Of a stretch of DNA of 64,000 nt, positions 1 through 64,000 are shown piece after piece. The position numbers and the translations under genes were made by a program. The DNA comes from Capitulum mitella. Lineage: Eukaryota; Arthropoda; Thecostraca; Pollicipedomorpha; Pollicipedidae. Under the pieces are notes generated by a model. It did not search any database, had not been told where the DNA came from, and saw only the letters and a program-made list of their open reading frames with translations. Each line of letters starts with the position of its first letter. Positions within the stretch are counted from its first letter, which is position 1. The stretch lies in the NCBI GenBank assembly GCA_030062745.1, contig CP099851.1, positions 8,496,393 to 8,560,392 on the forward strand, in the 5' to 3' direction.

Positions 1-50
1 GTACTATCCTGTGTTGTGTGGGCCATCCGCCGACGATTCCCAAAGCCTAA

Positions 51-581
51 CTATGCGGGATGCAAAGGCTTCCGGAGCGTGCCCCAGGAGCTTTGAGCCA
101 CCCACAACCATCCCCCTCCCCCCGGCGACAACTGCTCGACGCGTTGCGGCGGCGCTAGCCACTCCGGACGTAAAAATTCCTCGGCGAGCTTGGCGTCGGC
201 GCCTGCCACGCCGGATGTACTGATCCTCCAGAGAGGTCGGCGGCGGCGACGGCCGCTCCCGGTGTGCAGACTCCTCGGCGACTCGATGGCGACGGCGACC
301 GCCTCATTAATGTCGCCGATGGGCTTCACGTTGCTTCCTGAACGAGCTGATTTACTCCGCCGATGGTTGGGGTTTACATAGGAATGCGGACGCCGTGGGC
401 AATCGGAGAACTTCGAACGTGGGCCAGAGATGGAAACCTCTTTCCTGAAAGCCACCATCAGCCGGAGCATTTTGCAACGCCCGGATAGCCCTTTGGAGCT
501 CGCTCTTGTCACAGGGCGATCTTTTTCTTTGCCCGGCTGTGCACCGGGACTAACCTGTAAACAGTAATTGGTTGTGGGCAT
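51..581 (-). CDS. Hypothetical ORF in GC-rich region
   Basis: 176 codons, Arg/Ser/Pro-rich, no recognised domain. The plus strand of 150-235 contains two imperfect repeats encoding ATPDV.I in different frames. The GC-rich 100-320 segment keeps several frames open, so coding status is doubtful. Confidence 0.12.
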   Translation of the reverse strand: MPTTNYCLQVSPGAQPGKEKDRPVTRASSKGLSGRCKMLRLMVAFRKEVSISGPRSKFSDCPRRPHSYVNPNHRRSKSARSGSNVKPIGDINEAVAVAIESPRSLHTGSGRRRRRPLWRISTSGVAGADAKLAEEFLRPEWLAPPQRVEQLSPGGGGWLWVAQSSWGTLRKPLHPA

Positions 582-3500
582 GTGTGATGACTGACCAACT
601 TATATTTAAACAATGCATCGCCTGTCAGAATGACAGCGTGTAGCCTGTAAGCGGCCAAGTGCAATCAACTCTTGATTCCAGCAAGCATTGCTGTCACATG
701 CTTAGCATGCGACTGTGCAATGAACATGGTACAACATGTGAGTTATCAGCTCGGTTCTAGATAGCCCTGTTAAAACTACTGTCACTTGAAAGTATGCACA
801 CCCACAAGCTGATTTCAGATTTGAACTATTCTGATGGCATGAACAGTTAGCTAATAGATATCTACTTTTGGTAGCAACCACCAAAAGTAAACTGAAGCAT
901 TTTTGCTAATCTCTAGACTGACATCACACTTGTGCAACACATTTACAAGGTTTGCAAGAGGTTTGCGATAACTGCTGGTGGCGTCAATAGAGTAATGTTG
1001 TGCAAACAATATAATTTTTAATGTTCTTTATATTGGAATATAGCCACCATGCATGCATTATAGCCTCTGATAGGGTTACTGGAAACAGTTTATTCTGTTA
1101 ATTAATGCCTGGAAGGCCAAATGCCAGTTGAAAAGCCAGTAACCTCTAACCTCATGATAATGTCATTTAGCCTAAGGACAACATTAGCAATCGAAATAAA
1201 GCCAAGTTAAAGCTAAAGCCAAATTAATTCATCTGATGCGCACTTTACGATTTATGGTTAGATCTGCACAATTATGTATTTCTTGCAGCAGGGTTAATGA
1301 TATGGGTAGCAATGTTCAACGGTTCAACAAGCAAACAGCCACCATTATTGTGATGATGCTATCGCCCCATGTAAATACCTATTGTCTGCCCACCATTATC
1401 TGGTGGGCATCATTTATATATCCACGCAACGACATTAACCCTCAAACACTGGTATGTGTGACTGCATCTTTGCTGTTTTTTTTTTTTACTTGAATAGCTT
1501 TAACCTAGACATCAGTCCAGTTCCAGGACAAAAAAATCAACAAGCAATTTGGTGCATGCCTTTTTGTTATCTGCTAAGTGACGACTGGGAGGTTGATGTG
1601 CCAAAGCGGCAAGTGGGCTGTTGTCAGTTTTACATTTGCCAAGCAGCAGTCAACAAAATGGCAGCCTCTACATTGCATGTCAACTTTTTGGTAGACACCC
1701 ATCAGCCAGGCTTGACTATTCGCACTGGTTTCAAAACCAGATAAAGTTATTCATTACGAAAGAAAATAACAACAGAGCTAATGCCCGAGTGACATACAGG
1801 AATGAACAAGAAGGAATAGCCTCACTGTTGAGCTACAAAAGTGTGGTGCCAGGACAGAGAACAGAAACATTAACAATGCAACCATCCATATCATTCCAAA
1901 CAACAGTTTGCAGTAGCCAAAGAAAAAAGAATTTACAACCTATCACGGAATACTGATGAAAATTCTCTATCTGTGCTCTCCGTACCCCAAAGAATCTTGT
2001 ACTAAGACTATTACTAAGTCAACTGCAAACATTTGTGCTCATAAAGACTTATTTTTTATTTAGGTCTGTGCTGGCATACAAAAATTTCCATCTGACCCAG
2101 TCACAGCCTGAAACACAAAGTCTCCCGGAGTACAAGTATACAAACATCAGTTTTTTCAGATCCTACATGTGAGTATCTACAACTGCCCAGCATCCAAGTC
2201 TGAGGAAATTCCAACATATTTCTCAATTTGGAGTGGAGCAAGCTTAACCAACCATGGTAATGAATAACAGTATCAAAATGTCACTTGTGTGTGCTGCATG
2301 GAGCCAAGTTTACATTTAGAATATAAGAAAGCATTCAACTATCGCATTTTTAGCAGTTGGCATGCAATAAGCTGTCCAACTTTTCCAGAAAAATGCAAGC
2401 CGTATCCAACCAACTTCCAATCTCGAACATGGAAAATTATGAAAACCCGAATTTGGATTCCGATAGCACTAATTATGACCATCCGTAACTATCTGAAGTG
2501 CCTGGATATCTACAATGTAGCCAAATACTTACGAAGTTAGATAAATAACTAGAAAACCTCATAAGGGATATTCGCACAGGGTTGGAGAATGTCGGCAAAA
2601 ATCATTCAACGAAGCCTTCGCAATCAGACAGTGAAAACCCCGTCCAGTGTACAAGTTTTTACCATCATACCTCTATAAAGTCTGGGCCGCCAGGATGCTG
2701 AGCTTGACGTGTTCACAGTCTGCTGTCGTCACCGATCAGCTCGCAACTCGAAAGAGAGTTCGCTGGGCACAGTTTGTTCTCATTGCTGACGAGCTAGCAA
2801 CTCAAAAAATGATTCACTGGGGCTAACGATATGTTATCGGTGCTGTCATTCCCGTTTAGTGGCGAAAAGGAGCTAGAATGAAACCGATAAATCTGTGTTG
2901 GCAGTACGGTGCTGAAGTAAAGGCAAATATCGGTAAATATTTGGCCGTCGTAGGTCAACGAAGGCGATTTGGGAAAAACGAATGATACGTGACGATTCAG
3001 GCCAGTGTCCTCTTTGATCGCACGTGTACAACTAAAATTCAGTATCTGACTAGACACACTCCCTTTGAGCGATATTATGCCTGAACTGGTGTCTATGGCG
3101 TCTACGTAATTAAGGAGGTTCCAGAAGTCTGAGAATAATAGGACGCCAGTTTCAATACTATTTGGAAAGCCACGTTTTGAAGTAGGACCCAATGAAGTCT
3201 GGTCTGGCTACGTTTTGAAGCAAGACCCTATGAAGTCTAGACCGTAAGCACGATCATCTTTATTCTGGGAAGTGTAAAGCTTGTTTACGCGTTATGCATT
3301 TTTACCATTCTGTTGCTAATGATAAGAAAAATAGAAGTGTTCATAGAGTAGCATTTTCTTCTATAGGTTTATCCTACAGAATACCTGTTATGCAGGCATG
3401 TAATGTCATGCCCATACAATAAGTGGGATATGTCCACTGTTGCAGATAAAACAGAGCAGTTTTCACAGCACTGTGTCTAAATTGGAGAAGCAGTTATCGT

Positions 3501-3636
3501 ATCAAGCAGAACAATCGATGTTTCATTGCGTGCCTAAAGGTGCCAACGATAAAACAACTGGGAGAAAAGGTGCTTTACGTGAGCTGATACTTCACACCAC
3601 GACCTCGAATGATGGGATTAATTTAAACCGCAAGAA
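582..3636. other. No gene recognised
   Basis: AT-richer sequence with short chance frames only. No repeat termini, RNA gene or domain was recognised. Confidence 0.5.
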
Positions 3637-4008
3637 TTGAAATTATATTCCAAGTATCTTCTTGAAATTATTCTGCTGATCAGTTACGAATGCAGTGATA
3701 ATGTGTGCAAAATTGCATGCAATGTCAATCCGTTGGCCGAACGTTGGTGGGAAGGTTCAAGTAGCCCCAGCGACGAGAAGGCGACTCGGGCATCAACCAA
3801 AACGAGGGTTAATGCCCAGTGCACATTATGTGATGCCTGGACATTGTACCCGTGCCGACGTCAGTCAGTCATGCAGTTCGTCGTCCGTCCTCGGAACTGG
3901 AAACGCGAACTGTGTTTGTGCTACTGTCCTTCCACCGCAACAAAACATTGTGAAACTTTACCGTTGTATGCTTGTTGCCAAAATGGGCTGAGCTCTGATA
4001 GCATTTAA
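3637..4008 (+). CDS. Hypothetical cysteine-rich ORF with signal-like start
   Basis: 123 codons; the N-terminus MKLYSKYLLEIILLISYECS resembles a secretion signal and the rest has 12 cysteines (including ELCLCYC and YACC). No family is recognised. A competing frame of 98 codons (3695-3991) overlaps it, no promoter or splice signals were identified, and long frames of this size arise by chance at this GC content. It precedes the poly-T tract by 200 bases. Keep as a low-confidence candidate only. Confidence 0.15.
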   Translation: MKLYSKYLLEIILLISYECSDNVCKIACNVNPLAERWWEGSSSPSDEKATRASTKTRVNAQCTLCDAWTLYPCRRQSVMQFVVRPRNWKRELCLCYCPSTATKHCETLPLYACCQNGLSSDSI

Positions 4009-4219
4009 TGGAAATACCTGTGGTGTTTTTTTTTTAGTTGCGTGCCGATGATCTTAATTTATATGAACTATACCACCTGCCTGAAAACCGGACACCTACC
4101 AATGCTGTGTCGAAATCAGTCCGATTTCAGGTGCCATAACGTGGGCCCAGGGTCAGGTCATCAGGTCAGATTGAAGATAAGGTGAATGAGGTCCAACTAC
4201 ACATCAGAACTCATTGGCT

Positions 4220-4672
<453 letters not shown>

Positions 4673-6295
4673 ATTTCCAAAAATTCGTACCAATGCGAGC
4701 GCTGCCGAAGCTTCAAATGAATATTTTACCGTCCATGGGTTGTGGAATTCGATAGATGGTTCCATGTTATTACATGCCATAAATTACTACATGTAATTTA
4801 TGACATGAATTACATGCAGTGATTCATGGCATATAGTAAATCCAGCCTTAGATCCGAATATTCTGCTTCCAGAGAATACAGTGTATTGTTATAATGCATC
4901 AGACGTGAACAAAATCTAGATAATTTCACAGTTCAGACGTAAAACCCCGAAGTGATGGCTTTGATAGGAATTATTTTGCAAACATATTTTAAAAAAATGA
5001 CTGCACGGGTTTTATGCCAAGGAAAAGAAACAAGGATAAACAAATTTTCATTTATTTCTGTTCACCGGGGCAAAATTTCGTTATCGCCTGGCGCTTCTCG
5101 ATTATTTGTCTATGCTACGATAAAGATATGTCTTTATTGTGATATGTTGCTGTTTTTTGCGAAATATTCAGATTAGAAACTTGTAAATACTTATGTTGCA
5201 TGTGATTTTGACCGTGTTAGATTTGTTATTTCATCTTTGCATTTTTTTCTCATTGTCAGAGAACATCTCATCTACTTCATACCATTTGACAAATTTGCAT
5301 GTCTGCTTCTGTGTAGCAGCAACAACTTTCGTCCATTTTAGGCCCAAATCCTTATGGCGTCAGTACCCTACAAACGGCAAATGAGCGTTCCGGTCCCTGT
5401 CGAGGTGCAATCTGGGCGCTTGAGTCGGTCAAATGAGGTCTTACAGGACCCGAAAATACCTTTGAACTGGAGAGAGATAGATGAGCTGAAGACTGTTTGC
5501 TGATCTCGACAAGGCAATGAATCTTCCATATTTTGTCAATGTTCAGAACTCCAGTCTGTGAAAAGCAAATTACGTCGGTACCACCAGCGAAGCAAAGCCT
5601 GAAAATGATGTCTGACCTTTTATTGACCTGACCGTAACCCCAAGAAAAAAACTCTTGCTGTCTTTAAACACTGCCCAAAATTAATGTCAGGTTCCTACAA
5701 AAACATGGTTTTCTGGCCGAAACGTTACGAAACTACTACGATTACGATGACAGAGGAGACGGAGACGGGAAACCATCAGAAGGCCGTGATGAGTGGCACC
5801 TCCTTCCCTTTGACCTGGAACATTGCTAAGGGAATTAAAGGGGTCTGATCGGGTATCGTTCCAACAAAAAGAGAAACATGCTACACGCCTATTTTTCGTT
5901 CTATTGCATTATCTTGATTAAAAGAAAAGGGGCGTGGAGATGCGACCCCCTTCCAGGCGTATGTCAAAATCATTGCCGTTTGGCGAGGGATACAGGAAGT
6001 GCTTCACAATAGACGATTTCCCAAAAGGAATTCGGTTGGTCGGAGAGTGTCACTGGCCATGTTATCAGTACCCAAACTTCTGAGAAGGCTATATTCTGAC
6101 GTTGCCTTCTGATGATGAAGCAGTATGGATATTTTGCTGAAGTTCGCTGGTAAGCGTCGTCAGTGTCGTGTCGTCACGCAGCAGGGAAAGGACAAGAAAA
6201 CAACAGGGCACGGATGAATAAAATGAAGGCACTCGGAAAAAATCGCAGTAAATCGCTTCGGAACATTTAAACTCTATTACCGTAGGGGCGTGGCC
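4673..6295. other. No gene recognised
   Basis: Only short frames. TGACCT motifs near 5610-5640 hint at more old TTAA-family-like material. Confidence 0.45.
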
Positions 6296-6835
6296 TTCAG
6301 AAGCCCATGCCTCCTCCAGTTGTTCTGCTGACCATTTCCAAGATTCCTGATGTCACTTCACAAAACTTAGTGGCTTTTCCTGCCTAATCCTTCTACATAC
6401 CACGTAAAAATTTTCACAATCTTATTTAGGCAAGGAGAGGAACCAGACCATATTTTTGGGAGGCACTTCAGGCCCTTTCTGTTACCGTTGAACTTAGAAA
6501 ACAAATGGTCGTTAAAAACAAAGTTCTAGGAGAGAACTTAACATTGCACATGAGTCTTCAATCAAGGACTTAACCAACATACCAAAATCCTCTAGTTGAC
6601 CTGGGGTCCTTCAGCAAGGTGAGCTAAATAACAAGTGCACTTTTTATGCTAAATTTTTAATAAAACACTGGAATAAGTATGGCTTATTATGATGTCCTCT
6701 ACTTGTGTTCTACGTTTCAAGTCGATATCAGGTCAAGTCATGGAGTTATGACCTAACATTTTTCCTGGTGCACCGTCTATTGCGATGGAAATAAGCACAG
6801 AATTGAGGAATATAGTCAATTTAAATATCTGGACC
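6296..6835 (-). mobile_element. Old divergent relative of TTAA family 1
   Basis: Segments such as GGGAGGCACTTCAGGCC, CAAAGTTCTAGGAGAGAACT and CAAGTCGATATCAGGTCAAG, in this order and spacing, match the inverted copy at 41208-42414, but with many substitutions and no recognisable terminal TTAA. It looks like an older insertion of the same or a related family. Confidence 0.6.
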
Positions 6836-9084
6836 GCCTCTGTTCCACGTAGGATGTTGACATTTTGGTGTCTTGTGTAACAACGATGCGTAGGAAACCT
6901 CACCAAGGCTAAGAACGGTTTGGCCCTGGCACCGAAAAACACACGGGGCGGGGGAGAATCGGCCTCCTGCTTGAACAAAGGGTTAAATCATGCTTTGAAC
7001 TGACAAAGTGAAAATGTAACCCGTGGTCGTAGAAGTATAGATTATGTCCCAAAACTCCGCCCTTTTGGAGCTTCAGCACAATTTCTCGTGGTTTTCCCGT
7101 GTGTCTTGTTCGCTCATGTCCTATGTACAGCTGTTGCATGGGTCACGACCTGGCGCAGGCCAATGAGCACTTGCATTCGTTGGCCTGCGGTAAAAAGGAC
7201 CAGCGGCTTTCAGACCAACTAAGTCTACTTATGAAATTCGACCGTGGTGGAGCATTTGCGTTAATTCGCACACATTTGATTACCAGTTTACGAAGAAATG
7301 CCAAACTGAATCTCCTTTCGTCGCTCATTTGCATTCTTAATCATTGAAATCCCTAGCTTTTCCTCAAATCTGCTAATTAACTAATTCTTAATTACCACTT
7401 TGGCATGTTCCTTCTGCTTGGTTGCGCCACCGCACGAGATTGCGAACAGCAACGTTTAAAAGGATGATCATTCTTTTCGGCTGTTGCTTGCCGCGTACCA
7501 ATTTGCATAATTTCGCAAAAGCACAAAGCAGGAGATTGTCTTAAGAAGGTTGAAAAGTTAGCTTCCTTCTTGAGCGCATCCCGCTAAGACCCGACAAAGC
7601 TTTCTTTGTCATGAGCAATGGTTCTCACTGTCGCGATTGTTGTCAAAAATGAACTGAAGGCAAGAATGGTTAAGAGGCCTTCTGCAGTATTTGATAAAAC
7701 ACTTCTAATCACATACTTACTGAGATATCTTGGGCTCATATGCCTTGTGGGTTCCTTCGATCCATCTTCAGAAAACAAAAGCTGATGACCACAGATCTGA
7801 AGAACTTCCAGTAGATGGCTATGACTGTTCATCGACAAAACGGATTTTAACATTGCGACATCATTATGACGTCATGCCATGATAAATAAGCATAACTACT
7901 CGCTGCAGTTTCGTGCCACACTCGTTGCTATCCTTCGGGCACGGTGTACTATTGGGTCTTTCGTCTCCCCGTGTGTGACAATTACAATGCATGCAACTCA
8001 CGTCTAAGCCCAGATTGGGTCATTATAATCAAATTTTCGGTCTCTTTCTATGCTGATTTAGCTGAACTACGAGGCAGAAAACTCCCCTGCGGAATTTGGA
8101 AGGGAGGTTTTTGTGTTGTCCTTGAAAGTTTGCATTAAAAACAAGGGAGATTAGTGAACAGACTATGCATAAAGTTCATCTGATCTCGGCTGACCTTTCG
8201 TCACGTTTTGGAAAAGCTCGTGATGGCTTTGGCTTAGAGCCGCAAAATATAAGCAGTAACATAATGTGTAAAGAATGTCTCGATTCGTTTAGTTTTTTTT
8301 TAAGAAATGACACACGAGTAACAGAAAGCACTACCTGGGTTTTGCTCCACGGAACGGACTACCTCCTGAAAGTTTACGAGCTCAGATGGAAGGGCGACAC
8401 AGGGGTAATGATGATCAACATAACGTATGTTCGGAGTTCATAAATCCTGCGGATGTGCGGCCGGCGCTGGTGGCAAAAGTAACTCATTTGGTGACTCAAA
8501 TCATTTGTCAGGAGTGGTAAAATGATTTTTGTCCAGCGCTTGTAAATAACTTCCAGCAAAATTGTCGATAAGGAATTTCTTCTGGGCTGGTGTTTTAAGT
8601 TATGTAAGGGGGCTTACGGAGACTTGATTTAGCATTGGTTTCGCTAGACAATGGATCCATCTTTTAGGCCAAAAGAATTTGGCTTAGCAAGAATCATGTC
8701 TTATTGCCAGCTGTCATCAGGGATTTTCTTGTCAGTTCGTAATCGTCCTGTGACAAGAGCATTTGGACGGTAAAGCCAGGCTGTAGGAAGCCATCTTGAG
8801 TCGAGAAATCGTGTAGTGGACTTCTTGTAAACCAGAAATATTGTCGGTCTTGTTCTTTGCTTTGGCAACGCGCAGTGACGGAACTGACGAGGTTAATGAA
8901 CCTGGCAGAAGACAAAGTAATGGAATATGTGATGTGCTAGGAAAAGCTACTGTCTTTTGAGGCCGCTGATAACATTTTTGTCGTTTTTCTATATGGCTTG
9001 CAAATGATTTAGTTCCACTTTGATTGGTAATTTTAGGAGTACAGTACGTCAAGGGCGAAATCCCGTTTACTCCATTTGTTGGAT

Positions 9085-9210
9085 TGTTTGTTCAGCAGGA
9101 GCGGATATCACGTGTTCACTGTCGCGCTACCGGCAGAACGCCGGGTGTCAGATACAGAGGTCGCTGGCTCCAATCCAGGTGAAGGTGCGAAAGAGCCATA
9201 TATCTTTTCC
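9085..9210 (+). mobile_element. Possible SINE fragment with box B-like sequence
   Basis: GGTCGCTGGCTCCAATCCAG near 9160-9179 resembles a degenerate Pol III box B (GGTTCGAATCC), and the opposite strand gives the spurious peptide PGLEPATS that tRNA-like T-arms often produce. Box A is not convincing. Confidence 0.3.
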
Positions 9211-9325
9211 CGTGATGCAACATGCAGTATGCAATTGCAAATAATATATTGCGAAGGACAACATTTCAAGTGATCAGGAATTCCACTAGCTTTATGGGAA
9301 AAAGGGCGCCCGGCTCCATCGTGTT

Positions 9326-9345
9326 GAGCTGAGCTGAGCTGAGCT
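9326..9345 (+). repeat. (GAGCT)4 microsatellite
   Basis: Four perfect GAGCT units. Confidence 0.95.
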
Positions 9346-11396
9346 GGCGTCGGCGACTTGATATCTCGCTGCTCCACTTGAGACTCAGAGTTTGCGTTAG
9401 TGAGAGTTTGCGTTAGTGTCACCCGCCGTTTCAGGCCGGTGGCACATCATCGTCATCTCTCATGGCCTCTGCGTTTGTGCTGTGAAACTGACGTCATCTA
9501 TAGATCGATAGTCATCACCTATTTTGATCATCTACTCTGATGATCATGATGATATCGATCATCAAATCAATAATCATCTGAGACAGCGACGTTGGCCCGC
9601 GCCAATTTTGCTCCACCTCATAACGGGCAATTATCACCCCAGTTTCAGAGCAAGCATCTGTGGCATGGCGGAGCTCGGAGAAAGCGTTCGGCACCCACGT
9701 CATGTTAGCAGACTGAAGCTCGAGCTCGAGTTGATGCGCTAAGCACCCAGCTTTTACGTGGTAAAGAACAACGTTGGGCAACTGAAAGGTTGCCTCGGGT
9801 GGATTGCTACAAACCTGGTCTTGATTGGTTCTGTTCTTGGCAATTCACCGATTCATGCCACAATCAGGAACGAGCAACGACTGCCCCAAGGGGAGAACCT
9901 CTACCTCCTCGTTCGTGAGGAGTGCTCTATGTCTCATATTTCAGTATGCAGCGTGACTCAAAGGGATAAAAATCCTTGCATCCCCAGATCAGGCATGCTG
10001 TGCACTGTGCAGTGTGCCTCAAGACACCAAATACGTTGCATGCCTTCGGGACTGTAAACGAGTTTCAGTGTAATTACATCGACAACGTGGACTAAACATC
10101 AAAGATGGCGCCAAACCTCAAGATGATTAATAGCCTACAGATTATCCCTATATTCATGCGGTGCATTTCGCCTAAGATTTATGCGGGAGCCGATTCCTTC
10201 CCCCCTCGATCTCTGCCGATCTACCGCATGGATTTCGACGAAACAGGATTTGAACGAAAGCTTGTGATCTGAGCTTGCTTTGTATGTGTGCAAAGATATA
10301 AAAAAGGCTAGTGCCACCTTCAGGACAGCAAAAACGGAGAACGGCTGATTTTCGTCTTCTGGCATCCAGTGCCCCAACTACAAACTCTGACTCCGATATT
10401 AACTGTTTGGTCTTAAAATTACCCCAAGGCGTGTTTGCAAGCATTTTTTCTTGGAAGCATTTGGAAGCATCAATGGAGTTCAGGAAACCAAAATGGGGAT
10501 GACTGCAGTGAAGTGAAAGTATTGGTATTATCGTACAGATGAAACCAAACCTTACCATCTTTCCTATTTTCTTCCTTCTGCCCTGACTTTTCTCGGATGC
10601 ATCCCTGCTGATCCATGTATAAGCATTTTTCCTAAATAAGGATTCAATAAATGTCATTAATAGGTTGAAATTAGTTATGTAAGCCATCGGTACAAGTGGA
10701 TCCCAGTCTAAGCCTCCAAAATTGTTGCACCTAGTGTGGTAGGCGATGCCATAAGTTATAGTTTTGAACTTTTCCTGTGAACAACGTCACCGTTTTTCGT
10801 TCATATGCTTCAATTTCACAAGATTATGACCTCATGACTGTGTTCAGTTTCATCAGACAAAAGAAGGAGAAAAGATGACGGATTATCGACTCCGATGGGA
10901 GGCTTGACTCGATCTTCCGTGTTTCTTTCGTTTCGTACGTGATCCTCGTTTGTCGACTGTTTGCGCCATATTCGTTCACATACTTCTCTTTCATCATCAG
11001 TATTTACCTCGAACACCCGAGACCGCCCTTGACCCTAATTTATGTTCGCCCAACAAAACATTCCTTTCAGACAGCCGTTATTGCATATAAAAACGTTTAC
11101 TCATCGAGCCATGCATTGTTCCCCTATGATAACCCCTTTATGATGTCGCCCGCATCTGCCCTTGACAGCCTCCAGACATTTTGAAGACGATGTGGATAAT
11201 GAATTATTATAAATGTTTTGCGCCGAAAATCATATTATTGTCAAATATTGACTTATACCACCGATGTGTAAAGCAGCAGCCATTGGTATGGAACGACTGC
11301 AATCAGTGGCAATATTTCAACGAATAATCACCTCAAGCTGACCTGAGCAATCGAATACAAGCAATAAACGTCTGAAGGGTACGCCATAACACCTGC

Positions 11397-11414
11397 TTAA
11401 CATAACATAACATA
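11397..11414 (+). repeat. (AACAT)3 microsatellite
   Basis: Three AACAT units. Confidence 0.9.
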
Positions 11415-11901
11415 AAAACACTGTTTGAACTGTTCACGTTATTTCCATGACCTACAGACATTCTACGAGACCAGTTTATGCTTGCTAACGCACAGATATG
11501 CGGTAATATTTCCTGAAAAAACGTATAGATCCTTTAATGCAGTGTTATACAAGTTTTATTGGGTACCGTGTACGCTACTCACCGCACAGCCCATACCTGA
11601 AGTACCTGCGCAGCATAACTATTACAGAACAGCATTTTTTATCAGAGACATACCCCCCAAAAAAACAAACACCATGAACCTCTAGGAGCATCTTCTGCTG
11701 CAAAAAAAAAACAAATGTGGGAGATACTGTGCTATCATTTTGCCCCTCAAAACTACAAATATGTGAAACCGCGAATAGCGGGGGTTCACTGTTCCACCAA
11801 AGCTCTGCACGACCTGAAATGAAAGTAGCACTGTTCCAAAATATAGCTTTCCCCTGAATGGCTGGCTTTCTACCGATTGTTCAGAGTTTCAAGATATATA
11901 T

Positions 11902-12814
11902 ATATTGGTTGACTACCGTGCTTTTTATTCGTTCGATTGTTTTACAGTTTGGTGTGCAAAATGTCATGCGTTCCTGCTAATTACCAGCCTAGCTTTAAAT
12001 AGTTTAACACGAAAGGTCAAAGGTCATGACACCCCATCACTAATCTAGCTCTGCCATCCAGATCTGACATACCCTTTCTTCACATCTGCACGGAAGTGAG
12101 TATGTCAAGTGTTCTTAAGCCTTTAAGCAAACTGAGACAATCCTTGTCGCGCATCGGGCCTCCTGTAGGTTACCCGAGGTCAGTGACCTCGACTGACCTT
12201 GGAAAACTTGATGGCCTCGGACCTTTGAAGGCTTTCTAGAGGAGTGATTCTGAATTTCACTTATATTGTTCAAGTATCGGAGTTCACGTAATGAAGGATT
12301 GCACGGATCCCTTGGTTCCCTTCAGCATAGCTTCCGGCCAACTCAGCAAGCCAAATCAGATCAAAAAACATAACGGGTGAGAATGACGTATAAGCTAACA
12401 ACCTGAAGAGGGCATGGAATAAACACAAAGGCTTGATGCATGCAAAGTGCAGGTGAAATTCGGAATCCGTGCCCTTAAAAGTTATGGATGGCCCGAGGTC
12501 AAAATAGGCCACCCAAGGTCAATGGAGGTCATTGACTTCGGCTGGCCGTTAAAAAGCCCCGATGATCGAGTAGGATTGTCTCAGTTGGCCTGAAGGCCTA
12601 AGGACACCCGACAGACACATTTCCGGGCAAATGTCAAGAACGGGTATGTCATACCTGGATGGCAGGGGTCAAGTGATGGTGGGGTCTCATGACGTTTGGT
12701 CTTTCGTGTCAAGCAATGAAAAACTAAGCTGATGTTTGGCAGGAACGTTTGACATTCTGCACACCAAATTGCAAAACAGTCGGACGAACGAAAAACACGG
12801 CCGTCAATTAATAT
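11902..12814. mobile_element. Foldback element, arms ~330 bp
   Basis: The left arm (11902-12230) and right arm (about 12485-12814) are inverted copies: ATATTGGTTGAC at the left end pairs with GTCAATTAATAT at the right, and matches continue through CAGTTTGGTGTGCAAAATGTC, ACGAAAGGTCAAAGGTCATG, CTGAGACAATCCT and GATGGCCTCGG. The 255-bp centre is unrelated. The arms are rich in AGGTCA/TGACCT. No coding sequence. No clear target duplication because both ends sit in AT-rich DNA. Confidence 0.75.
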
Positions 12815-13394
12815 TCGTCAAATAGTTTTAGAGTATATTTCTCAAGTGCTTCTTGGCAAAACTAAAATCAAGATATCTGAGAAAATTCAATTTATCCACA
12901 AATGCTTTTTACCACACTTATTGCAGATACATGAGGGCATATTGTACTGCATTTCCGCGAAGATCACGATGGGCAAACGTGGTGAAAACCAAACATGTTA
13001 CATGTAACCTAAGCAAGTAAAAGGTCATCCCAAGGTCGTCAAAAAATGGACTTTTCATGAAAGCTGAAATATTTCTCTTTCGAATGGTGCTAATTGCACC
13101 TTTCTGTGATAAGCCATCACCGAGGTATGGGCATTTGAATCATACAATGTCTGTAGAAATCAGTGGCCTTTCATGACCTGTGACTTTGACGTTACAGGCG
13201 ACCCAGCGATTAAAATATAAGGATGGACATTTTTTTATCGTTACTATGAGTGTACCAATTTCATCGAAATCGAAACGAGCCGGGTCAATGCTTTTGCGTT
13301 TTTACGTTGAATGACAATTTTTTAAATGGGATTTGAACAATGAGACATGTTTTGGTTGATCTCTGCAGTCAAGATTCTTAGCCGACTAAAGTGT

Positions 13395-13615
13395 CCACCC
13401 AGTGCCGCCACCGGTAACTCAGTCTCGACGTCAAAGTGACGTTACGTCAGCGAGCGGCCAGACTAAAGTCAGCTCAAACATACGCGTTGTCTGAGGCAAC
13501 GTCATTGACGTTAGAGACATCAGTGACGTTCGTGGTATTACGATGTCATAGGCGCCATCGACGTCGGTAACGCTAATGACGTCACCGGTATCAACCATGT
13601 CAACGAATTCAGACA
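13395..13615. other. GACGT-rich stretch beside the foldback
   Basis: About ten GACGT/ACGTC pentamers in 200 bases, including a full TGACGTCA at 13577-13584. It ends exactly where the foldback element begins. Either a cryptic tandem repeat or a CREB/ATF-site cluster. Confidence 0.4.
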
Positions 13616-13800
13616 CCAGATGCGTCCGTGATGTCAGATTTCAGTGACATCGGTAGCGTCAGCAAGGTCAGTGGGCTAATGAATGTCTAACGAGGATGTT
13701 TGGCGTTGGATCCGACCTCAGGGGCCGTCTGGCGTGCCGTTTTATTAGGACTGACGCTGGGACGACTGTGTCACCACTTTGTCGGAGACTGCAACTGCGG

Positions 13801-14214
13801 TGACTGGGTCAGCAGTTTGTCAGGGACTGACGCCAGGGTGACCGAGTCGGCAGTTTGCCAGGGGCTGCCACAGGAGTGACCGAGTCGGCAGTTTGTCAGG
13901 GGATGCCACAGGAGTGACCGAGTCAGCAGTTTGCCAGGGGATGCCACAGGAATGACCGAGTCGGCAGTTTGTCAGGGGATGCCACAGGAGTGACCGAGTC
14001 GGCAGTTTGCCAGGGACTGCCACAGGAGTGACCGAGTCGGCAGTTTGTCAGGTGCTGACACTGGGGTGACCGAGTCGGCAGTTTGTCAGGGACTGACGCT
14101 AGGGTGACCGAGTCGGCAGTTTGTCAGGTGCTGACACTGGGGTGACCGAGTCGGCAGTTTGTCAGGGACTGACGCTAGAGGTGACCGAGTCGGCAGTTTC
14201 CCAGGGGCTGCCAC
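13801..14214 (+). repeat. 38-bp minisatellite array
   Basis: ACCGAGTCGGCAGTTTG recurs at 13841, 13879, 13917, 13955, 13993, 14031, 14069, 14107, 14145 and 14184: spacing exactly 38 bases except the last (39). One diverged unit precedes. Units differ mainly in the GGGATGCCACAGGA versus GTGCTGACACTGG half, so two subtypes alternate. It forms the inner part of the left arm of the foldback element. Confidence 0.95.
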
Positions 14215-15334
14215 ACATCTGGGTGATCGTAGAGGAGAAATCGTCTCCCTCCCCCCCGCCCTGCCCCTGCCCTTATATTCAAGAAAAATCCACCGAATGA
14301 AAGTTGGGTTAATCCAAACATCACGAACGTTGCCTGGATCGTCTCCCCTCCCAATTTTTTCCTACTGCTTCTTGGCTGTAATGCATCTGCCTGCAGTTCT
14401 TATAGCCCGTTGCACAGGAGGGCGAACTTAACAACCACCACCATTAGCATTACCTTGTTTTTTTTGTACTTTTTTATACATATTTGGTAAAGCCAAGATG
14501 ACAGAGCAATAACACCTCTGTTGAGTCACCTTAAATACAAACATCGTCTTGACTGACCGACATTGTCAAGATCAAACATTGTTCTCTTGAAACATTTCAA
14601 TGCCTTGATCAGCATAAAATACATACACTTGCTGTTAGCATACTTCAGGACAAGACATACTACTCCGAATTATCACCTGCATAATCTAACATTTTACCAT
14701 ACTAAAGACCAAAGATGCATGACACCGGAATCGCCTTCTGTTAATTACGCATTGCTCTACCAATTACAACGTAGGAAAAATATGATGGGAACAATCTAAA
14801 AATTGACCCATCTACCTCAGCACAGATCAGTATCGACAATAATCCCAGACTCATGACAACGTAATGCAAAAAGTTACTAGTCAAAACTCTCCTTTAAGAC
14901 ACTACCTCCCAAAAATGAATAGAACAGGAATGTGGATCAGAGGTGTTGACGGATCAGCTCACCATGCATTTCGGACTGCCCTGCAGTGACATTACAACAG
15001 TGGAAAACCTGTGCTTTAATGGCCTCGATTTGTCGCCATTTCTTCTGCTTGTTAAACGGCCCGAGCGTCGCACTTAACTCTTCTGAGCGGTGCACTTAAA
15101 ATCTCTGAGACCGGCGAATTCCTTCTGCACTCATTCAAATGGTCGCCCAAATCTCCATCCTGTGGCATTTCCTTGACATATGGCTGAAAAGAAACTCAAC
15201 GAATTCGCCTCACGCGAGTCGTCCACCATTCCAGCCCGGCAGGATTCGCAGCGCTGGCTAATGCGTTCGGCCTCCGAGGCCATGTATCGCCGTCAGCGGC
15301 GACTGAGGAGAGTCGGATTGTCGGATCCGGCGGG

Positions 15335-15470
15335 AGAGCGCCACGATTGTCGGCTCCCGGGGGAGAGCGCCACGATTGTCGGCTCCGGTGGGAGAGCGCC
15401 ATGATTGTCGGCTCCGGCGAGAGAGCGCCACGATTGTCGGCTCCCGGGAGAGCGCGCCACGACTGTCGTC
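15335..15470 (+). repeat. 29-bp tandem repeat
   Basis: GAGAGCGCCACGATTGTCGG recurs with a 29-base period (CCACG/CCATG at 15341, 15370, 15399, 15428) and a fifth, shifted unit. It sits just inside the right arm of the foldback element. Confidence 0.9.
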
Positions 15471-15519
15471 CCCACCGGCCCGAAGCGACGCCAGGACCAA
15501 CGACAGCCGGCCAGTGTCA

Positions 15520-15680
15520 GACCTGACAAACTGCAGACCCGGTCATCCCAGCGGCAGTCCCTGGCAAACTGCTGACCCGGTCAATCCTGTGGCAGCCCCT
15601 GGCGAACTGCCGACTCGGTCACCCTAGCGTCAGTCCCTGACAAACTGCTGACTCGGTCATTCCTGTGGCAGCCCCTACTG
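15520..15680 (-). repeat. Inverted diverged 38-bp units
   Basis: CAAACTGC(T/A/C)GAC(C/T)CGGTCA recurs four times; it is the reverse complement of the 13801-14214 unit and forms part of the right foldback arm. Confidence 0.85.
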
Positions 15681-15877
15681 CTGACCCAGTCACCGCAGTT
15701 GCAGTCTCCGACAAAGTGGTAACACAGTTGTCCCAGCGTCAGACCTGATAAAACGGCACGCCAGACGGCCCCTGAGGCCGGATCCAACGCAAAACATCCT
15801 CGTTAGACAGTCATTAGCCCACTGACCTTGCTGACGCCACCGATGTCACTGAAATCTGACATCCCGGACGCATCTGG

Positions 15878-16852
15878 GTGATCACATCTAAGATCACCCG
15901 GCCAATAAACCGATTCATACGTAAACGGCATTTCGTGGTCTAAATTAGCTTTTCGTATCTGTTATTTCGTATTGCATGTATACCATTCAATAAATGCACA
16001 CCTGCGTTTTAGACATTTCCGCAACGTGCGTATAATTTGAAAATGAATTCCTGGAAACGTGGTTGCGGGATGCGACTTGTCAGCCAAGGACATGCCACAT
16101 TAGGATTTCGCAAGAGCCTGATGACGCGAATGACCCGATGAGAAGGATCAGTGGTCATTTTCTTTGAAAGATACAACATTTACGGTTGTTCAGGCAAGGT
16201 AACGATGCAAGGCGACCTAAATCGTGCTCCTATGATTTAAATATCCGCAGAAGGCGCAGTGCACCTTGCTGCCTGGGTGGCTTTTAGTGGAGTAACATCC
16301 AATCAAAACCTTTTGCGGAAGCGCGGTACATGCAGTACCAGAAAGGCCTCAGTATATCACTTTTCCTAAGCTCGTCAGAGGATAAATAATCAAAAGCTGC
16401 TCAGCTGTAGTCAGTCAAAAAGGAGACGGATATTCGGCGTATTTTTCCGAATTTCTCTGCCGCCTTCCTTTCCGAGGGTGAAAAGGACTTGCGATGATTC
16501 CTCGCACAGCGAAAGACTTGTCACCGTGCGAAAGCCATCAGTGGCCCGCGCATGCCTCCCCCTAAACGAACTGTGTAGGCGGCATGTAAGTGTAGCAAAT
16601 CCGGAAAGCGTGAGAAGTTTATAGTCAGATGTCGTTTTAACCCTCCCCCAAGATTTCATGATTGTGCGTTGGGACCTTATGATGGAGCAAGCCCCAGTGA
16701 GTGCGTGATGGAGTAAAGAGCGTAAATAAGTCACAGATTTTCGTAAAACGTCACCCGTGGTTGCCGCTATTAGACCCTGAAAAAATAATACCCATGCACT
16801 GCCACGGAGCTCATCTCGATATTAAAACAATGAAAACCGTGGGTTCCTGGCC
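15878..16852. other. No gene recognised
   Basis: Begins with a small palindrome (GGGTGATC...GATCACCC, 15876-15899) right at the foldback end. TTAACCCTCCCCC at 16637-16649 looks like a TTAA-family end but has no partner. Confidence 0.45.
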
Positions 16853-18500
16853 TTGGCGTCGTCGGCTGCCTGCAGTGAGGACGGTGTCAGTATCCGCGTG
16901 ATCCGTATGTTTTTTGATGCGATCGGCGCGGTGCTCCTGCATTCGGTCAATTCAAGTATCTCCTCAGATGTTTCAGATTCGTGGAAAAATTCCTTCATTT
17001 ATCCCAGCTTTAAATCCGGAGATCCTACCAACCCGCCTAACTTCCGGTCGATCCCCATCTTTCCTGTCGTTGCCAAGATTGTAGAGCGGGCCGTCCACCA
17101 ACAGTTCTACAATTTCCTGCCCCAGAACCACCTCCTTTCCCCACCTGAGCACGGGTTCCGTCCTCGTCATTCGACGGGAACCGCGCTGATATCCATATCC
17201 GACCACATCCTTTCAGCCAATGACCGTGAGGGGACGTCCCTACTTTGCCTACTGGATTTGAGCAAATGCTTTGGTGTGACAGACCACGCTAAACTCATGA
17301 CCAAATTGCAGCATCATGGAATCCGTATTTCTTGGTTTTCGACGTATTTCCGTTATCACACCCAAAGTTAAGCTAAAGCTAGCCTTACTGACGCTCAAGG
17401 AAGCCCTAAAATATCTGCCCCGCGCCCCAACAGCATCGGAATTTTTCAGGGCTCCGCTCTCGGCCCCTGCTCTACTGCGTCTTCGCAAACGGCCTCGGTC
17501 TGTTCGCTGAGGGCGTAGTAGTCGTGCAATACGTCCACGACACTCAAATTTTGGTTGTTGGTGAAAAGTCTGAATTCCGAAACGTCACTACTTTTTGAAC
17601 AGATCCTGGCTCCTCATTGATATCTGGTTTCGAGCAAACGGGCTAAAAGTAAATGCCAGTAAGACTCCGCTGATGCTGTTGGACAGCGCGCCAAATCTGC
17701 GTAACGCCCCAATGTCACCGTAAAATTTCGCGATTGCCATGCTCCCCCTGTTTCGGAAACTAAAAATCTGGGAATAGCCTTTGATCGCTGTCTCATTTGG
17801 GACTCCTACGTAACCGCCATTACTAGGCGCTGTTCCAGAACTCTGAGTGGCCTATCACATCTAAGGAGTTACCTGCCGCCGTCCGTTAGCTCCGCTCTGG
17901 TCAGTGCTATGGTTCTGTCGCTGGTCCGATATTGTAACTCGGTATATGGCAATGGTACTCGAAAAAAACTGTCTCGCATGCAGAAAATCATTAACTCTGC
18001 AGCAAGAGTTATTTTTGGCCGAAAGAAATTTGGTCACACAGAGGATCTGCTGCGGAGACTGGACTGGCTCAGCGCGGAGAAACTGGTCTCATACCACACA
18101 CCGAGCCGGGCGCACAAGATGCGCTGCATGGGTGGGCCTAAAATACTGGCCACCGAGTTTTCATGTGTTGCGGAGTATCACGAGCGACGCACCAGGCAGG
18201 ATGGCAAACTATATGTACCAAGATCTCACACGGAAATGGGTCGGAGACGTTTTTGCAGCCGTGCGGCGCGGCAGCTCAACTCATCGCCACCCGCTCTGCT
18301 ATTTCTATTTCCCTTCTTCTTTGTCGACTCGGCTTCCTCCTTCCCTGTTTGGTCGCCACCTGAGACGCCACCTAAGCAAAGATCAAGGGTGTTGCCGGCC
18401 CATCAATATGTTGTTTTGTGGCGTCTTGCGCACTTTTTAAGTTGTTCAAATGACAGTGACTGCGTGCATTGTATGTTTGGCAGTGATTGCATGGACTGAT
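16853..18500 (+). mobile_element. Decayed CR1-like non-LTR retrotransposon (reverse transcriptase)
   Basis: Broken frames give a recognisable LINE reverse transcriptase. SWKNSFIYPSFKSGD and KIVERAVHQQF begin the RT, followed by HGFRPRHSTGTAL, and motif A LLDLSKCFG (usual LSKAFD, so the second Asp is lost but the catalytic first Asp is kept). Motif B is GIFQGSALGP near 17440. Motif C reads YVHD instead of YADD at about 17530, destroying a catalytic Asp. The C-terminal region at 17909-18300 has YCNSVYG, RMQKIINSAARVIFGRKK and a late VPRSHTEMGRRRFCSRAARQ block, the pattern of CR1/L2/Crack-group LINEs. At least two frameshifts separate these parts. No 5' endonuclease is seen, so the copy is 5'-truncated and inactive. 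Confidence 0.85.
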
Positions 18501-20254
18501 GACCACTGACTTCTTGCTCTTATTTCTTTTGAGGAGAGGCCGTAATAGCATCCAGCCTATTGCGTATGGCTTCAATATACGTCTGAAGTCTGAAGTTTAT
18601 CATGATTTCGGGCCGGAGTGTTTTACCAAGTTTGTATAGCCTTGGCGTCGCTGTTCTCAATATTCGTCGCTTTTGCTTTGTTGGAGTTTCTTCTGTTGTC
18701 GGCTTCCAGCGGGCTGCGGCGATGCAGACATGAAGCCATTTTCGATGGAGCAAATTACATTAGCTGAAGGACAGTGTCTACATCATGGACGTCCGAGTAG
18801 TTATCTTTTTGGACGTGCTCAGCACGTGCCCTCATTCCGGAAAGTTTGCTAACTCGATCGTTCACCTTTCGCAGCTGTCCAACATGTCTAACTAGACTCT
18901 CATTGATCTTCGTCGTGAGCTACTTTATCGAGGTGTCCTTGTCGCAACTAGTCGTCAAACATACGTCATTTACTCGCGCTCTGCGATCAATGGGCATACT
19001 TGGTCGAGCTCAATTTCGTGAGCATCGCAGTGATCGATGCTTCATAAATGTGAATGATTTCTCTTTCAAACGGAAACACCTGTTAAAAGTATTTTGACTC
19101 GTTGATTAAACAAGAGCACACATACAGCGCGACCACTGTGCTTCGTTATTGTTTTTGGGGTTCAGGAACAGAACATGCTTTTTATGTCACATCAGGGTGT
19201 ATATATGTTGCAGGTTATGTGTACTAACGCATACGTCAATGTTCTTGTAATGTCTCTTGATGGGCTGTCAAGGACTTTTTATGGAACTCTGGATTACCAT
19301 ATCATTCTGCAGGTTGTCGCTGAAGTAACCGGTTTCTGCATTTTGCAAACTTTTTCGTCGGTTTTCACGAAGTCAGAAGTGGATTTCAAGCCACCATCTC
19401 CCTAATCCAATGCAGATGTGCAATGCATATTCATCGTCAATGCCATCAATATATCATCTAGATTCCGGAGAGTAAACAAAAAATATCTTCTGGATGGCTT
19501 AACAGTAACGTTTCCGCGGGATCCTTAAGGCTTTGGTGGGGATGATATGAGTGAAACTAGGTTACGCTGTCCTTTTTGCCGCTGTTTTTCACAGAACAAA
19601 ACTAAGCATCGGTAAAGTAAGAAGATGAATCCGCTTTGCAATGTTCCTCTAACGTGTCACGACTGCCATCAATTGTTTTTGTAGTGACTATCCCAGTGGG
19701 CTGCAGTACACTTACGTAAACCAATACCGGTAAAAACGGTAATGGTAAAATACCTTTACACGTTTCTGTAACCTGTCCCTCCATGGAATAATAAGCACCT
19801 GTTTTTGCCGTGATCTCAGCTGTTTTCAAGCCCTTAGGGAAGTTGGGAACCAGAGGATAAATAAATGGAATTAAGGGGGTTAGTCCAAAATGCATTTCTA
19901 ACTGCGGTACGAGTTTTACCATCCAAATGGAACTGTAAACGCCCCAGATAGATCAAAGCCTCCATCCCTGGAGTGGATCACTCCGATTATTTTTAATATG
20001 GCACCATAAATCAATATTTTTTAAGATCCATCCACTCAGGCGGCTCTTTCGTCATCTCCCGTCAGTTCCAAGAAAAAAGAAAGACAATGAAAAAATCCCT
20101 CCAGAGGAACATCCTAGATAAAATGCAGTAAAGCAAATTAAACATCGCGAACCGCAACAAATCTAAAGACAGCAAATTTACTGGGTCGACAAAACAGAAA
20201 CGCATAGTGTTGAATAGGAGTTAGAACGCGAAAAGGAAACATTTGATTAACAGT
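18501..20254. other. No gene recognised
   Basis: A 106-codon minus-strand frame at 19602-19922 (starts MVKLVPQLEMHFG) has balanced composition but no recognised domain or splice support. Confidence 0.4.
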
Positions 20255-20680
20255 GTTGGAAAATTCAAAGACGGAGCTTGAATGCAATCAAAGTTTGGGC
20301 GACAGTGGCCGTAGGAAGCAGGTGGTTCCACGCTGCCTCCGCCCGGTACGAGAACGCCCTCTGGGAGGTCGCCAGTCGGCACCGTCGTAAGTGGAGACTG
20401 GCGGCCGCGGACTAGCGGGTCTTTCGCACCGAAACGGAACAGAGTTTTCGGAAGGAGCGCCCTTCCGAACAGCGAGCGCAGAGAAACCGAGACAAGTTCA
20501 CTGTGCAGTGCATTAAGCGTTTTAGTGGGGTTCCGCTGCCGCACCAGTTCTTCAGCTCGTTGCCAGTCCAGAGAATGAAGTGTCCGCGTGATGCGCTGGC
20601 AACGCATGGTGACCAAGATTATACGTGTTGCGAAGCTTATAAGCTTTTTGATGCGATGTAGCTGAGACCCAGCCGCACCA
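20255..20680 (-). mobile_element. CR1-like LINE C-terminal fragment
   Basis: Minus-strand translation gives LHRIKKLISFATRIIL, then RTLHSLDWQRAEELVRQR, and, after a frameshift, SAAASLHLRRCRLATSQRAF and SYRAEAAWNHLL with a final TLIAFKLRL. This is the conserved C-terminal region after the RT in CR1-group LINEs (N.AAR..., L.W....E..V, R.FSYRA...WN.L). At least one stop and one frameshift are present. The fragment ends abruptly near 20680, next to the mariner-like relic that starts at about 20722, which may have inserted into it. Confidence 0.75.
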
Positions 20681-20721
20681 CCTCACCCGGACAGACAATG
20701 TGATGTGAGAAAAAACATAGC

Positions 20722-21240
20722 GGGTGGGCCAAAAAAACGTTTCCAACTCCTGAACGCTCTACCTCACAAAGTTTTCTGTCGATTTCGTTCAAATTTGTTA
20801 TTCACAGACTCCTGGTCAGTCTAAATGATCAAATAAAATTTGAGCAACGTAGCACTCAATATGGGGTTCAGAAGATCCCTGATACGCAAAGACGCAAAAC
20901 CGTCTTTTCATTTTTAGTTTTGGGATGTTGTGTTTCTGAACCGTCGTGTGCGTTTGGCGACTGTGTTTGCACGCCCATTTCATTTGTGTTGTGATATTTC
21001 ATGACAAGTGTTTGAAGATCATGCTATCAGAATGGCGTTGACTACCGAAATGAAGTACACAAGAAAATTATGTTGCGAACAAAAAAGTTGGCGCGGTGTA
21101 CGCCTGGTTAAGGGATTCCCTCAGGTCAAACGGAACAGAGTTTTTATCAACCGGCATATCCACAAACTGGAAACAACGGGAGCGCTTGCAAGCAACACTT
21201 CTATGTTTGTTAGATATCACGTTCTCGAGGGCATGTCACG
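20722..21240 (+). mobile_element. Mariner/DUF4817-like transposon relic
   Basis: GGGTGGGCCAAAAAAACG at 20722-20739 resembles the terminal inverted repeat of elements whose ends read as GGGTG..CCAAAAA, and is preceded by TA two bases earlier. From 21032 a frame reads MALTTEMKYTRKLCCEQKSW, then GFPQVKRNRVFINRHIHKLE and TTGALAS, resembling the helix-turn-helix N-terminal domain (DUF4817 type) of transposase-like proteins, with its alternating helix pattern and final K.E.TG.... No catalytic domain follows, and I find no matching right terminus by 21.9 kb. The open frame continues to 21409 with Cys-rich sequence I do not recognise. Confidence 0.4.
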
Positions 21241-22860
21241 ACTACAAAGCACGGTGCACTGTAAAATGTGCGAGCAGCGCGTCAAGTGCAACGCAAATGT
21301 CACATTTGCTGATTGCTTTGCAAACTGCAGCCTGCATGCGTCGGACACGTGGTGCTATTTGTACCACATAACCACACATCGGAAACGATGCGACTTAAGG
21401 CGAATGTAAACGTCAAGGTCAAATAACGTCGCAAAAATGTCTCATTTTATGGAAAATCTAATGCGTTTTCAGGAAGCTGCTTGGCAGACATCTTGAACAT
21501 TAGTTTAAAAAAATAAACAAATAAGCAAACAAAAATACAGAAACACGCACACAGACACGCACACACGCGCACGGAGGCACACACGCATATACAATATAAC
21601 ACGCGATACATTCCTCTCATTCTAGACTTTTTCTGAGCCCTCTCGGAAATCGCCATTCAGAATTGTCTTTCGTAGAACTACATTGCCTATGTTGATATTA
21701 GAACATTCCCTAATATGACATGTTATCAGGTCATTTTAGGGCATGACCTGACCTTTCACTATGTGCCTATAATGCCACACTGTAATTTTTTGACCATACG
21801 CAGAGAATTTTGGTATTTGTGTACAGTACCGGACATGATTAAACATGGCTGGTTGAAACCAAAATAAGTCAACTCAGTATCTGTAGTCTGCAGCACAAGA
21901 CGTTCTCCCATCACCAGACAGTACTGGCGCCACCAGCAGTGGTCAAATAGATGCGTCCTAGAGCAGCAAGGCGTCTGCTGCGTCGTGCGTTGTTGCGGCA
22001 TCGACACAGGCCTTCCAGCCGACGTGCGACGGCGAGGAAAGAGCAGGACCAGATTTCTGTCTCAGTGCACTTGAGCGTAAGGAGACGAGTCCAGTGTGCG
22101 CGCAGTTGTCGTTGTAGGTAATGTGCGCTGTATTGACGGCTGTTGCCGAGTTGAACTGCATCGAACAATCAGTGTCTACATACTTGCCAAAAGTTACCAG
22201 CAGCAGAAGCCTTCGTGAAAGCCGATAATACTAGCAGTTGCTCAGGACTTTGACGCGATGGACGCCGATCGCTCCGGTGCGTAATGACCGACCGGATCGA
22301 TCGGCAATCTTACGCCCGCCACAATCACGCGTGGCCTTCGAAACCGGGCCGCCGCGGCACGCGACATGTGAATGTGCATTATGTCGTTCCGACGTTGGAG
22401 GCGCAGTCCGACATCATTTGCCTTTTTTTGCGGGGGAGGGAATTAGCAGTGAATATCCAATTCGTCTGTTTTGGGCGAAATGAGCTGTTTGACCTCGGAT
22501 GATCCGGGTTGACGTCCTGTTCTTTTTCTGCTCCACACGTGAATCTGGTTCGATAAATCACTTCAAGCTGCTTGCATTTACAAACAGACATCGTTACGCA
22601 ACAAACCGACTTCAAGATAGCGTCGGGAGCGTATTCTGCTGAAAAGGGCATATGCTAACCTGGCGTGGAATGCGGCCAACCCGCCTAAGGAAATAAAACC
22701 GCTTGTCATACGAACGACGAGAAACTAGTCTATCTGATTCAGCACCACAATTGGCCGCGCCGTAGTTAAACGGGGACTGACGTGCGAGACATTCCGTTTG
22801 TAGCGCAAAAAAGTAAAGTCTTTTTGTTTGACATGTCCTGGAAGGAAGGAAGGAAGGACT
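21241..22860. other. No gene recognised
   Basis: Contains an ACACGCACAC-rich purine/pyrimidine patch at 21540-21600 and a GC-rich segment at 22230-22440. Short frames only. Confidence 0.45.
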
Positions 22861-22962
22861 CGTCCCGCCGCTGCCTCACGTCGTCCCGCCGCTGCCTGAC
22901 GTCGTCCCGCCGCTGTCTCACGTCGTCCCGCCGCTGCCTCACGTCGTCCCTCAGCTGCCTCC
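22861..22962 (+). repeat. 21-bp minisatellite
   Basis: Five units starting CGTCCCGCCGCTGCCTCACGT-like at 22861, 22882, 22903, 22924 and 22945. On the minus strand it encodes a seven-residue periodic RRxAAAG pattern, but no gene context supports translation. A GGAA repeat precedes it. Confidence 0.9.
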
Positions 22963-23089
22963 GTCCTCGCCTGGCTGAGCCTCCTGAGCCGGCGATGCAG
23001 TCGAGTGGGGACAAGCCTGCGAGCGATCCGGAGGTCGAGGAAGAGCTGTTTCCCAAGAAGTTTGGTCAGCCGGTGCTTCAGGTCCACGG

Positions 23090-23335
23090 TGCGACCCATC
23101 ACGAGGCTTCAGAGAACCTCATAACTTCCCGCCGTAGCCACCCACGTCTCGTACGGCACCAGAAGACCGCCTCGGCTGATCGCCCGGCACTAAACTGATG
23201 GGACGCCACTGGATGGTGCACCCGCTCCAGCAGACCCAGTGTGGGATCCACGTGACGGTACTTGGTGATCACGTAACCGGCGACGAACGCAAGAGCCTGG
23301 TGCTCCAGCCCGGTCTCCTTTGCGGGGTCCAAGGT
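23090..23335 (-). mobile_element. P-element/THAP9-like transposase C-terminal relic
   Basis: Minus-strand frame 23332-23099 reads ETGLEHQALAFVAGYVITKY, then RHVDPTLGLL, and later TRRGWLRREVMRFSEAS. The GLE..AL.FVAGY...K...DP.LG block and a following RGGL...S.E-like block resemble the C-terminal domain of P-element transposases and THAP9-like proteins of invertebrates. The frame stops at 23099 and no other transposase motif is found, so it is a short relic. The 21-bp minisatellite at 22861-22962 lies next to it. The assignment is from memory of the family and could be wrong. Confidence 0.42.
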
Positions 23336-23959
23336 GCCGGCCGTCTGGAGGGCCGTCTAGGGCTCACCGCTGATTTCGCAAAGCAAGTTTGTTGCGCCCC
23401 TATACAGTCCATAGTTTGCACTGACACCTCTTTCGAGTCACTCAGCTTTCCTGGCCCAGTCGTAAGTTCTGAGAGATAAGAGCAACATGTACTCAACATA
23501 CACTCGTGCGCGATGCGGGTACCGTGCAAATGCACGGTCTATACCGCAAGGCAATGCCGTTAGAATTTCTTAGTCCATGACAGAAGAAATCGGCCCCTAG
23601 ATCTGGTGCTAAAAATGATAAAAAAGTACGTTACAGAAGCCTTGTTTTGTTCTGCAGTCTTATCTTCCCTGTAACCCTGTATCCTAAACGTTGAACGTGG
23701 TACGTGCCGTCTATTCGTGCAAGTACATGACGACTTACGATTGGGCATTCAGTTCCTTTTGAGACGAAGCCGATTTTGAAGCGCTCTGACCTTTGGTTGT
23801 CGAAACAATTTGCTAGAACCGAGACCGTTTTGGAAACGAAAAGTAACGGTTTTTTATACAGAAGATCCCTGGTAGTGAGCTGCGCGTGCGTCAGTACGTC
23901 TACTTGACTGACCATGCAGCAGGCTCTGCCACCTCACAATGCAGCCAAGCCACACTCAC

Positions 23960-26050
23960 CCAGTTACATGCCACAATGCAGGCATGCCACTTTCACTCGG
24001 ACAACAATGAACCCTACAACCAGCCATTCACCCTCGCATAACTGACGTATGCACTGGGCAGGTGTCGCAACACCTTGGTGGGACATAATCAAGTTGCCTG
24101 TCCCTTTTTGAACATCTTTCTGAATTCGGTCAAGCTCAACCCTTTGACGCTTAAAAAAAAATTGGCTTGACGAAGACTTCCCGGCCACCTGGTCCTCCTC
24201 CACAATTATTCCCATCCTCAGACTTTGCAAACCTTCCCCGCCCAATTTTACTCACCAGCTGTGCACATAATCTTTTTGAGAGAATGGTCATTGATCGAAT
24301 TTGAATCTATCTAGAAACAAACGACATTCTTTTCCCTTACCAAAACGGCTTTCGTTCGCAGCGTTCTACGGCCGATAACCTGATGCGAATCGTTCATTCG
24401 TTTCAAAGTGGCTTTTCCCATCGAAGTTAGCATCATTACTGGACTTAAAAGCCAATTCTGAAAAAGTACACTTTTCTTCCGTCTTGATAAAATGGCATCG
24501 CGCTGGAATCCGTGGCAGAGCGGTTAAATTCATTTTAAATTTCTCAGGCTAAGAACATTCACAATGCGTCGCGGCAACGTCCACCTCGTCTCTGCTCTTT
24601 AGGAGCTAGGCTTGCTTCGAGACAGTGTTCACTCTCCCACCTTATTTCTACTTATGATTAACGAGGTTGCGGACAAGCTCTCAGCGTTACATCATTATTA
24701 TAGCGTTACATCATTATTATCATACATCATCCCGGCCTCCAATATTCTCTTTACGCCGACGATTTAGCGGTGTGATTCGAACACCCTCGCGTGGACCGCG
24801 CCAGCACCTTGCAGCCCGAAACTCGATTCAATCCATGCGTGGTGCAACCGGTGGGGATTACAGATTTCAGTTAATAAATCTGCCACAGTAACTTTTTCGC
24901 ACTTTCCCCGCCACATACCACCTATGGCCACTTAACAATTCAGAGGCGATGGCATTCCCACCCAGACTTGAATCAGATATTTTGGTATCACTTTAGATCA
25001 TAAGCTCTCCCTTTATTCACACCTTGCTGACTTCGGCAACGTTGCCTTCGCCGACTAAAATATTTTTAGATGCATTTATAGTGAGGGTTGGGGCGACGTC
25101 AGGCTCACCCCCCGGCGCCCCTACATATCTCTAATCCGATTAGTCCTAAAATATAATACGTTCCTCTTTGACAATATTTCTCTTTCCCTTGCTTCGGCCA
25201 CTGAGGTCGTTCAAAGCCGAGCTCTTCAGATCATTACTGGCGGTTTGTTACGTCCCGCCGTTGAGAATCCCCGGGCCGGCGTAAGGGTACCTTCTCCCGC
25301 ACACAGGCACAAACCGCACCTTATCAGGATACTGCATCCGAGTTCATACAACCAGCAATCATCCATCAAAAGACATTCTCACTCTCCCTCGCAGTCATCC
25401 AACAAATGAAATAAAAAAAACATCAAATCCAGCACGTACAACATATCAACACACCAAACTGCAACGGGTTGTAATTTGCGCCGACTCGCAATCAACACTA
25501 CAGTCACTCTACCGACTGTACAATACCACCAGTCCCGGCATACAAGAACTCGGACAGACTCACAACGCACTCCTGGGCAACATTCGCGTCATACTCCTGT
25601 GGGTGCCGGGACACAGCTGCATCCCTGGGAATGAGGCAACTGATGCCCTGGCCCAGCAGGCACGTCACTTATTCCTCTCCTTCCCCCTCGACAACGACCA
25701 GTTGTCCTGCACTGATCTGGCAATTGCTATCTATCTACTAGCACTTGCCAACTCGAAGTTAAAACAACACACACAAAGACACCGGGATACATACGTTCAC
25801 TGCCACATGTATCCCGTTTAATCGCACTTCACATCTTGGGCAACTTTCAACCCAAATACCTGACAAAAGGGAGTTGTCCTTTCCCGCCTCTGCATCAGTC
25901 ATACCCCCTCACGCAATCGCACATCCTGGATGAACTCGGACCCTCTCAATGTTACACGTCATACTCGTTACAACATTGAACGCCTCCTTATTCACTGACC
26001 AAGATACGCCACTCGTCGCCTTCCCCTGACAGCGTATTTGTGAGACAAGC
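23960..26050 (+). mobile_element. Decayed non-LTR retrotransposon with RT and RNase H
   Basis: Fragments in three frames follow the order of an I/R1-type LINE ORF2. An RT start containing WSSSTIIPIL and YQNGFRSQRSTADNLMRIVH lies near 24200-24400; an intact LYADDLAV (YADD codons 24752-24763) is RT motif C; IRYFGITLDHKLSLYSH is near 24970-25020. At 25470-25660 an RNase H domain reads VICADSQSTLQSL and LLWVPGHSCIPGNEATDALA, with the catalytic Asp and the H/N/D cluster visible. Short recognisable C-terminal sequence continues to about 26050. Frameshifts and stops are frequent, so the copy is dead. The RNase H separates it from the CR1-like elements elsewhere in the window. Confidence 0.85.
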
Positions 26051-27059
26051 AGATTCCTCTGGGTCTACTCTGCTAGTAAATAATTATCCTGAACTGATTG
26101 ACCCCATTTTTCCACTCCTCGAAAAAAATGGTTCCATATGAACAGGACACCATCACGAAATACAGAACACTAACATGAAAAACAGCACACAAAAATCAAT
26201 ACCATAAGATAAAGAGGTTTAAAAAGTTGTGACGAATAATATCGATACAAATACTCATTTGTACTGTGTCATGAACACCCTGAATTTGATCAAACGAAAA
26301 CGGGCTCAATCGATTCTATTTAGTTGCGGATATAAACAGTACACTATCACGAAATCCAGGACACTGTCACAAAATACAGTACATGAACTATTTAAAATGA
26401 AAAACCGCCTTGCAAAAATTCAAATGTAAATTGTTTTTTCCAGCACACTCTCATGTTGTGTTTCCCCGAAATGCCACAACATACAGTACATGGTGCCATA
26501 ACACAAAGTGCATCGGATGTCAGTGGAGCCAAGGAAGCTCCTTTTGCTGCGTGCCGTTGCTGGCTGAGTCAATAGGTCCCCTGTTTCGGCAATGAAGATA
26601 ACGTCTCACTGTGTGAATTCAACAGAGCTATTGCAGCGTCCTTGGGCAAGGCGCATCGTCATATTCACATTTTGTCGTCTGACGCCGTTGGGCAGGGTGC
26701 GCCGTCTTTCTTCCTTATCGTCCTCCATTGTGGTTTTCCTCTGGACCTCCGTTGTGGTGACGATGTTGATATTCATATAGTCTATACCCACACTTCATCC
26801 ACATCCCTTGTGTATTGTACGCGGCGTGCTTGTTTTTCAAATGTATCTCTTTTCAGATCTGTAGAATGCAAGCACCGGTTTCCGCCAGCATCTTCAAAAT
26901 CATCACTTCAGCTGTTTCGGCTTTTCTCCCTTTTTCTTTCGCAAATCAGACATCTATGAGCCAGCCTAAAGTAACTTTTGCTTTTGAACAACGACATATT
27001 CAACGTATTTTCCCCTTCAGGCAATGATCATACAATCAACCTCATGTCAAAAAACATCT

Positions 27060-27165
27060 GAGCACTGAGGAAGTACTGAAGAGGGCCCATTGCCGAAACG
27101 TCTGTTGGCTCTCCGGCTTCTCGAAGAACTACAAGCCACACTTTATGGCATACAAACCAACAACC
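27060..27165 (+). ncRNA. Hammerhead-like / Penelope-type motif (tentative)
   Basis: CTGAAGA (27076-27082) fits the CUGANGA core of hammerhead ribozymes, and GCCGAAACGTC (27092-27102) fits the GAAA core with an ACGU mini-stem III and a GUC cleavage triplet, 12 bases downstream, as in type I ribozymes of Penelope-like retroelements. Stem II is only two to three pairs and stem I is not convincing, and no GIY-YIG or RT was found nearby. Probably a degenerate remnant if real. Confidence 0.22.
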
Positions 27166-27859
27166 ACCAAGAAGTTCCTGTCAGACGATTAGCATAAATA
27201 CGAACTATCGGCAGTAGTAATCACCGAAAATATTTATCTTGGGGATCTCATTTACAGTACAGAACAAATCTGACGTAGAAAGAAATCCGTGGCAACAATC
27301 AAAATGGGCACATTTTTGTGATATCAGGCACAAGTTGGCCTATCATATGAAACCGCAATCTCCAGTGTGTAATCGGGGACCGATGCAGACTATGCTATGC
27401 TGTGATATTCGATGCCGTTATGCGGTACCGCACATTTCTGAACGCCACGCTGAAAAGCGAATTTCTACTATGAAGAATAGACGTCCGACCAATATGAACG
27501 CCAGACAGGAACGAACTGGTCAGACGTGTTTACTAGCAAGCCGGTATGGAAAGAAATGAAGTCACGAGACAAACGGGGAGGCATCTGTGGGACGGAGAAC
27601 GCGGTAAAAAGCAAACACGGATGGCCGGCTGGACGCGGCGAGACGCATAAGACCTCCGCCACGAGGTGGACGGCCGGCGCATCGTCCGGCCCACGCGCTG
27701 AGCGCCGCAGGGCCGGCGGCAGCAGGCTCTCGGCCGTGACTACGCCCGAGCAGATGTGGTCTCAGTCCGCACCGCCCCCTGTGTCCCGTGACCGCGTGTT
27801 CCGTGGCGTCCATTGCGCCACGGAACAGCCGCCGGCGGACTGCTCCTGCAGCCGCTGAC

Positions 27860-28470
27860 GATCTCTGGCTGGTGGCAGCTGGTGTCATCCGAGACCACCG
27901 GGAATGTAGGCTGAAGGTCGGGGAGTTTGGTTGTGAAGCGATCCAGGGCGGTTCCGGAATGTGTACGAGACAGGTAAGTGGGCTCGTCCACCGGCACCAT
28001 GCTTAGGTCCGCCAGAAACGACAGGTACTGCCGTACTGCGGAAAAATCTGACGTTGGAATGTTAAAGCCGAGTGCACCTAACAGGAACATCGAGACGGTC
28101 TGAGCTGCTGGCGACAGGCCAGCTCGGGGTCGTGTAGACCACGCCCACGATGACCGGCCCGCTTCCGGGCCACCCACAGCATTTCCAGGGGGGAAGGGGG
28201 TGTTGTCCAGTGTGACGTCTGTCTCTGAGGAGGTTGCCGACCATGCCACCAGCGACCCTCGCGGTCACGCAGCATCACGCGACGCCCTGGGAATACCAGG
28301 CAGTCGTGCAGTGCTGCGGGACTCCGCCATGTCTCTGAGAAACCGAACAAGTCTTCCTGGTCCTCGCGAATGGGTAAATTTACTTTGTCGATCTTGGTGC
28401 ACTGAGGGAGTGGACCTATACATCCCCAGGGCTCGGACGTGTTGTTTTTTACCGACCGGAGAGTAGATGG
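27860..28470 (-). mobile_element. LINE apurinic-like endonuclease fragment
   Basis: On the minus strand QCTKIDKVNLPIREDQEDLF leads into GFSETWRSPAALHDCLVFPG and RRVMLRDREGRWW, the start of a LINE APE-type endonuclease (D...SETW...PG....DR.GR..GG). After a frameshift the frame continues with GFNIPTSDFSAV, a decayed form of the GDFN motif, then YLSFLADL, TYLSRTHSGTALDRF (target- and metal-binding-region pattern) and VVSDDT in place of the usual SDH. This is a typical endonuclease without its RT, which should follow at lower coordinates but is not recognisable in the GC-rich 27560-27850 stretch. The catalytic His near the end is replaced. Inactive. Confidence 0.7.
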
Positions 28471-28899
28471 CGCTAAGGGCGGAGGAAATCTCGCTAAGTT
28501 CAGTCTAGAAGTCGCTCATGTTGCCATTTATTCAGACGACCTCCGACTGGCTGTTGTGGAAGCCGATGGCCGGCCGTGGTCCGGCTCACTGAAGCGGGGT
28601 GTGGGCACTTGAAGCCTTGTCTGCTTTCGTAAACACATTTTTTTCGAATGGTCTCTCCCTGTTCCGATGAAGCTTTCCACTCCGGCCTGTGGTCCAAAGA
28701 TTCCGTCGAGTGTTTCCGACTGGACATGGGGAGGGACGTTACGGTCTTTGTGTTCTCTCTGCGCAGCACCCATAGACGTGACGCTAAACTGATGACAAGG
28801 TAGCAACACGGGCAATGTTTACCTGTCTGCGTTCATTGTTGGCAAGACGGAAGACTGCACACTGAAAATCAATCCTACCGTTCATTTTGTGCGCCAGCA

Positions 28900-29210
28900 A
28901 AATGAAATACCCCTTTCGCGGACCAGATGTGAGGAATAATTTGCCACAAAATTTACAGTTCATGAGACGTCAACAGCAGCCAAGTCACGATACGCCGTCC
29001 CCACCCATATTCGTAACAAAGGTGCCTTTTTCACGGACGAAACACGAGGAATTATTCACGACGGACTTCCAACTCATGACACAACATGACTCAACAACTG
29101 TGGAGTCAAGACCAGGTCAAGGAGAGGAAATCGCTGCCCCCTTCCCATACTGCAGTGACATTATCGAAGTAAAAATGCCTATTCCGAGAGCCGAACGCAC
29201 GAAATGATTT
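28900..29210 (+). repeat. Threefold imperfect ~120-140-bp repeat
   Basis: Three related segments start near 28900 (AAAATGAAATACCCCTTTCG), 29018 (AAAGGTGCCTTTTTCACG) and 29170 (AAAAATGCCTATTCCGAGAG), each followed by a GA-rich piece (GATGTGAGGAATAATTT, AACACGAGGAATTATTC, ACGCACGAAATGATTT). A 106-codon frame from 28887 runs through all three and stops at the end of the last, giving a peptide with matching KM.YPF.R / TKVPFSR / VKMPIPR blocks. Whether it is coding is unclear. Confidence 0.55.
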
Positions 29211-31499
29211 ACAGCTGACATTACATTACAGAACGTTAAGTCCGTTCAATGTACAGACTTTAAACAATACTAAAACAAAGGCTCTTGTCAGGAACAAGCG
29301 TTGAATTGGGGCCACATTTTCTTCAGGTCACCGTTTGAATGTGCTCTTAGGTGAAAACTTTGGGTTCCGTTTTTTATTCTGAGCACCACTTGAGAAGCGT
29401 CGCTATCCGTCCACGTGACAGCCAGAACGCCAAAGAGACATTACGCACGGGTGTTTTGTTTGGCCGACATAGGAGCTAATTGGAATTGAACCCGAGTGCA
29501 GAATTTGTGGTACCGTTTTTCTCGCCTGATCGTGACGACGACTGGCGCTTATCAGCCGTCACGAACTCCGCTCATATGACAGCCGATGCGGAAAAAGGTC
29601 AAGTACGCAAATACACGATTGTACAAAAACTTCCGAATGCTCTTTTGACATAAATGAATTGTGGTCTCTTTTAAAACACTGTCGACGCCGCAAAAGACAG
29701 CGACCCTTTTTAGCTTGATCCAGCCAACCGGGATCAAGATCTTCCCCACTCTCGATAAACTCCATGAACTTTACTCACTTCATCTCATCTTTCCTATCTA
29801 GACTTTTTCCGAGGGAGTCATGCAAAGAAATGGGCGAAAATGCATTGCATGGACAAAAATACTTAGTATATACAAAATCCAAGGAAAAGCAAAAGGTGCT
29901 GAATAGCCCTGAAGCCGGCCATGTTGAGTTTGCAGGGTGTATGCCTGCGTCGTGTTGACGCCCGCGTCTGTGGCTAGGCCGATTACTTACCGCGTCCACC
30001 ATTAGTTGTTCTTTGAACAGGGCCAAGCTACCAGAACGAGAACAGTTACACTTCATTTGCACTGCATGTATTTGAGAAAATATTGGACTGCGTCATATTT
30101 CACAGATAAGGCCAACAGGTATGTATTTCGTTGTCTGTGGCGTTAGTACATCCGGCTCAAAATGTTTTAAATGCTTTGCGTGATGCAGTGAATCACGTCT
30201 CATATGCAGTTATTCTGGTCGAGGCTCCCGATCTGAATACGTGAAACCCCACGGTGCCCTTGATGGACTTGGCTGCCCAAAACCTTTCTTCGGTCTTGCT
30301 TGCCGTTTCTGTGACATCTGCTTGTGTCATGTCAATGAAGTTGATTCCTGTGGACAGAATGACACGATACATATTTGCATTAGTTGGCGTGCAAATTGAC
30401 GACTTGGTTTTCTTCACAATAAAGGTAATGTGTGCCTGCGCTTTTTGGACACTGGAAAGTTTACTGAGAAGATTTAAAGTCAAATGGTTGGATGTACTCC
30501 TACCTCAGATATAAGACGTTTGACTTCATTCCGCCATTTAAAGTGATAATAAATTAAACGGGAATAAACAGGAACAAATATTTAAATATTAGGACAACCC
30601 CTGGTATGTAATCGCCTTGTATGGTAGCTTTGCCGAAATCGCACATGGCCTGAGGCGTGCATATTTACTCGGTCTCTGGTCGCTGTAGGTTGGCACCCGC
30701 CGCCAGAAGTTTGACAGTCCAGTCGGTTCTGTCACACGAACCTCTTCCATAACTAATGACAGGAAATGTCACTCACAATCTAGGCGGAAATCTTCCTTGA
30801 AGCAACGCATGTCTCCAATGTTGTATTCATTCTACTTATCGACCATTTTCCGTCGCCCCTGCCCTGCCAGTGACGTCATCATGTCGCTGCGTTCCGACGT
30901 AAGGCTGTGGCTTTGGTGAGTGTGTGATGGCTGAAAGCCCTGAATAGGCAGGGACAACAATGGCAATCCGGCCTTCTGGCTGCTGCGTGCCGCCAAGGGA
31001 GCTTGCGATGCTTGCTAGAGCGAGATACTTGCCTGAATGTTACAACGGCCGTGTTAAGCACGCCATCAGAGTTGCCATGTCGCTGCATGTTCGTTTCAGC
31101 GTGACCTGGGAAGAACACTACCTCGGAAATGGGACAATTCCTGGACGGCATGAGAGCCACCTGGACGCCTGACGTTGACACGGGTTACCCCTCTCGTTTC
31201 TGAGACGAAAATTGGAACGTCGCATAAGTCACTCAGGCATTGAGCGTGGTCTGCTGACGTCATGACTTCGGTCGCCAGCAGGGTCGGCGAGGGCGACAAC
31301 TAACCAAACAAATACATTCGTGTCTATTTTGAATATCTGCGTTACCTGGCTTTGGCTTTGTATCGCCTTAGGATGCCAATGGCGATGGATGCATCACTAA
31401 CCAGGACCCATTTACATTTTTAACATACATCGACCGCATTTTCTAGTTTATGCACAGTACAATTCACCGTCCGATCCGTTGCCATCGGATATGACCCGT

Positions 31500-31705
31500 C
31501 CGCTGGCTGAAAGATTTCCTCGCGCTTTAACGAAATGCCTTGTGACTCACTGCCTGAGCTGTTCTGAATTAGCGGTGGTGTGTAACTGTGTGGGCAATGT
31601 GTGTGTTTGATAAACGTACCTAATTTGTTTTATCTAAATGACGCTGGGCATCATAGCCAGCCTGTTGGTGTGGATTACCCTAACGCGTAAATACATACAT
31701 ACATA
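31500..31705 (+). mobile_element. Possible LINE 3' tail
   Basis: Sequence ending CGCGTAAATACATACATACATAAG resembles LINE 3' UTRs that end in short ACAT microsatellite tails. No coding part is attached. Confidence 0.25.
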
Positions 31706-32148
31706 AGTTGTTCAATTTTGTCCCGGGAACGGAAGTTGATGATCAGTCCTAACCTTTGAACTGTCTAATTTGGCGTTTAGGAAGACAGCATGAACCTTTC
31801 CTTTGCCCCATACATTCTAGCGATTTTCGAGATATAAAATATCTTTCGACGCATAGACGTATCGTACTCCTGTTTGCCGTGAGCCAAAAGTATAGCTTTT
31901 TGAATTATTCGGGACATTGATTTCACAAATTTTCAGAAGTCCAAAAATGTTATGTCCCATAGGTTAATCACAGACCTCCTAGGGACATCTCCAGGATCCA
32001 CCTTATGTTTTTTACCTGCATAATTTCTGAATGACAAACACTAGGGATCTTATGTTCCCATTGCACCTTTTATGTTTAAACAGGTGTGAGGTGAAAGAGC
32101 TTCACACAGGAACGCAAGGATGATGTATGCCAAACGGGCGTATTTTAA

Positions 32149-33348
32149 CCCTGTTCCCGGAGGGCTAGACGGTATGGTCGATTCCCGGCAGGGGGGCGGA
32201 TTCGGCCCCACCCTGAGATCTCGAGAACTACTCGTCCGATTTTATCGCAACAAACGGCAATCGTTTTGCCGTGACGTGAACTACATTTTTATAAAAAAAA
32301 GTTTTCAAAATTTTGAAATTTTCGGATGCAGGGGGCAAAAATGTCAAAATGGGGGGTACTTTTGGACTTATTATAACTCCGTTGTTTATCGACCGATTTT
32401 GATGAAATTGACATGAATCGAGAGATTGTGGATAAGGCTTTTACCATGGGTATACAAATCTGAAATTCTGTGAAAATTCATGGGCGTTCACAGGGTTTCA
32501 AAAATAGAAGGATTAGTTTCCTAACAAATGAATGAACAAAAAAGGTAAAAACACTTTTTTGGCCTCTGCTAGTCATGCTATGCTAAAGAAGTAAAAATCG
32601 CATTACAGTGTTTGTATAATGTTAGCATAGGCGGTGCAAGGGACATGAAAAAGGGGAACTGTCATGGCCACACGTTCTTCAGATCAACTTGTGACCTTTG
32701 ACCTTAAATGACCTCCAGTGACCTAGGTGTCACCTGGAATGATCTCATGTGCATTTGATACTATCTGTAAACGTTTTCAATCATTTGAATTCATTCTATT
32801 CCAAAAATTTCATTTTATGGCTATTGCGATATAGGGTACGCGCACTGACATTTTAGGTCATAGCTTCGTGACCCGACCTGATCTCAAACTGAAACTTGGT
32901 ACACAAGTAGAGGGCACCTTTTTACGTAATATATATTCCGGGTTTGGCATTTGAAAAAAGGCGCCGAAATTATTGCAAAAAAAATTGACTTTTTGACCTT
33001 GACCTGACCTTGTAAAGTGACCTGAGATAAACAAAATTTTGTGTACACATTGCCTAGCTATTCAGCTATACATCCATATAAAGTTTTAAGTTCTAGCTTA
33101 AAAACTCTGTTTTTGGCAGACATTTTCATTTTACCCTGAACATGGCCAAAAATGGCATGAGATGCCTCCCAAAAACGTTGCCTGGCTCCGCTCCTGAGCA
33201 AAGTAGAATTTTGAAATTTTGTCACAGCGCGTAGAAAGAATAGGTAGGAAAAGTCACCAGGTCTCGTAAAGCTGCGTTAAAAAGCCTGGAATTGGCAAGC
33301 AAAAAACCCGAGGGGGATGGATTCAGCCGCCCCCTGCCAGGAATAGGG
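32149..33348 (+). mobile_element. TTAA-family MITE (family 1), copy 1
   Basis: TTAA at 32145-32148 and 33349-33352 flank a 1200-bp element. The left end begins CCCTGTTCCCGG and the right end is CCAGGAATAGGG, i.e. terminal inverted repeats of the form CCCTATTCC(C/T)GG, followed on both sides by a G-run and GGATTC..GCC. TTAA duplications with ends starting CCC are the hallmark of the piggyBac superfamily. No transposase ORF is present, so the element is non-autonomous. The body holds repeated TGACCT half-sites, including a perfect TGACCTTTGACCT at 32692-32704. The family is shared with 41208-42414, 45869-47069 and 61122-61924. Confidence 0.85.
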
Positions 33349-33588
33349 TTAAACGTATTACGACGAAATTAAACATTTGAAATACATTGTGGGATTTCAT
33401 ATCGAAATGATGGCAAAATAGGCTGTTAAGAAATGTTGAAGTGTCTCCAAGAAGATCGTTCAGTGTAGAGGTTGTGTAGTTTTTAAAAAAAAAAAAGTTC
33501 GCACGTCTTATTTTCGTTCTAGAGGCCGTTTGACGTTCTATTACGGGCACTGCACAATAGGACGGCCGGTTTTACAAAACGTTCCGAA

Positions 33589-34261
33589 AATTGTTGTTCC
33601 CAGGGTCATTATGATGCATGTCTGCATCCTGATTACGAATATGACCTTAAAAATACCGATTTCGAAATCTCTTGGGGCGCCCCGCCTACTTGCATGTTTT
33701 CGCCTAACTCTGTCTGATCCAGGGCATCCGCCAGAGCAGGCAGCAGCAGCAGCCACAGCATCAGCAACAGCAGCAGTCGCCGATCCGGCAGTTAACCATC
33801 AACCTCGGCGTGAGCACGTATGCGGAGCTGGCAGACGTTGGACGCGCCATTGAGGCCGCAACAGGTTGCTTGTGAGAGGACAGCCCTCCCCGGGCCAAAG
33901 CAACGACGTCCCTGGCATATGGAGCGGAAACATCAATCACCGCAATCGCCGAAGCTACCGCCATCTATTGGGAAACATCGCATTTTCAAGAACACCAACT
34001 TTATGTGCAAAAATTTTGAGACACTGAAAGGAGTTAAAAGGTTGGTTTCGGTATAATACACTATAACTGCCAGTGAATCATGATCATTTGCCTTAGACAC
34101 GCTACGCGTGGGGCTGTTGCGCATCTAATGCAAAAATCATAGGAAGATAAAGGTTTTAAGGTGGCGAGGCGCCCCAAGAAATCCCGAAACCGGCCTTTGT
34201 CAAGTTATATTCGCAATCAGGACGTAAAAAATGCATCAGAACAGGCCTGGGGAGCAAAAAT
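33589..34261. repeat. Inverted repeat flanking an exon-like segment
   Basis: The left arm 33589-33686 and right arm 34163-34261 are inverted copies at roughly 70% identity by eye: CCTGATTACGAATATGACCT versus (RC) CCTGATTGCGAATATAACTT, then GAAATCTCTTGGGGCGCCCC versus GGGATTTCTTGGGGCGCCTC. The loop holds the Gln-rich exon-like sequence at 33723-33875. It could be the termini of an old transposon or two independent inverted insertions. Confidence 0.6.
33723..33875 (+). CDS. Exon-like glutamine-rich C-terminal segment
   Basis: After a plausible branch point (CTAAC, about 15 bases upstream) and the acceptor CTGATCCAG ending at 33722, one frame reads GIRQSR, a run of Gln broken by Pro, Gln and His, then SPIRQLTINLGVSTYAELAD and VGRAIEAATGCL, ending at TGA 33873-33875. 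The non-repetitive half looks like genuine protein: mixed hydrophobic/charged residues and a helix-like ending. It has no start codon, so it would be a terminal exon. I do not recognise the family. It sits inside an inverted repeat (arms 33589-33686 and 34163-34261), so it could be transposon-associated or captured sequence. The other two frames also stay open over the CAG-rich part, which weakens the case. Confidence 0.3.
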   Translation, partial: GIRQSRQQQQPQHQQQQQSPIRQLTINLGVSTYAELADVGRAIEAATGCL

Positions 34262-35171
34262 GTCTTGTCATCGTTCTGCATAGCACGTCGACGGGAAGGG
34301 TTCTCGCCACAATGTGGAAAAAGAATTTTTGCTGTTGAAATTCCATTTGACCATTTGATGAATTTCAAATCGCATTTGGGCGGAGAAAATTTCTACCCAA
34401 CCTGGGACATTATTGGCTTTCCTCTGTCGAGTTTAATGCTTTCGGATGGAAATTCCAATAAAGGACTCGATTATGTCGTTACTATTTTAATTGCGCTGTA
34501 TCATGCTTCACATTTTACGCAAGTTGCTAGAAAGATAGGATTGTAACACCGTACATATCACTAATACTCACTGGAATGAGCGAGATTCATGCAGATTGCT
34601 TTCGGCTAAGCTTCGCCTGTGTGTTTTCATTTGAGACTGCATATAAATCGTTAAAGCTACAGCTCTGCGCACATCTAGTTGACACAGGTTCAGATTGGTT
34701 TTATCTGGCAGTGCTGCCGGCGCGACCCGCCGCCATTCTGTCTCGTCCGTGAGGACCGGTCATCAAGCTGCCTCTGTAATCAGGCGGCCACTTCCTGTCA
34801 CGTCACGAGCCTGCCCGGGTCCCCCGTCAGCCACCCTCCCCCGTCCTGTGCCGTCTGCTGGCGGTTAGATCGGTCCAAGCTCGAGCGGCAAGCAAGATCA
34901 TAGACGAGGGGGACGGTTGTACAGAGGTCTGATACCAACGTTCCTCTTCGAAAATCGCCACCTTCCCGTTGGGGCGTCACTCAGCTATAAGCTTGGTCGA
35001 GAATGAGCCATTTTCTGATGCCCATAATTAAGAAAAAAATGGTTGTGGTGTCCGTTTCTACCATTCTGTGGCTGGCAAATGCGATTTCTGAAGGAAATCA
35101 ACACGCGCACCCAGCAGTGCGCGCTACTTCTTGATGTAGGAAGCCAGGCTACTTTGGCAACTATATTTTAA

Positions 35172-36373
35172 GCCGCGCCCGACTGTCGGTCGGCGCCATG
35201 CTCGACCGACTGGGGGGTGGTTGACCGTCCCTTTCTAACTCACGAACGGTTGGTTGCACGATAAAAATAGGCATACCGTGGGAAAGTTCATGAAGAGTAG
35301 AGCTCGGTACTAGTCTCGTTTTTAGTTTTGAATAGTTTGCAAGCCATTTACGCCCTTCATATGTTTTCTCACAGCTGCCTGCATGGGACGGAGAAACGGT
35401 CTGGATCTCAGGGGCTGTGACTAATAAAGTCTAGATAAACGCACCAGCGGACAGGTAAAAGTCCGCAGATGCCAACACACGTCTAATTTCATTGATTTGT
35501 TTAATATTTACGCGGAAACAATGAGTTAAAGACACGGCCATTTTCGCATCGCTACACGGTGGACGCGATAGACGAACGTCGTATGAAATTAACGGGAACT
35601 AATTTTAGCGATCTTTTATCTTCACGAAATATGCCACTACAAGTGTTGTTTCTTGATCTTTGTAGTTCTAGTGGCGATCTGTCGTGGTCAAATTTTGGAA
35701 AAAGCCTGTAGTTATTAATTTATACGATTGGCGGAGCTTTATTCGCGAAAGTCTGTTTATTTCCAAAATATGCAGTTCTTTGCCAATTTTTGAGCTCCTG
35801 GTATTAGTCGTAACTGTACAAGACACTTCTGCCATTTTCTACCTGATCTGAGTCATTCATCGCCGATTTTGATGGCAGTGCATTTTGACTTAAAACAGTT
35901 ATTCGTGACCTGACCTCAGACCAGTGGTCGGAGGTCTTTGGAAATTTGCCGATGGACGGAAACTGGATGTCTGGATCTTCCCATACTCAAACTGTTATAA
36001 AAATAGCAGTCAGTGTTCGTAAAAACGACGACTTATGTTGAAAACGGCTTGACCTTAAGTTAATGACCCGGACATTTCCGGAAAATCCGAAATAGCAGAT
36101 TGACTGAATTTTTCAAAACCTCTGACCCTTGAAAGTCTCACTGTGATATCATGTTTTGCGAGAAAAGTTACAGAGCGCTAAACATTTTTGGACATAGGTC
36201 CATTTGACCTGATCTAGGTCAGACACTTTCCTCGATTTGAGGTCCAAAATTGGGTGCAAGGCGTAAAAATGATCAAGCAAAAGGTACTCAAAACTTTTCG
36301 GCGCTGCGTTTGTTCATTCTCTCGCAATCTCGGAAAAAACTCAGGGGCGGTCAGTCCCTCTAGTCGGAGCGGG
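35172..36373 (+). mobile_element. TTAA-family MITE (family 2), long copy
   Basis: TTAA at 35168-35171 and 36374-36377 flank a 1202-bp element ending GGAGCGGG. The left end is mutated (GCCGCGCCCG instead of CCCGC). It shares CTCACGAACGGTTGGTTGCA, GGCGGAGCTTTATTCGCG and the GTGACCTGACC-rich second half with 47713-48517. Relative to that copy it has roughly 390 extra bases after the left fifth. Same TTAA duplication as family 1 but different termini. No transposase ORF. Confidence 0.75.
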
Positions 36374-36377
36374 TTAA

Positions 36378-37745
36378 TGGCTGTATCGCCCATTGGTCGC
36401 GCGAGCGAGCATTTGCCTCCAATATCTGGTTGTTCGTAACTTCCTACGTGTTAGCGTGTCCCCCATGCGTACATCAAGCAGCCGCAGATCAACGCAGGGT
36501 TAACGGGTGTCCAAAGATGGCTTCAACAGAGATCTGCTCACTGATTTAGCCGGAGATGGAAGAGTTGCGTGTCTCATGGAGACGTTTGGCGCGGCCTCCA
36601 TCCGAGCCTGGCAGTACCTTTGAACCACCTCTCGTCTTCTGCCTGTGCCGCGACTGTATTGATCCGACCACTGCTGGCCGCAGTCTCTGCTGAAGGATGA
36701 TACAACATCATAATCACATTGCTACTGTGCGTGCTGACGAAGTCTCTACACCTCAGTGCAGAGTAGAGGTTTACATGGGGCGGCCAGCCGTTAGGCCGGC
36801 TGTAACCTATGGACAACGGGTTGGGGCGGCTATAAAAACCCAGCAAACCATAGCTGCGGCTGTGGCCACGGCTGTTGTCTGGCTACGGCAACGCACAACA
36901 TTCAGTAGGTGTTCCTATACCCTAAACTTTACTGACACTTTCTGCCATACCTTGTATGCAACTACAACATTGTATTGCATAAAATAGTAAACACAAACAC
37001 CATATATGCCATAACTCATTACTTTCACAGCTCACCTGAGGAAAAGGAAAGCTGTAATGCAGCTGATGCATGTTGGTGAGCAATCAAATACGAAAAGAAT
37101 GACATGAATTTGCAGTGACTTGGTCCTCATGTTGATGTCTGTAATACCCTACGTACCAAGATATATTCACGTTTACTGGTTTGTGGCTGAGACCTGGCAG
37201 TGACAATGGCCTTAAATTGGGATTGGCAGCATAGGGCAAGCATGATTTGAGTAGTCCCCTTTGACTTGCCATTACCTGCCAATGTTGCGATGTTTCTGTG
37301 GCATTTTAGAACAACTTTAAGAGGTTTGTGACTGTGGATATACCTACTGCATCTAAGTGATGGTAATTTATGTAATGTTGTATCCTTCATTTCACATTTG
37401 AACTAACAAGCAGATGCCAACTGATTGTGTTGTGTCCACCTCTTGATTGTGGATTGGTGGTTAATGTAAACGCCAAGAACTTAGCTTGTCCTTATTTTGG
37501 TTTCCAAAAGAAGGAGGCACGAGGGTACCATGGATGCACAAGTGTGTTAGAGGAGACAAATTTAGCACAGATAATGCAGCAGTTCGCTTGGAATACTTTA
37601 ATGAGGCAGATTGTGACCATTTTATCTTGTGAAGAAGATTGGTTGTGAATATCGAACCTGTGCTGAGAAGTGGTGCAGTGCCATCCAAAAATCTTTCATT
37701 TTGCATGTCAAGGTATGGCCTTGGCTACAGCTGTAGATCTGTGGC
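36378..37745. other. No gene recognised
   Basis: Ordinary intergenic-looking sequence. GC-richer at 36580-36890 without recognised domain. Confidence 0.45.
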
Positions 37746-37986
37746 CAAGGGCGGATCCATAGCACTGGTTTCGCCGGTCTGGGGGGACAAATTCCAAGAA
37801 GGCGTACTGATTTGAAAAACAACTCACTGGATTCTGCTTTATTTTACCTCAAGGACTGATTTAAAACAAACTCTCCTTCATAAAAATTGCTCGGATTTCC
37901 TTCAGATCCCAGGAATGTCAACTTTTGCCCGGTTTTTCTGTCCGGGGTGTGGGGCATGGCCCTGTTGGCTCCCCCCGGATGCATTG
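37746..37986. mobile_element. Possible short hAT-like element
   Basis: Begins CAAGGGCGGATCCA and ends with the complement of CAATGCATCCGGGGGG, each followed inward by a G-rich stretch, the usual look of hAT MITE ends. No clear target-site duplication is present. Confidence 0.3.
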
Positions 37987-38437
37987 TTGTTTGTGACACC
38001 ACTTGTTTAGCAAATGGCATTTGTTTGAATGTCTTAATACTAGGTTAGCTGTTAATTTATTGCCACAGTGGGAAAGGTTTGCTATTCTCTTGGTATGACA
38101 AGCTTTTGATGCTAATTTGCAAATAGAAATTACCCATCAATCCCATTAGATGCAACACACTAAGAACAATAATTAATTGTGTGGATATTCATGTGGCCTA
38201 TACCAAAAGGCAAGAAGGGTCAAAATAATGCATCAGTGATGCTAGTCAAAATGCATTTAAATTTCGTAACCCAATGAGCTGCCTGCAGCTTTTCAGTCTG
38301 CAAACAATAGTTTTCAGTCACTCATGTCAGTCAGGCATTCAGTCAACAGTCTTGAAAGCCTTTGTTTTTAACAGCCTCAGAACACCATGTATTTCTTTCA
38401 GTACTTGCTGAGTGCTCATGTCACCAAGTAATGAGTA

Positions 38438-39399
38438 CAAGGGCGGCGGAAGTGGGGGGGGGGGCAAGAGGGGTAGCTGTCCCCCAACCGGGGTGGCCCG
38501 CGTTAAATCGGGTTTCGAACCTTGCTAAGAGGCCCCGGCTTAGGTCCGAAAGAGGGTCTCGTACCGATTATCACTCAAAAGCGAAACAGGGCCCGGGAAC
38601 CTACAGTTTTTTTCCAGAGACCTCATAGAACGAGGCCTCTCGAATTTCGAGAGGCCCAGGGGGCCTTCTCTAAACCAATCCGGATCTCGGAGGGCGCCCC
38701 AGCATCCGTCCGTAAGAGGGTCTTGCGCGAATGACGCTCAAAAGTGACCCAGGGACCGGGGGCTCAGTTTTGCAGTTTTGAAGGGGTCTCGCGGAATCGC
38801 CCCGGCATGCCCCTGACAGAGTTCGGACCATGTTAGGGGCCCCGGCTTCCATCCGAGAGCGGAAGCTGATTGGTTTGCGTTATCCTCCATTTCTGACACT
38901 GTGTTGGTTCGTGAAGGCTCCTCCATACAATGGCTCTTAGGGCCCAGTCGATACAATGTTGGCATATAAAACACATTGTTGTGTTATGTGTTGTTATATG
39001 TTAACGCAAGAACATTGCGTTACTTGCTCATTTGATGTAAGGGTTTTCTTAATTTTTGTATCAAGTCGTAAGATAGACTTGGATTCCGTTGCCAACGCGC
39101 CAGTTGCCCCGGCTTCCGGCTAGCTGTCTGGCTGTGGACATCAGTTCACGGTTCACATCACCAATCTGTGCCACACCTGCCGAGTTGAGCGGCTGAATGC
39201 CAGAGTTTGCACAACACACGACTGGATCATGGACCTAACCGACCCCATCCCCCTGGTCGGACGAAATAAGACTCCCATTAAGTGAAACATGGACTTCTTT
39301 GGGGATGAGGGCCCTTCGTAGGAAAGGGGTCCTCTCAAAATCAAGGGGCCTCGAAATTTTGCTTTGCCCGCCTTGATCATATACGGTCCGCCGCCACTG
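38438..39399. mobile_element. hAT-like non-autonomous element
   Basis: 962 bp with ends CAAGGGCGGCGGA and (RC) CAGTGGCGGCGGA. Flanks AATGAGTA (38430-38437) and AATAAGCA (39400-39407) agree at 6 of 8 positions, consistent with an aged 8-bp duplication. The left part has two diverged direct repeats of about 160 bases containing AAGAGGGTCT and ACTCAAAAG / GCTCAAAAG. No transposase domain is seen. Confidence 0.6.
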
Positions 39400-39601
39400 A
39401 ATAAGCATGCCTGCCTGGTTTACTTTTTGTTGGGTGTTTTGTGCATGCTATTCCGTTACCGATTTCTTCTTTTAATTATGTCTTATACAATTCACTGGAG
39501 GGTCGCTTACCTCTCAATATTGATTGGGCACAGTCTTTTACTACATATGGACCATGTAATGCTAGATTTGTGAATATGAAGTGAATTAATTGCAATTACA
39601 G

Positions 39602-39700
39602 GTAATATCTAGTTAATTTATCTAGTTAGTAATATCTAGTTAGTAATATCTATTTATCTAGTTAGTAATATCTATTTATCTAGTTAGTAATATCCAGTTA
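39602..39700 (+). repeat. 22-bp AT-rich tandem repeat
   Basis: TAATATCTATTTATCTAGTT recurs with a 22-base unit (two full and several partial copies). Confidence 0.85.
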
Positions 39701-40930
39701 GTCATGTGTGGAACATGACACGTTTTATTAGTTACGCTTAGTTTATGAAAACAATACAGCATGAAAAATTCAATGTGGCTCATGAATGTTGCCTCCTTCC
39801 ATGCCACCTGTCTTGTTTTCATGTTACTTTGCTCGGTTGGATTGTGGGTAATGGCATCTGGATTGCGCAGCTGCCATTGGCATGCCAGACAGATTTAATC
39901 CAAAAGGTTTGAAGCTGGTTGCAGCCTGCATTGGAGGTATCATAATTGTTATATAAATGCAATGTACGTGCAATTGTTCATTTCAATTGATGCATGCCAT
40001 TATCGTGCAAAAAATGCCATTGAAATTTGTAAATACAGCAACACGTAGTAACAACGTGTAGTTTGTACATGTAACTACATGTATGTCGTCTCGGACGCTG
40101 GTAACTATATTTGTAACTACATGTGCGCCTGCCCGCTCTGTACCGGACAGCACATTCTCATGCAGGACCTCAAGGTGAGTCTGTGGGACCGGTCGGGGAG
40201 CGTCATGGTGTCGGCGGACGACGAAACTACCTGGTACGCATGCCCAGCGGGCGCATATAGTAGCGCAACAGCTGGTATCTCCGGCCCCCGCGACCGCTCG
40301 TGACGGTCTCGCAAGGTGGCGGCAGAGATCGAGGCAGCGGCGACGGCAGCTGCCTCGACTCCGGCGGCCGCCACGTCGGCGACGGCAGCATTAAGGACGA
40401 TGGCAGCCACGACGACAGCCCTGACGGCGTTGGATATGGCGACTGCGGCGGCGTTCGCGTCAACGGCGTTGCATGTGGTAGCGACCGCATGGGCGCTGGA
40501 GCTCAGGCAGTACTGCCCGCGAGGCGGGCTGCGGACTGGACTCGGGCTGCGAGGACGTCAGCGGCCGCAGGGACTGTCAGTTAACTGGTCCGAGACAGGG
40601 CTTCGTTACGTGTCAAAGGAAAAGAAAAAGGCAGAGTAGTAGCCAGGCCGAGCAGTTGCGATTGGTTTCGTAGGGGTGACTGCATTGTTACTGGCTGCTG
40701 CTTTGTTCTGTTTGCGGTGGTTTGTATGGCCGGACGTGTGGGTTGGTCTCCTCCACGTCTCAGGGAGAGGTGCTGTGTAGCCATGACTGCGCTGGGCTCG
40801 GACGCCGGCGTCTGCGGCCCGCTGACTCGGCGGGCCTTCACGGCCGACGTGGTGACCGCATGTGGCCTGGGGCGGTGGTTGTACTGTCCCTCCTGACATG
40901 TGCGCTTGTCGGGAGGAACCGAACATAGTC

Positions 40931-40933
<3 letters not shown>

Positions 40934-40966
<33 letters not shown>
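40934..40966 (+). repeat. (AG)n microsatellite
   Basis: Sixteen uninterrupted AG dinucleotides. Confidence 0.98.
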
Positions 40967-40968
<2 letters not shown>

Positions 40969-41207
40969 AGCTTTGAGACGTGACCGGTCTGCCGCGCCAC
41001 TCGGAGAGACGTCATGGCGGCGTTGAGAAATGTTATAATAAATCACTGCTTCCCGTCTATTTATTATCCTTATTTTAAAAAAACGTTCCGATTGGTCCGC
41101 TGGGGTGTTCTGAAGCCAGTGCCCTTGCTGAGCACTGTTTGTACAGACTGGCATGCACCGGATCGCGTAATTCCAGCCTAACTCCATAATTCGGAGGCGA
41201 AGTTTAA

Positions 41208-42414
41208 CCCTATTCCCGGCAGGGGGGGGGCGGAATCCGCCCCCCTCGTGTTTTTTGCTTGCCATTTCCAGGCTTTTTAACGCAGCTTCACAAAACTTGG
41301 TGACTTTTTCTAGGTATTCTTTCTACGTGCCGTAACAAAATTTCAAAACTCTATTTTGCTCAGGGGGGGAGCCAGGCAACGTTTTTGGGAGGCACCTCAT
41401 GCCATTTTTGGCCATGTTAAGGGTAAAAGAACAATGTCTGCCAAAGACAGAGTTTTTAAGATAGAACTTAAAATTTTATATGGATGTATAGCTAAATAGT
41501 CGGAACATGTGCAGATGTAATTTTGTTTATCTCAGGTCACTTTACAAGGTCAGGTCAAGGTCAAAAGTCAAAATTGTTTTTTTTCCTATAATATTGGCGC
41601 CGTTTTTTCAAATGCCAAACCTGAAATATATATTACGTAGAAAGTTGCCCTCTACTTGTGTACCAAGTTTCAGCTCGATATCAGGTCGGGTCACGGAGCT
41701 ATGACCTAAAATGTCAGTGCGCGTACCCTATATCGCAATACCCATAAAATGAAATTTTCGAAATAGAGTGAATTCAAATGATTGAAAACGTTTACAGGAA
41801 ATATTAAATGCACACGAGATCATTCCAAGTGACCCCAAGGTCACTGGAGGTCATTTAAGGTCAAAGGTCACAAGTTTATCTGAGAAACGTATGACCGTGA
41901 CAGTTCCCCCTTTTTCATGTCCCTTGCACCGCCTATGCTAACATTATACAAACATTGTAATGCGATTTGTACTTCTTTAGTATAACATGACTAGTAGAAG
42001 CCAAAAAGGGTGTTTGCCTATTTTGTTCATTCAGTTGTTAGAAAACTAATCCTCCTATTTTTGAAACCCTGTGAACGCCCATGAATTTTTTCAAAATTTC
42101 AAATTTGTGGAACCATGGTAAAAGTCCTATCCATAATCTCTAGATTCATGCCAGTTTCATCGAAATCGGTCCATAAACGACGGAGTTATAAGAGGTCCAA
42201 AAGTACCCCCCCATTTTGACATTTTTGCCCCCGTGTATCCACAAATTTTAAAATTTTTAAAATTTCTTTTTATAAAAATGTAGTTCACGTCACGGCAAAT
42301 TGATTGCCGTTTGTTGCGATGAAATCGGACAAGTAGTTCTTGAGATCTCAGGGGGGCCGTATCCGCCCCCCCTGCCGGAAATCGACCATACCGTCTAGCC
42401 CTCCGGGAATAGGG
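41208..42414 (-). mobile_element. TTAA-family MITE (family 1), copy 2, inverted
   Basis: This is the same element as 32149-33348 in the opposite orientation, about 1207 bp. TTAA at 41204-41207 and a mutated TTCA at 42415-42418 flank it; ends are CCCTATTCCCGG and CCGGGAATAGGG. The reverse complement aligns along its full length with copies 1 and 3, including the TATAACTCCGT...GAAAT segment and the TGACCT cluster (AGGTCAAAGGTCA at 41858-41870). No transposase. Its far end abuts a tRNA-derived SINE at 42425-42592. Confidence 0.85.
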
Positions 42415-42424
42415 TTCAAGTGCG

Positions 42425-42592
42425 GACTTGACCCACACGATCGCGCGGTAGCCAATGCGTCCTTATGAGGGTCGCTTCGAGGGTTAAGTGACTTTCGGGA
42501 GAAGAAGTGAGGGCCGAGACGATTCCAACCCACCTAGCCAGGGTGGGCCGTGGCAACAGACGCTTAACCAACTGAGCCACCGACAGGACAGT
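42425..42592 (-). mobile_element. tRNA-derived SINE
   Basis: The minus strand starts GTCGGTGGCTCAGTTGGTTA; TGGCTCAGTTGG (RC of 42568-42579) is a good Pol III box A, and GGTTGGAATCG (RC of 42520-42530) is a box B with one or two substitutions at the expected spacing. A tRNA-unrelated tail follows up to the end of the adjacent TTAA-family MITE (copy 2). No intact tRNA cloverleaf is claimed. Confidence 0.7.
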
Positions 42593-43069
42593 CACATAAT
42601 ACATGCACGTTCCCTATGGATTATTACTTAACTTTCATGAAAACATGGCGTACTGCATGATATTGCGTCCGTTAAAATCGGGTGAAGATGAAGCACAAGC
42701 GTCCGGCGACCGAGGTCTGGGCTGCGTATTCAGTGCCCATGGCAGGCGCCGACGGAGTCACTTCCACCGACGTCCCTCAGCGACTTGCGCAGATTGAAAG
42801 CAAATCGCTTGGTGACCATACCTCCTATAGCTGGCCTTTGACACAACTACTTATTTCTTGAAAATGTCTTAGGATAAGACGAAAAGTCGATATTGATATG
42901 AATATAGACATAGAATGAACGATATAATTGTACGTTCCTAAATGATAATGCCCCTGGGCACCATCCTAAACGAGCACACCAATGAAATAAAGAATATAAT
43001 CCGAAAACTTGAACATACCACCCAAAAAAGATAGCCAACGCAGAATAAGCTGTTGTTTTTAACGAAACT

Positions 43070-43303
43070 TGTATATATATATAGATATATATATATACAT
43101 ATATATTATAAATACAACGATATATCATATATTTTACATATATATTCTTCTAGGCTAGCAGTAATGATGCTTGATGACTTGATCTGCGGTCAGGCTGGTC
43201 TTACAAAAACACATTATTGTGATAGTTTCACAAAATTACTTTGTTATGTTTCCCAACTTGATGTTTAAATAAATATCTTATATCTATAATATATATAATA
43301 TAT

Positions 43304-43335
<32 letters not shown>

Positions 43336-43411
43336 ATATAATATATAATATATAATATATAAAATATAATATATATATATATAATATATATAATATATAT
43401 AAATAAATATC
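43070..43411 (+). repeat. TA-rich microsatellite cluster
   Basis: Two (TA)n blocks, 43070-43108 and 43278-43411, separated by about 130 bases of ordinary sequence. The second ends at the 44-bp palindrome at 43408-43451. Confidence 0.95.
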
Positions 43412-43451
43412 ATATCTTAAATAAAAACATGTTTTTATTTAAGATATGATA
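43408..43451. repeat. Perfect 44-bp palindrome
   Basis: TATCATATCTTAAATAAAAA followed by CATG at the centre and the exact reverse complement TTTTTATTTAAGATATGATA. It adjoins the (TA)n block and could form a cruciform. Confidence 0.97.
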
Positions 43452-44505
43452 AGAAGTGCAGTGAGGAAGAAGAGGAATGCATCATTTTTCATAGTTCAGT
43501 CCATGAGTTGCGGCGTAAGATGTAGGTCATTATGTATGGGAATATCTGTCAAAAAATAATCCTCTTACTTTAATCCATTTTGGCAACTTTTTAGAGATTT
43601 CATAGGCAGTTCACTCATGCAAAATAGGATGTTCTATGTGCATTGTTTTATCACGTGCTTTAGTTTTCAGTTGACTTGAGCTGCAGACCTGCACAGGCGT
43701 TTCTCGTCAGAAGTGTGTGCAGGGTACAAAGACGCAGTTTCTTGGGTCTGACTTGCATCACAGAACAGGCTTTAAAGCTTCCAAAGAAAAGGGGCTGCAA
43801 AAAAACAGGTAAATATTTGCTGAGAGTTTAGTGCTTAGTAGGCTGTCCCTTTTTTGCATTTTTGGCTATGTCCTTCAGCTCTGTAGATTTTGACTACGCC
43901 ATATGATTTTGGGGACAGATTTGACAAACATTGCTTAAAATAGGGTAAAATTGTGGTGATTTGGAACTTTCACGGGCACAGGAAGGTATAGGTGAAAACA
44001 TCAGTCCACGGGTAGCCGGGCGGGTAAAGTTTTAGGTGGCAGGCAACGTGTGGGTATGGGTGTAATAAATCCTACGTATAATAAATCCAACTCTGAGAGA
44101 TGATGTGAAGGTTCACACCACTTCACAGTGAATCAGTTCATCGCCGTCGCTTTAGGCTCCCATGGACGATCTGGTTGTCATGTGATTTCGGGTGCCAAAT
44201 CTAAATCATGGTAAAAATAAGGCATAACTCATCTTCGCCATGATACTGAGCGACATAGGATATTTTGGACTGCTTTCTTAAAATCATTGTGAAATGGGAC
44301 ATCACAATAATTTAGAACTTGCCGTTGAGCGTTCCACGGCTAGGAACACATAGTTTGAACATGACTTACAGGAGGCCATCGCCAGCAAGAAAAGAGCATA
44401 CAATTAGCTTTCATTAGCGGTAACAATCCCTTGTCCTTTCTTTACAGGGAGATAATTGGCCAGCTTTTCACGTCAAACGCCTTCGTTGAAATTCATTTTC
44501 GAGCG

Positions 44506-45129
44506 CTATACACCGCCGTGGGAATGCAATTTCTCTCTCTGTCGTCTAAAAACCGCCGCCATTTCCCGGGCACCAGCGGCGGGGACATACGTATCGCCTC
44601 TGCCGCTCTGTCCACCCTCTGTTCTGCCGCTCTGCCGCCCGCCTGCGGACGGCCGTAAATTCTGCTGCCGTGCGGCCCTGTTGCTGCTCGGCCTCCTGCC
44701 GCCGCCGGCCGGTCTGGTCATGCCCGCAGGCAATATTTCTTGCAGCAGCCGGCCGGGGCCCACCATTTCTCCGTTCGGATATCCCCCTCCCCCGCCGTAG
44801 AGGGAACGGCCTTGTGAAGGGAGCTGGACGTGGGGGCTAGGGCTTTCGGAACGTCTGTCGTGCTTGCACGCACGAGAGCCGAGAACCGTGAGAGAGGCCA
44901 GGTGGTGATGGCGATATGTCTCACCGGCGCAGGGCGACGAGGACCCGTCAGCGAAACCACCGTCAGAACGGCGGGCGGCCTGGCGTGGAGCGCGTTCGTT
45001 CACCGGCCAGTTAAAAAAGGGTTGGAGAAGCGTACCGTGTACAAATGGTAAGCCGTAAGACGCAGGTCCAGGGGCAGACCAGGGGAGAGGAGACCATGGT
45101 CCCACGTTAAGATAGCCATGTTCCGGCAA
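44506..45129 (-). CDS. Hypothetical ORF in a GC-rich island
   Basis: 207 codons, starting MPEHGYLNVGPWSPLPWSAP and ending EKLHSHGGV. The region 44540-45010 is GC- and CpG-rich, so stop codons are rare by composition; the peptide is Gly/Pro/Arg/Ser-rich without a recognisable domain. The island could equally be a promoter region or old GC-rich repeat. No splice or polyadenylation signals could be tied to it. Confidence 0.15.
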   Translation of the reverse strand: MPEHGYLNVGPWSPLPWSAPGPASYGLPFVHGTLLQPFFNWPVNERAPRQAARRSDGGFADGSSSPCAGETYRHHHLASLTVLGSRACKHDRRSESPSPHVQLPSQGRSLYGGGGGYPNGEMVGPGRLLQEILPAGMTRPAGGGRRPSSNRAARQQNLRPSAGGRQSGRTEGGQSGRGDTYVPAAGAREMAAVFRRQREKLHSHGGV

Positions 45130-45680
45130 AAATGTGCAGCCCCGAGTTCAAGAGAAAACGTTGTTATAGTTGTACGCAAAATATCTTAGAGTAACCACTT
45201 CTGCAGTGATGAATGGGTTCATGCTAAACCAGAGAGGAGCCAGTAAGACCCCCGCCACTCTCACGGCTCCATTTTTAAGTTCGAGAGATATCGACGGAAA
45301 AAGAGGCTCCCCATCATGTTCGCGTGTTAAGAAACAGACCGGATACCCCCCGATCAGCACGGCCTGGTACTGGCTGAAAATCCCTCAACATCCACATCGA
45401 TGAATGGGCCGGCAATCTCAAGTCGATTTATGTTGTTACGTATAAGATTCAAACCAAGAAGTTGGCAAAGTCCTGAGGCTGTCACACTGCGTTTTACTAG
45501 CGATGCCTGGACACGTCCGAAGTTTGGCGCATTGCCGAGTGCCGTTTTACGGTAGTTGCTGAAACAGCGTGAAAAGAAAACAAAAAAAAAGGACTGCGTA
45601 AAGATGTCAAAAATCATCATTTTTTCCACAAACAGTTACCAGAGCATAATATGATGTGTAGGCAAGATGAAAGTAATGGA

Positions 45681-45703
45681 AGGCAAGGCAAGGCAAGGCA
45701 AGG
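45681..45703 (+). repeat. (AAGGC)n microsatellite
   Basis: More than four uninterrupted AGGCA pentamers. Confidence 0.95.
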
Positions 45704-45868
45704 AATCCAGGAAATTCCGAAGACCAATTCCAAAGTTATAACCAGGAAAGAAATTTTCAAAAAAATGTGGTTGCGTTCTAATGCCAGCATTTTTGTCAGG
45801 GAGGGGCCCAGCTAACACTGACCGCTCAAAACCACAAAGATTCTCGAATTTTGGCCACTTCCTTTTAA

Positions 45869-47069
45869 CCCTATTCCCGGAGGGCTAGACGGTATGGCCG
45901 ATTCCCGGCAGGGGGGGGGCGGATTCGGCCCCCCTTGAGATCTCGAGAACTACACATCCGATTTTATCGCAACAAACGGCAATCGATTTGCAATGATGTA
46001 AACTACATTAAAAAATAAATTTTCAAAATTTTGAAAGGGGTGGATACAGGGGGCAAAAATATCGAAATGGGGGTGCTTTTGGACTTCTCATAACTCCGTT
46101 GTTTAGGGACCGATTTCATTGAAATTGACATGAATCGAGAGATTATGGATAGGACTTTTATCATTGATACACGCATTTGAAATTTTAAGAAAATTCATAG
46201 GCGTTCACAGGGTTTTAAAAATAGGAGGATTAGTTTTCCAAAAACCGGATGAAGAAAAAAGGCAAAAGAACTTTTTTGGCTTCTGCCAGTCATGTTATGC
46301 TAAACAAGCACAAATTGTATTACAATGTTTGCATGTTAGCATAGGCGGTGCCAGGGATATGAAAAAGGGGGAACAGTCATGGTCATCTGCTGTTCAGGCC
46401 AACTTGTGACATTTGACTTAAAATGACCTCCAGTGACCTTGGAGTCACTTGGAATGATCTCGTGTGGATTTAATATTGTCTGTAAACGTTTTCAGTTATT
46501 TCAATTCACTCTGTTTCAAAAATTCCATTTTATGGCTATTGTGATATAAGGCACTTTCACTGACATTTTAGGTCACAGCTCCGTGACCCGACCTGATATC
46601 AAGCTGAATCTTGATACACAAGTAGAGGGCACTTTTCTACGTCATATGTGTTCCGGGTTTGGCATTTCAAAAATACCGCCGAAGTTATTACTATAAAACC
46701 AAATTTTGACTTTTGACCTTGACCTGGCCTTGTGAGGTGACCTCAGATAAACAAAATTGTGCTTGCACTTTTCTCCACTATTTAGCTATACATCCATATC
46801 AAGTTTTAAGTTCTATCTTAAAAACGCTATTTTTGGCAGTCATTTTCCTTTTATCCTCAGCAGGGCCAAAATTGGGCTGAGGTACCTCCCAAAAATGTCG
46901 CCTGGCTCCGCCCCTAATCAAACCAGAATTTCGAATTTTTGTCACAGTACGTAGAAAGAATAGTTAGGAAAAGCCACCAGGTTCCGTGAAGCTGCGTTAA
47001 AACCCTGGAATTGGCAAGCAAAAAACCCGAGGAGGGCGGATTCAGCCCCCCCCCCGGTCGGGAACAGGG
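45869..47069 (+). mobile_element. TTAA-family MITE (family 1), copy 3
   Basis: A 1201-bp element between TTAA at 45865-45868 and 47070-47073, beginning CCCTATTCCCGG and ending CGGGAACAGGG. It is collinear with copy 1 over its whole length. The TGACCT cluster near 46405-46440 is partly mutated (the first sites read TGACATTTGACTT). G-runs near both ends differ in length between copies. No coding capacity. Confidence 0.85.
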
Positions 47070-47712
47070 TTAAAGTTATGGAAATCTGGATTTCTTTACT
47101 AAAAACATCAGAGCGCAGGGGACTCGGGCCCCTCTTAGATGTACATAGGTGTCGGATTTCTGATGTGTTCTTTAGTCAGGTCCTGGATATTTACCCACAT
47201 ATCCATACATGCCTGCTTTCTTTGTGCACGTGCATGTGTTGGCCTTTTCGTGCTATAAAAGAATGGAGATTTTACTTTAGGGACAACACGCTGGTTTCTT
47301 TGGCTTGCTAGTGCACAGACGATGTTTGGGTGCACAAATCTGGTGAGTGGGTTCATGTGCACACGAAAAGAGATACACAGTTACACCTCTGGTTATGAAA
47401 CAAGGTAGCTTCCATGGGCGCTATCCGTTTTTTTTTTGTCAATAGGGGTGACGAACGTATCACAAGTTCTGAATACGTCACGTCGTCCATGCGGCGCTCC
47501 ACCCCGTCCCTCCCTCCGCGGGGCAGAGAGACTGTTCAGGGCCTGCGGGGTCAGCCAGAGCTGTCTCCGTCCTCGCGCTGGGCAGAACACTGTTAAATAA
47601 AACGGTGTGCAGCTCCTGGGTGCCGATGATCTGGTGCACCACGGGGACAAGCGGCCTCAGCAGTCCACTCCCTGAAAATGGAACAGTGCTTTTGAATAAA
47701 TAGCCAGTTTAA

Positions 47713-48517
47713 CCCGCACACGATCGTCAGTCGCCCACTATCACGCTCGACTGGGGGGGGGGGGCAGTTGGCCGCCCCCTCTAACTCACGAACGGTTGGT
47801 TGCACGATAAAAATAATTAAGTTAAATTTTGGAAAATTCATTAGTTACCAACCTACACAATTGGCGGAGCTTTATTCGCGAGATCCTGTTTATTTCCAAA
47901 CTATGCATCTTTTTTAAGCTTTTTGAGGTTCCTGGTATTACTTACGTCTGTGCGAGCCAGTTATGCCATGTTCTACCCATTCTGAGTAATTCATCGCTGA
48001 TTTTGACGGTGGTATATTTTGGCTCACAACAGTTAGTCGTAACCTGGCCTCAGGTCAATGGCTGGAAGTCATTGATACTTTGCCCAATGACGGTAACTAG
48101 ATGTCTTTACTCCACACGAAAAATGTTAGGAAATATTCCGTTAATTTCCGAAAAAAATGACGACACGTCCCAAAAATGGGCTTGACCTAAGGCCAATGAC
48201 CCGGAAAATTCAAAAAAATCTGAGATAGCAGATTTGTTGCATCTATCAAGATCACTTAACCCTAAAAGTATTATTGTGATGTCTTGTTTTCCGAAAAAGG
48301 TACAGGGCGCTAAACTTTTTTTTGACATAGGACCGTTTGGCCTAACCTATATCAGGCACCTGACCTGACCTGAGGTCAAAACTTTGACACAAGGTGTGAA
48401 AATGATGAAGCAAAAGGTACACAAAGTTTCGTGGCTCTATGTTTGTTCGTTCTCTCGCCGTCCCAAAAAAAACTTCAGTGGGGGGCGGTCAACTGCCCCC
48501 TCCCAGTCGGGGGCGGG
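47713..48517 (+). mobile_element. TTAA-family MITE (family 2), short copy
   Basis: An 805-bp element between TTAA at 47709-47712 and 48518-48521, with inverted ends CCCGCAC... and ...GGGCGGG. Subterminal sequence on both sides contains GACTGGGGG-like G-runs next to (C/G)AGTTGGCCGCCCCC and its partial complement. It is an internally deleted version of 35172-36373. Non-autonomous, piggyBac-like by its target site. Confidence 0.8.
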
Positions 48518-49550
48518 TTAAGTGCTGCTGGTATGTGAAACAACAAAAATATTCACAATGATGGTGTAAATTGCCGAGAAATAATTTCAAAGGGAACCAG
48601 ACATTTAGGAAACTGATGTGGCCAGAAGATACCAGCACTGCTTACTTACTCGAACATATTCGGTTTCTCTCACCGTCAAAATTCCGCGGGGTGTCGGTTC
48701 CTGTCTTTCGCGGACGCATGTCCTGTATGAACAAGGTGATAATGAAACTAAATTATTTCGAAAGACAAATGCAGTAATGGACATTTTGGATGTACCATTA
48801 CCTTCGTCAGGAATGCTGATTTTTAAAAACCACCATTCCTAAATAAGGCATCTGTAAAGCCGAAGCGTCAGTTACTGCTTCTTTTCTTTGGAAATAGTTA
48901 AGCTTTAATATCACCTTTATTCCACGTTTAAACTTTATTATCATCTTTATTCTACGTTAAAAACTGCCTTTAAAGGTACAGGGCATGCAGTTAAAGTGGT
49001 CATGACTAGCGTCCAGCATATTTTGGACTCTAGCATGCGTTTAACGGCGAACTAGGCAATAATTCACCATGCATGGGAGGCGCATCAGTGATAGTGTCAG
49101 TTTGATGGATCGCTCAATGACTTTATCTATCGTACCTCTGCAATATCGACATAAAACTGATTCCGACATCCCGCGGCGGGGCAGGCCTGGGAGATCTTGG
49201 CATCTCCTCTGCAGACACGACCCTCCCGGCCGGCGGTGAGGTCACGTGATGACTACGTCTGCATCCGGCACCAAATAGCCCGAGGATAGGAACACGCGAA
49301 GGCCCTGGAGCGGCGCGCTGGGGCGACCATGACTGGAGACTGGGACGGACAGGTATTCTTTATCCAGGCGATCAGCTGTTCTAATTAGGAGATAAGGGGG
49401 CCACATAGGAGCAATAACGGTGCAAAACAGGCTCATAATTAAATAATGCACAATCTATAAAAAATAGCGCCTTTATTTTGTCACTATTCCAAAGACCTTG
49501 CAATTCTGCATTTATCATCTTGCAGTAGAAACTGATTCATATAAGACACT

Positions 49551-49612
49551 TAGATTATATACATATATAGATATATATTTATCTATATATATATATATAT
49601 ATTCATTTATAT
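49551..49612 (+). repeat. TA-rich microsatellite
   Basis: Imperfect (TA)n with ATAGATA and ATCTATA interruptions. Confidence 0.9.
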
Positions 49613-52600
49613 ACGCTATTTCGCTTTGATCCCTATTTTGAACTACTGAAACGGTGTTTCAAGCTCTCGCTCTTCACGGGCAGCAGCAGCTGACAGGCAG
49701 TTCATTTGACGCGGTGCAGCACCACACACGAAGCACACCATGGAGCTCTTAGTGTCTGTGATGGCGCTGACCGCTGTCCCATTGGTGACGGTGAGCTGCA
49801 GGTCGCACTGCACTTCCACTCCCACTCTTGTTGAGCTCGCAACACTGACTGCGCCCAGCTGCGACCAGGTTCACAAAGGAGAAAAGTTGAGGGTTGTAAA
49901 AAATTTACAGACTGTTTTTACATAAGTTGTATAATCCAGTTTCAGAACGTAGAATTTTACAACTGACAACTATATAAGGAAAATGCGCAACTTACGCGGA
50001 CATTATGAGCAAAAATCTACGATTTACGTACAAATTTTGCTTTTGAGTTTCATAAACACATCCAGAGCCGATTCTACGAAATTTGTCGGAGTTGTGGATA
50101 TGAACGCGTAGAAATCAACGATGCCTACCCCTAGCAGAAAATTGGCTTTTATGAGGATATACAATTGGAAAACTGATGAACTTTCTATAGTGCACCGAAG
50201 ACACATAAATCTAACAACTGCACAATAATGTCAGTTATAAGGTGTAACAACGACAAGATATCAAATGCAAAAATCGGGCTAAAGTGACCTTGGTGTATGC
50301 TATTTTGTTTTTGATGTATGCTATTCAAGAACTCTACCGGCAAAAAGTCGATTTGGTACACTTCAAGTATAATACCAAAATATTACGACTAAACTTTGTT
50401 CTGCCCTATGTTTGGTACCCTGATGAACTCCGTCGGCTGAAGGTTTTGTGGGCCCATTGTCATGGCAACTCGCAAACAAAAAACCACGACTTGCCGAAAA
50501 ATTACATACTACAGCCTACAACCTATGAAACTTTTATGAAACCGGTGTAAGTTGTAGACTCTAAATAACACACCTACAGCCTACAACTAGGCGTAAGTTG
50601 TGGTTTTTCCTTGTAAAACTGGTTGCTGGCCGATCCCGTGTTGGGCCCTCTGGTGTTCTACTCAGCACATGGCGGGCGTTTCTTTTCCATATTGAATGCG
50701 AAGCGGCCGACAATGTTTGGTGGACCACATGGGTCGGATTAATCCACACTGGATCACCTTGAATCGCCAGTTGTAGGTACACGACTGTAGTGGAGAACAA
50801 ATTTTCCTCTCTGATTTCATCCGACTCATCTATAGCTTGATTGTACACTGGCTGGCCTGAGGCACCGTCAACAGCCCCCCCCCCCAACTTCAACTTAAAC
50901 ACAGCCACCAGCTTTTCCGAATGCTGGCCTTACGCCGCCGGTAACCCATCTGTCAGGCCGGCAACCAGTCGCTGGGATGTGTAGTAGATTTCCAACTGCC
51001 TGCGTGATAGGTCAACTAGAAACGACCTCGCTCTTCTTCCTCACGAGTCAGCCAAAGAGAAAATCGTCTGAGTCCAACTTTCATTCCCTTCACAGTCAAC
51101 CACGTAAGACCTACAGCAGCATCCACACAACAGAGAAGCCCTTCCACAAGGCGTTCAAAATCACGAGCATGAACGACGAAGAGCGGTCTCCTGTTTTTAT
51201 TCCCTGCAAACGGAAACGATCCGGGCCAGGAGGCACAAAAATCACGTGATGTCGATCAATAAGTTATGACAGTTATGCAATCTAACAATGGGCATAAACC
51301 GGTGGTGTGAGGGGCTATGGACCAATCAGAGTTAGAGGTATCGCCCCGCGACTCCGAGAAACACCGGATGTCAGTCTGCATTGTTTGCCGCTGAGACAGA
51401 CTTTTTCAAGGGAAGTATCAAGTCACATTATTGATAAAGAACGTCAGTTGGCATAACACTCCCACTGTTGTGACAAGACCCTGGGCGTCCCAGACGTCTT
51501 AGTCTGAGTGCGACAAACTCGGCTTTGAGGCGCTGAGGCTGGAGATTTTAGTACTGGAGGTATTTGTTCAAAACATATTTGACATCCATGTCTTTAGGAA
51601 CAAGAAATCCACTTTACTATCAAAGAGCTTTAGGAAAATGAGTAATTTTGGTCTGAATCCTCTTAGAGTCATTAGGTGCATTTTGTTGTAGGGTGTGTGG
51701 TCGAGAAGTGCTCGCAGTTTAACTTCCGCTACAGTGCCCTAAATCGCATGGAGTTCCTAAATCGTGGATTATTTTTGTGCGCGTTTTTTGAGGCTCCTTT
51801 TTTTGTGTGCTCCACCTCATGGCAGGAAGGGAAGATATTTGCCTTGGCAGCCTCATACGTTGTTCGTCGCTACAGGGTGTGCTCTCCATGGGTGAGATCG
51901 GATGCGACGCACAGAGCCAATGTTTTCTCGGCAGACACAAATCTGGCCTTGTTAAGACGCGAGCCCTGCATTGCGCGTCGCACTTTGGCTGGTTTGGCAG
52001 AGGTCGCACCAGCCTCCTTTACCCGGCATCACCTGACGTATTTTTGTACCCGCGACCTCCTGGGGACGTCAAAAAGGGCACCCCATTCTATCTCATGATC
52101 TAACCGTCTGATCTGAACCGGTCTGCCACCAATCGATAGCTCTGAGTCCTGCGGTTCAGGAAATACCATATCAGCTCTGTTCACATGACTGATGACGCCA
52201 CATGTCACGTAAAATGCATGACACGGTGTCGGAAAAACTGACATCAGTTTGTACCTCATATTATTGGCAGTAGTGGTCTTAGAGCCTTCAGCTGGGTATC
52301 AAACGAAAGGCCGCAATCTTCTGCATCAAATGCAGGCCAAAATGTTAAAAAATGCTAGGTCGAGGTCAGTCTAGGTGAGACGAAATACTGGTCTTAGTTT
52401 ACATGTCACAGATCGGTACTTAGCCGCGGCCAGTTTGACCCACGTGAGAAAAAGACGACAGTGAAACCATCTTATGAACAATTTTGCATTATCTGCGTTT
52501 CATCCTGTCAAGACCAGCCTGGGTCAGATTAAATACTGTTATATTCAAACATGACATCCTTTTGTACAATATAATTTTTTGTATCTTTTTGGGGCCGTAT

Positions 52601-53986
52601 ACTATGAAAATCCCAATAATTCATGAATTATATTCGCCAATGTTGTAGAAAACAAGCATGTTCGCGCCACCGCCCGAGGAGGCGAAAACATGCATGCAAG
52701 AGTTCACTTATGACGCCATATCTCTATGACCTGACCTAGGAGGGAAACGGTTTTAATGTCAAAATATGTGGTATTGATTGTTGAAGATATGCTGAAAATT
52801 TGGTTGCACTGACTCTGACGATTCAAAAGTTATTGGAGACAGTGGCGTCGGGTTAAGACTTAGGCCAGATCCGATGACTCTAGCTCGCGTAACGTGGCGA
52901 ACAGCATCTACCAGCGCCAATGTTTCGTGCTACTCGGCCATGTCACCTCCCGAACGGCGATTAGATCTATAGCTAAGCCCTCACTGAATGCCCCTGGCGA
53001 CCGCCCACCGCCATCAATCTACCTCACCTCTAAATAGATAAGACAAAAGTTAAGCAATCATTAATCATGTAAATTAAGCGGACGCACTAGTTTTCCAGGC
53101 CTTAGTAGTACTTCACACATGCGCTTTGAATTTCGAGCTGGCATGACATTCACGACAAGCGACTGGTTCCTCTTACTTCGTGGGGTCATTGGTATGGCAC
53201 TAACTTTTACCTCACAATCAAGGAGAAATTGCAAGGTGCCCGGGAGTATGGGTATCGATAATACGTGGATTCGACGCTCGTACAGAATTGGTCAAAAAAT
53301 CAGTTCGGGCGAATTCGAGGCCCAACTGATCCCTGAAGGGATGGCGCCAATAGACAGGGTGCCATTGATCGCACGGCTCCTTCTACACCGTTAGCTCTTT
53401 TCGAGAGTGCTAAGTCTTTTAACCGCGAACCATTGCTAGAAATGCAAACGTATGGGTTGTCAGCACACGATTAACTAGTAACGAAACAACTCAAATTCTT
53501 ACCATCATCGTCATCGCCTGGTTTTGTGTAAGTAAAATGAGCGATGAATAGGGAGCCCTTCGTAAAAATAACTAGGATCTTCATCTTAACTGTACAATCA
53601 GCCAGACATCTGATGGTGCATGAGGGACGTCTGGGTGTTCGTCATTAACACGAACTACGAGAGCTCGTTGACAGGTGACGAAAGCAACGTACACGTGGAG
53701 TTCGCTTGCTGGTCATGACAAAGATAAGTCTGAGCAGCGTTTATAGCTTCCCGCCAGAATTCAAACGCGATTCTCTAAACGCCATTTTACAAACAAGCAG
53801 ACGAACAGTGTTTCCAGTGCGTTGCCGACGTGCGGAGGAGGTGGTAACTGTTCGGTTTATTTCGTGATATTTTTATGTTCGGGTGTACTGTGAGATGCAC
53901 AAACACATTCTGATGGGTTTTGACAGACATGGTGCACAGGGGCGATTACGGGTTTGTTGCCCTAGAATTGCATATCATTATGAGGT

Positions 53987-54028
53987 ACGGAGTAGGTAGT
54001 TTGCGTATACATAAACTACCTACTCCGT
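53987..54028. repeat. Perfect 16-bp-stem hairpin
   Basis: ACGGAGTAGGTAGTTT, a ten-base loop, then its exact complement AAACTACCTACTCCGT. No family recognised; not a tRNA. Confidence 0.95.
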
Positions 54029-54975
54029 CTACCACAGGTAAACAGACGAAGGTAGTCGCTGAAAAGTTTTCTCCAGTATGTTGTATGTTTCCGGTCTTAA
54101 ACCCGAGCCAATGGTTAGGCTAGCACCTGGCTTGCATCCGGTTTTTCGTGTTGGTGTGCTCCATCCCGGGAAGACTGAGGCCCTCGGCGATTAATTGTCC
54201 TGGAATGCGGCACGACACTGCTCCAATCGCTCCGAAACCAGCAGGTTGACTCCGCCGGTCAGCGTGAAATAAAACCAAAAAGAAAATCTCAGGCAAGTCA
54301 AATTAGGTCATTCTCAACTCCCTTCTTTCCCCGCTATCGGTTAAGTCTGTCCAAAACGCGCAGTATAAACTTCAGGAAATCGTTGCGACAAGACAATTCG
54401 GTCAGGTACAAATGCATGTTTTTCCCTCAATTCCGCAGCCAAGTAATATACTTTGAGACCAGGTATTATCGGAACGTAGTCCACCATCGCGTGTTTAGGT
54501 CACGTGATGTGATTCCAGTGCATGCATTATTTCGCTGACCCACCTGTGTCCTGAGTGCTGATGTTATAAAACTCTGATTGTCTTTAAACAGAACGTTTTC
54601 ATGAACAAAGGTTTGTAAACTCATTGAAAGTCGATGCAGAATATCTGCGTCGCAGTGAGTTAAAGGTTCATTGGGCAGTTATTGCTCTGGTACGGGGAAT
54701 TGTCATCCTCTTCTGGGGGCCAAAAATAAATTTATTTTGGTGTTTCACGGCAAAAGATAGCATTGTTAGGTTTCACCAGGCTTAAGATGCGTATTAACTT
54801 ACGACTTTCGCTGAAAACACCAGTCAATGGAGAAATGGAGGATTTCTACAGGATGTTCTGTCAGATTTCTTTTAAGTATTTCTAGGAACATTCTTCAGAG
54901 GTTCGGATGAGTCCGACAACCAAATTAGTCGCGATAGTTTTGTAGTTTACCCCAAAATTGTTGGGAGGGCGTTAA

Positions 54976-56436
54976 ACGCCCCACTTTTCTTGCTGCGTGC
55001 GCCGTAGCTTTGGTTTGGCGAGGCGCAGCCGCGCCGTACGTTCAGTACCCTACGATACATCATTTCTGCACATTTGAAAAGAATGGGTAAGGTCATCGAG
55101 GGTCATGCCAAAATCATGCCGCAAAGACAGCCATGTATTACAATTTGTCCTTTTTTCGACTTCGCTTGATCTTCGTCGATGCTTCTGAACAACATGTCGG
55201 CAGCTTCAAGTACAGGCCACAATATTATGAGCGGTGAATGTAGACTACCCTTTATCTTACCTAAGGTCATCACGGATCAAATTTTACAAGCACAATCCCT
55301 TGAAATACGTTGTCATTGTGCGCGTTGTGACAGCTATTTGAAGACTTTCTGGGCACCCATGAATATTTACTGGCATGTACTGTGATCACAATGTCACGAC
55401 AGGTCAGTGTGGGCCACCCATATCCTCACCCAAGGTAATAATAAGTCAGATTTTGCAATGATCATGATCATGATCACAATGATCAGCAATGCAATGCAAT
55501 GAAAAAAATGACGATTTTTCAAACACGGTGACAATGTGCACGTTGTGACAGCCATTTTGAGACTTTGGACCGCGTATGGATATTCAGGGGAACATTAGTG
55601 TGGTCACAATATCGTGAGATGTCAACGAAGGCTACCTATGAACTCACAGAAGGTCATCAGAGGCCACATTTTAAATCACGGTTGTTTTCTAGTGCAGTGT
55701 CAATGTACGCGTTGTGACAGCCATTTGAAGGCTGAGTGGTGCAGGTATGAGCATTCAATCACGTTTTATGGAGTTCTCGGCCCCCACTGACTCAGAAAAC
55801 ATGTGTTGTGGAAACTCATGTTGAAACATTCCATTTGACCCTCACCTCTGCCTTGGCATTGCATGACCATCGATATTATTTAGTCTAAATAGAAACTACC
55901 AGCTGTCAACAGCATGCCAATTGGTACAGTTTGCACCCCGATCGCTTTGCGGTTGCCATTAAGCGTGGTTGAGAATTTTTCGAAATTTTGGGATCCGTGA
56001 CCCGTGTCTGACGGAAAGCCTCGTGAATGACGTCATCCGTGACCCCGGTCTCTCAGTTAGGTGTCAAGGATGTAGATTGAAACTCATGCTGTCAGACTTG
56101 CTCCTGCCATGGCTCTGAATCGCCGCCGCTGGTTATTGGCCGCCCCTCCATTGACCTTTGGACCCTTCGCTGGCCTGCCCGTCCGATTTGTATTGCCTGG
56201 GGCAATTAGACACCAGCCGTCCTCGGCTCAGTGCTCATTGGTTGGTCTCAGATGAGGGGACGAGCAATACAGCTGCCAGAAAGCCTAACTGCAGAGCGAT
56301 CCAGTAGCATGAATTAATATCGACATCCTTGACACACAGCTGGCTGAGTTTAGTCACACTGCATTGGGGTCATGCAATCGCAAGCTATCGATCAGCGTAA
56401 TCGGTCCATTTGTTCTTGAGTTATGGGGAGGGGCGT
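54976..56436. mobile_element. Possible third TTAA-flanked element
   Basis: TTAA at 54972-54975 is followed by ACGCCCC, and GGGGCGT is followed by TTAA at 56437-56440, giving a 1461-bp segment with a 7-bp inverted terminus. Both junctions are palindromic around TTAA. The interior contains imperfect direct repeats marked by GTGCGCGTTGTGACAGC at 55318, 55536 and 55705, about 218 and 169 bases apart, and (R)AGGTCAT motifs as in the other TTAA families. The termini are short and there is one copy only, so this is tentative. Confidence 0.4.
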
Positions 56437-56577
56437 TTAACGCTCTCCCCCTAGTGAGCCGACGGTGGCGCCACAGCCCAGCAACCGCCAGGTTATTATC
56501 GACTGAACTGACGTAACAACTGTCATATTAAGCTTAGTATGTTAAATGTAAATTTAAGCCCTACATCAGTTTTTACG

Positions 56578-56810
56578 GCATGTCTGGCAGACATGTGCCT
56601 GGATCTCGATGGAATGCAGGTTATCCATGTACTGTATTCAACACTTCGTTGACCTGGGCGGGTCACCGCGTCATCTCGGAAAGGTCGTGTCCATCACGAG
56701 CCAGGTGGTGCCCAGATGACGCAACACTTACCCTGGTCAGATCAGAATCCGACGCAAAACGAGGATAACCCGCATTCCATCGGGATCCCGGCACGTATCT
56801 CATGTCTGGA
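56578..56810. repeat. Hairpin MITE-like inverted repeat
   Basis: The arms 56580-56625 and 56765-56810 are inverted: GATCTCGATGGAATGCAGGT and TTATCC pair with GGATAACCCGCATTCCATCG and GGATC, and CATGTCTGGCAGACATGTGC pairs with the GCACGTATCTCATGTCTGG end. The loop is about 140 bases. No duplication could be assigned. Confidence 0.6.
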
Positions 56811-57054
56811 ATTAGGGACCATTATGTCGTAAATTCGGCAACTCTGGCCAACGGGAGACATTTCCGATACTCAGATCACTGGCCGTAACTGACAGGACAT
56901 GGAATCATGATTCGGGATTATGGGAGAAATGATGGTTGAGCTCGAGGTCCGACCGGCAAGTTTCTTTTCTATTACGCCTCATCACGTGTTAAAATCGACG
57001 TTACACATCTGAACAAAATGTGCATCGCCAGTTGGCGGAAGTGGCACGGCTGTG

Positions 57055-57331
57055 CAGGCACGTAGCCAGGATTTTTTTCAGGGGGCCAGATGACAAATGT
57101 TGCCATATTCCACTGGCATAGGGCGAAATGTATAGGAAAAAAAACAGCAATTTATGTCATTTACCTCATATTTAAGCACGAGAAAAAATATCATGTTCGT
57201 TTTTGCAACAAATACATAATCGTCATTACGCATTCCTGCGAAATCGCTACGTGTCTAGTACAGACCGCTTGGCTCAGAGGGGGCATGTCCTCCATGCCCC
57301 CCTTGGCTAGGTTCTTTCGGCTGTACGCCTG
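57055..57331. mobile_element. hAT-like MITE, second copy of the CAGGCACGTAG family
   Basis: Starts CAGGCACGTAGCCAGGATTT and ends ...GTACGCCTG. Its left half matches the reverse complement of the 62244-62494 element (GATGACAAATGTTGCCATAT region), and its right half matches too (AGACCGCTTGGCTC followed by GGGGCATG). It is therefore in the opposite orientation. The flanking bases do not form a clear duplication, so it is older or rearranged. Confidence 0.7.
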
Positions 57332-57631
57332 CAGGAATGGTTCGTCACCCAAGGTACCCCTTCTCAGCTCGGTTGTTTGGTGTTTATTTCATGATCTATC
57401 TTTCGGTCCGCATAGGTACCGTAAATATCAGCGACATTGGCATTAATGAAAATCGTGAAGAGTGAAATTATTTTAAGTTTCGGCTTGCTGAGTGTTGATG
57501 ATGGTCGTAAATTACAGCAGATATCTTCCTGTGAGATTCCAAGAAAGATAAACCGAGCAAAACCAATGAGAACGGCCCGATAGAGACCGCTCTTTCAGCA
57601 TCACAGACGAGGTTTAGTGGTACGTTGTAAT

Positions 57632-57661
57632 CAAGCGCCTCGCTTGATGGCGAGGCGCTTG
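57632..57661. repeat. Perfect 12-bp GC-rich hairpin
   Basis: CAAGCGCCTCGC, loop TTGATG, GCGAGGCGCTTG. No poly-T follows, so it is not a Pol III-type end. Confidence 0.95.
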
Positions 57662-58240
57662 TCGGCCGGCTGAGGTAACGCCTGCTGCAGGTGACGTCAC
57701 AGTAAGGGGACCAAGGCTCCCCTCCCCAGTCGGCGAGCCGAGCCGAGGGGAAGGGCCGGAGTCGATCGTGCGTGCTGAATGGCCGACTGACCGCGCCGGC
57801 CGTACTTGACTGGTGGCGTCACGGAGGGGGACCGGAGTCTCTGAGTTTACACGAGGAAACTGATGACTGCAATCAGAGGGGACTGAACAGACTAATTGTA
57901 TTAAGTAATAAAAAAAAACAGACAAAGTGTGGCTATTCGATAGGAATTTATTTTTAGGTCCGTTATTTGAGCTCTTTCGAAAAAATGGAATACTTTCTTG
58001 GTAAAACTGTTAATAAGTTTACAAAATAACACGTGACCTCAAAACGCCCGCTGATTGGTGTGACGTCATAAACTATGTACCGCGTCCTCGCCGCGCTTGC
58101 CTGTTGCATGCAAACGTGTCCGGTGCGTCGTTTCTGTGATAGTCGTCAGCAAATTTCTTTTGAATCTGAATCTGTGATTATCTTCCGAACCATGGAGCAT
58201 CATTCGGAGAAGTGCTTACGCTGTTTTGTACCTATGAATA

Positions 58241-58738
58241 TCAGTATACTGTATCAGTATACACGACACAAAGACCGATCCCCATCTCCTTCTCAACAGC
58301 CCTCAGAACCAATGACTCCAACCTTCCTCCCCTTTCCATAGCCTTGATGTCCTTAATCTTTGTGACTTTGAAGACACTCATGGCCACAACACCATCCTTA
58401 TTCAGTGAGCTGTGAGCCACTGCATATGCTTTGGAGGCCGTGATCCGGCCAAATCGGTTCTTGAGCCAGACTGCGGATCTAGCCTGAGACACAGTTCTGA
58501 AACGAACTGCCTCGCACGTTTCAATAATCATCGTAGTGCTGCAGGCGAGCACAAACTCATCAAAGTCACTGATTCTACACTCCAGAAACTTATCCATTAG
58601 TCGGTCCACGTATAAATGGCCCAGATCATCCGAGCTGTCGCCCAGGTGACTGAACGCCAGGCTTGTCCTTTGAGGTGGTGCACGCATTAAGATAGCTTCC
58701 AGGAAGGCATCACCATCGCTTGCTTTTGCATGTGTTTT
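58241..58738 (-). CDS. YqaJ-like nuclease domain, N-terminal half
   Basis: A 165-codon open frame on the minus strand begins directly after an AG (RC ...AGTAG|AAAACA) and ends at a stop at 58241. It contains SDGDAFLEAIL, then DFDEFVLACSTTMI, RTVSQARSAVWLKNRFGRIT and ASKAYAVAH, and finally KAMERGGRLESLVLRAVEKE. The Q...W...R.GRITAS block and the later RG..LE...L are the signature N-terminal helices and first acidic catalytic region of YqaJ-like PD-(D/E)XK nucleases. The second half of the fold (SPDG and ExK) would lie further 3' but is not recognisable before the stop or in the next 2 kb of minus strand. The frame is otherwise free of lesions, so it may be a true exon whose last exons are missing or unrecognised, or a truncated copy. 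Confidence 0.62.
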   Translation of the reverse strand, partial: KTHAKASDGDAFLEAILMRAPPQRTSLAFSHLGDSSDDLGHLYVDRLMDKFLECRISDFDEFVLACSTTMIIETCEAVRFRTVSQARSAVWLKNRFGRITASKAYAVAHSSLNKDGVVAMSVFKVTKIKDIKAMERGGRLESLVLRAVEKEMGIGLCVVYTDTVY

Positions 58739-58817
58739 CTACTCTGGCTTCTTTGCGCAGGCCACCGATGGCAATGCGTGTTTTCATCAATAATGACACT
58801 AGAGAGAGGCGCCTTAC

Positions 58818-58902
58818 TCTAGCACGATTCAGCAGACGTAACTGCTTTCTCTGCACTCCAACGATCCAGCCAGGCCAGAAAGGCGGTTGCATGCTTACCA
58901 GA
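58818..58902 (-). pseudogene. Exon with second half of SWIM finger, interrupted by TAG
   Basis: On the minus strand the segment after an acceptor-like ACACAAG reads SGKHATAFLAWLDRWSAEKA and then TSAESC, matching the KH.AFL.W.HR.SEE pattern that completes the SWIM zinc-binding site begun in the exon at 60827-60626. The next codon, 58821-58819, is TAG where the family normally has a tryptophan or tyrosine after the cysteine; a TGG-to-TAG change would explain it. A donor-like A|GTAAGG begins at 58817. The stop, and the phase mismatch with the neighbouring exons, argue that this copy no longer makes a full protein, although a sequencing error or exon-boundary misreading at this one codon cannot be excluded. 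Confidence 0.55.
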
Positions 58903-58920
58903 CTTGTGTTTGGTTCCACT

Positions 58921-59070
58921 TAATTGGAATCGACTCCGACTCAATAACAAGGCAAATGACTTCGAATCCGAGTCCATTGCAACCAGTTACAAGTGGAATC
59001 GATTCCTAATCCAATTCCAATGTGGCTAAAACTGCTTGATTCCGAATCCAAATCCGATTCGGACAGATAA
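58921..59070 (+). repeat. Degenerate GATTCCGAATCC-type repeat
   Basis: Many variants of GGAATCGATTCC, GATTCCGAATCC and CCAATTCC follow each other. A similar stretch occurs at 60455-60605, in the same orientation, and the two bracket the intron between the two SWIM half-exons. Confidence 0.8.
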
Positions 59071-59122
59071 TGTAAATACAATATAATGATAACGTAATAC
59101 AGATCAATGTAATCAATAATAA

Positions 59123-59155
59123 ACTGTATATATATTTATATGTTTATATATATAG

Positions 59156-59190
<35 letters not shown>
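59123..59190 (+). repeat. (TA)n microsatellite
   Basis: Interrupted then pure TA repeat, inside the intron of the SWIM-YqaJ locus. Confidence 0.95.
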
Positions 59191-59192
<2 letters not shown>

Positions 59193-59636
59193 TCTGCCCC
59201 CTACCCCGGTGTATTAGGCAGGTCCCCTCCCCCAATGGTTTCTATCAGTTTTCAAGAGGGGTAGAAAGGTTTTAAGATGGTAAATGATAACCAAATATTA
59301 AAAATGAAAGTTTATGCCAATCAAAATAAAGTGTCCAAATCCGTTGAAAAACTCATTCGGGGTTACGTTTGGTGGTCAGGCTCTTCCTCTTCCTCCCCAT
59401 CCGTCCACCTCCAATTATTTATACAAAACGTTGCCCCTGACTGCAGTTACCTAAGCCATAAATTTCCATCACGACCATTCAAGCTTCTCGGTTGTATTAC
59501 GCGCTTTGTTCGTTGCTTGGCTCACCTCACGCAAGATGGACTAATCACGGATAAACATTATCACGCTTGGCACGCACCCAACAGTATTCAGCTCTGGCTA
59601 ATTAACCTAGACTCGGCAGCTCTGCCAGTCTCTCGC

Positions 59637-59666
59637 GATAATGTGGCGCTCATGCGCCACATTATC
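59637..59666. repeat. Perfect 13-bp hairpin
   Basis: GATAATGTGGCGC, loop TCAT, GCGCCACATTATC. It lies in the intron of the SWIM-YqaJ locus. Confidence 0.95.
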
Positions 59667-60454
59667 AGCCATTGCCTAGCGTCACCAAATTGCATGAGTA
59701 GTATTGGTTATGGCATCTAGCACTCAGGAACAGAAAATATTTGAATACAAACTGTTGTCATAAACAAAGGAAAACTTTCGTTGTGTGCCTACTGTTGACA
59801 TTGTAAGAAACTGAGGTAAGATAATAAGCATGACGTGGTACCTGAATATTAGCATGGCGTTTCCGCACTATTTATAATGTACAGTTCTGCGCTCTTGCAA
59901 CGTGCCTTAAGTCAAAAACAACATTCGTAACTAGTGAAATGACTTCAGGCAGTAAGAGGAAGTATTTACGCCCCATTTACACACTATTTACGACGCACAG
60001 TTTTGGCGTTGCTGCGACATGCCTCAAGTCAATAACAATCGATATTCGTCACCAGGCAAATACTTATGAGGCGGTGAAAATACGTGGAGGTATGACAACA
60101 CTAACTAGGACCTACTTACTTACCCCCAGGAAACTGGTGTACCAGTGATGTCTGTGTATCCTTTTCTTACTTTCTTTGTCTTGTCTTGAGTCGAAAATCG
60201 TTTGATCTCATGTTAATTGTTCAATATTTTGGAGCACAGCCTCATTCCCAATTACCTGCCAACCTACCTGACAAGCAATGTCCAGCTCATGTCAGCATAA
60301 ATAAACAGACCATTGACATGAAGCTGTCCAAAACTGCTCTCAAAGTGAAGCTTTTATTGCATACCCGTGCATAGCTGTTAATCGTTATATTACATTTTTA
60401 GATACCAAGGCAGGGTAAGTTAAACTGATAAAAGCGAAATCATACATTTTGACT

Positions 60455-60605
60455 TTTAATTCGCTTCCGATTCCAATGTTTCCAGGGAGTAACCGAATTA
60501 ATTCCGAATCCGACTCAACATATTTCCCAAGTGAATCGATTCCGAATCCAGTTCTGGGCCAATTGGAAGCCAATCCGGATTCGGCTCCGATTCCGCTGGA
60601 ATCGT
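60455..60605 (+). repeat. Degenerate GATTCCGAATCC-type repeat, second block
   Basis: Shares CAAGTGAATCGATTCCGAAT with CAAGTGGAATCGATTCC of the 58921-59070 block. It ends about 20 bases before the donor of the SWIM exon. Confidence 0.8.
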
Positions 60606-60625
60606 GCACAAGTCTGATACTTACA

Positions 60626-60827
60626 CCTGCAGGCAGCAGCAGCACAGTCCATGCACCTTGCAGTGACCACTTCTTTTTTCACCTCATCAGTGACAGCAGT
60701 CACACAGCACAGTTTTGACGAAACCTTGTGCTCCGCGGTTATGCGAGCACCCACTTCGCAAGATGTGCCCTCGCGCTTCATTCGGGCGTACCCAATAGCA
60801 CTGTCCCCATATTGCTCTCCGGCAGAC
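60626..60827 (-). CDS. Exon with YGDSAIGY motif and first half of a SWIM zinc finger
   Basis: The acceptor CTTATTTTCAG precedes base 60827 and a strong donor (TGCAG|GTGTAAGT, or GGT|GTAAGT two bases later) follows at about 60626. Between them one frame reads SAGEQYGDSAIGYARMKREG, then a basic region containing ITAEHKVSSK, and ends with VTARCMDCAAAAC. The YGD.AIGY...KREG block and the following C.DCAA cysteine pair are diagnostic, in my recollection, of the SWIM-containing half of this family; the remaining zinc ligands (CKH) are expected in the next exon and are found there. The reading frame is intact through all 67 codons. This is the best-preserved exon of the locus and supports a real spliced gene rather than a processed copy. 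Confidence 0.62.
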
Positions 60828-61121
60828 CTGAAAATAAGCTTGCGGTTTTGTACGAAGCCATAACTGATGTCAGTAACGGTGGAATGTATTCCAGCAAGGA
60901 AAGGGGGCATCGGTTACCTTTCAAGCCATTTTTTCCGTGGAACGTCCTAGGGAAAACGCTAAATTTCACCAATTAAAGTGTGGGGATACGGTGGCCCTGT
61001 GCAACCCTCCCCCTCCATCTATTCCGCTTTCTGTGACTGGTACAGATAATGTAAATGATGCAAATGTTGCATGTGAACTAATAAAAACACGTCAACACTG
61101 ATGTGTAACACCATGGGTTAG

Positions 61122-61924
61122 CCCTATTTCCGGAGGGATACACGGTATGGCTACTACGTATCCGATTTCATCGCAACAAACGCAATCGATTGGCCATGAC
61201 GTGAACTACACTTTTGAAAAAAGAAGTTTTCAATATTCGGAAAAGGGTGGATATTAAAATGGGGGTACTTTTGGCCTCCTTATAACTCCGTTGCTTATGG
61301 ACCGATTTTGATGAAATTGGCGTGAATCGAGAGATTATGGATAGGACGGTGCACACATTTGAAATTTTGAGAAGATTCATAGGCGTTCACAGGATTCTAA
61401 AAATAGGAGGATTAGTTTTTCAACAATCGAATGAACAAAAAAGATAAAAGCACTTTTTTGGCTTCTGCTAGTCATATGCGAAAGAAGTGCAAATTGTGTT
61501 ACAATGTTCGTATAACGTTAGCATAGGTGGTGCCAGGGACATGAAAAAAGGGGGATTGTCATGGTCACATGCTCTTCAGATCAACTTGTGACCTTTGACC
61601 TTAAATGACCTCCAGTGACCTTGAGGTCACTTGGAATGATCTTGCGTGCATCTAGTATTATCTGTAAACGTTTTCGATTACTTGAATTCACCCTGTTTCA
61701 AAAATTCCGTGTTACGGCTATTGTGATACTGGGTGCGCGCCGAGCTGAAACTTTGTACACACGCCCCTGCGCAGAATAGAATTCCAAAATTTTGTCACAA
61801 TGCGTAGAAAGAGTAACTAGGAAAAGTCATGGAATCTCGTGGAGCTGCGTCAAAAAGCCTGGAATTAGCAAATAAAAAACCCGAGGGGAGCGAATTCAGC
61901 CCCCCCCCCCTACCAGGAGTAGGA
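61122..61924 (+). mobile_element. TTAA-family MITE (family 1), copy 4, internally deleted
   Basis: About 803 bp. The left end CCCTATTTCCGG follows a mutated TTAG; the right end reads GGAGTAGG followed by ATAA. It aligns with copy 1 but lacks part of the left subterminal region and several hundred bases between the GCGCGC-like segment and the right third. It keeps a perfect TGACCTTTGACCT at 61589-61601. It lies in an intron of the minus-strand SWIM-YqaJ gene (between the exons at 62696-62519 and 60827-60626). Confidence 0.8.
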
Positions 61925-62243
61925 TAAAGGTGAGCAAGCCATGCAGAATCTTCAAAGAAAATGAAGTAAAGCTAACTGAAGTGTGTCTTGCACACATTTA
62001 TCACATTTTTTGTATTTTTTAAGTACCTGGCAGACTGAAAAAACTGCAAAATAGCATTACTATGTGGCATTGCATAAAACGAAAGGTTGAAAAAGTGTCT
62101 GTTATGAGCCCCCGGCTGGGACACATTCCGTCGCTAGTGACCAAAACAGTCTTAAAGTGAACATACTGTGACAAACTTCCAATGCACTAACGTCACCAGC
62201 ATGATAGACAGTTTTTGTTTTCACATACTTACGCTCTGTTATG

Positions 62244-62494
62244 CAGGCACGTAGACAAGGAGGCCGCAGGGGTCATGCCCCTCCCGAGCCAAGCGGTCTT
62301 CACTAGGAATTTAGCAACTCCGCACGAATACGGAATAGCGGTCATTATATGCTACGAAAGCAAACATTATATGATCTTCCTGTGCTTTAAGTACGACGTT
62401 AGTGGCATAAAATTGTTTTTTCCTCCAAATTTTGGAATACGCCATACAAAATTTGACATTTCCCCCCACGAAAAAAATCCTGTCTATGTGCCTG
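62244..62494. mobile_element. hAT-like MITE with perfect 8-bp duplication
   Basis: CTGTTATG occurs directly on both sides (62236-62243 and 62495-62502), flanking a 251-bp element with inverted ends CAGGCACGTAGAC and (RC of the right end) CAGGCACATAGACAGGATTT. An 8-bp duplication with CAG-type ends is characteristic of hAT transposons. It has no ORF of note. It lies in an intron of the SWIM-YqaJ gene, just 3' of the second exon, and is related to 57055-57331. Confidence 0.85.
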
Positions 62495-62518
62495 CTGTTA
62501 TGGATCAAAATATGATCA

Positions 62519-62696
62519 CTTTGCTTTCCGTAAAATAGATCCGACATATGAATATATCTGTAGTTTGATATGCTTCATAGCAGGATGAATGTCAGTCTTA
62601 AAAAAACTCCTAAACATGAAGGTGATGACATGAGTGAGGTCACCTGGGTCAGCTTTGACGAAACCTAGCTCTTGTTCTCCTGTCCTGAAACGAGCC
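62519..62696 (-). CDS. Putative second exon of the SWIM-YqaJ gene
   Basis: The acceptor is strong: a pyrimidine-rich stretch (RC of about 62700-62726) ends in CCTCAG immediately before 62696. In the frame set by exon 1 the segment reads through a hydrophobic block with FMFRSFFKTD at its core, a pattern seen at the N-terminus of SWIM-YqaJ proteins shortly before the conserved YGD.AIGY motif, which in this locus lies in the next exon. No convincing donor is visible before the frame stops at 62516-62518; the only GT (in TATGTCGG, near 62534) is weak and out of phase with the next exon. The exon end is therefore undefined, and this may be one of the decayed parts of the gene. A hAT-like MITE lies just downstream at 62494-62244. 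Confidence 0.4.
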
Positions 62697-63238
62697 CTGA
62701 GGAAATTCAGAAGTAAGAAAGATATTGCCAAGCATGCAGGTACGAGTGCGGTAATGCAAATGTCAAAATACATGTTGTTTTGTGATGACATTTACCTTGA
62801 AACGTCAAGTAATAAATCCAAAACCTCTAATTAATATGAGTCCGTACTTGCTAATTTTTAGGAATTATTGACATACAATAGACATATACCGGACGTTTTC
62901 AGTACAGTGTTCTCCACCAACAGAATGTAATGAAATGTGGTCATGATGAAGATCGTGGACAATCTTCTAGATTGTCTTAATAACCACATTAGTATAATTA
63001 TAAAACTACTTGACCACAATGATATTTCCGCTCATTTTTCTCGCCCTCACAATTACAAATGGCCGAAAATTGCTATGTGGTCTCACTAAATAATAACATT
63101 TATTTTTCAATTATGTGTTTTCTCAAAATGCAGCACGCCACATTTCCCAAAAAGGCATTCTGTTTCATACGCGATTCCTGGATCGATGCCGCAGAAGACA
63201 CAAAACGGTTTCAACCGCACCAGCTTGGAACAACTTAC

Positions 63239-63393
63239 CTGGCCTTTCCTTTTCTCCATGTCTGGTCCACTGAGACCAGTGGCGTCCAAGCCAGCAGTGC
63301 ATCGAGCAGCCGTAAGATCTCTAATAGGCAGCTCTTGCAAACGCATACCAAACGCCGATATCCGCACAAATGCCAGGGCTGCGTCCCCTCCAT
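63239..63393 (-). CDS. Putative first exon of the SWIM-YqaJ gene
   Basis: An ATG at 63393 on the minus strand opens a frame starting MEGTQPWHLCGYRR that runs 51 codons plus two bases to a perfect donor, CCAG|GTAAGT, whose intron begins at 63238. Spliced to the acceptor at 62697 the frame stays open (phase 2 joined to G, giving an Arg codon). The sequence just upstream is CpG-rich and carries a TGACGTCA palindrome at 63432-63439, as expected of a promoter-proximal position. I do not recognise the peptide itself. The alternative frame (ending DMEKRKGQ before the donor) hits a stop soon after splicing, which favours the frame given. The start is uncertain because no transcript evidence is available. 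Confidence 0.4.
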
Positions 63394-63480
63394 CGTGTCC
63401 CCTCGCTCCGCGGCTGCTTGGACCCAGTTTATGACGTCATAGCGAAAGCTCCGCCTTTTTTAGACAAGTTTAAAACGATA
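63394..63480 (-). promoter_or_regulatory. Possible promoter-proximal region with CRE palindrome
   Basis: TGACGTCA (the CREB/ATF consensus palindrome) at 63432-63439 lies about 40 bases upstream of the proposed start codon at 63393 in a locally CpG-rich stretch. No TATA box is placed convincingly. The call depends on the exon 1 assignment. Confidence 0.2.
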
Positions 63481-64000
63481 TATCTTGGGACCGAATAGGT
63501 GAAAAAACAAAGAGGGAAATCACCAAAAAATAATGCGGAATGTCACAGTGAAGTTACTTCACAAGCGACGAGTCTATTCCCGGCGCGTCGCGGCCACCGA
63601 CCGCAGAGCATGACACCGCTAATTAGCCACGCAACCATCGGACGTAACAGACCACTTTAAGCTCACGCTCGACAACTACAACGGACTTCAAGCCGTTGAA
63701 TGGGAGAGATGCCTGTCCACTAGCGCAGGCCTGCAGTCTCATGACTTTCCGCAGACCTGAGATGCAGAGCATCGAGCCAGATTATTACACTTTAGCAAAA
63801 ATGTGATTCGCCATTGGATTCGGTAGATAAATTTAGGGGGGCCAGAAGAAATCTACTTAGTAAGGTATCGGCTTAATTTCATATCGGTTTGTATTTCCAC
63901 GCAAGGCTCGTGTTGTCGGGCACACCCAGCAGACGGGCTCGGTAACTTTGGTCCCTTTTCGTTCCGAAATTGGTATTATGTCGGGAGGAACTTGTTATAC

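Follow-up and report, generated by a model that had tools for sequence, protein, structure and literature searches.

In the available sections of two papers (PMC4482050 and PMC9179366), the YqaJ genes of animals are described as the second open reading frame of ISL2EU DNA transposons, and the biochemical function of this second frame is stated as unknown in those of PMC4482050. The available part of PMC7826175 labels animal YqaJ domains as endogenous viral elements. As far as the accessible text of these sources goes, two papers—one of them PMC7826175—put YqaJ domains among transposon-type or endogenous-virus genes, and another filters YqaJ as transposon-related. The SWIM zinc finger is defined by the pattern CxCxnCxH in the accessible part of PMC8161499. 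In the available text of the two ISL2EU papers (PMC4482050, PMC9179366), the term SWIM does not occur, and a finger and a nuclease within one protein are not described; a literature search on SWIM together with YqaJ returned no title on the pair.

The minus strand of the window—the entire 64,000-nucleotide stretch of Capitulum mitella DNA that was analyzed—very probably carries a dead, transposon-battered copy of a gene for a SWIM-like finger and a YqaJ nuclease. The original prediction had read the same locus as the only convincing spliced gene of the window, with a SWIM finger split over two exons, introns that hold transposons, and behind them a YqaJ-like nuclease represented by its N-terminal half. 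The coding pieces of this prediction are real; its gene model is not. All pieces lie on the minus strand where they had been placed (open frame 60913-60518, finger second half 58896-58822, and open frame 58738-58241), and they follow in the predicted order, a YqaJ-like N-terminal half behind a CxxC...CxH finger-like segment, with repeats between the pieces. The features of the locus are as follows:

58241-58738, minus strand: N-terminal half of a YqaJ-like nuclease (Pfam PF09588, phrog_434; motifs RFGRITAS and GGRLES)
58739-58818, minus strand: decayed linker, in which the finger frame (SKAPLSSVIIDENTH...) disagrees with the nuclease frame (three-frame translation)
58819-58821, minus strand: TAG stop in the finger frame (sequence and translation)
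58822-58896, minus strand: coding relic, second half of the SWIM-like finger (KHATAFLAWLDRWSAEKAVTSAESC; frame translation)
58891-58898, minus strand: target-site duplication, right copy GTAAGCAT, 7/8 identical to the left copy
58899-60616, minus strand: non-autonomous DNA transposon, hAT-like, 1,718 bp (10-bp perfect terminal inverted repeat CAGACTTGTG, target-site duplication, GAATCCGATTC-type repeats near both ends)
60617-60624, minus strand: target-site duplication, left copy GTAAGTAT, holding the apparent GTAAGT donor (sequence)
60625-60826, minus strand: coding relic of the first half of the SWIM-like finger and of the segment ahead of it (SAGEQYGDSAIGYARMKREG...VVTARCMDCAAAACR), up to the transposon target site (open frame 60518-60913; no Pfam match)
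61118-61928, no strand assigned: degraded copy of a dispersed 1.2-kb repeat with TTAA-CCCTATTCC ends, in a supposed intron (self-comparison and end pattern)
62249-62495, no strand assigned: short repeat in a supposed intron, related to 57054-57312 in inverted orientation at 69% identity (self-comparison)
63239-63393, minus strand: possible first coding piece, one frame of which faintly resembles SAP (MRLQELPIRDLTAARCTAGLDATGLSGPDMEKRKGQ; not supported by a profile)

The nuclease half

Residues 91-153 of the open frame 58738-58241 match positions 2-72 of the 150 positions of the Pfam YqaJ profile with 19 bits (E 0.0018), and the 67-aa nuclease piece alone reaches 21.5 bits (E 0.00031)—both below the gathering cut-off of 22 bits. 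In PHROGs, the same residues match the RecE-like exonuclease family phrog_434 (E 7e-5). Both matches are confined to the N-terminal part; the profile similarity stops near 58280, with the end of the frame following at 58241. Of ten control sequences, for which the 67-aa piece was reversed once and shuffled nine times, none matched YqaJ, and two gave a match to a different family (E 0.04 and 0.06). Matches of such strength are hence to be regarded as noise, which the YqaJ match exceeds. The length of the open frame, 165 aa, was reached in 20 of 200 simulated sequences and is not beyond chance, so that the evidence depends on the profile matches. The frame moreover contains RFGRITAS and GGRLES, corresponding to R-x-G-x-I-T-A-S and the G-x-x-x-E helix, which we take to be the N-terminal motifs of YqaJ.

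The C-terminal catalytic half would presumably be marked by an Asp (SPD[GA]) and by E-x-K. Searching all six frames of the window for these motifs gave neither in a plausible order downstream, and a second nuclease half was likewise absent from a Pfam scan of the minus-strand open pieces of at least 33 aa near the locus, linked by X. NCBIfam returned no match for the nuclease half, a PDB sequence search gave only three matches at E 0.22-0.65, and no tblastn-confirmed relative was obtained in viral contigs, phages, or the species genomes of bacteria and archaea.

The finger and the inserted transposon

Closing the empty site in silico yields a single open frame, RCMDCAAAACRCKHATAFLAWLDR, in which the finger-like Cys/His spacing CxxC-x6-CxH is continuous. 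The SWIM profile PF04434 had no match at E-value limits of 1 and 10, neither when the exon join of the original prediction was scanned nor when the halves were linked by X. Finger-like halves do exist, with a spacing other than that of SWIM. A TAG follows straight after ...SAESC of the finger frame, and the nuclease lies in a different frame, which requires a frame change between the two. As the finger frame meets a stop, the reading frame shifts before the nuclease, and no C-terminal catalytic half was detected, we regard the locus as a pseudogene.

The gap between the finger halves is a transposon insertion with target-site duplication, not an intron. The 8-bp duplication GTAAGTAT/GTAAGCAT directly abuts the perfect inverted repeats CAGACTTGTG, and a search for such structures (CA-starting 10-bp pair with three or more kinds of base, separated by 100-4000 bp, and 8-bp duplication with at most one mismatch) returned this one as the sole structure of its type in the window and none in each of 30 simulated windows (first-order chain). 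Elements of the hAT type carry 8-bp target-site duplications, short inverted repeats CAG...CTG, and subterminal repeats. The insert has an 8-bp duplication with 7/8 identity, CAG...CTG repeats that are perfect at both ends, and—by self-comparison—GAATCCGATTC-type subterminal repeats close to both ends. No transposase was found in the two internal frames scanned: frame 59265-59717 matched DUF5554 alone (E 0.064, below cut-off) and frame 59846-60145 matched no family, for which reason the hAT assignment is made from the ends only.

The sequence hence shows a non-autonomous, hAT-like transposon within the finger coding sequence, with the 8-bp duplication (GTAAGYAT) on either side and the finger divided into two pieces. 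The copy further carries the in-frame stop past the finger and the frame change ahead of the nuclease.

Splice signals and neighboring repeats

The predicted donor and acceptors are literally in the sequence: TTTTCAG at 60834-60828, TTCCTCAG at 62704-62697, and GTAAGT at 63238 and 60624. The GTAAGT at 60624, however, is part of the target-site duplication of the transposon. GT..AG joins across the insertion were enumerated for donors within 60677-60568 and acceptors from 59050 on. This gave 8 donors (60670-60609) and 10 acceptors (first exon base 59034-58893), i.e., 80 pairs, 15 of which are in frame; every one of these breaks the finger spacing, and none restores CRCKHATAF. For the GTAAGT donor at 60624, there is no in-frame acceptor among those enumerated. 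The predicted exons 60827-60626 and 58902-58818 are in frame only if the intron starts with TG instead of GT, and the latter exon takes its first four bases from the transposon end and includes the TAG stop (58821-58819). The spliced-gene model was rejected on four grounds: the duplication, the in-frame TAG, the frame change, and the outcome of the enumeration over this range.

The claim of transposons within introns holds insofar as repeats do lie inside the supposed introns, whereas the finger gap itself is a transposon. The TTAA-CCCTATTCC ends of the 1.2-kb repeat are presumably piggyBac-like, and self-comparison gave further dispersed repeats within and around the locus. The MRLQELPIRDLTAARCTAGLDATGLSGPDMEKRKGQ piece at 63239-63393 resembles, on our assumption, a SAP domain, for which it has no profile match. 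Several profile matches near the locus, all weak and below cut-off, were taken as chance, as roughly comparable ones (E 0.04 and 0.06) also arose from the shuffled controls: PrkA (E 0.0087 and 0.095), TXNDC16_2nd (E 0.015), DUF4272 (E 0.03), NCF1_PBR_AIR (E 0.083), HSL_N (E 0.3), and HpxZ (E 0.42). The PrkA and TXNDC16_2nd matches are somewhat stronger than those of the controls.

Origin of the relic

An ordinary genomic fossil, rather than a functioning spliced gene, is the most likely reading of the relic. A real host gene with an intron-split SWIM finger, a YqaJ nuclease behind it, and transposons in its introns would account for the canonical-looking signals at 63238 (CAG/GTAAGT), 62697 (TTCCTCAG), and 60828 (TTTTCAG) and for the possible in-frame joins, but is very unlikely: its donor at 60624 lies inside the 8-bp duplication and lacks an in-frame acceptor among those enumerated, its second exon opens inside the end of the transposon and is interrupted by a stop, the frame changes ahead of the nuclease, and the C-terminal catalytic half was not found. 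Least likely of all is that the insertion itself is spliced out as a transposon-born intron, with few residues remaining and a finger-nuclease mRNA persisting. CAG/GTGTAAGT at 60626 and an AG before 58918 do form an in-frame join, but this join loses the last Cys of the finger, places eight residues (SGTKHKSG) ahead of its KH, and runs in the same frame into the stop at 58821. It is also extremely unlikely that the YqaJ and finger matches arose by chance and that there is no gene relic. The scores below the Pfam cut-off, the unremarkable frame length, and the lack of SWIM and NCBIfam matches would fit this, but exonuclease matches from two libraries cover the same residues, no control matched YqaJ, and closure of the empty site produces an uninterrupted frame whose Cys/His spacing is finger-like.

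The pseudogene most likely derives from a dead accessory gene of a transposon, as YqaJ genes are printed as the second frame of ISL2EU (PMC4482050 and PMC9179366, in their available sections). A pseudogene that has no connection with ISL2EU and derives from a single-copy SWIM-YqaJ host gene or a viral insertion is less likely; it would agree with the label of endogenous viral elements (PMC7826175, available part) and with the lack of transposase and ISL2EU ends in what was scanned, and stands against the ISL2EU placement of animal YqaJ genes in the two former papers. An ISL2EU transposase (DDE, HTH, and THAP) was absent from the 28 frames scanned out of 86 stop-free frames of at least 100 aa, which include all 18 at 50-64 kb. 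It was likewise absent from the shorter minus-strand pieces near the locus (Pfam, at least 33 aa, linked by X), with all pieces listed for 60950-64000 and 1,643 of 1,875 letters for 55000-58260 covered. As the window ends at 64000, a neighboring transposase could sit outside. One scan of 52000-58300 against 63300-64000 for ISL2EU-type ends—an A/AT/T duplication and GG-starting inverted repeats—gave no candidate with at least 11/14 matches. The locus lies between the two arms of an exact inverted match of 14 bp, TGACGTCATAAACT (58061-58074 and 63426-63439), which was not used as evidence for ISL2EU ends, because 3 of 20 shuffles scored equal or higher.

The original prediction had assigned such proteins no known role, which agrees with the unknown biochemical function stated for the ISL2EU second frame (PMC4482050, available sections) and omits the ISL2EU setting printed there and in PMC9179366. 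Tentatively, the animal protein of SWIM-like finger and YqaJ nuclease could be a transposition partner of ISL2EU, whose finger binds the element ends and whose nuclease trims them; the relic would then be one dead copy of that protein. An intact protein would presumably bind DNA via its finger and trim DNA ends during transposition, while the broken copy here should not give rise to such a protein, and nothing functional is expected of it.

Two points follow for annotation. A target-site duplication that reads GTAAGT can mimic a splice donor—as corrected in the gene model here—and this error could recur in repeat-rich genomes. Also, this type of animal YqaJ gene is tied to a printed transposon group, not to an orphan host function.

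Comparison with known systems

Like the SWIM zinc finger (PF04434), the relic bears a Cys-rich segment that ends in CxH ahead of the nuclease; it differs in its spacing (CxxC-x6-CxH versus CxCxnCxH) and in lacking a profile match. With YqaJ (PF09588) and the phage RecE-like family (phrog_434), it shares profile positions 2-72, RFGRITAS, and GGRLES, but scores under the curated cut-off and is without a detected C-terminal half bearing the remaining catalytic residues. The insert resembles non-autonomous, MITE-like elements of the hAT type in its 8-bp duplication, CAG...CTG inverted repeats, and subterminal repeats. Compared with the ISL2EU second frame (DNA-binding protein with a YqaJ exonuclease domain, PHIS/Harbinger-like superfamily), the relic is broken—holding just an N-terminal half of the YqaJ domain—and is without DDE/HTH/THAP transposase, GG-starting repeats, and AT duplication in the stretches searched. 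Yet, it shares with this frame a YqaJ-type nuclease in a repeat-rich, eukaryotic-type stretch and, as well, a possible DNA-binding segment ahead of it.

Transposon insertion in the finger

Between 63.4 and 58.2 kb, the minus strand holds separate coding-like pieces of a SWIM-like finger and a YqaJ-like nuclease. These pieces are real; the spliced gene into which they had been joined is not. The two finger halves, previously read as exons 60827-60626 and 58902-58818 parted by an intron, are split by a transposon:

60616-58899, minus strand: transposon insertion, 1,718 bp, between the finger halves

The insert starts with CAGACTTGTG and terminates in its exact inverted copy CACAAGTCTG—a 10-bp repeat with exactly two occurrences in the window, namely these ends. 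On its two sides lie GTAAGTAT (60624-60617) and GTAAGCAT (58898-58891), which form an 8-bp duplication with one mismatch, and short repeats related to each other (D2, D10, and D11) lie near both of its ends. hAT elements typically have such ends and 8-bp duplications; scanning two internal frames of the insert turned up no transposase. The whole window was searched for perfect 10-bp inverted repeats starting with CA, spaced 100-4000 bp apart and bearing 8-bp flanks with at most one difference, repeats with fewer than three kinds of base being excluded. The insert is the sole case, and 0 of 30 windows simulated from a first-order chain contained one. When the empty site is closed by script, a single open frame, RCMDCAAAACRCKHATAFLAWLDR, runs through the junction. 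The GTAAGT at the break, formerly taken as a donor, therefore makes up the duplication's first six bases.

Splicing across the break was enumerated by pairing each of the eight GT sites present in 60677-60568 (they lie at 60670-60609) with each of ten AG sites whose first exon bases fall at 59034-58893. Fifteen of the 80 pairs are in frame with the second finger half and stop-free up to there, and none of them restores CRCKHATAF: part of the Cys-rich end is lost, residues are added before KH, or both. None of the acceptors enumerated is in frame with the GTAAGT at 60624. With its exon end at 60626 and its exon start at 58902, the predicted pair keeps the frame only with an intron starting in TG, and the first four bases of its second exon belong to the transposon end. 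Farther upstream, the sequence also shows GTAAGT as a candidate donor at 63238, and candidate acceptors at 62697 and 60828.

The nuclease piece and decay of the locus

The best-supported piece is a 165-aa open frame on the minus strand (58738-58241), a length within chance, as 20 of 200 simulated sequences attained it. Its residues 91-153 align with positions 2-72 of the 150 in Pfam YqaJ at 19 bits (E 0.0018), and the 67 matching residues as sole query reach 21.5 bits (E 0.00031), both below the Pfam cut-off of 22 bits. In PHROGs, residues 78-153 match phrog_434, a RecE-like recombination exonuclease (E 7e-5). In the region predicted as the N-terminal half of YqaJ, both collections give exonuclease matches, those of Pfam at sub-threshold scores. 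Ten controls of the 67-aa piece (one reversed, nine shuffled) never gave YqaJ, and two gave unrelated families (E 0.04 and 0.06). NCBIfam yielded no match to the 165-aa frame, and a PDB sequence search three weak ones (E 0.22-0.65). The similarity to YqaJ stops near 58280 and the frame shuts at 58241; a six-frame motif search of the window found no C-terminal YqaJ motifs in plausible order downstream, and Pfam found no nuclease in X-linked open pieces.

Read on in its own frame, the second half of the finger meets a TAG at 58821-58819, directly after ...TSAESC and within the predicted exon 58902-58818. The nuclease lies in a different frame, and therefore a frame change separates it from the finger. 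With this stop, the change of frame, and the absence of half the nuclease adding to the insertion, the locus is very probably a pseudogene carrying a transposon.

Surrounding repeats

The window is eukaryotic-type DNA rich in repeats, several of them dispersed within it, as self-comparison reveals. ARAGORN found no tRNA in the window and no Rfam family reached its gathering score.

16826-17368 and 25285-25818, plus strand: retroelement remains, with fragments of a reverse transcriptase (RVT_1, E 9.8e-9) and an RNase H (E 5.7e-6)
32143-33353, 41202-42419, 45863-47074, 61118-61928, and partial 6305-6759: copies of a dispersed 1.2-kb repeat whose ends read TTAACCCTATTCC...GGAATAGGGTTAA
57054-57312 and 62249-62495: short repeat with GCAGGCACGTAGCCAGGATTTTTTTC, two relatives in opposite orientation, 69% identical
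13616-14215 and 15522-15877: related minisatellite arrays, 38-bp unit, mutually inverted
4222-4667: near-pure T run of ~446 bases

The three long copies of the 1.2-kb repeat share 84-89% identity, the 61-kb copy 78-81%, and the 6-kb pieces 69-78%; it resembles a non-autonomous piggyBac-type element with a TTAA target. One copy of the GCAGGCACGTAGCCAGGATTTTTTTC repeat lies within a supposed intron, the other beyond the gene. The minisatellite arrays are 89% identical across 361 bp.

Origin of the relic

The second ORF of ISL2EU, a group of DNA transposons, is described with a YqaJ exonuclease domain in PMC4482050 and likewise in PMC9179366. Elsewhere, YqaJ counts among the transposon and endogenous-virus domains that have expanded in a clam (PMC7826175), YqaJ genes stand in a list of contracted scallop families that also names transposase, reverse transcriptase, and integrase (PMC10225492), and weevil YqaJ families were filtered out as transposon-related (PMC13289751). 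Because of these descriptions, we favor an ISL2EU accessory gene, with moderate confidence, as the likeliest parent. Against this parentage stands that neither its transposase nor its ends were found in the scanned parts, in a window that stops at 64000: the transposase is absent from the 28 scanned of 86 stop-free frames of at least 100 aa (all 18 at 50-64 kb among them) and from shorter minus-strand pieces scanned with Pfam, and a scan for ISL2EU-type ends found none. An exact 14-bp inverted match, TGACGTCATAAACT, flanks the relic at 58061-58074 and 63426-63439; 3 of 20 shuffles scored equally or higher, and it is possibly a chance match.

No relatives were confirmed in viral contigs, phages, or bacterial and archaeal genomes, which is expected since the sequence is animal, and this absence is no evidence of novelty. 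The gene is of a known kind, and this relic of it, ridden with transposons, is an ordinary one.

Identity of the finger

Animal finger–YqaJ proteins presumably share the finger spacing of this locus, CxxC-x6-CxH, and flanks like its own (AIGY, TPEHKV, CKHA, and AFL-WL). A literature search returned no title pairing SWIM with YqaJ; the SWIM text match in the excerpt of PMC7826175 is the name SWIMS, and the word SWIM is absent from PMC10225492. The Pfam SWIM profile, proposed as a check of the finger, gave no match with the predicted exon join or with the finger halves linked by X. The SWIM zinc finger is printed as CxCxnCxH in an excerpt of PMC8161499; the finger of this locus reads CxxC-x6-CxH and is treated as SWIM-like rather than as a tested SWIM member.
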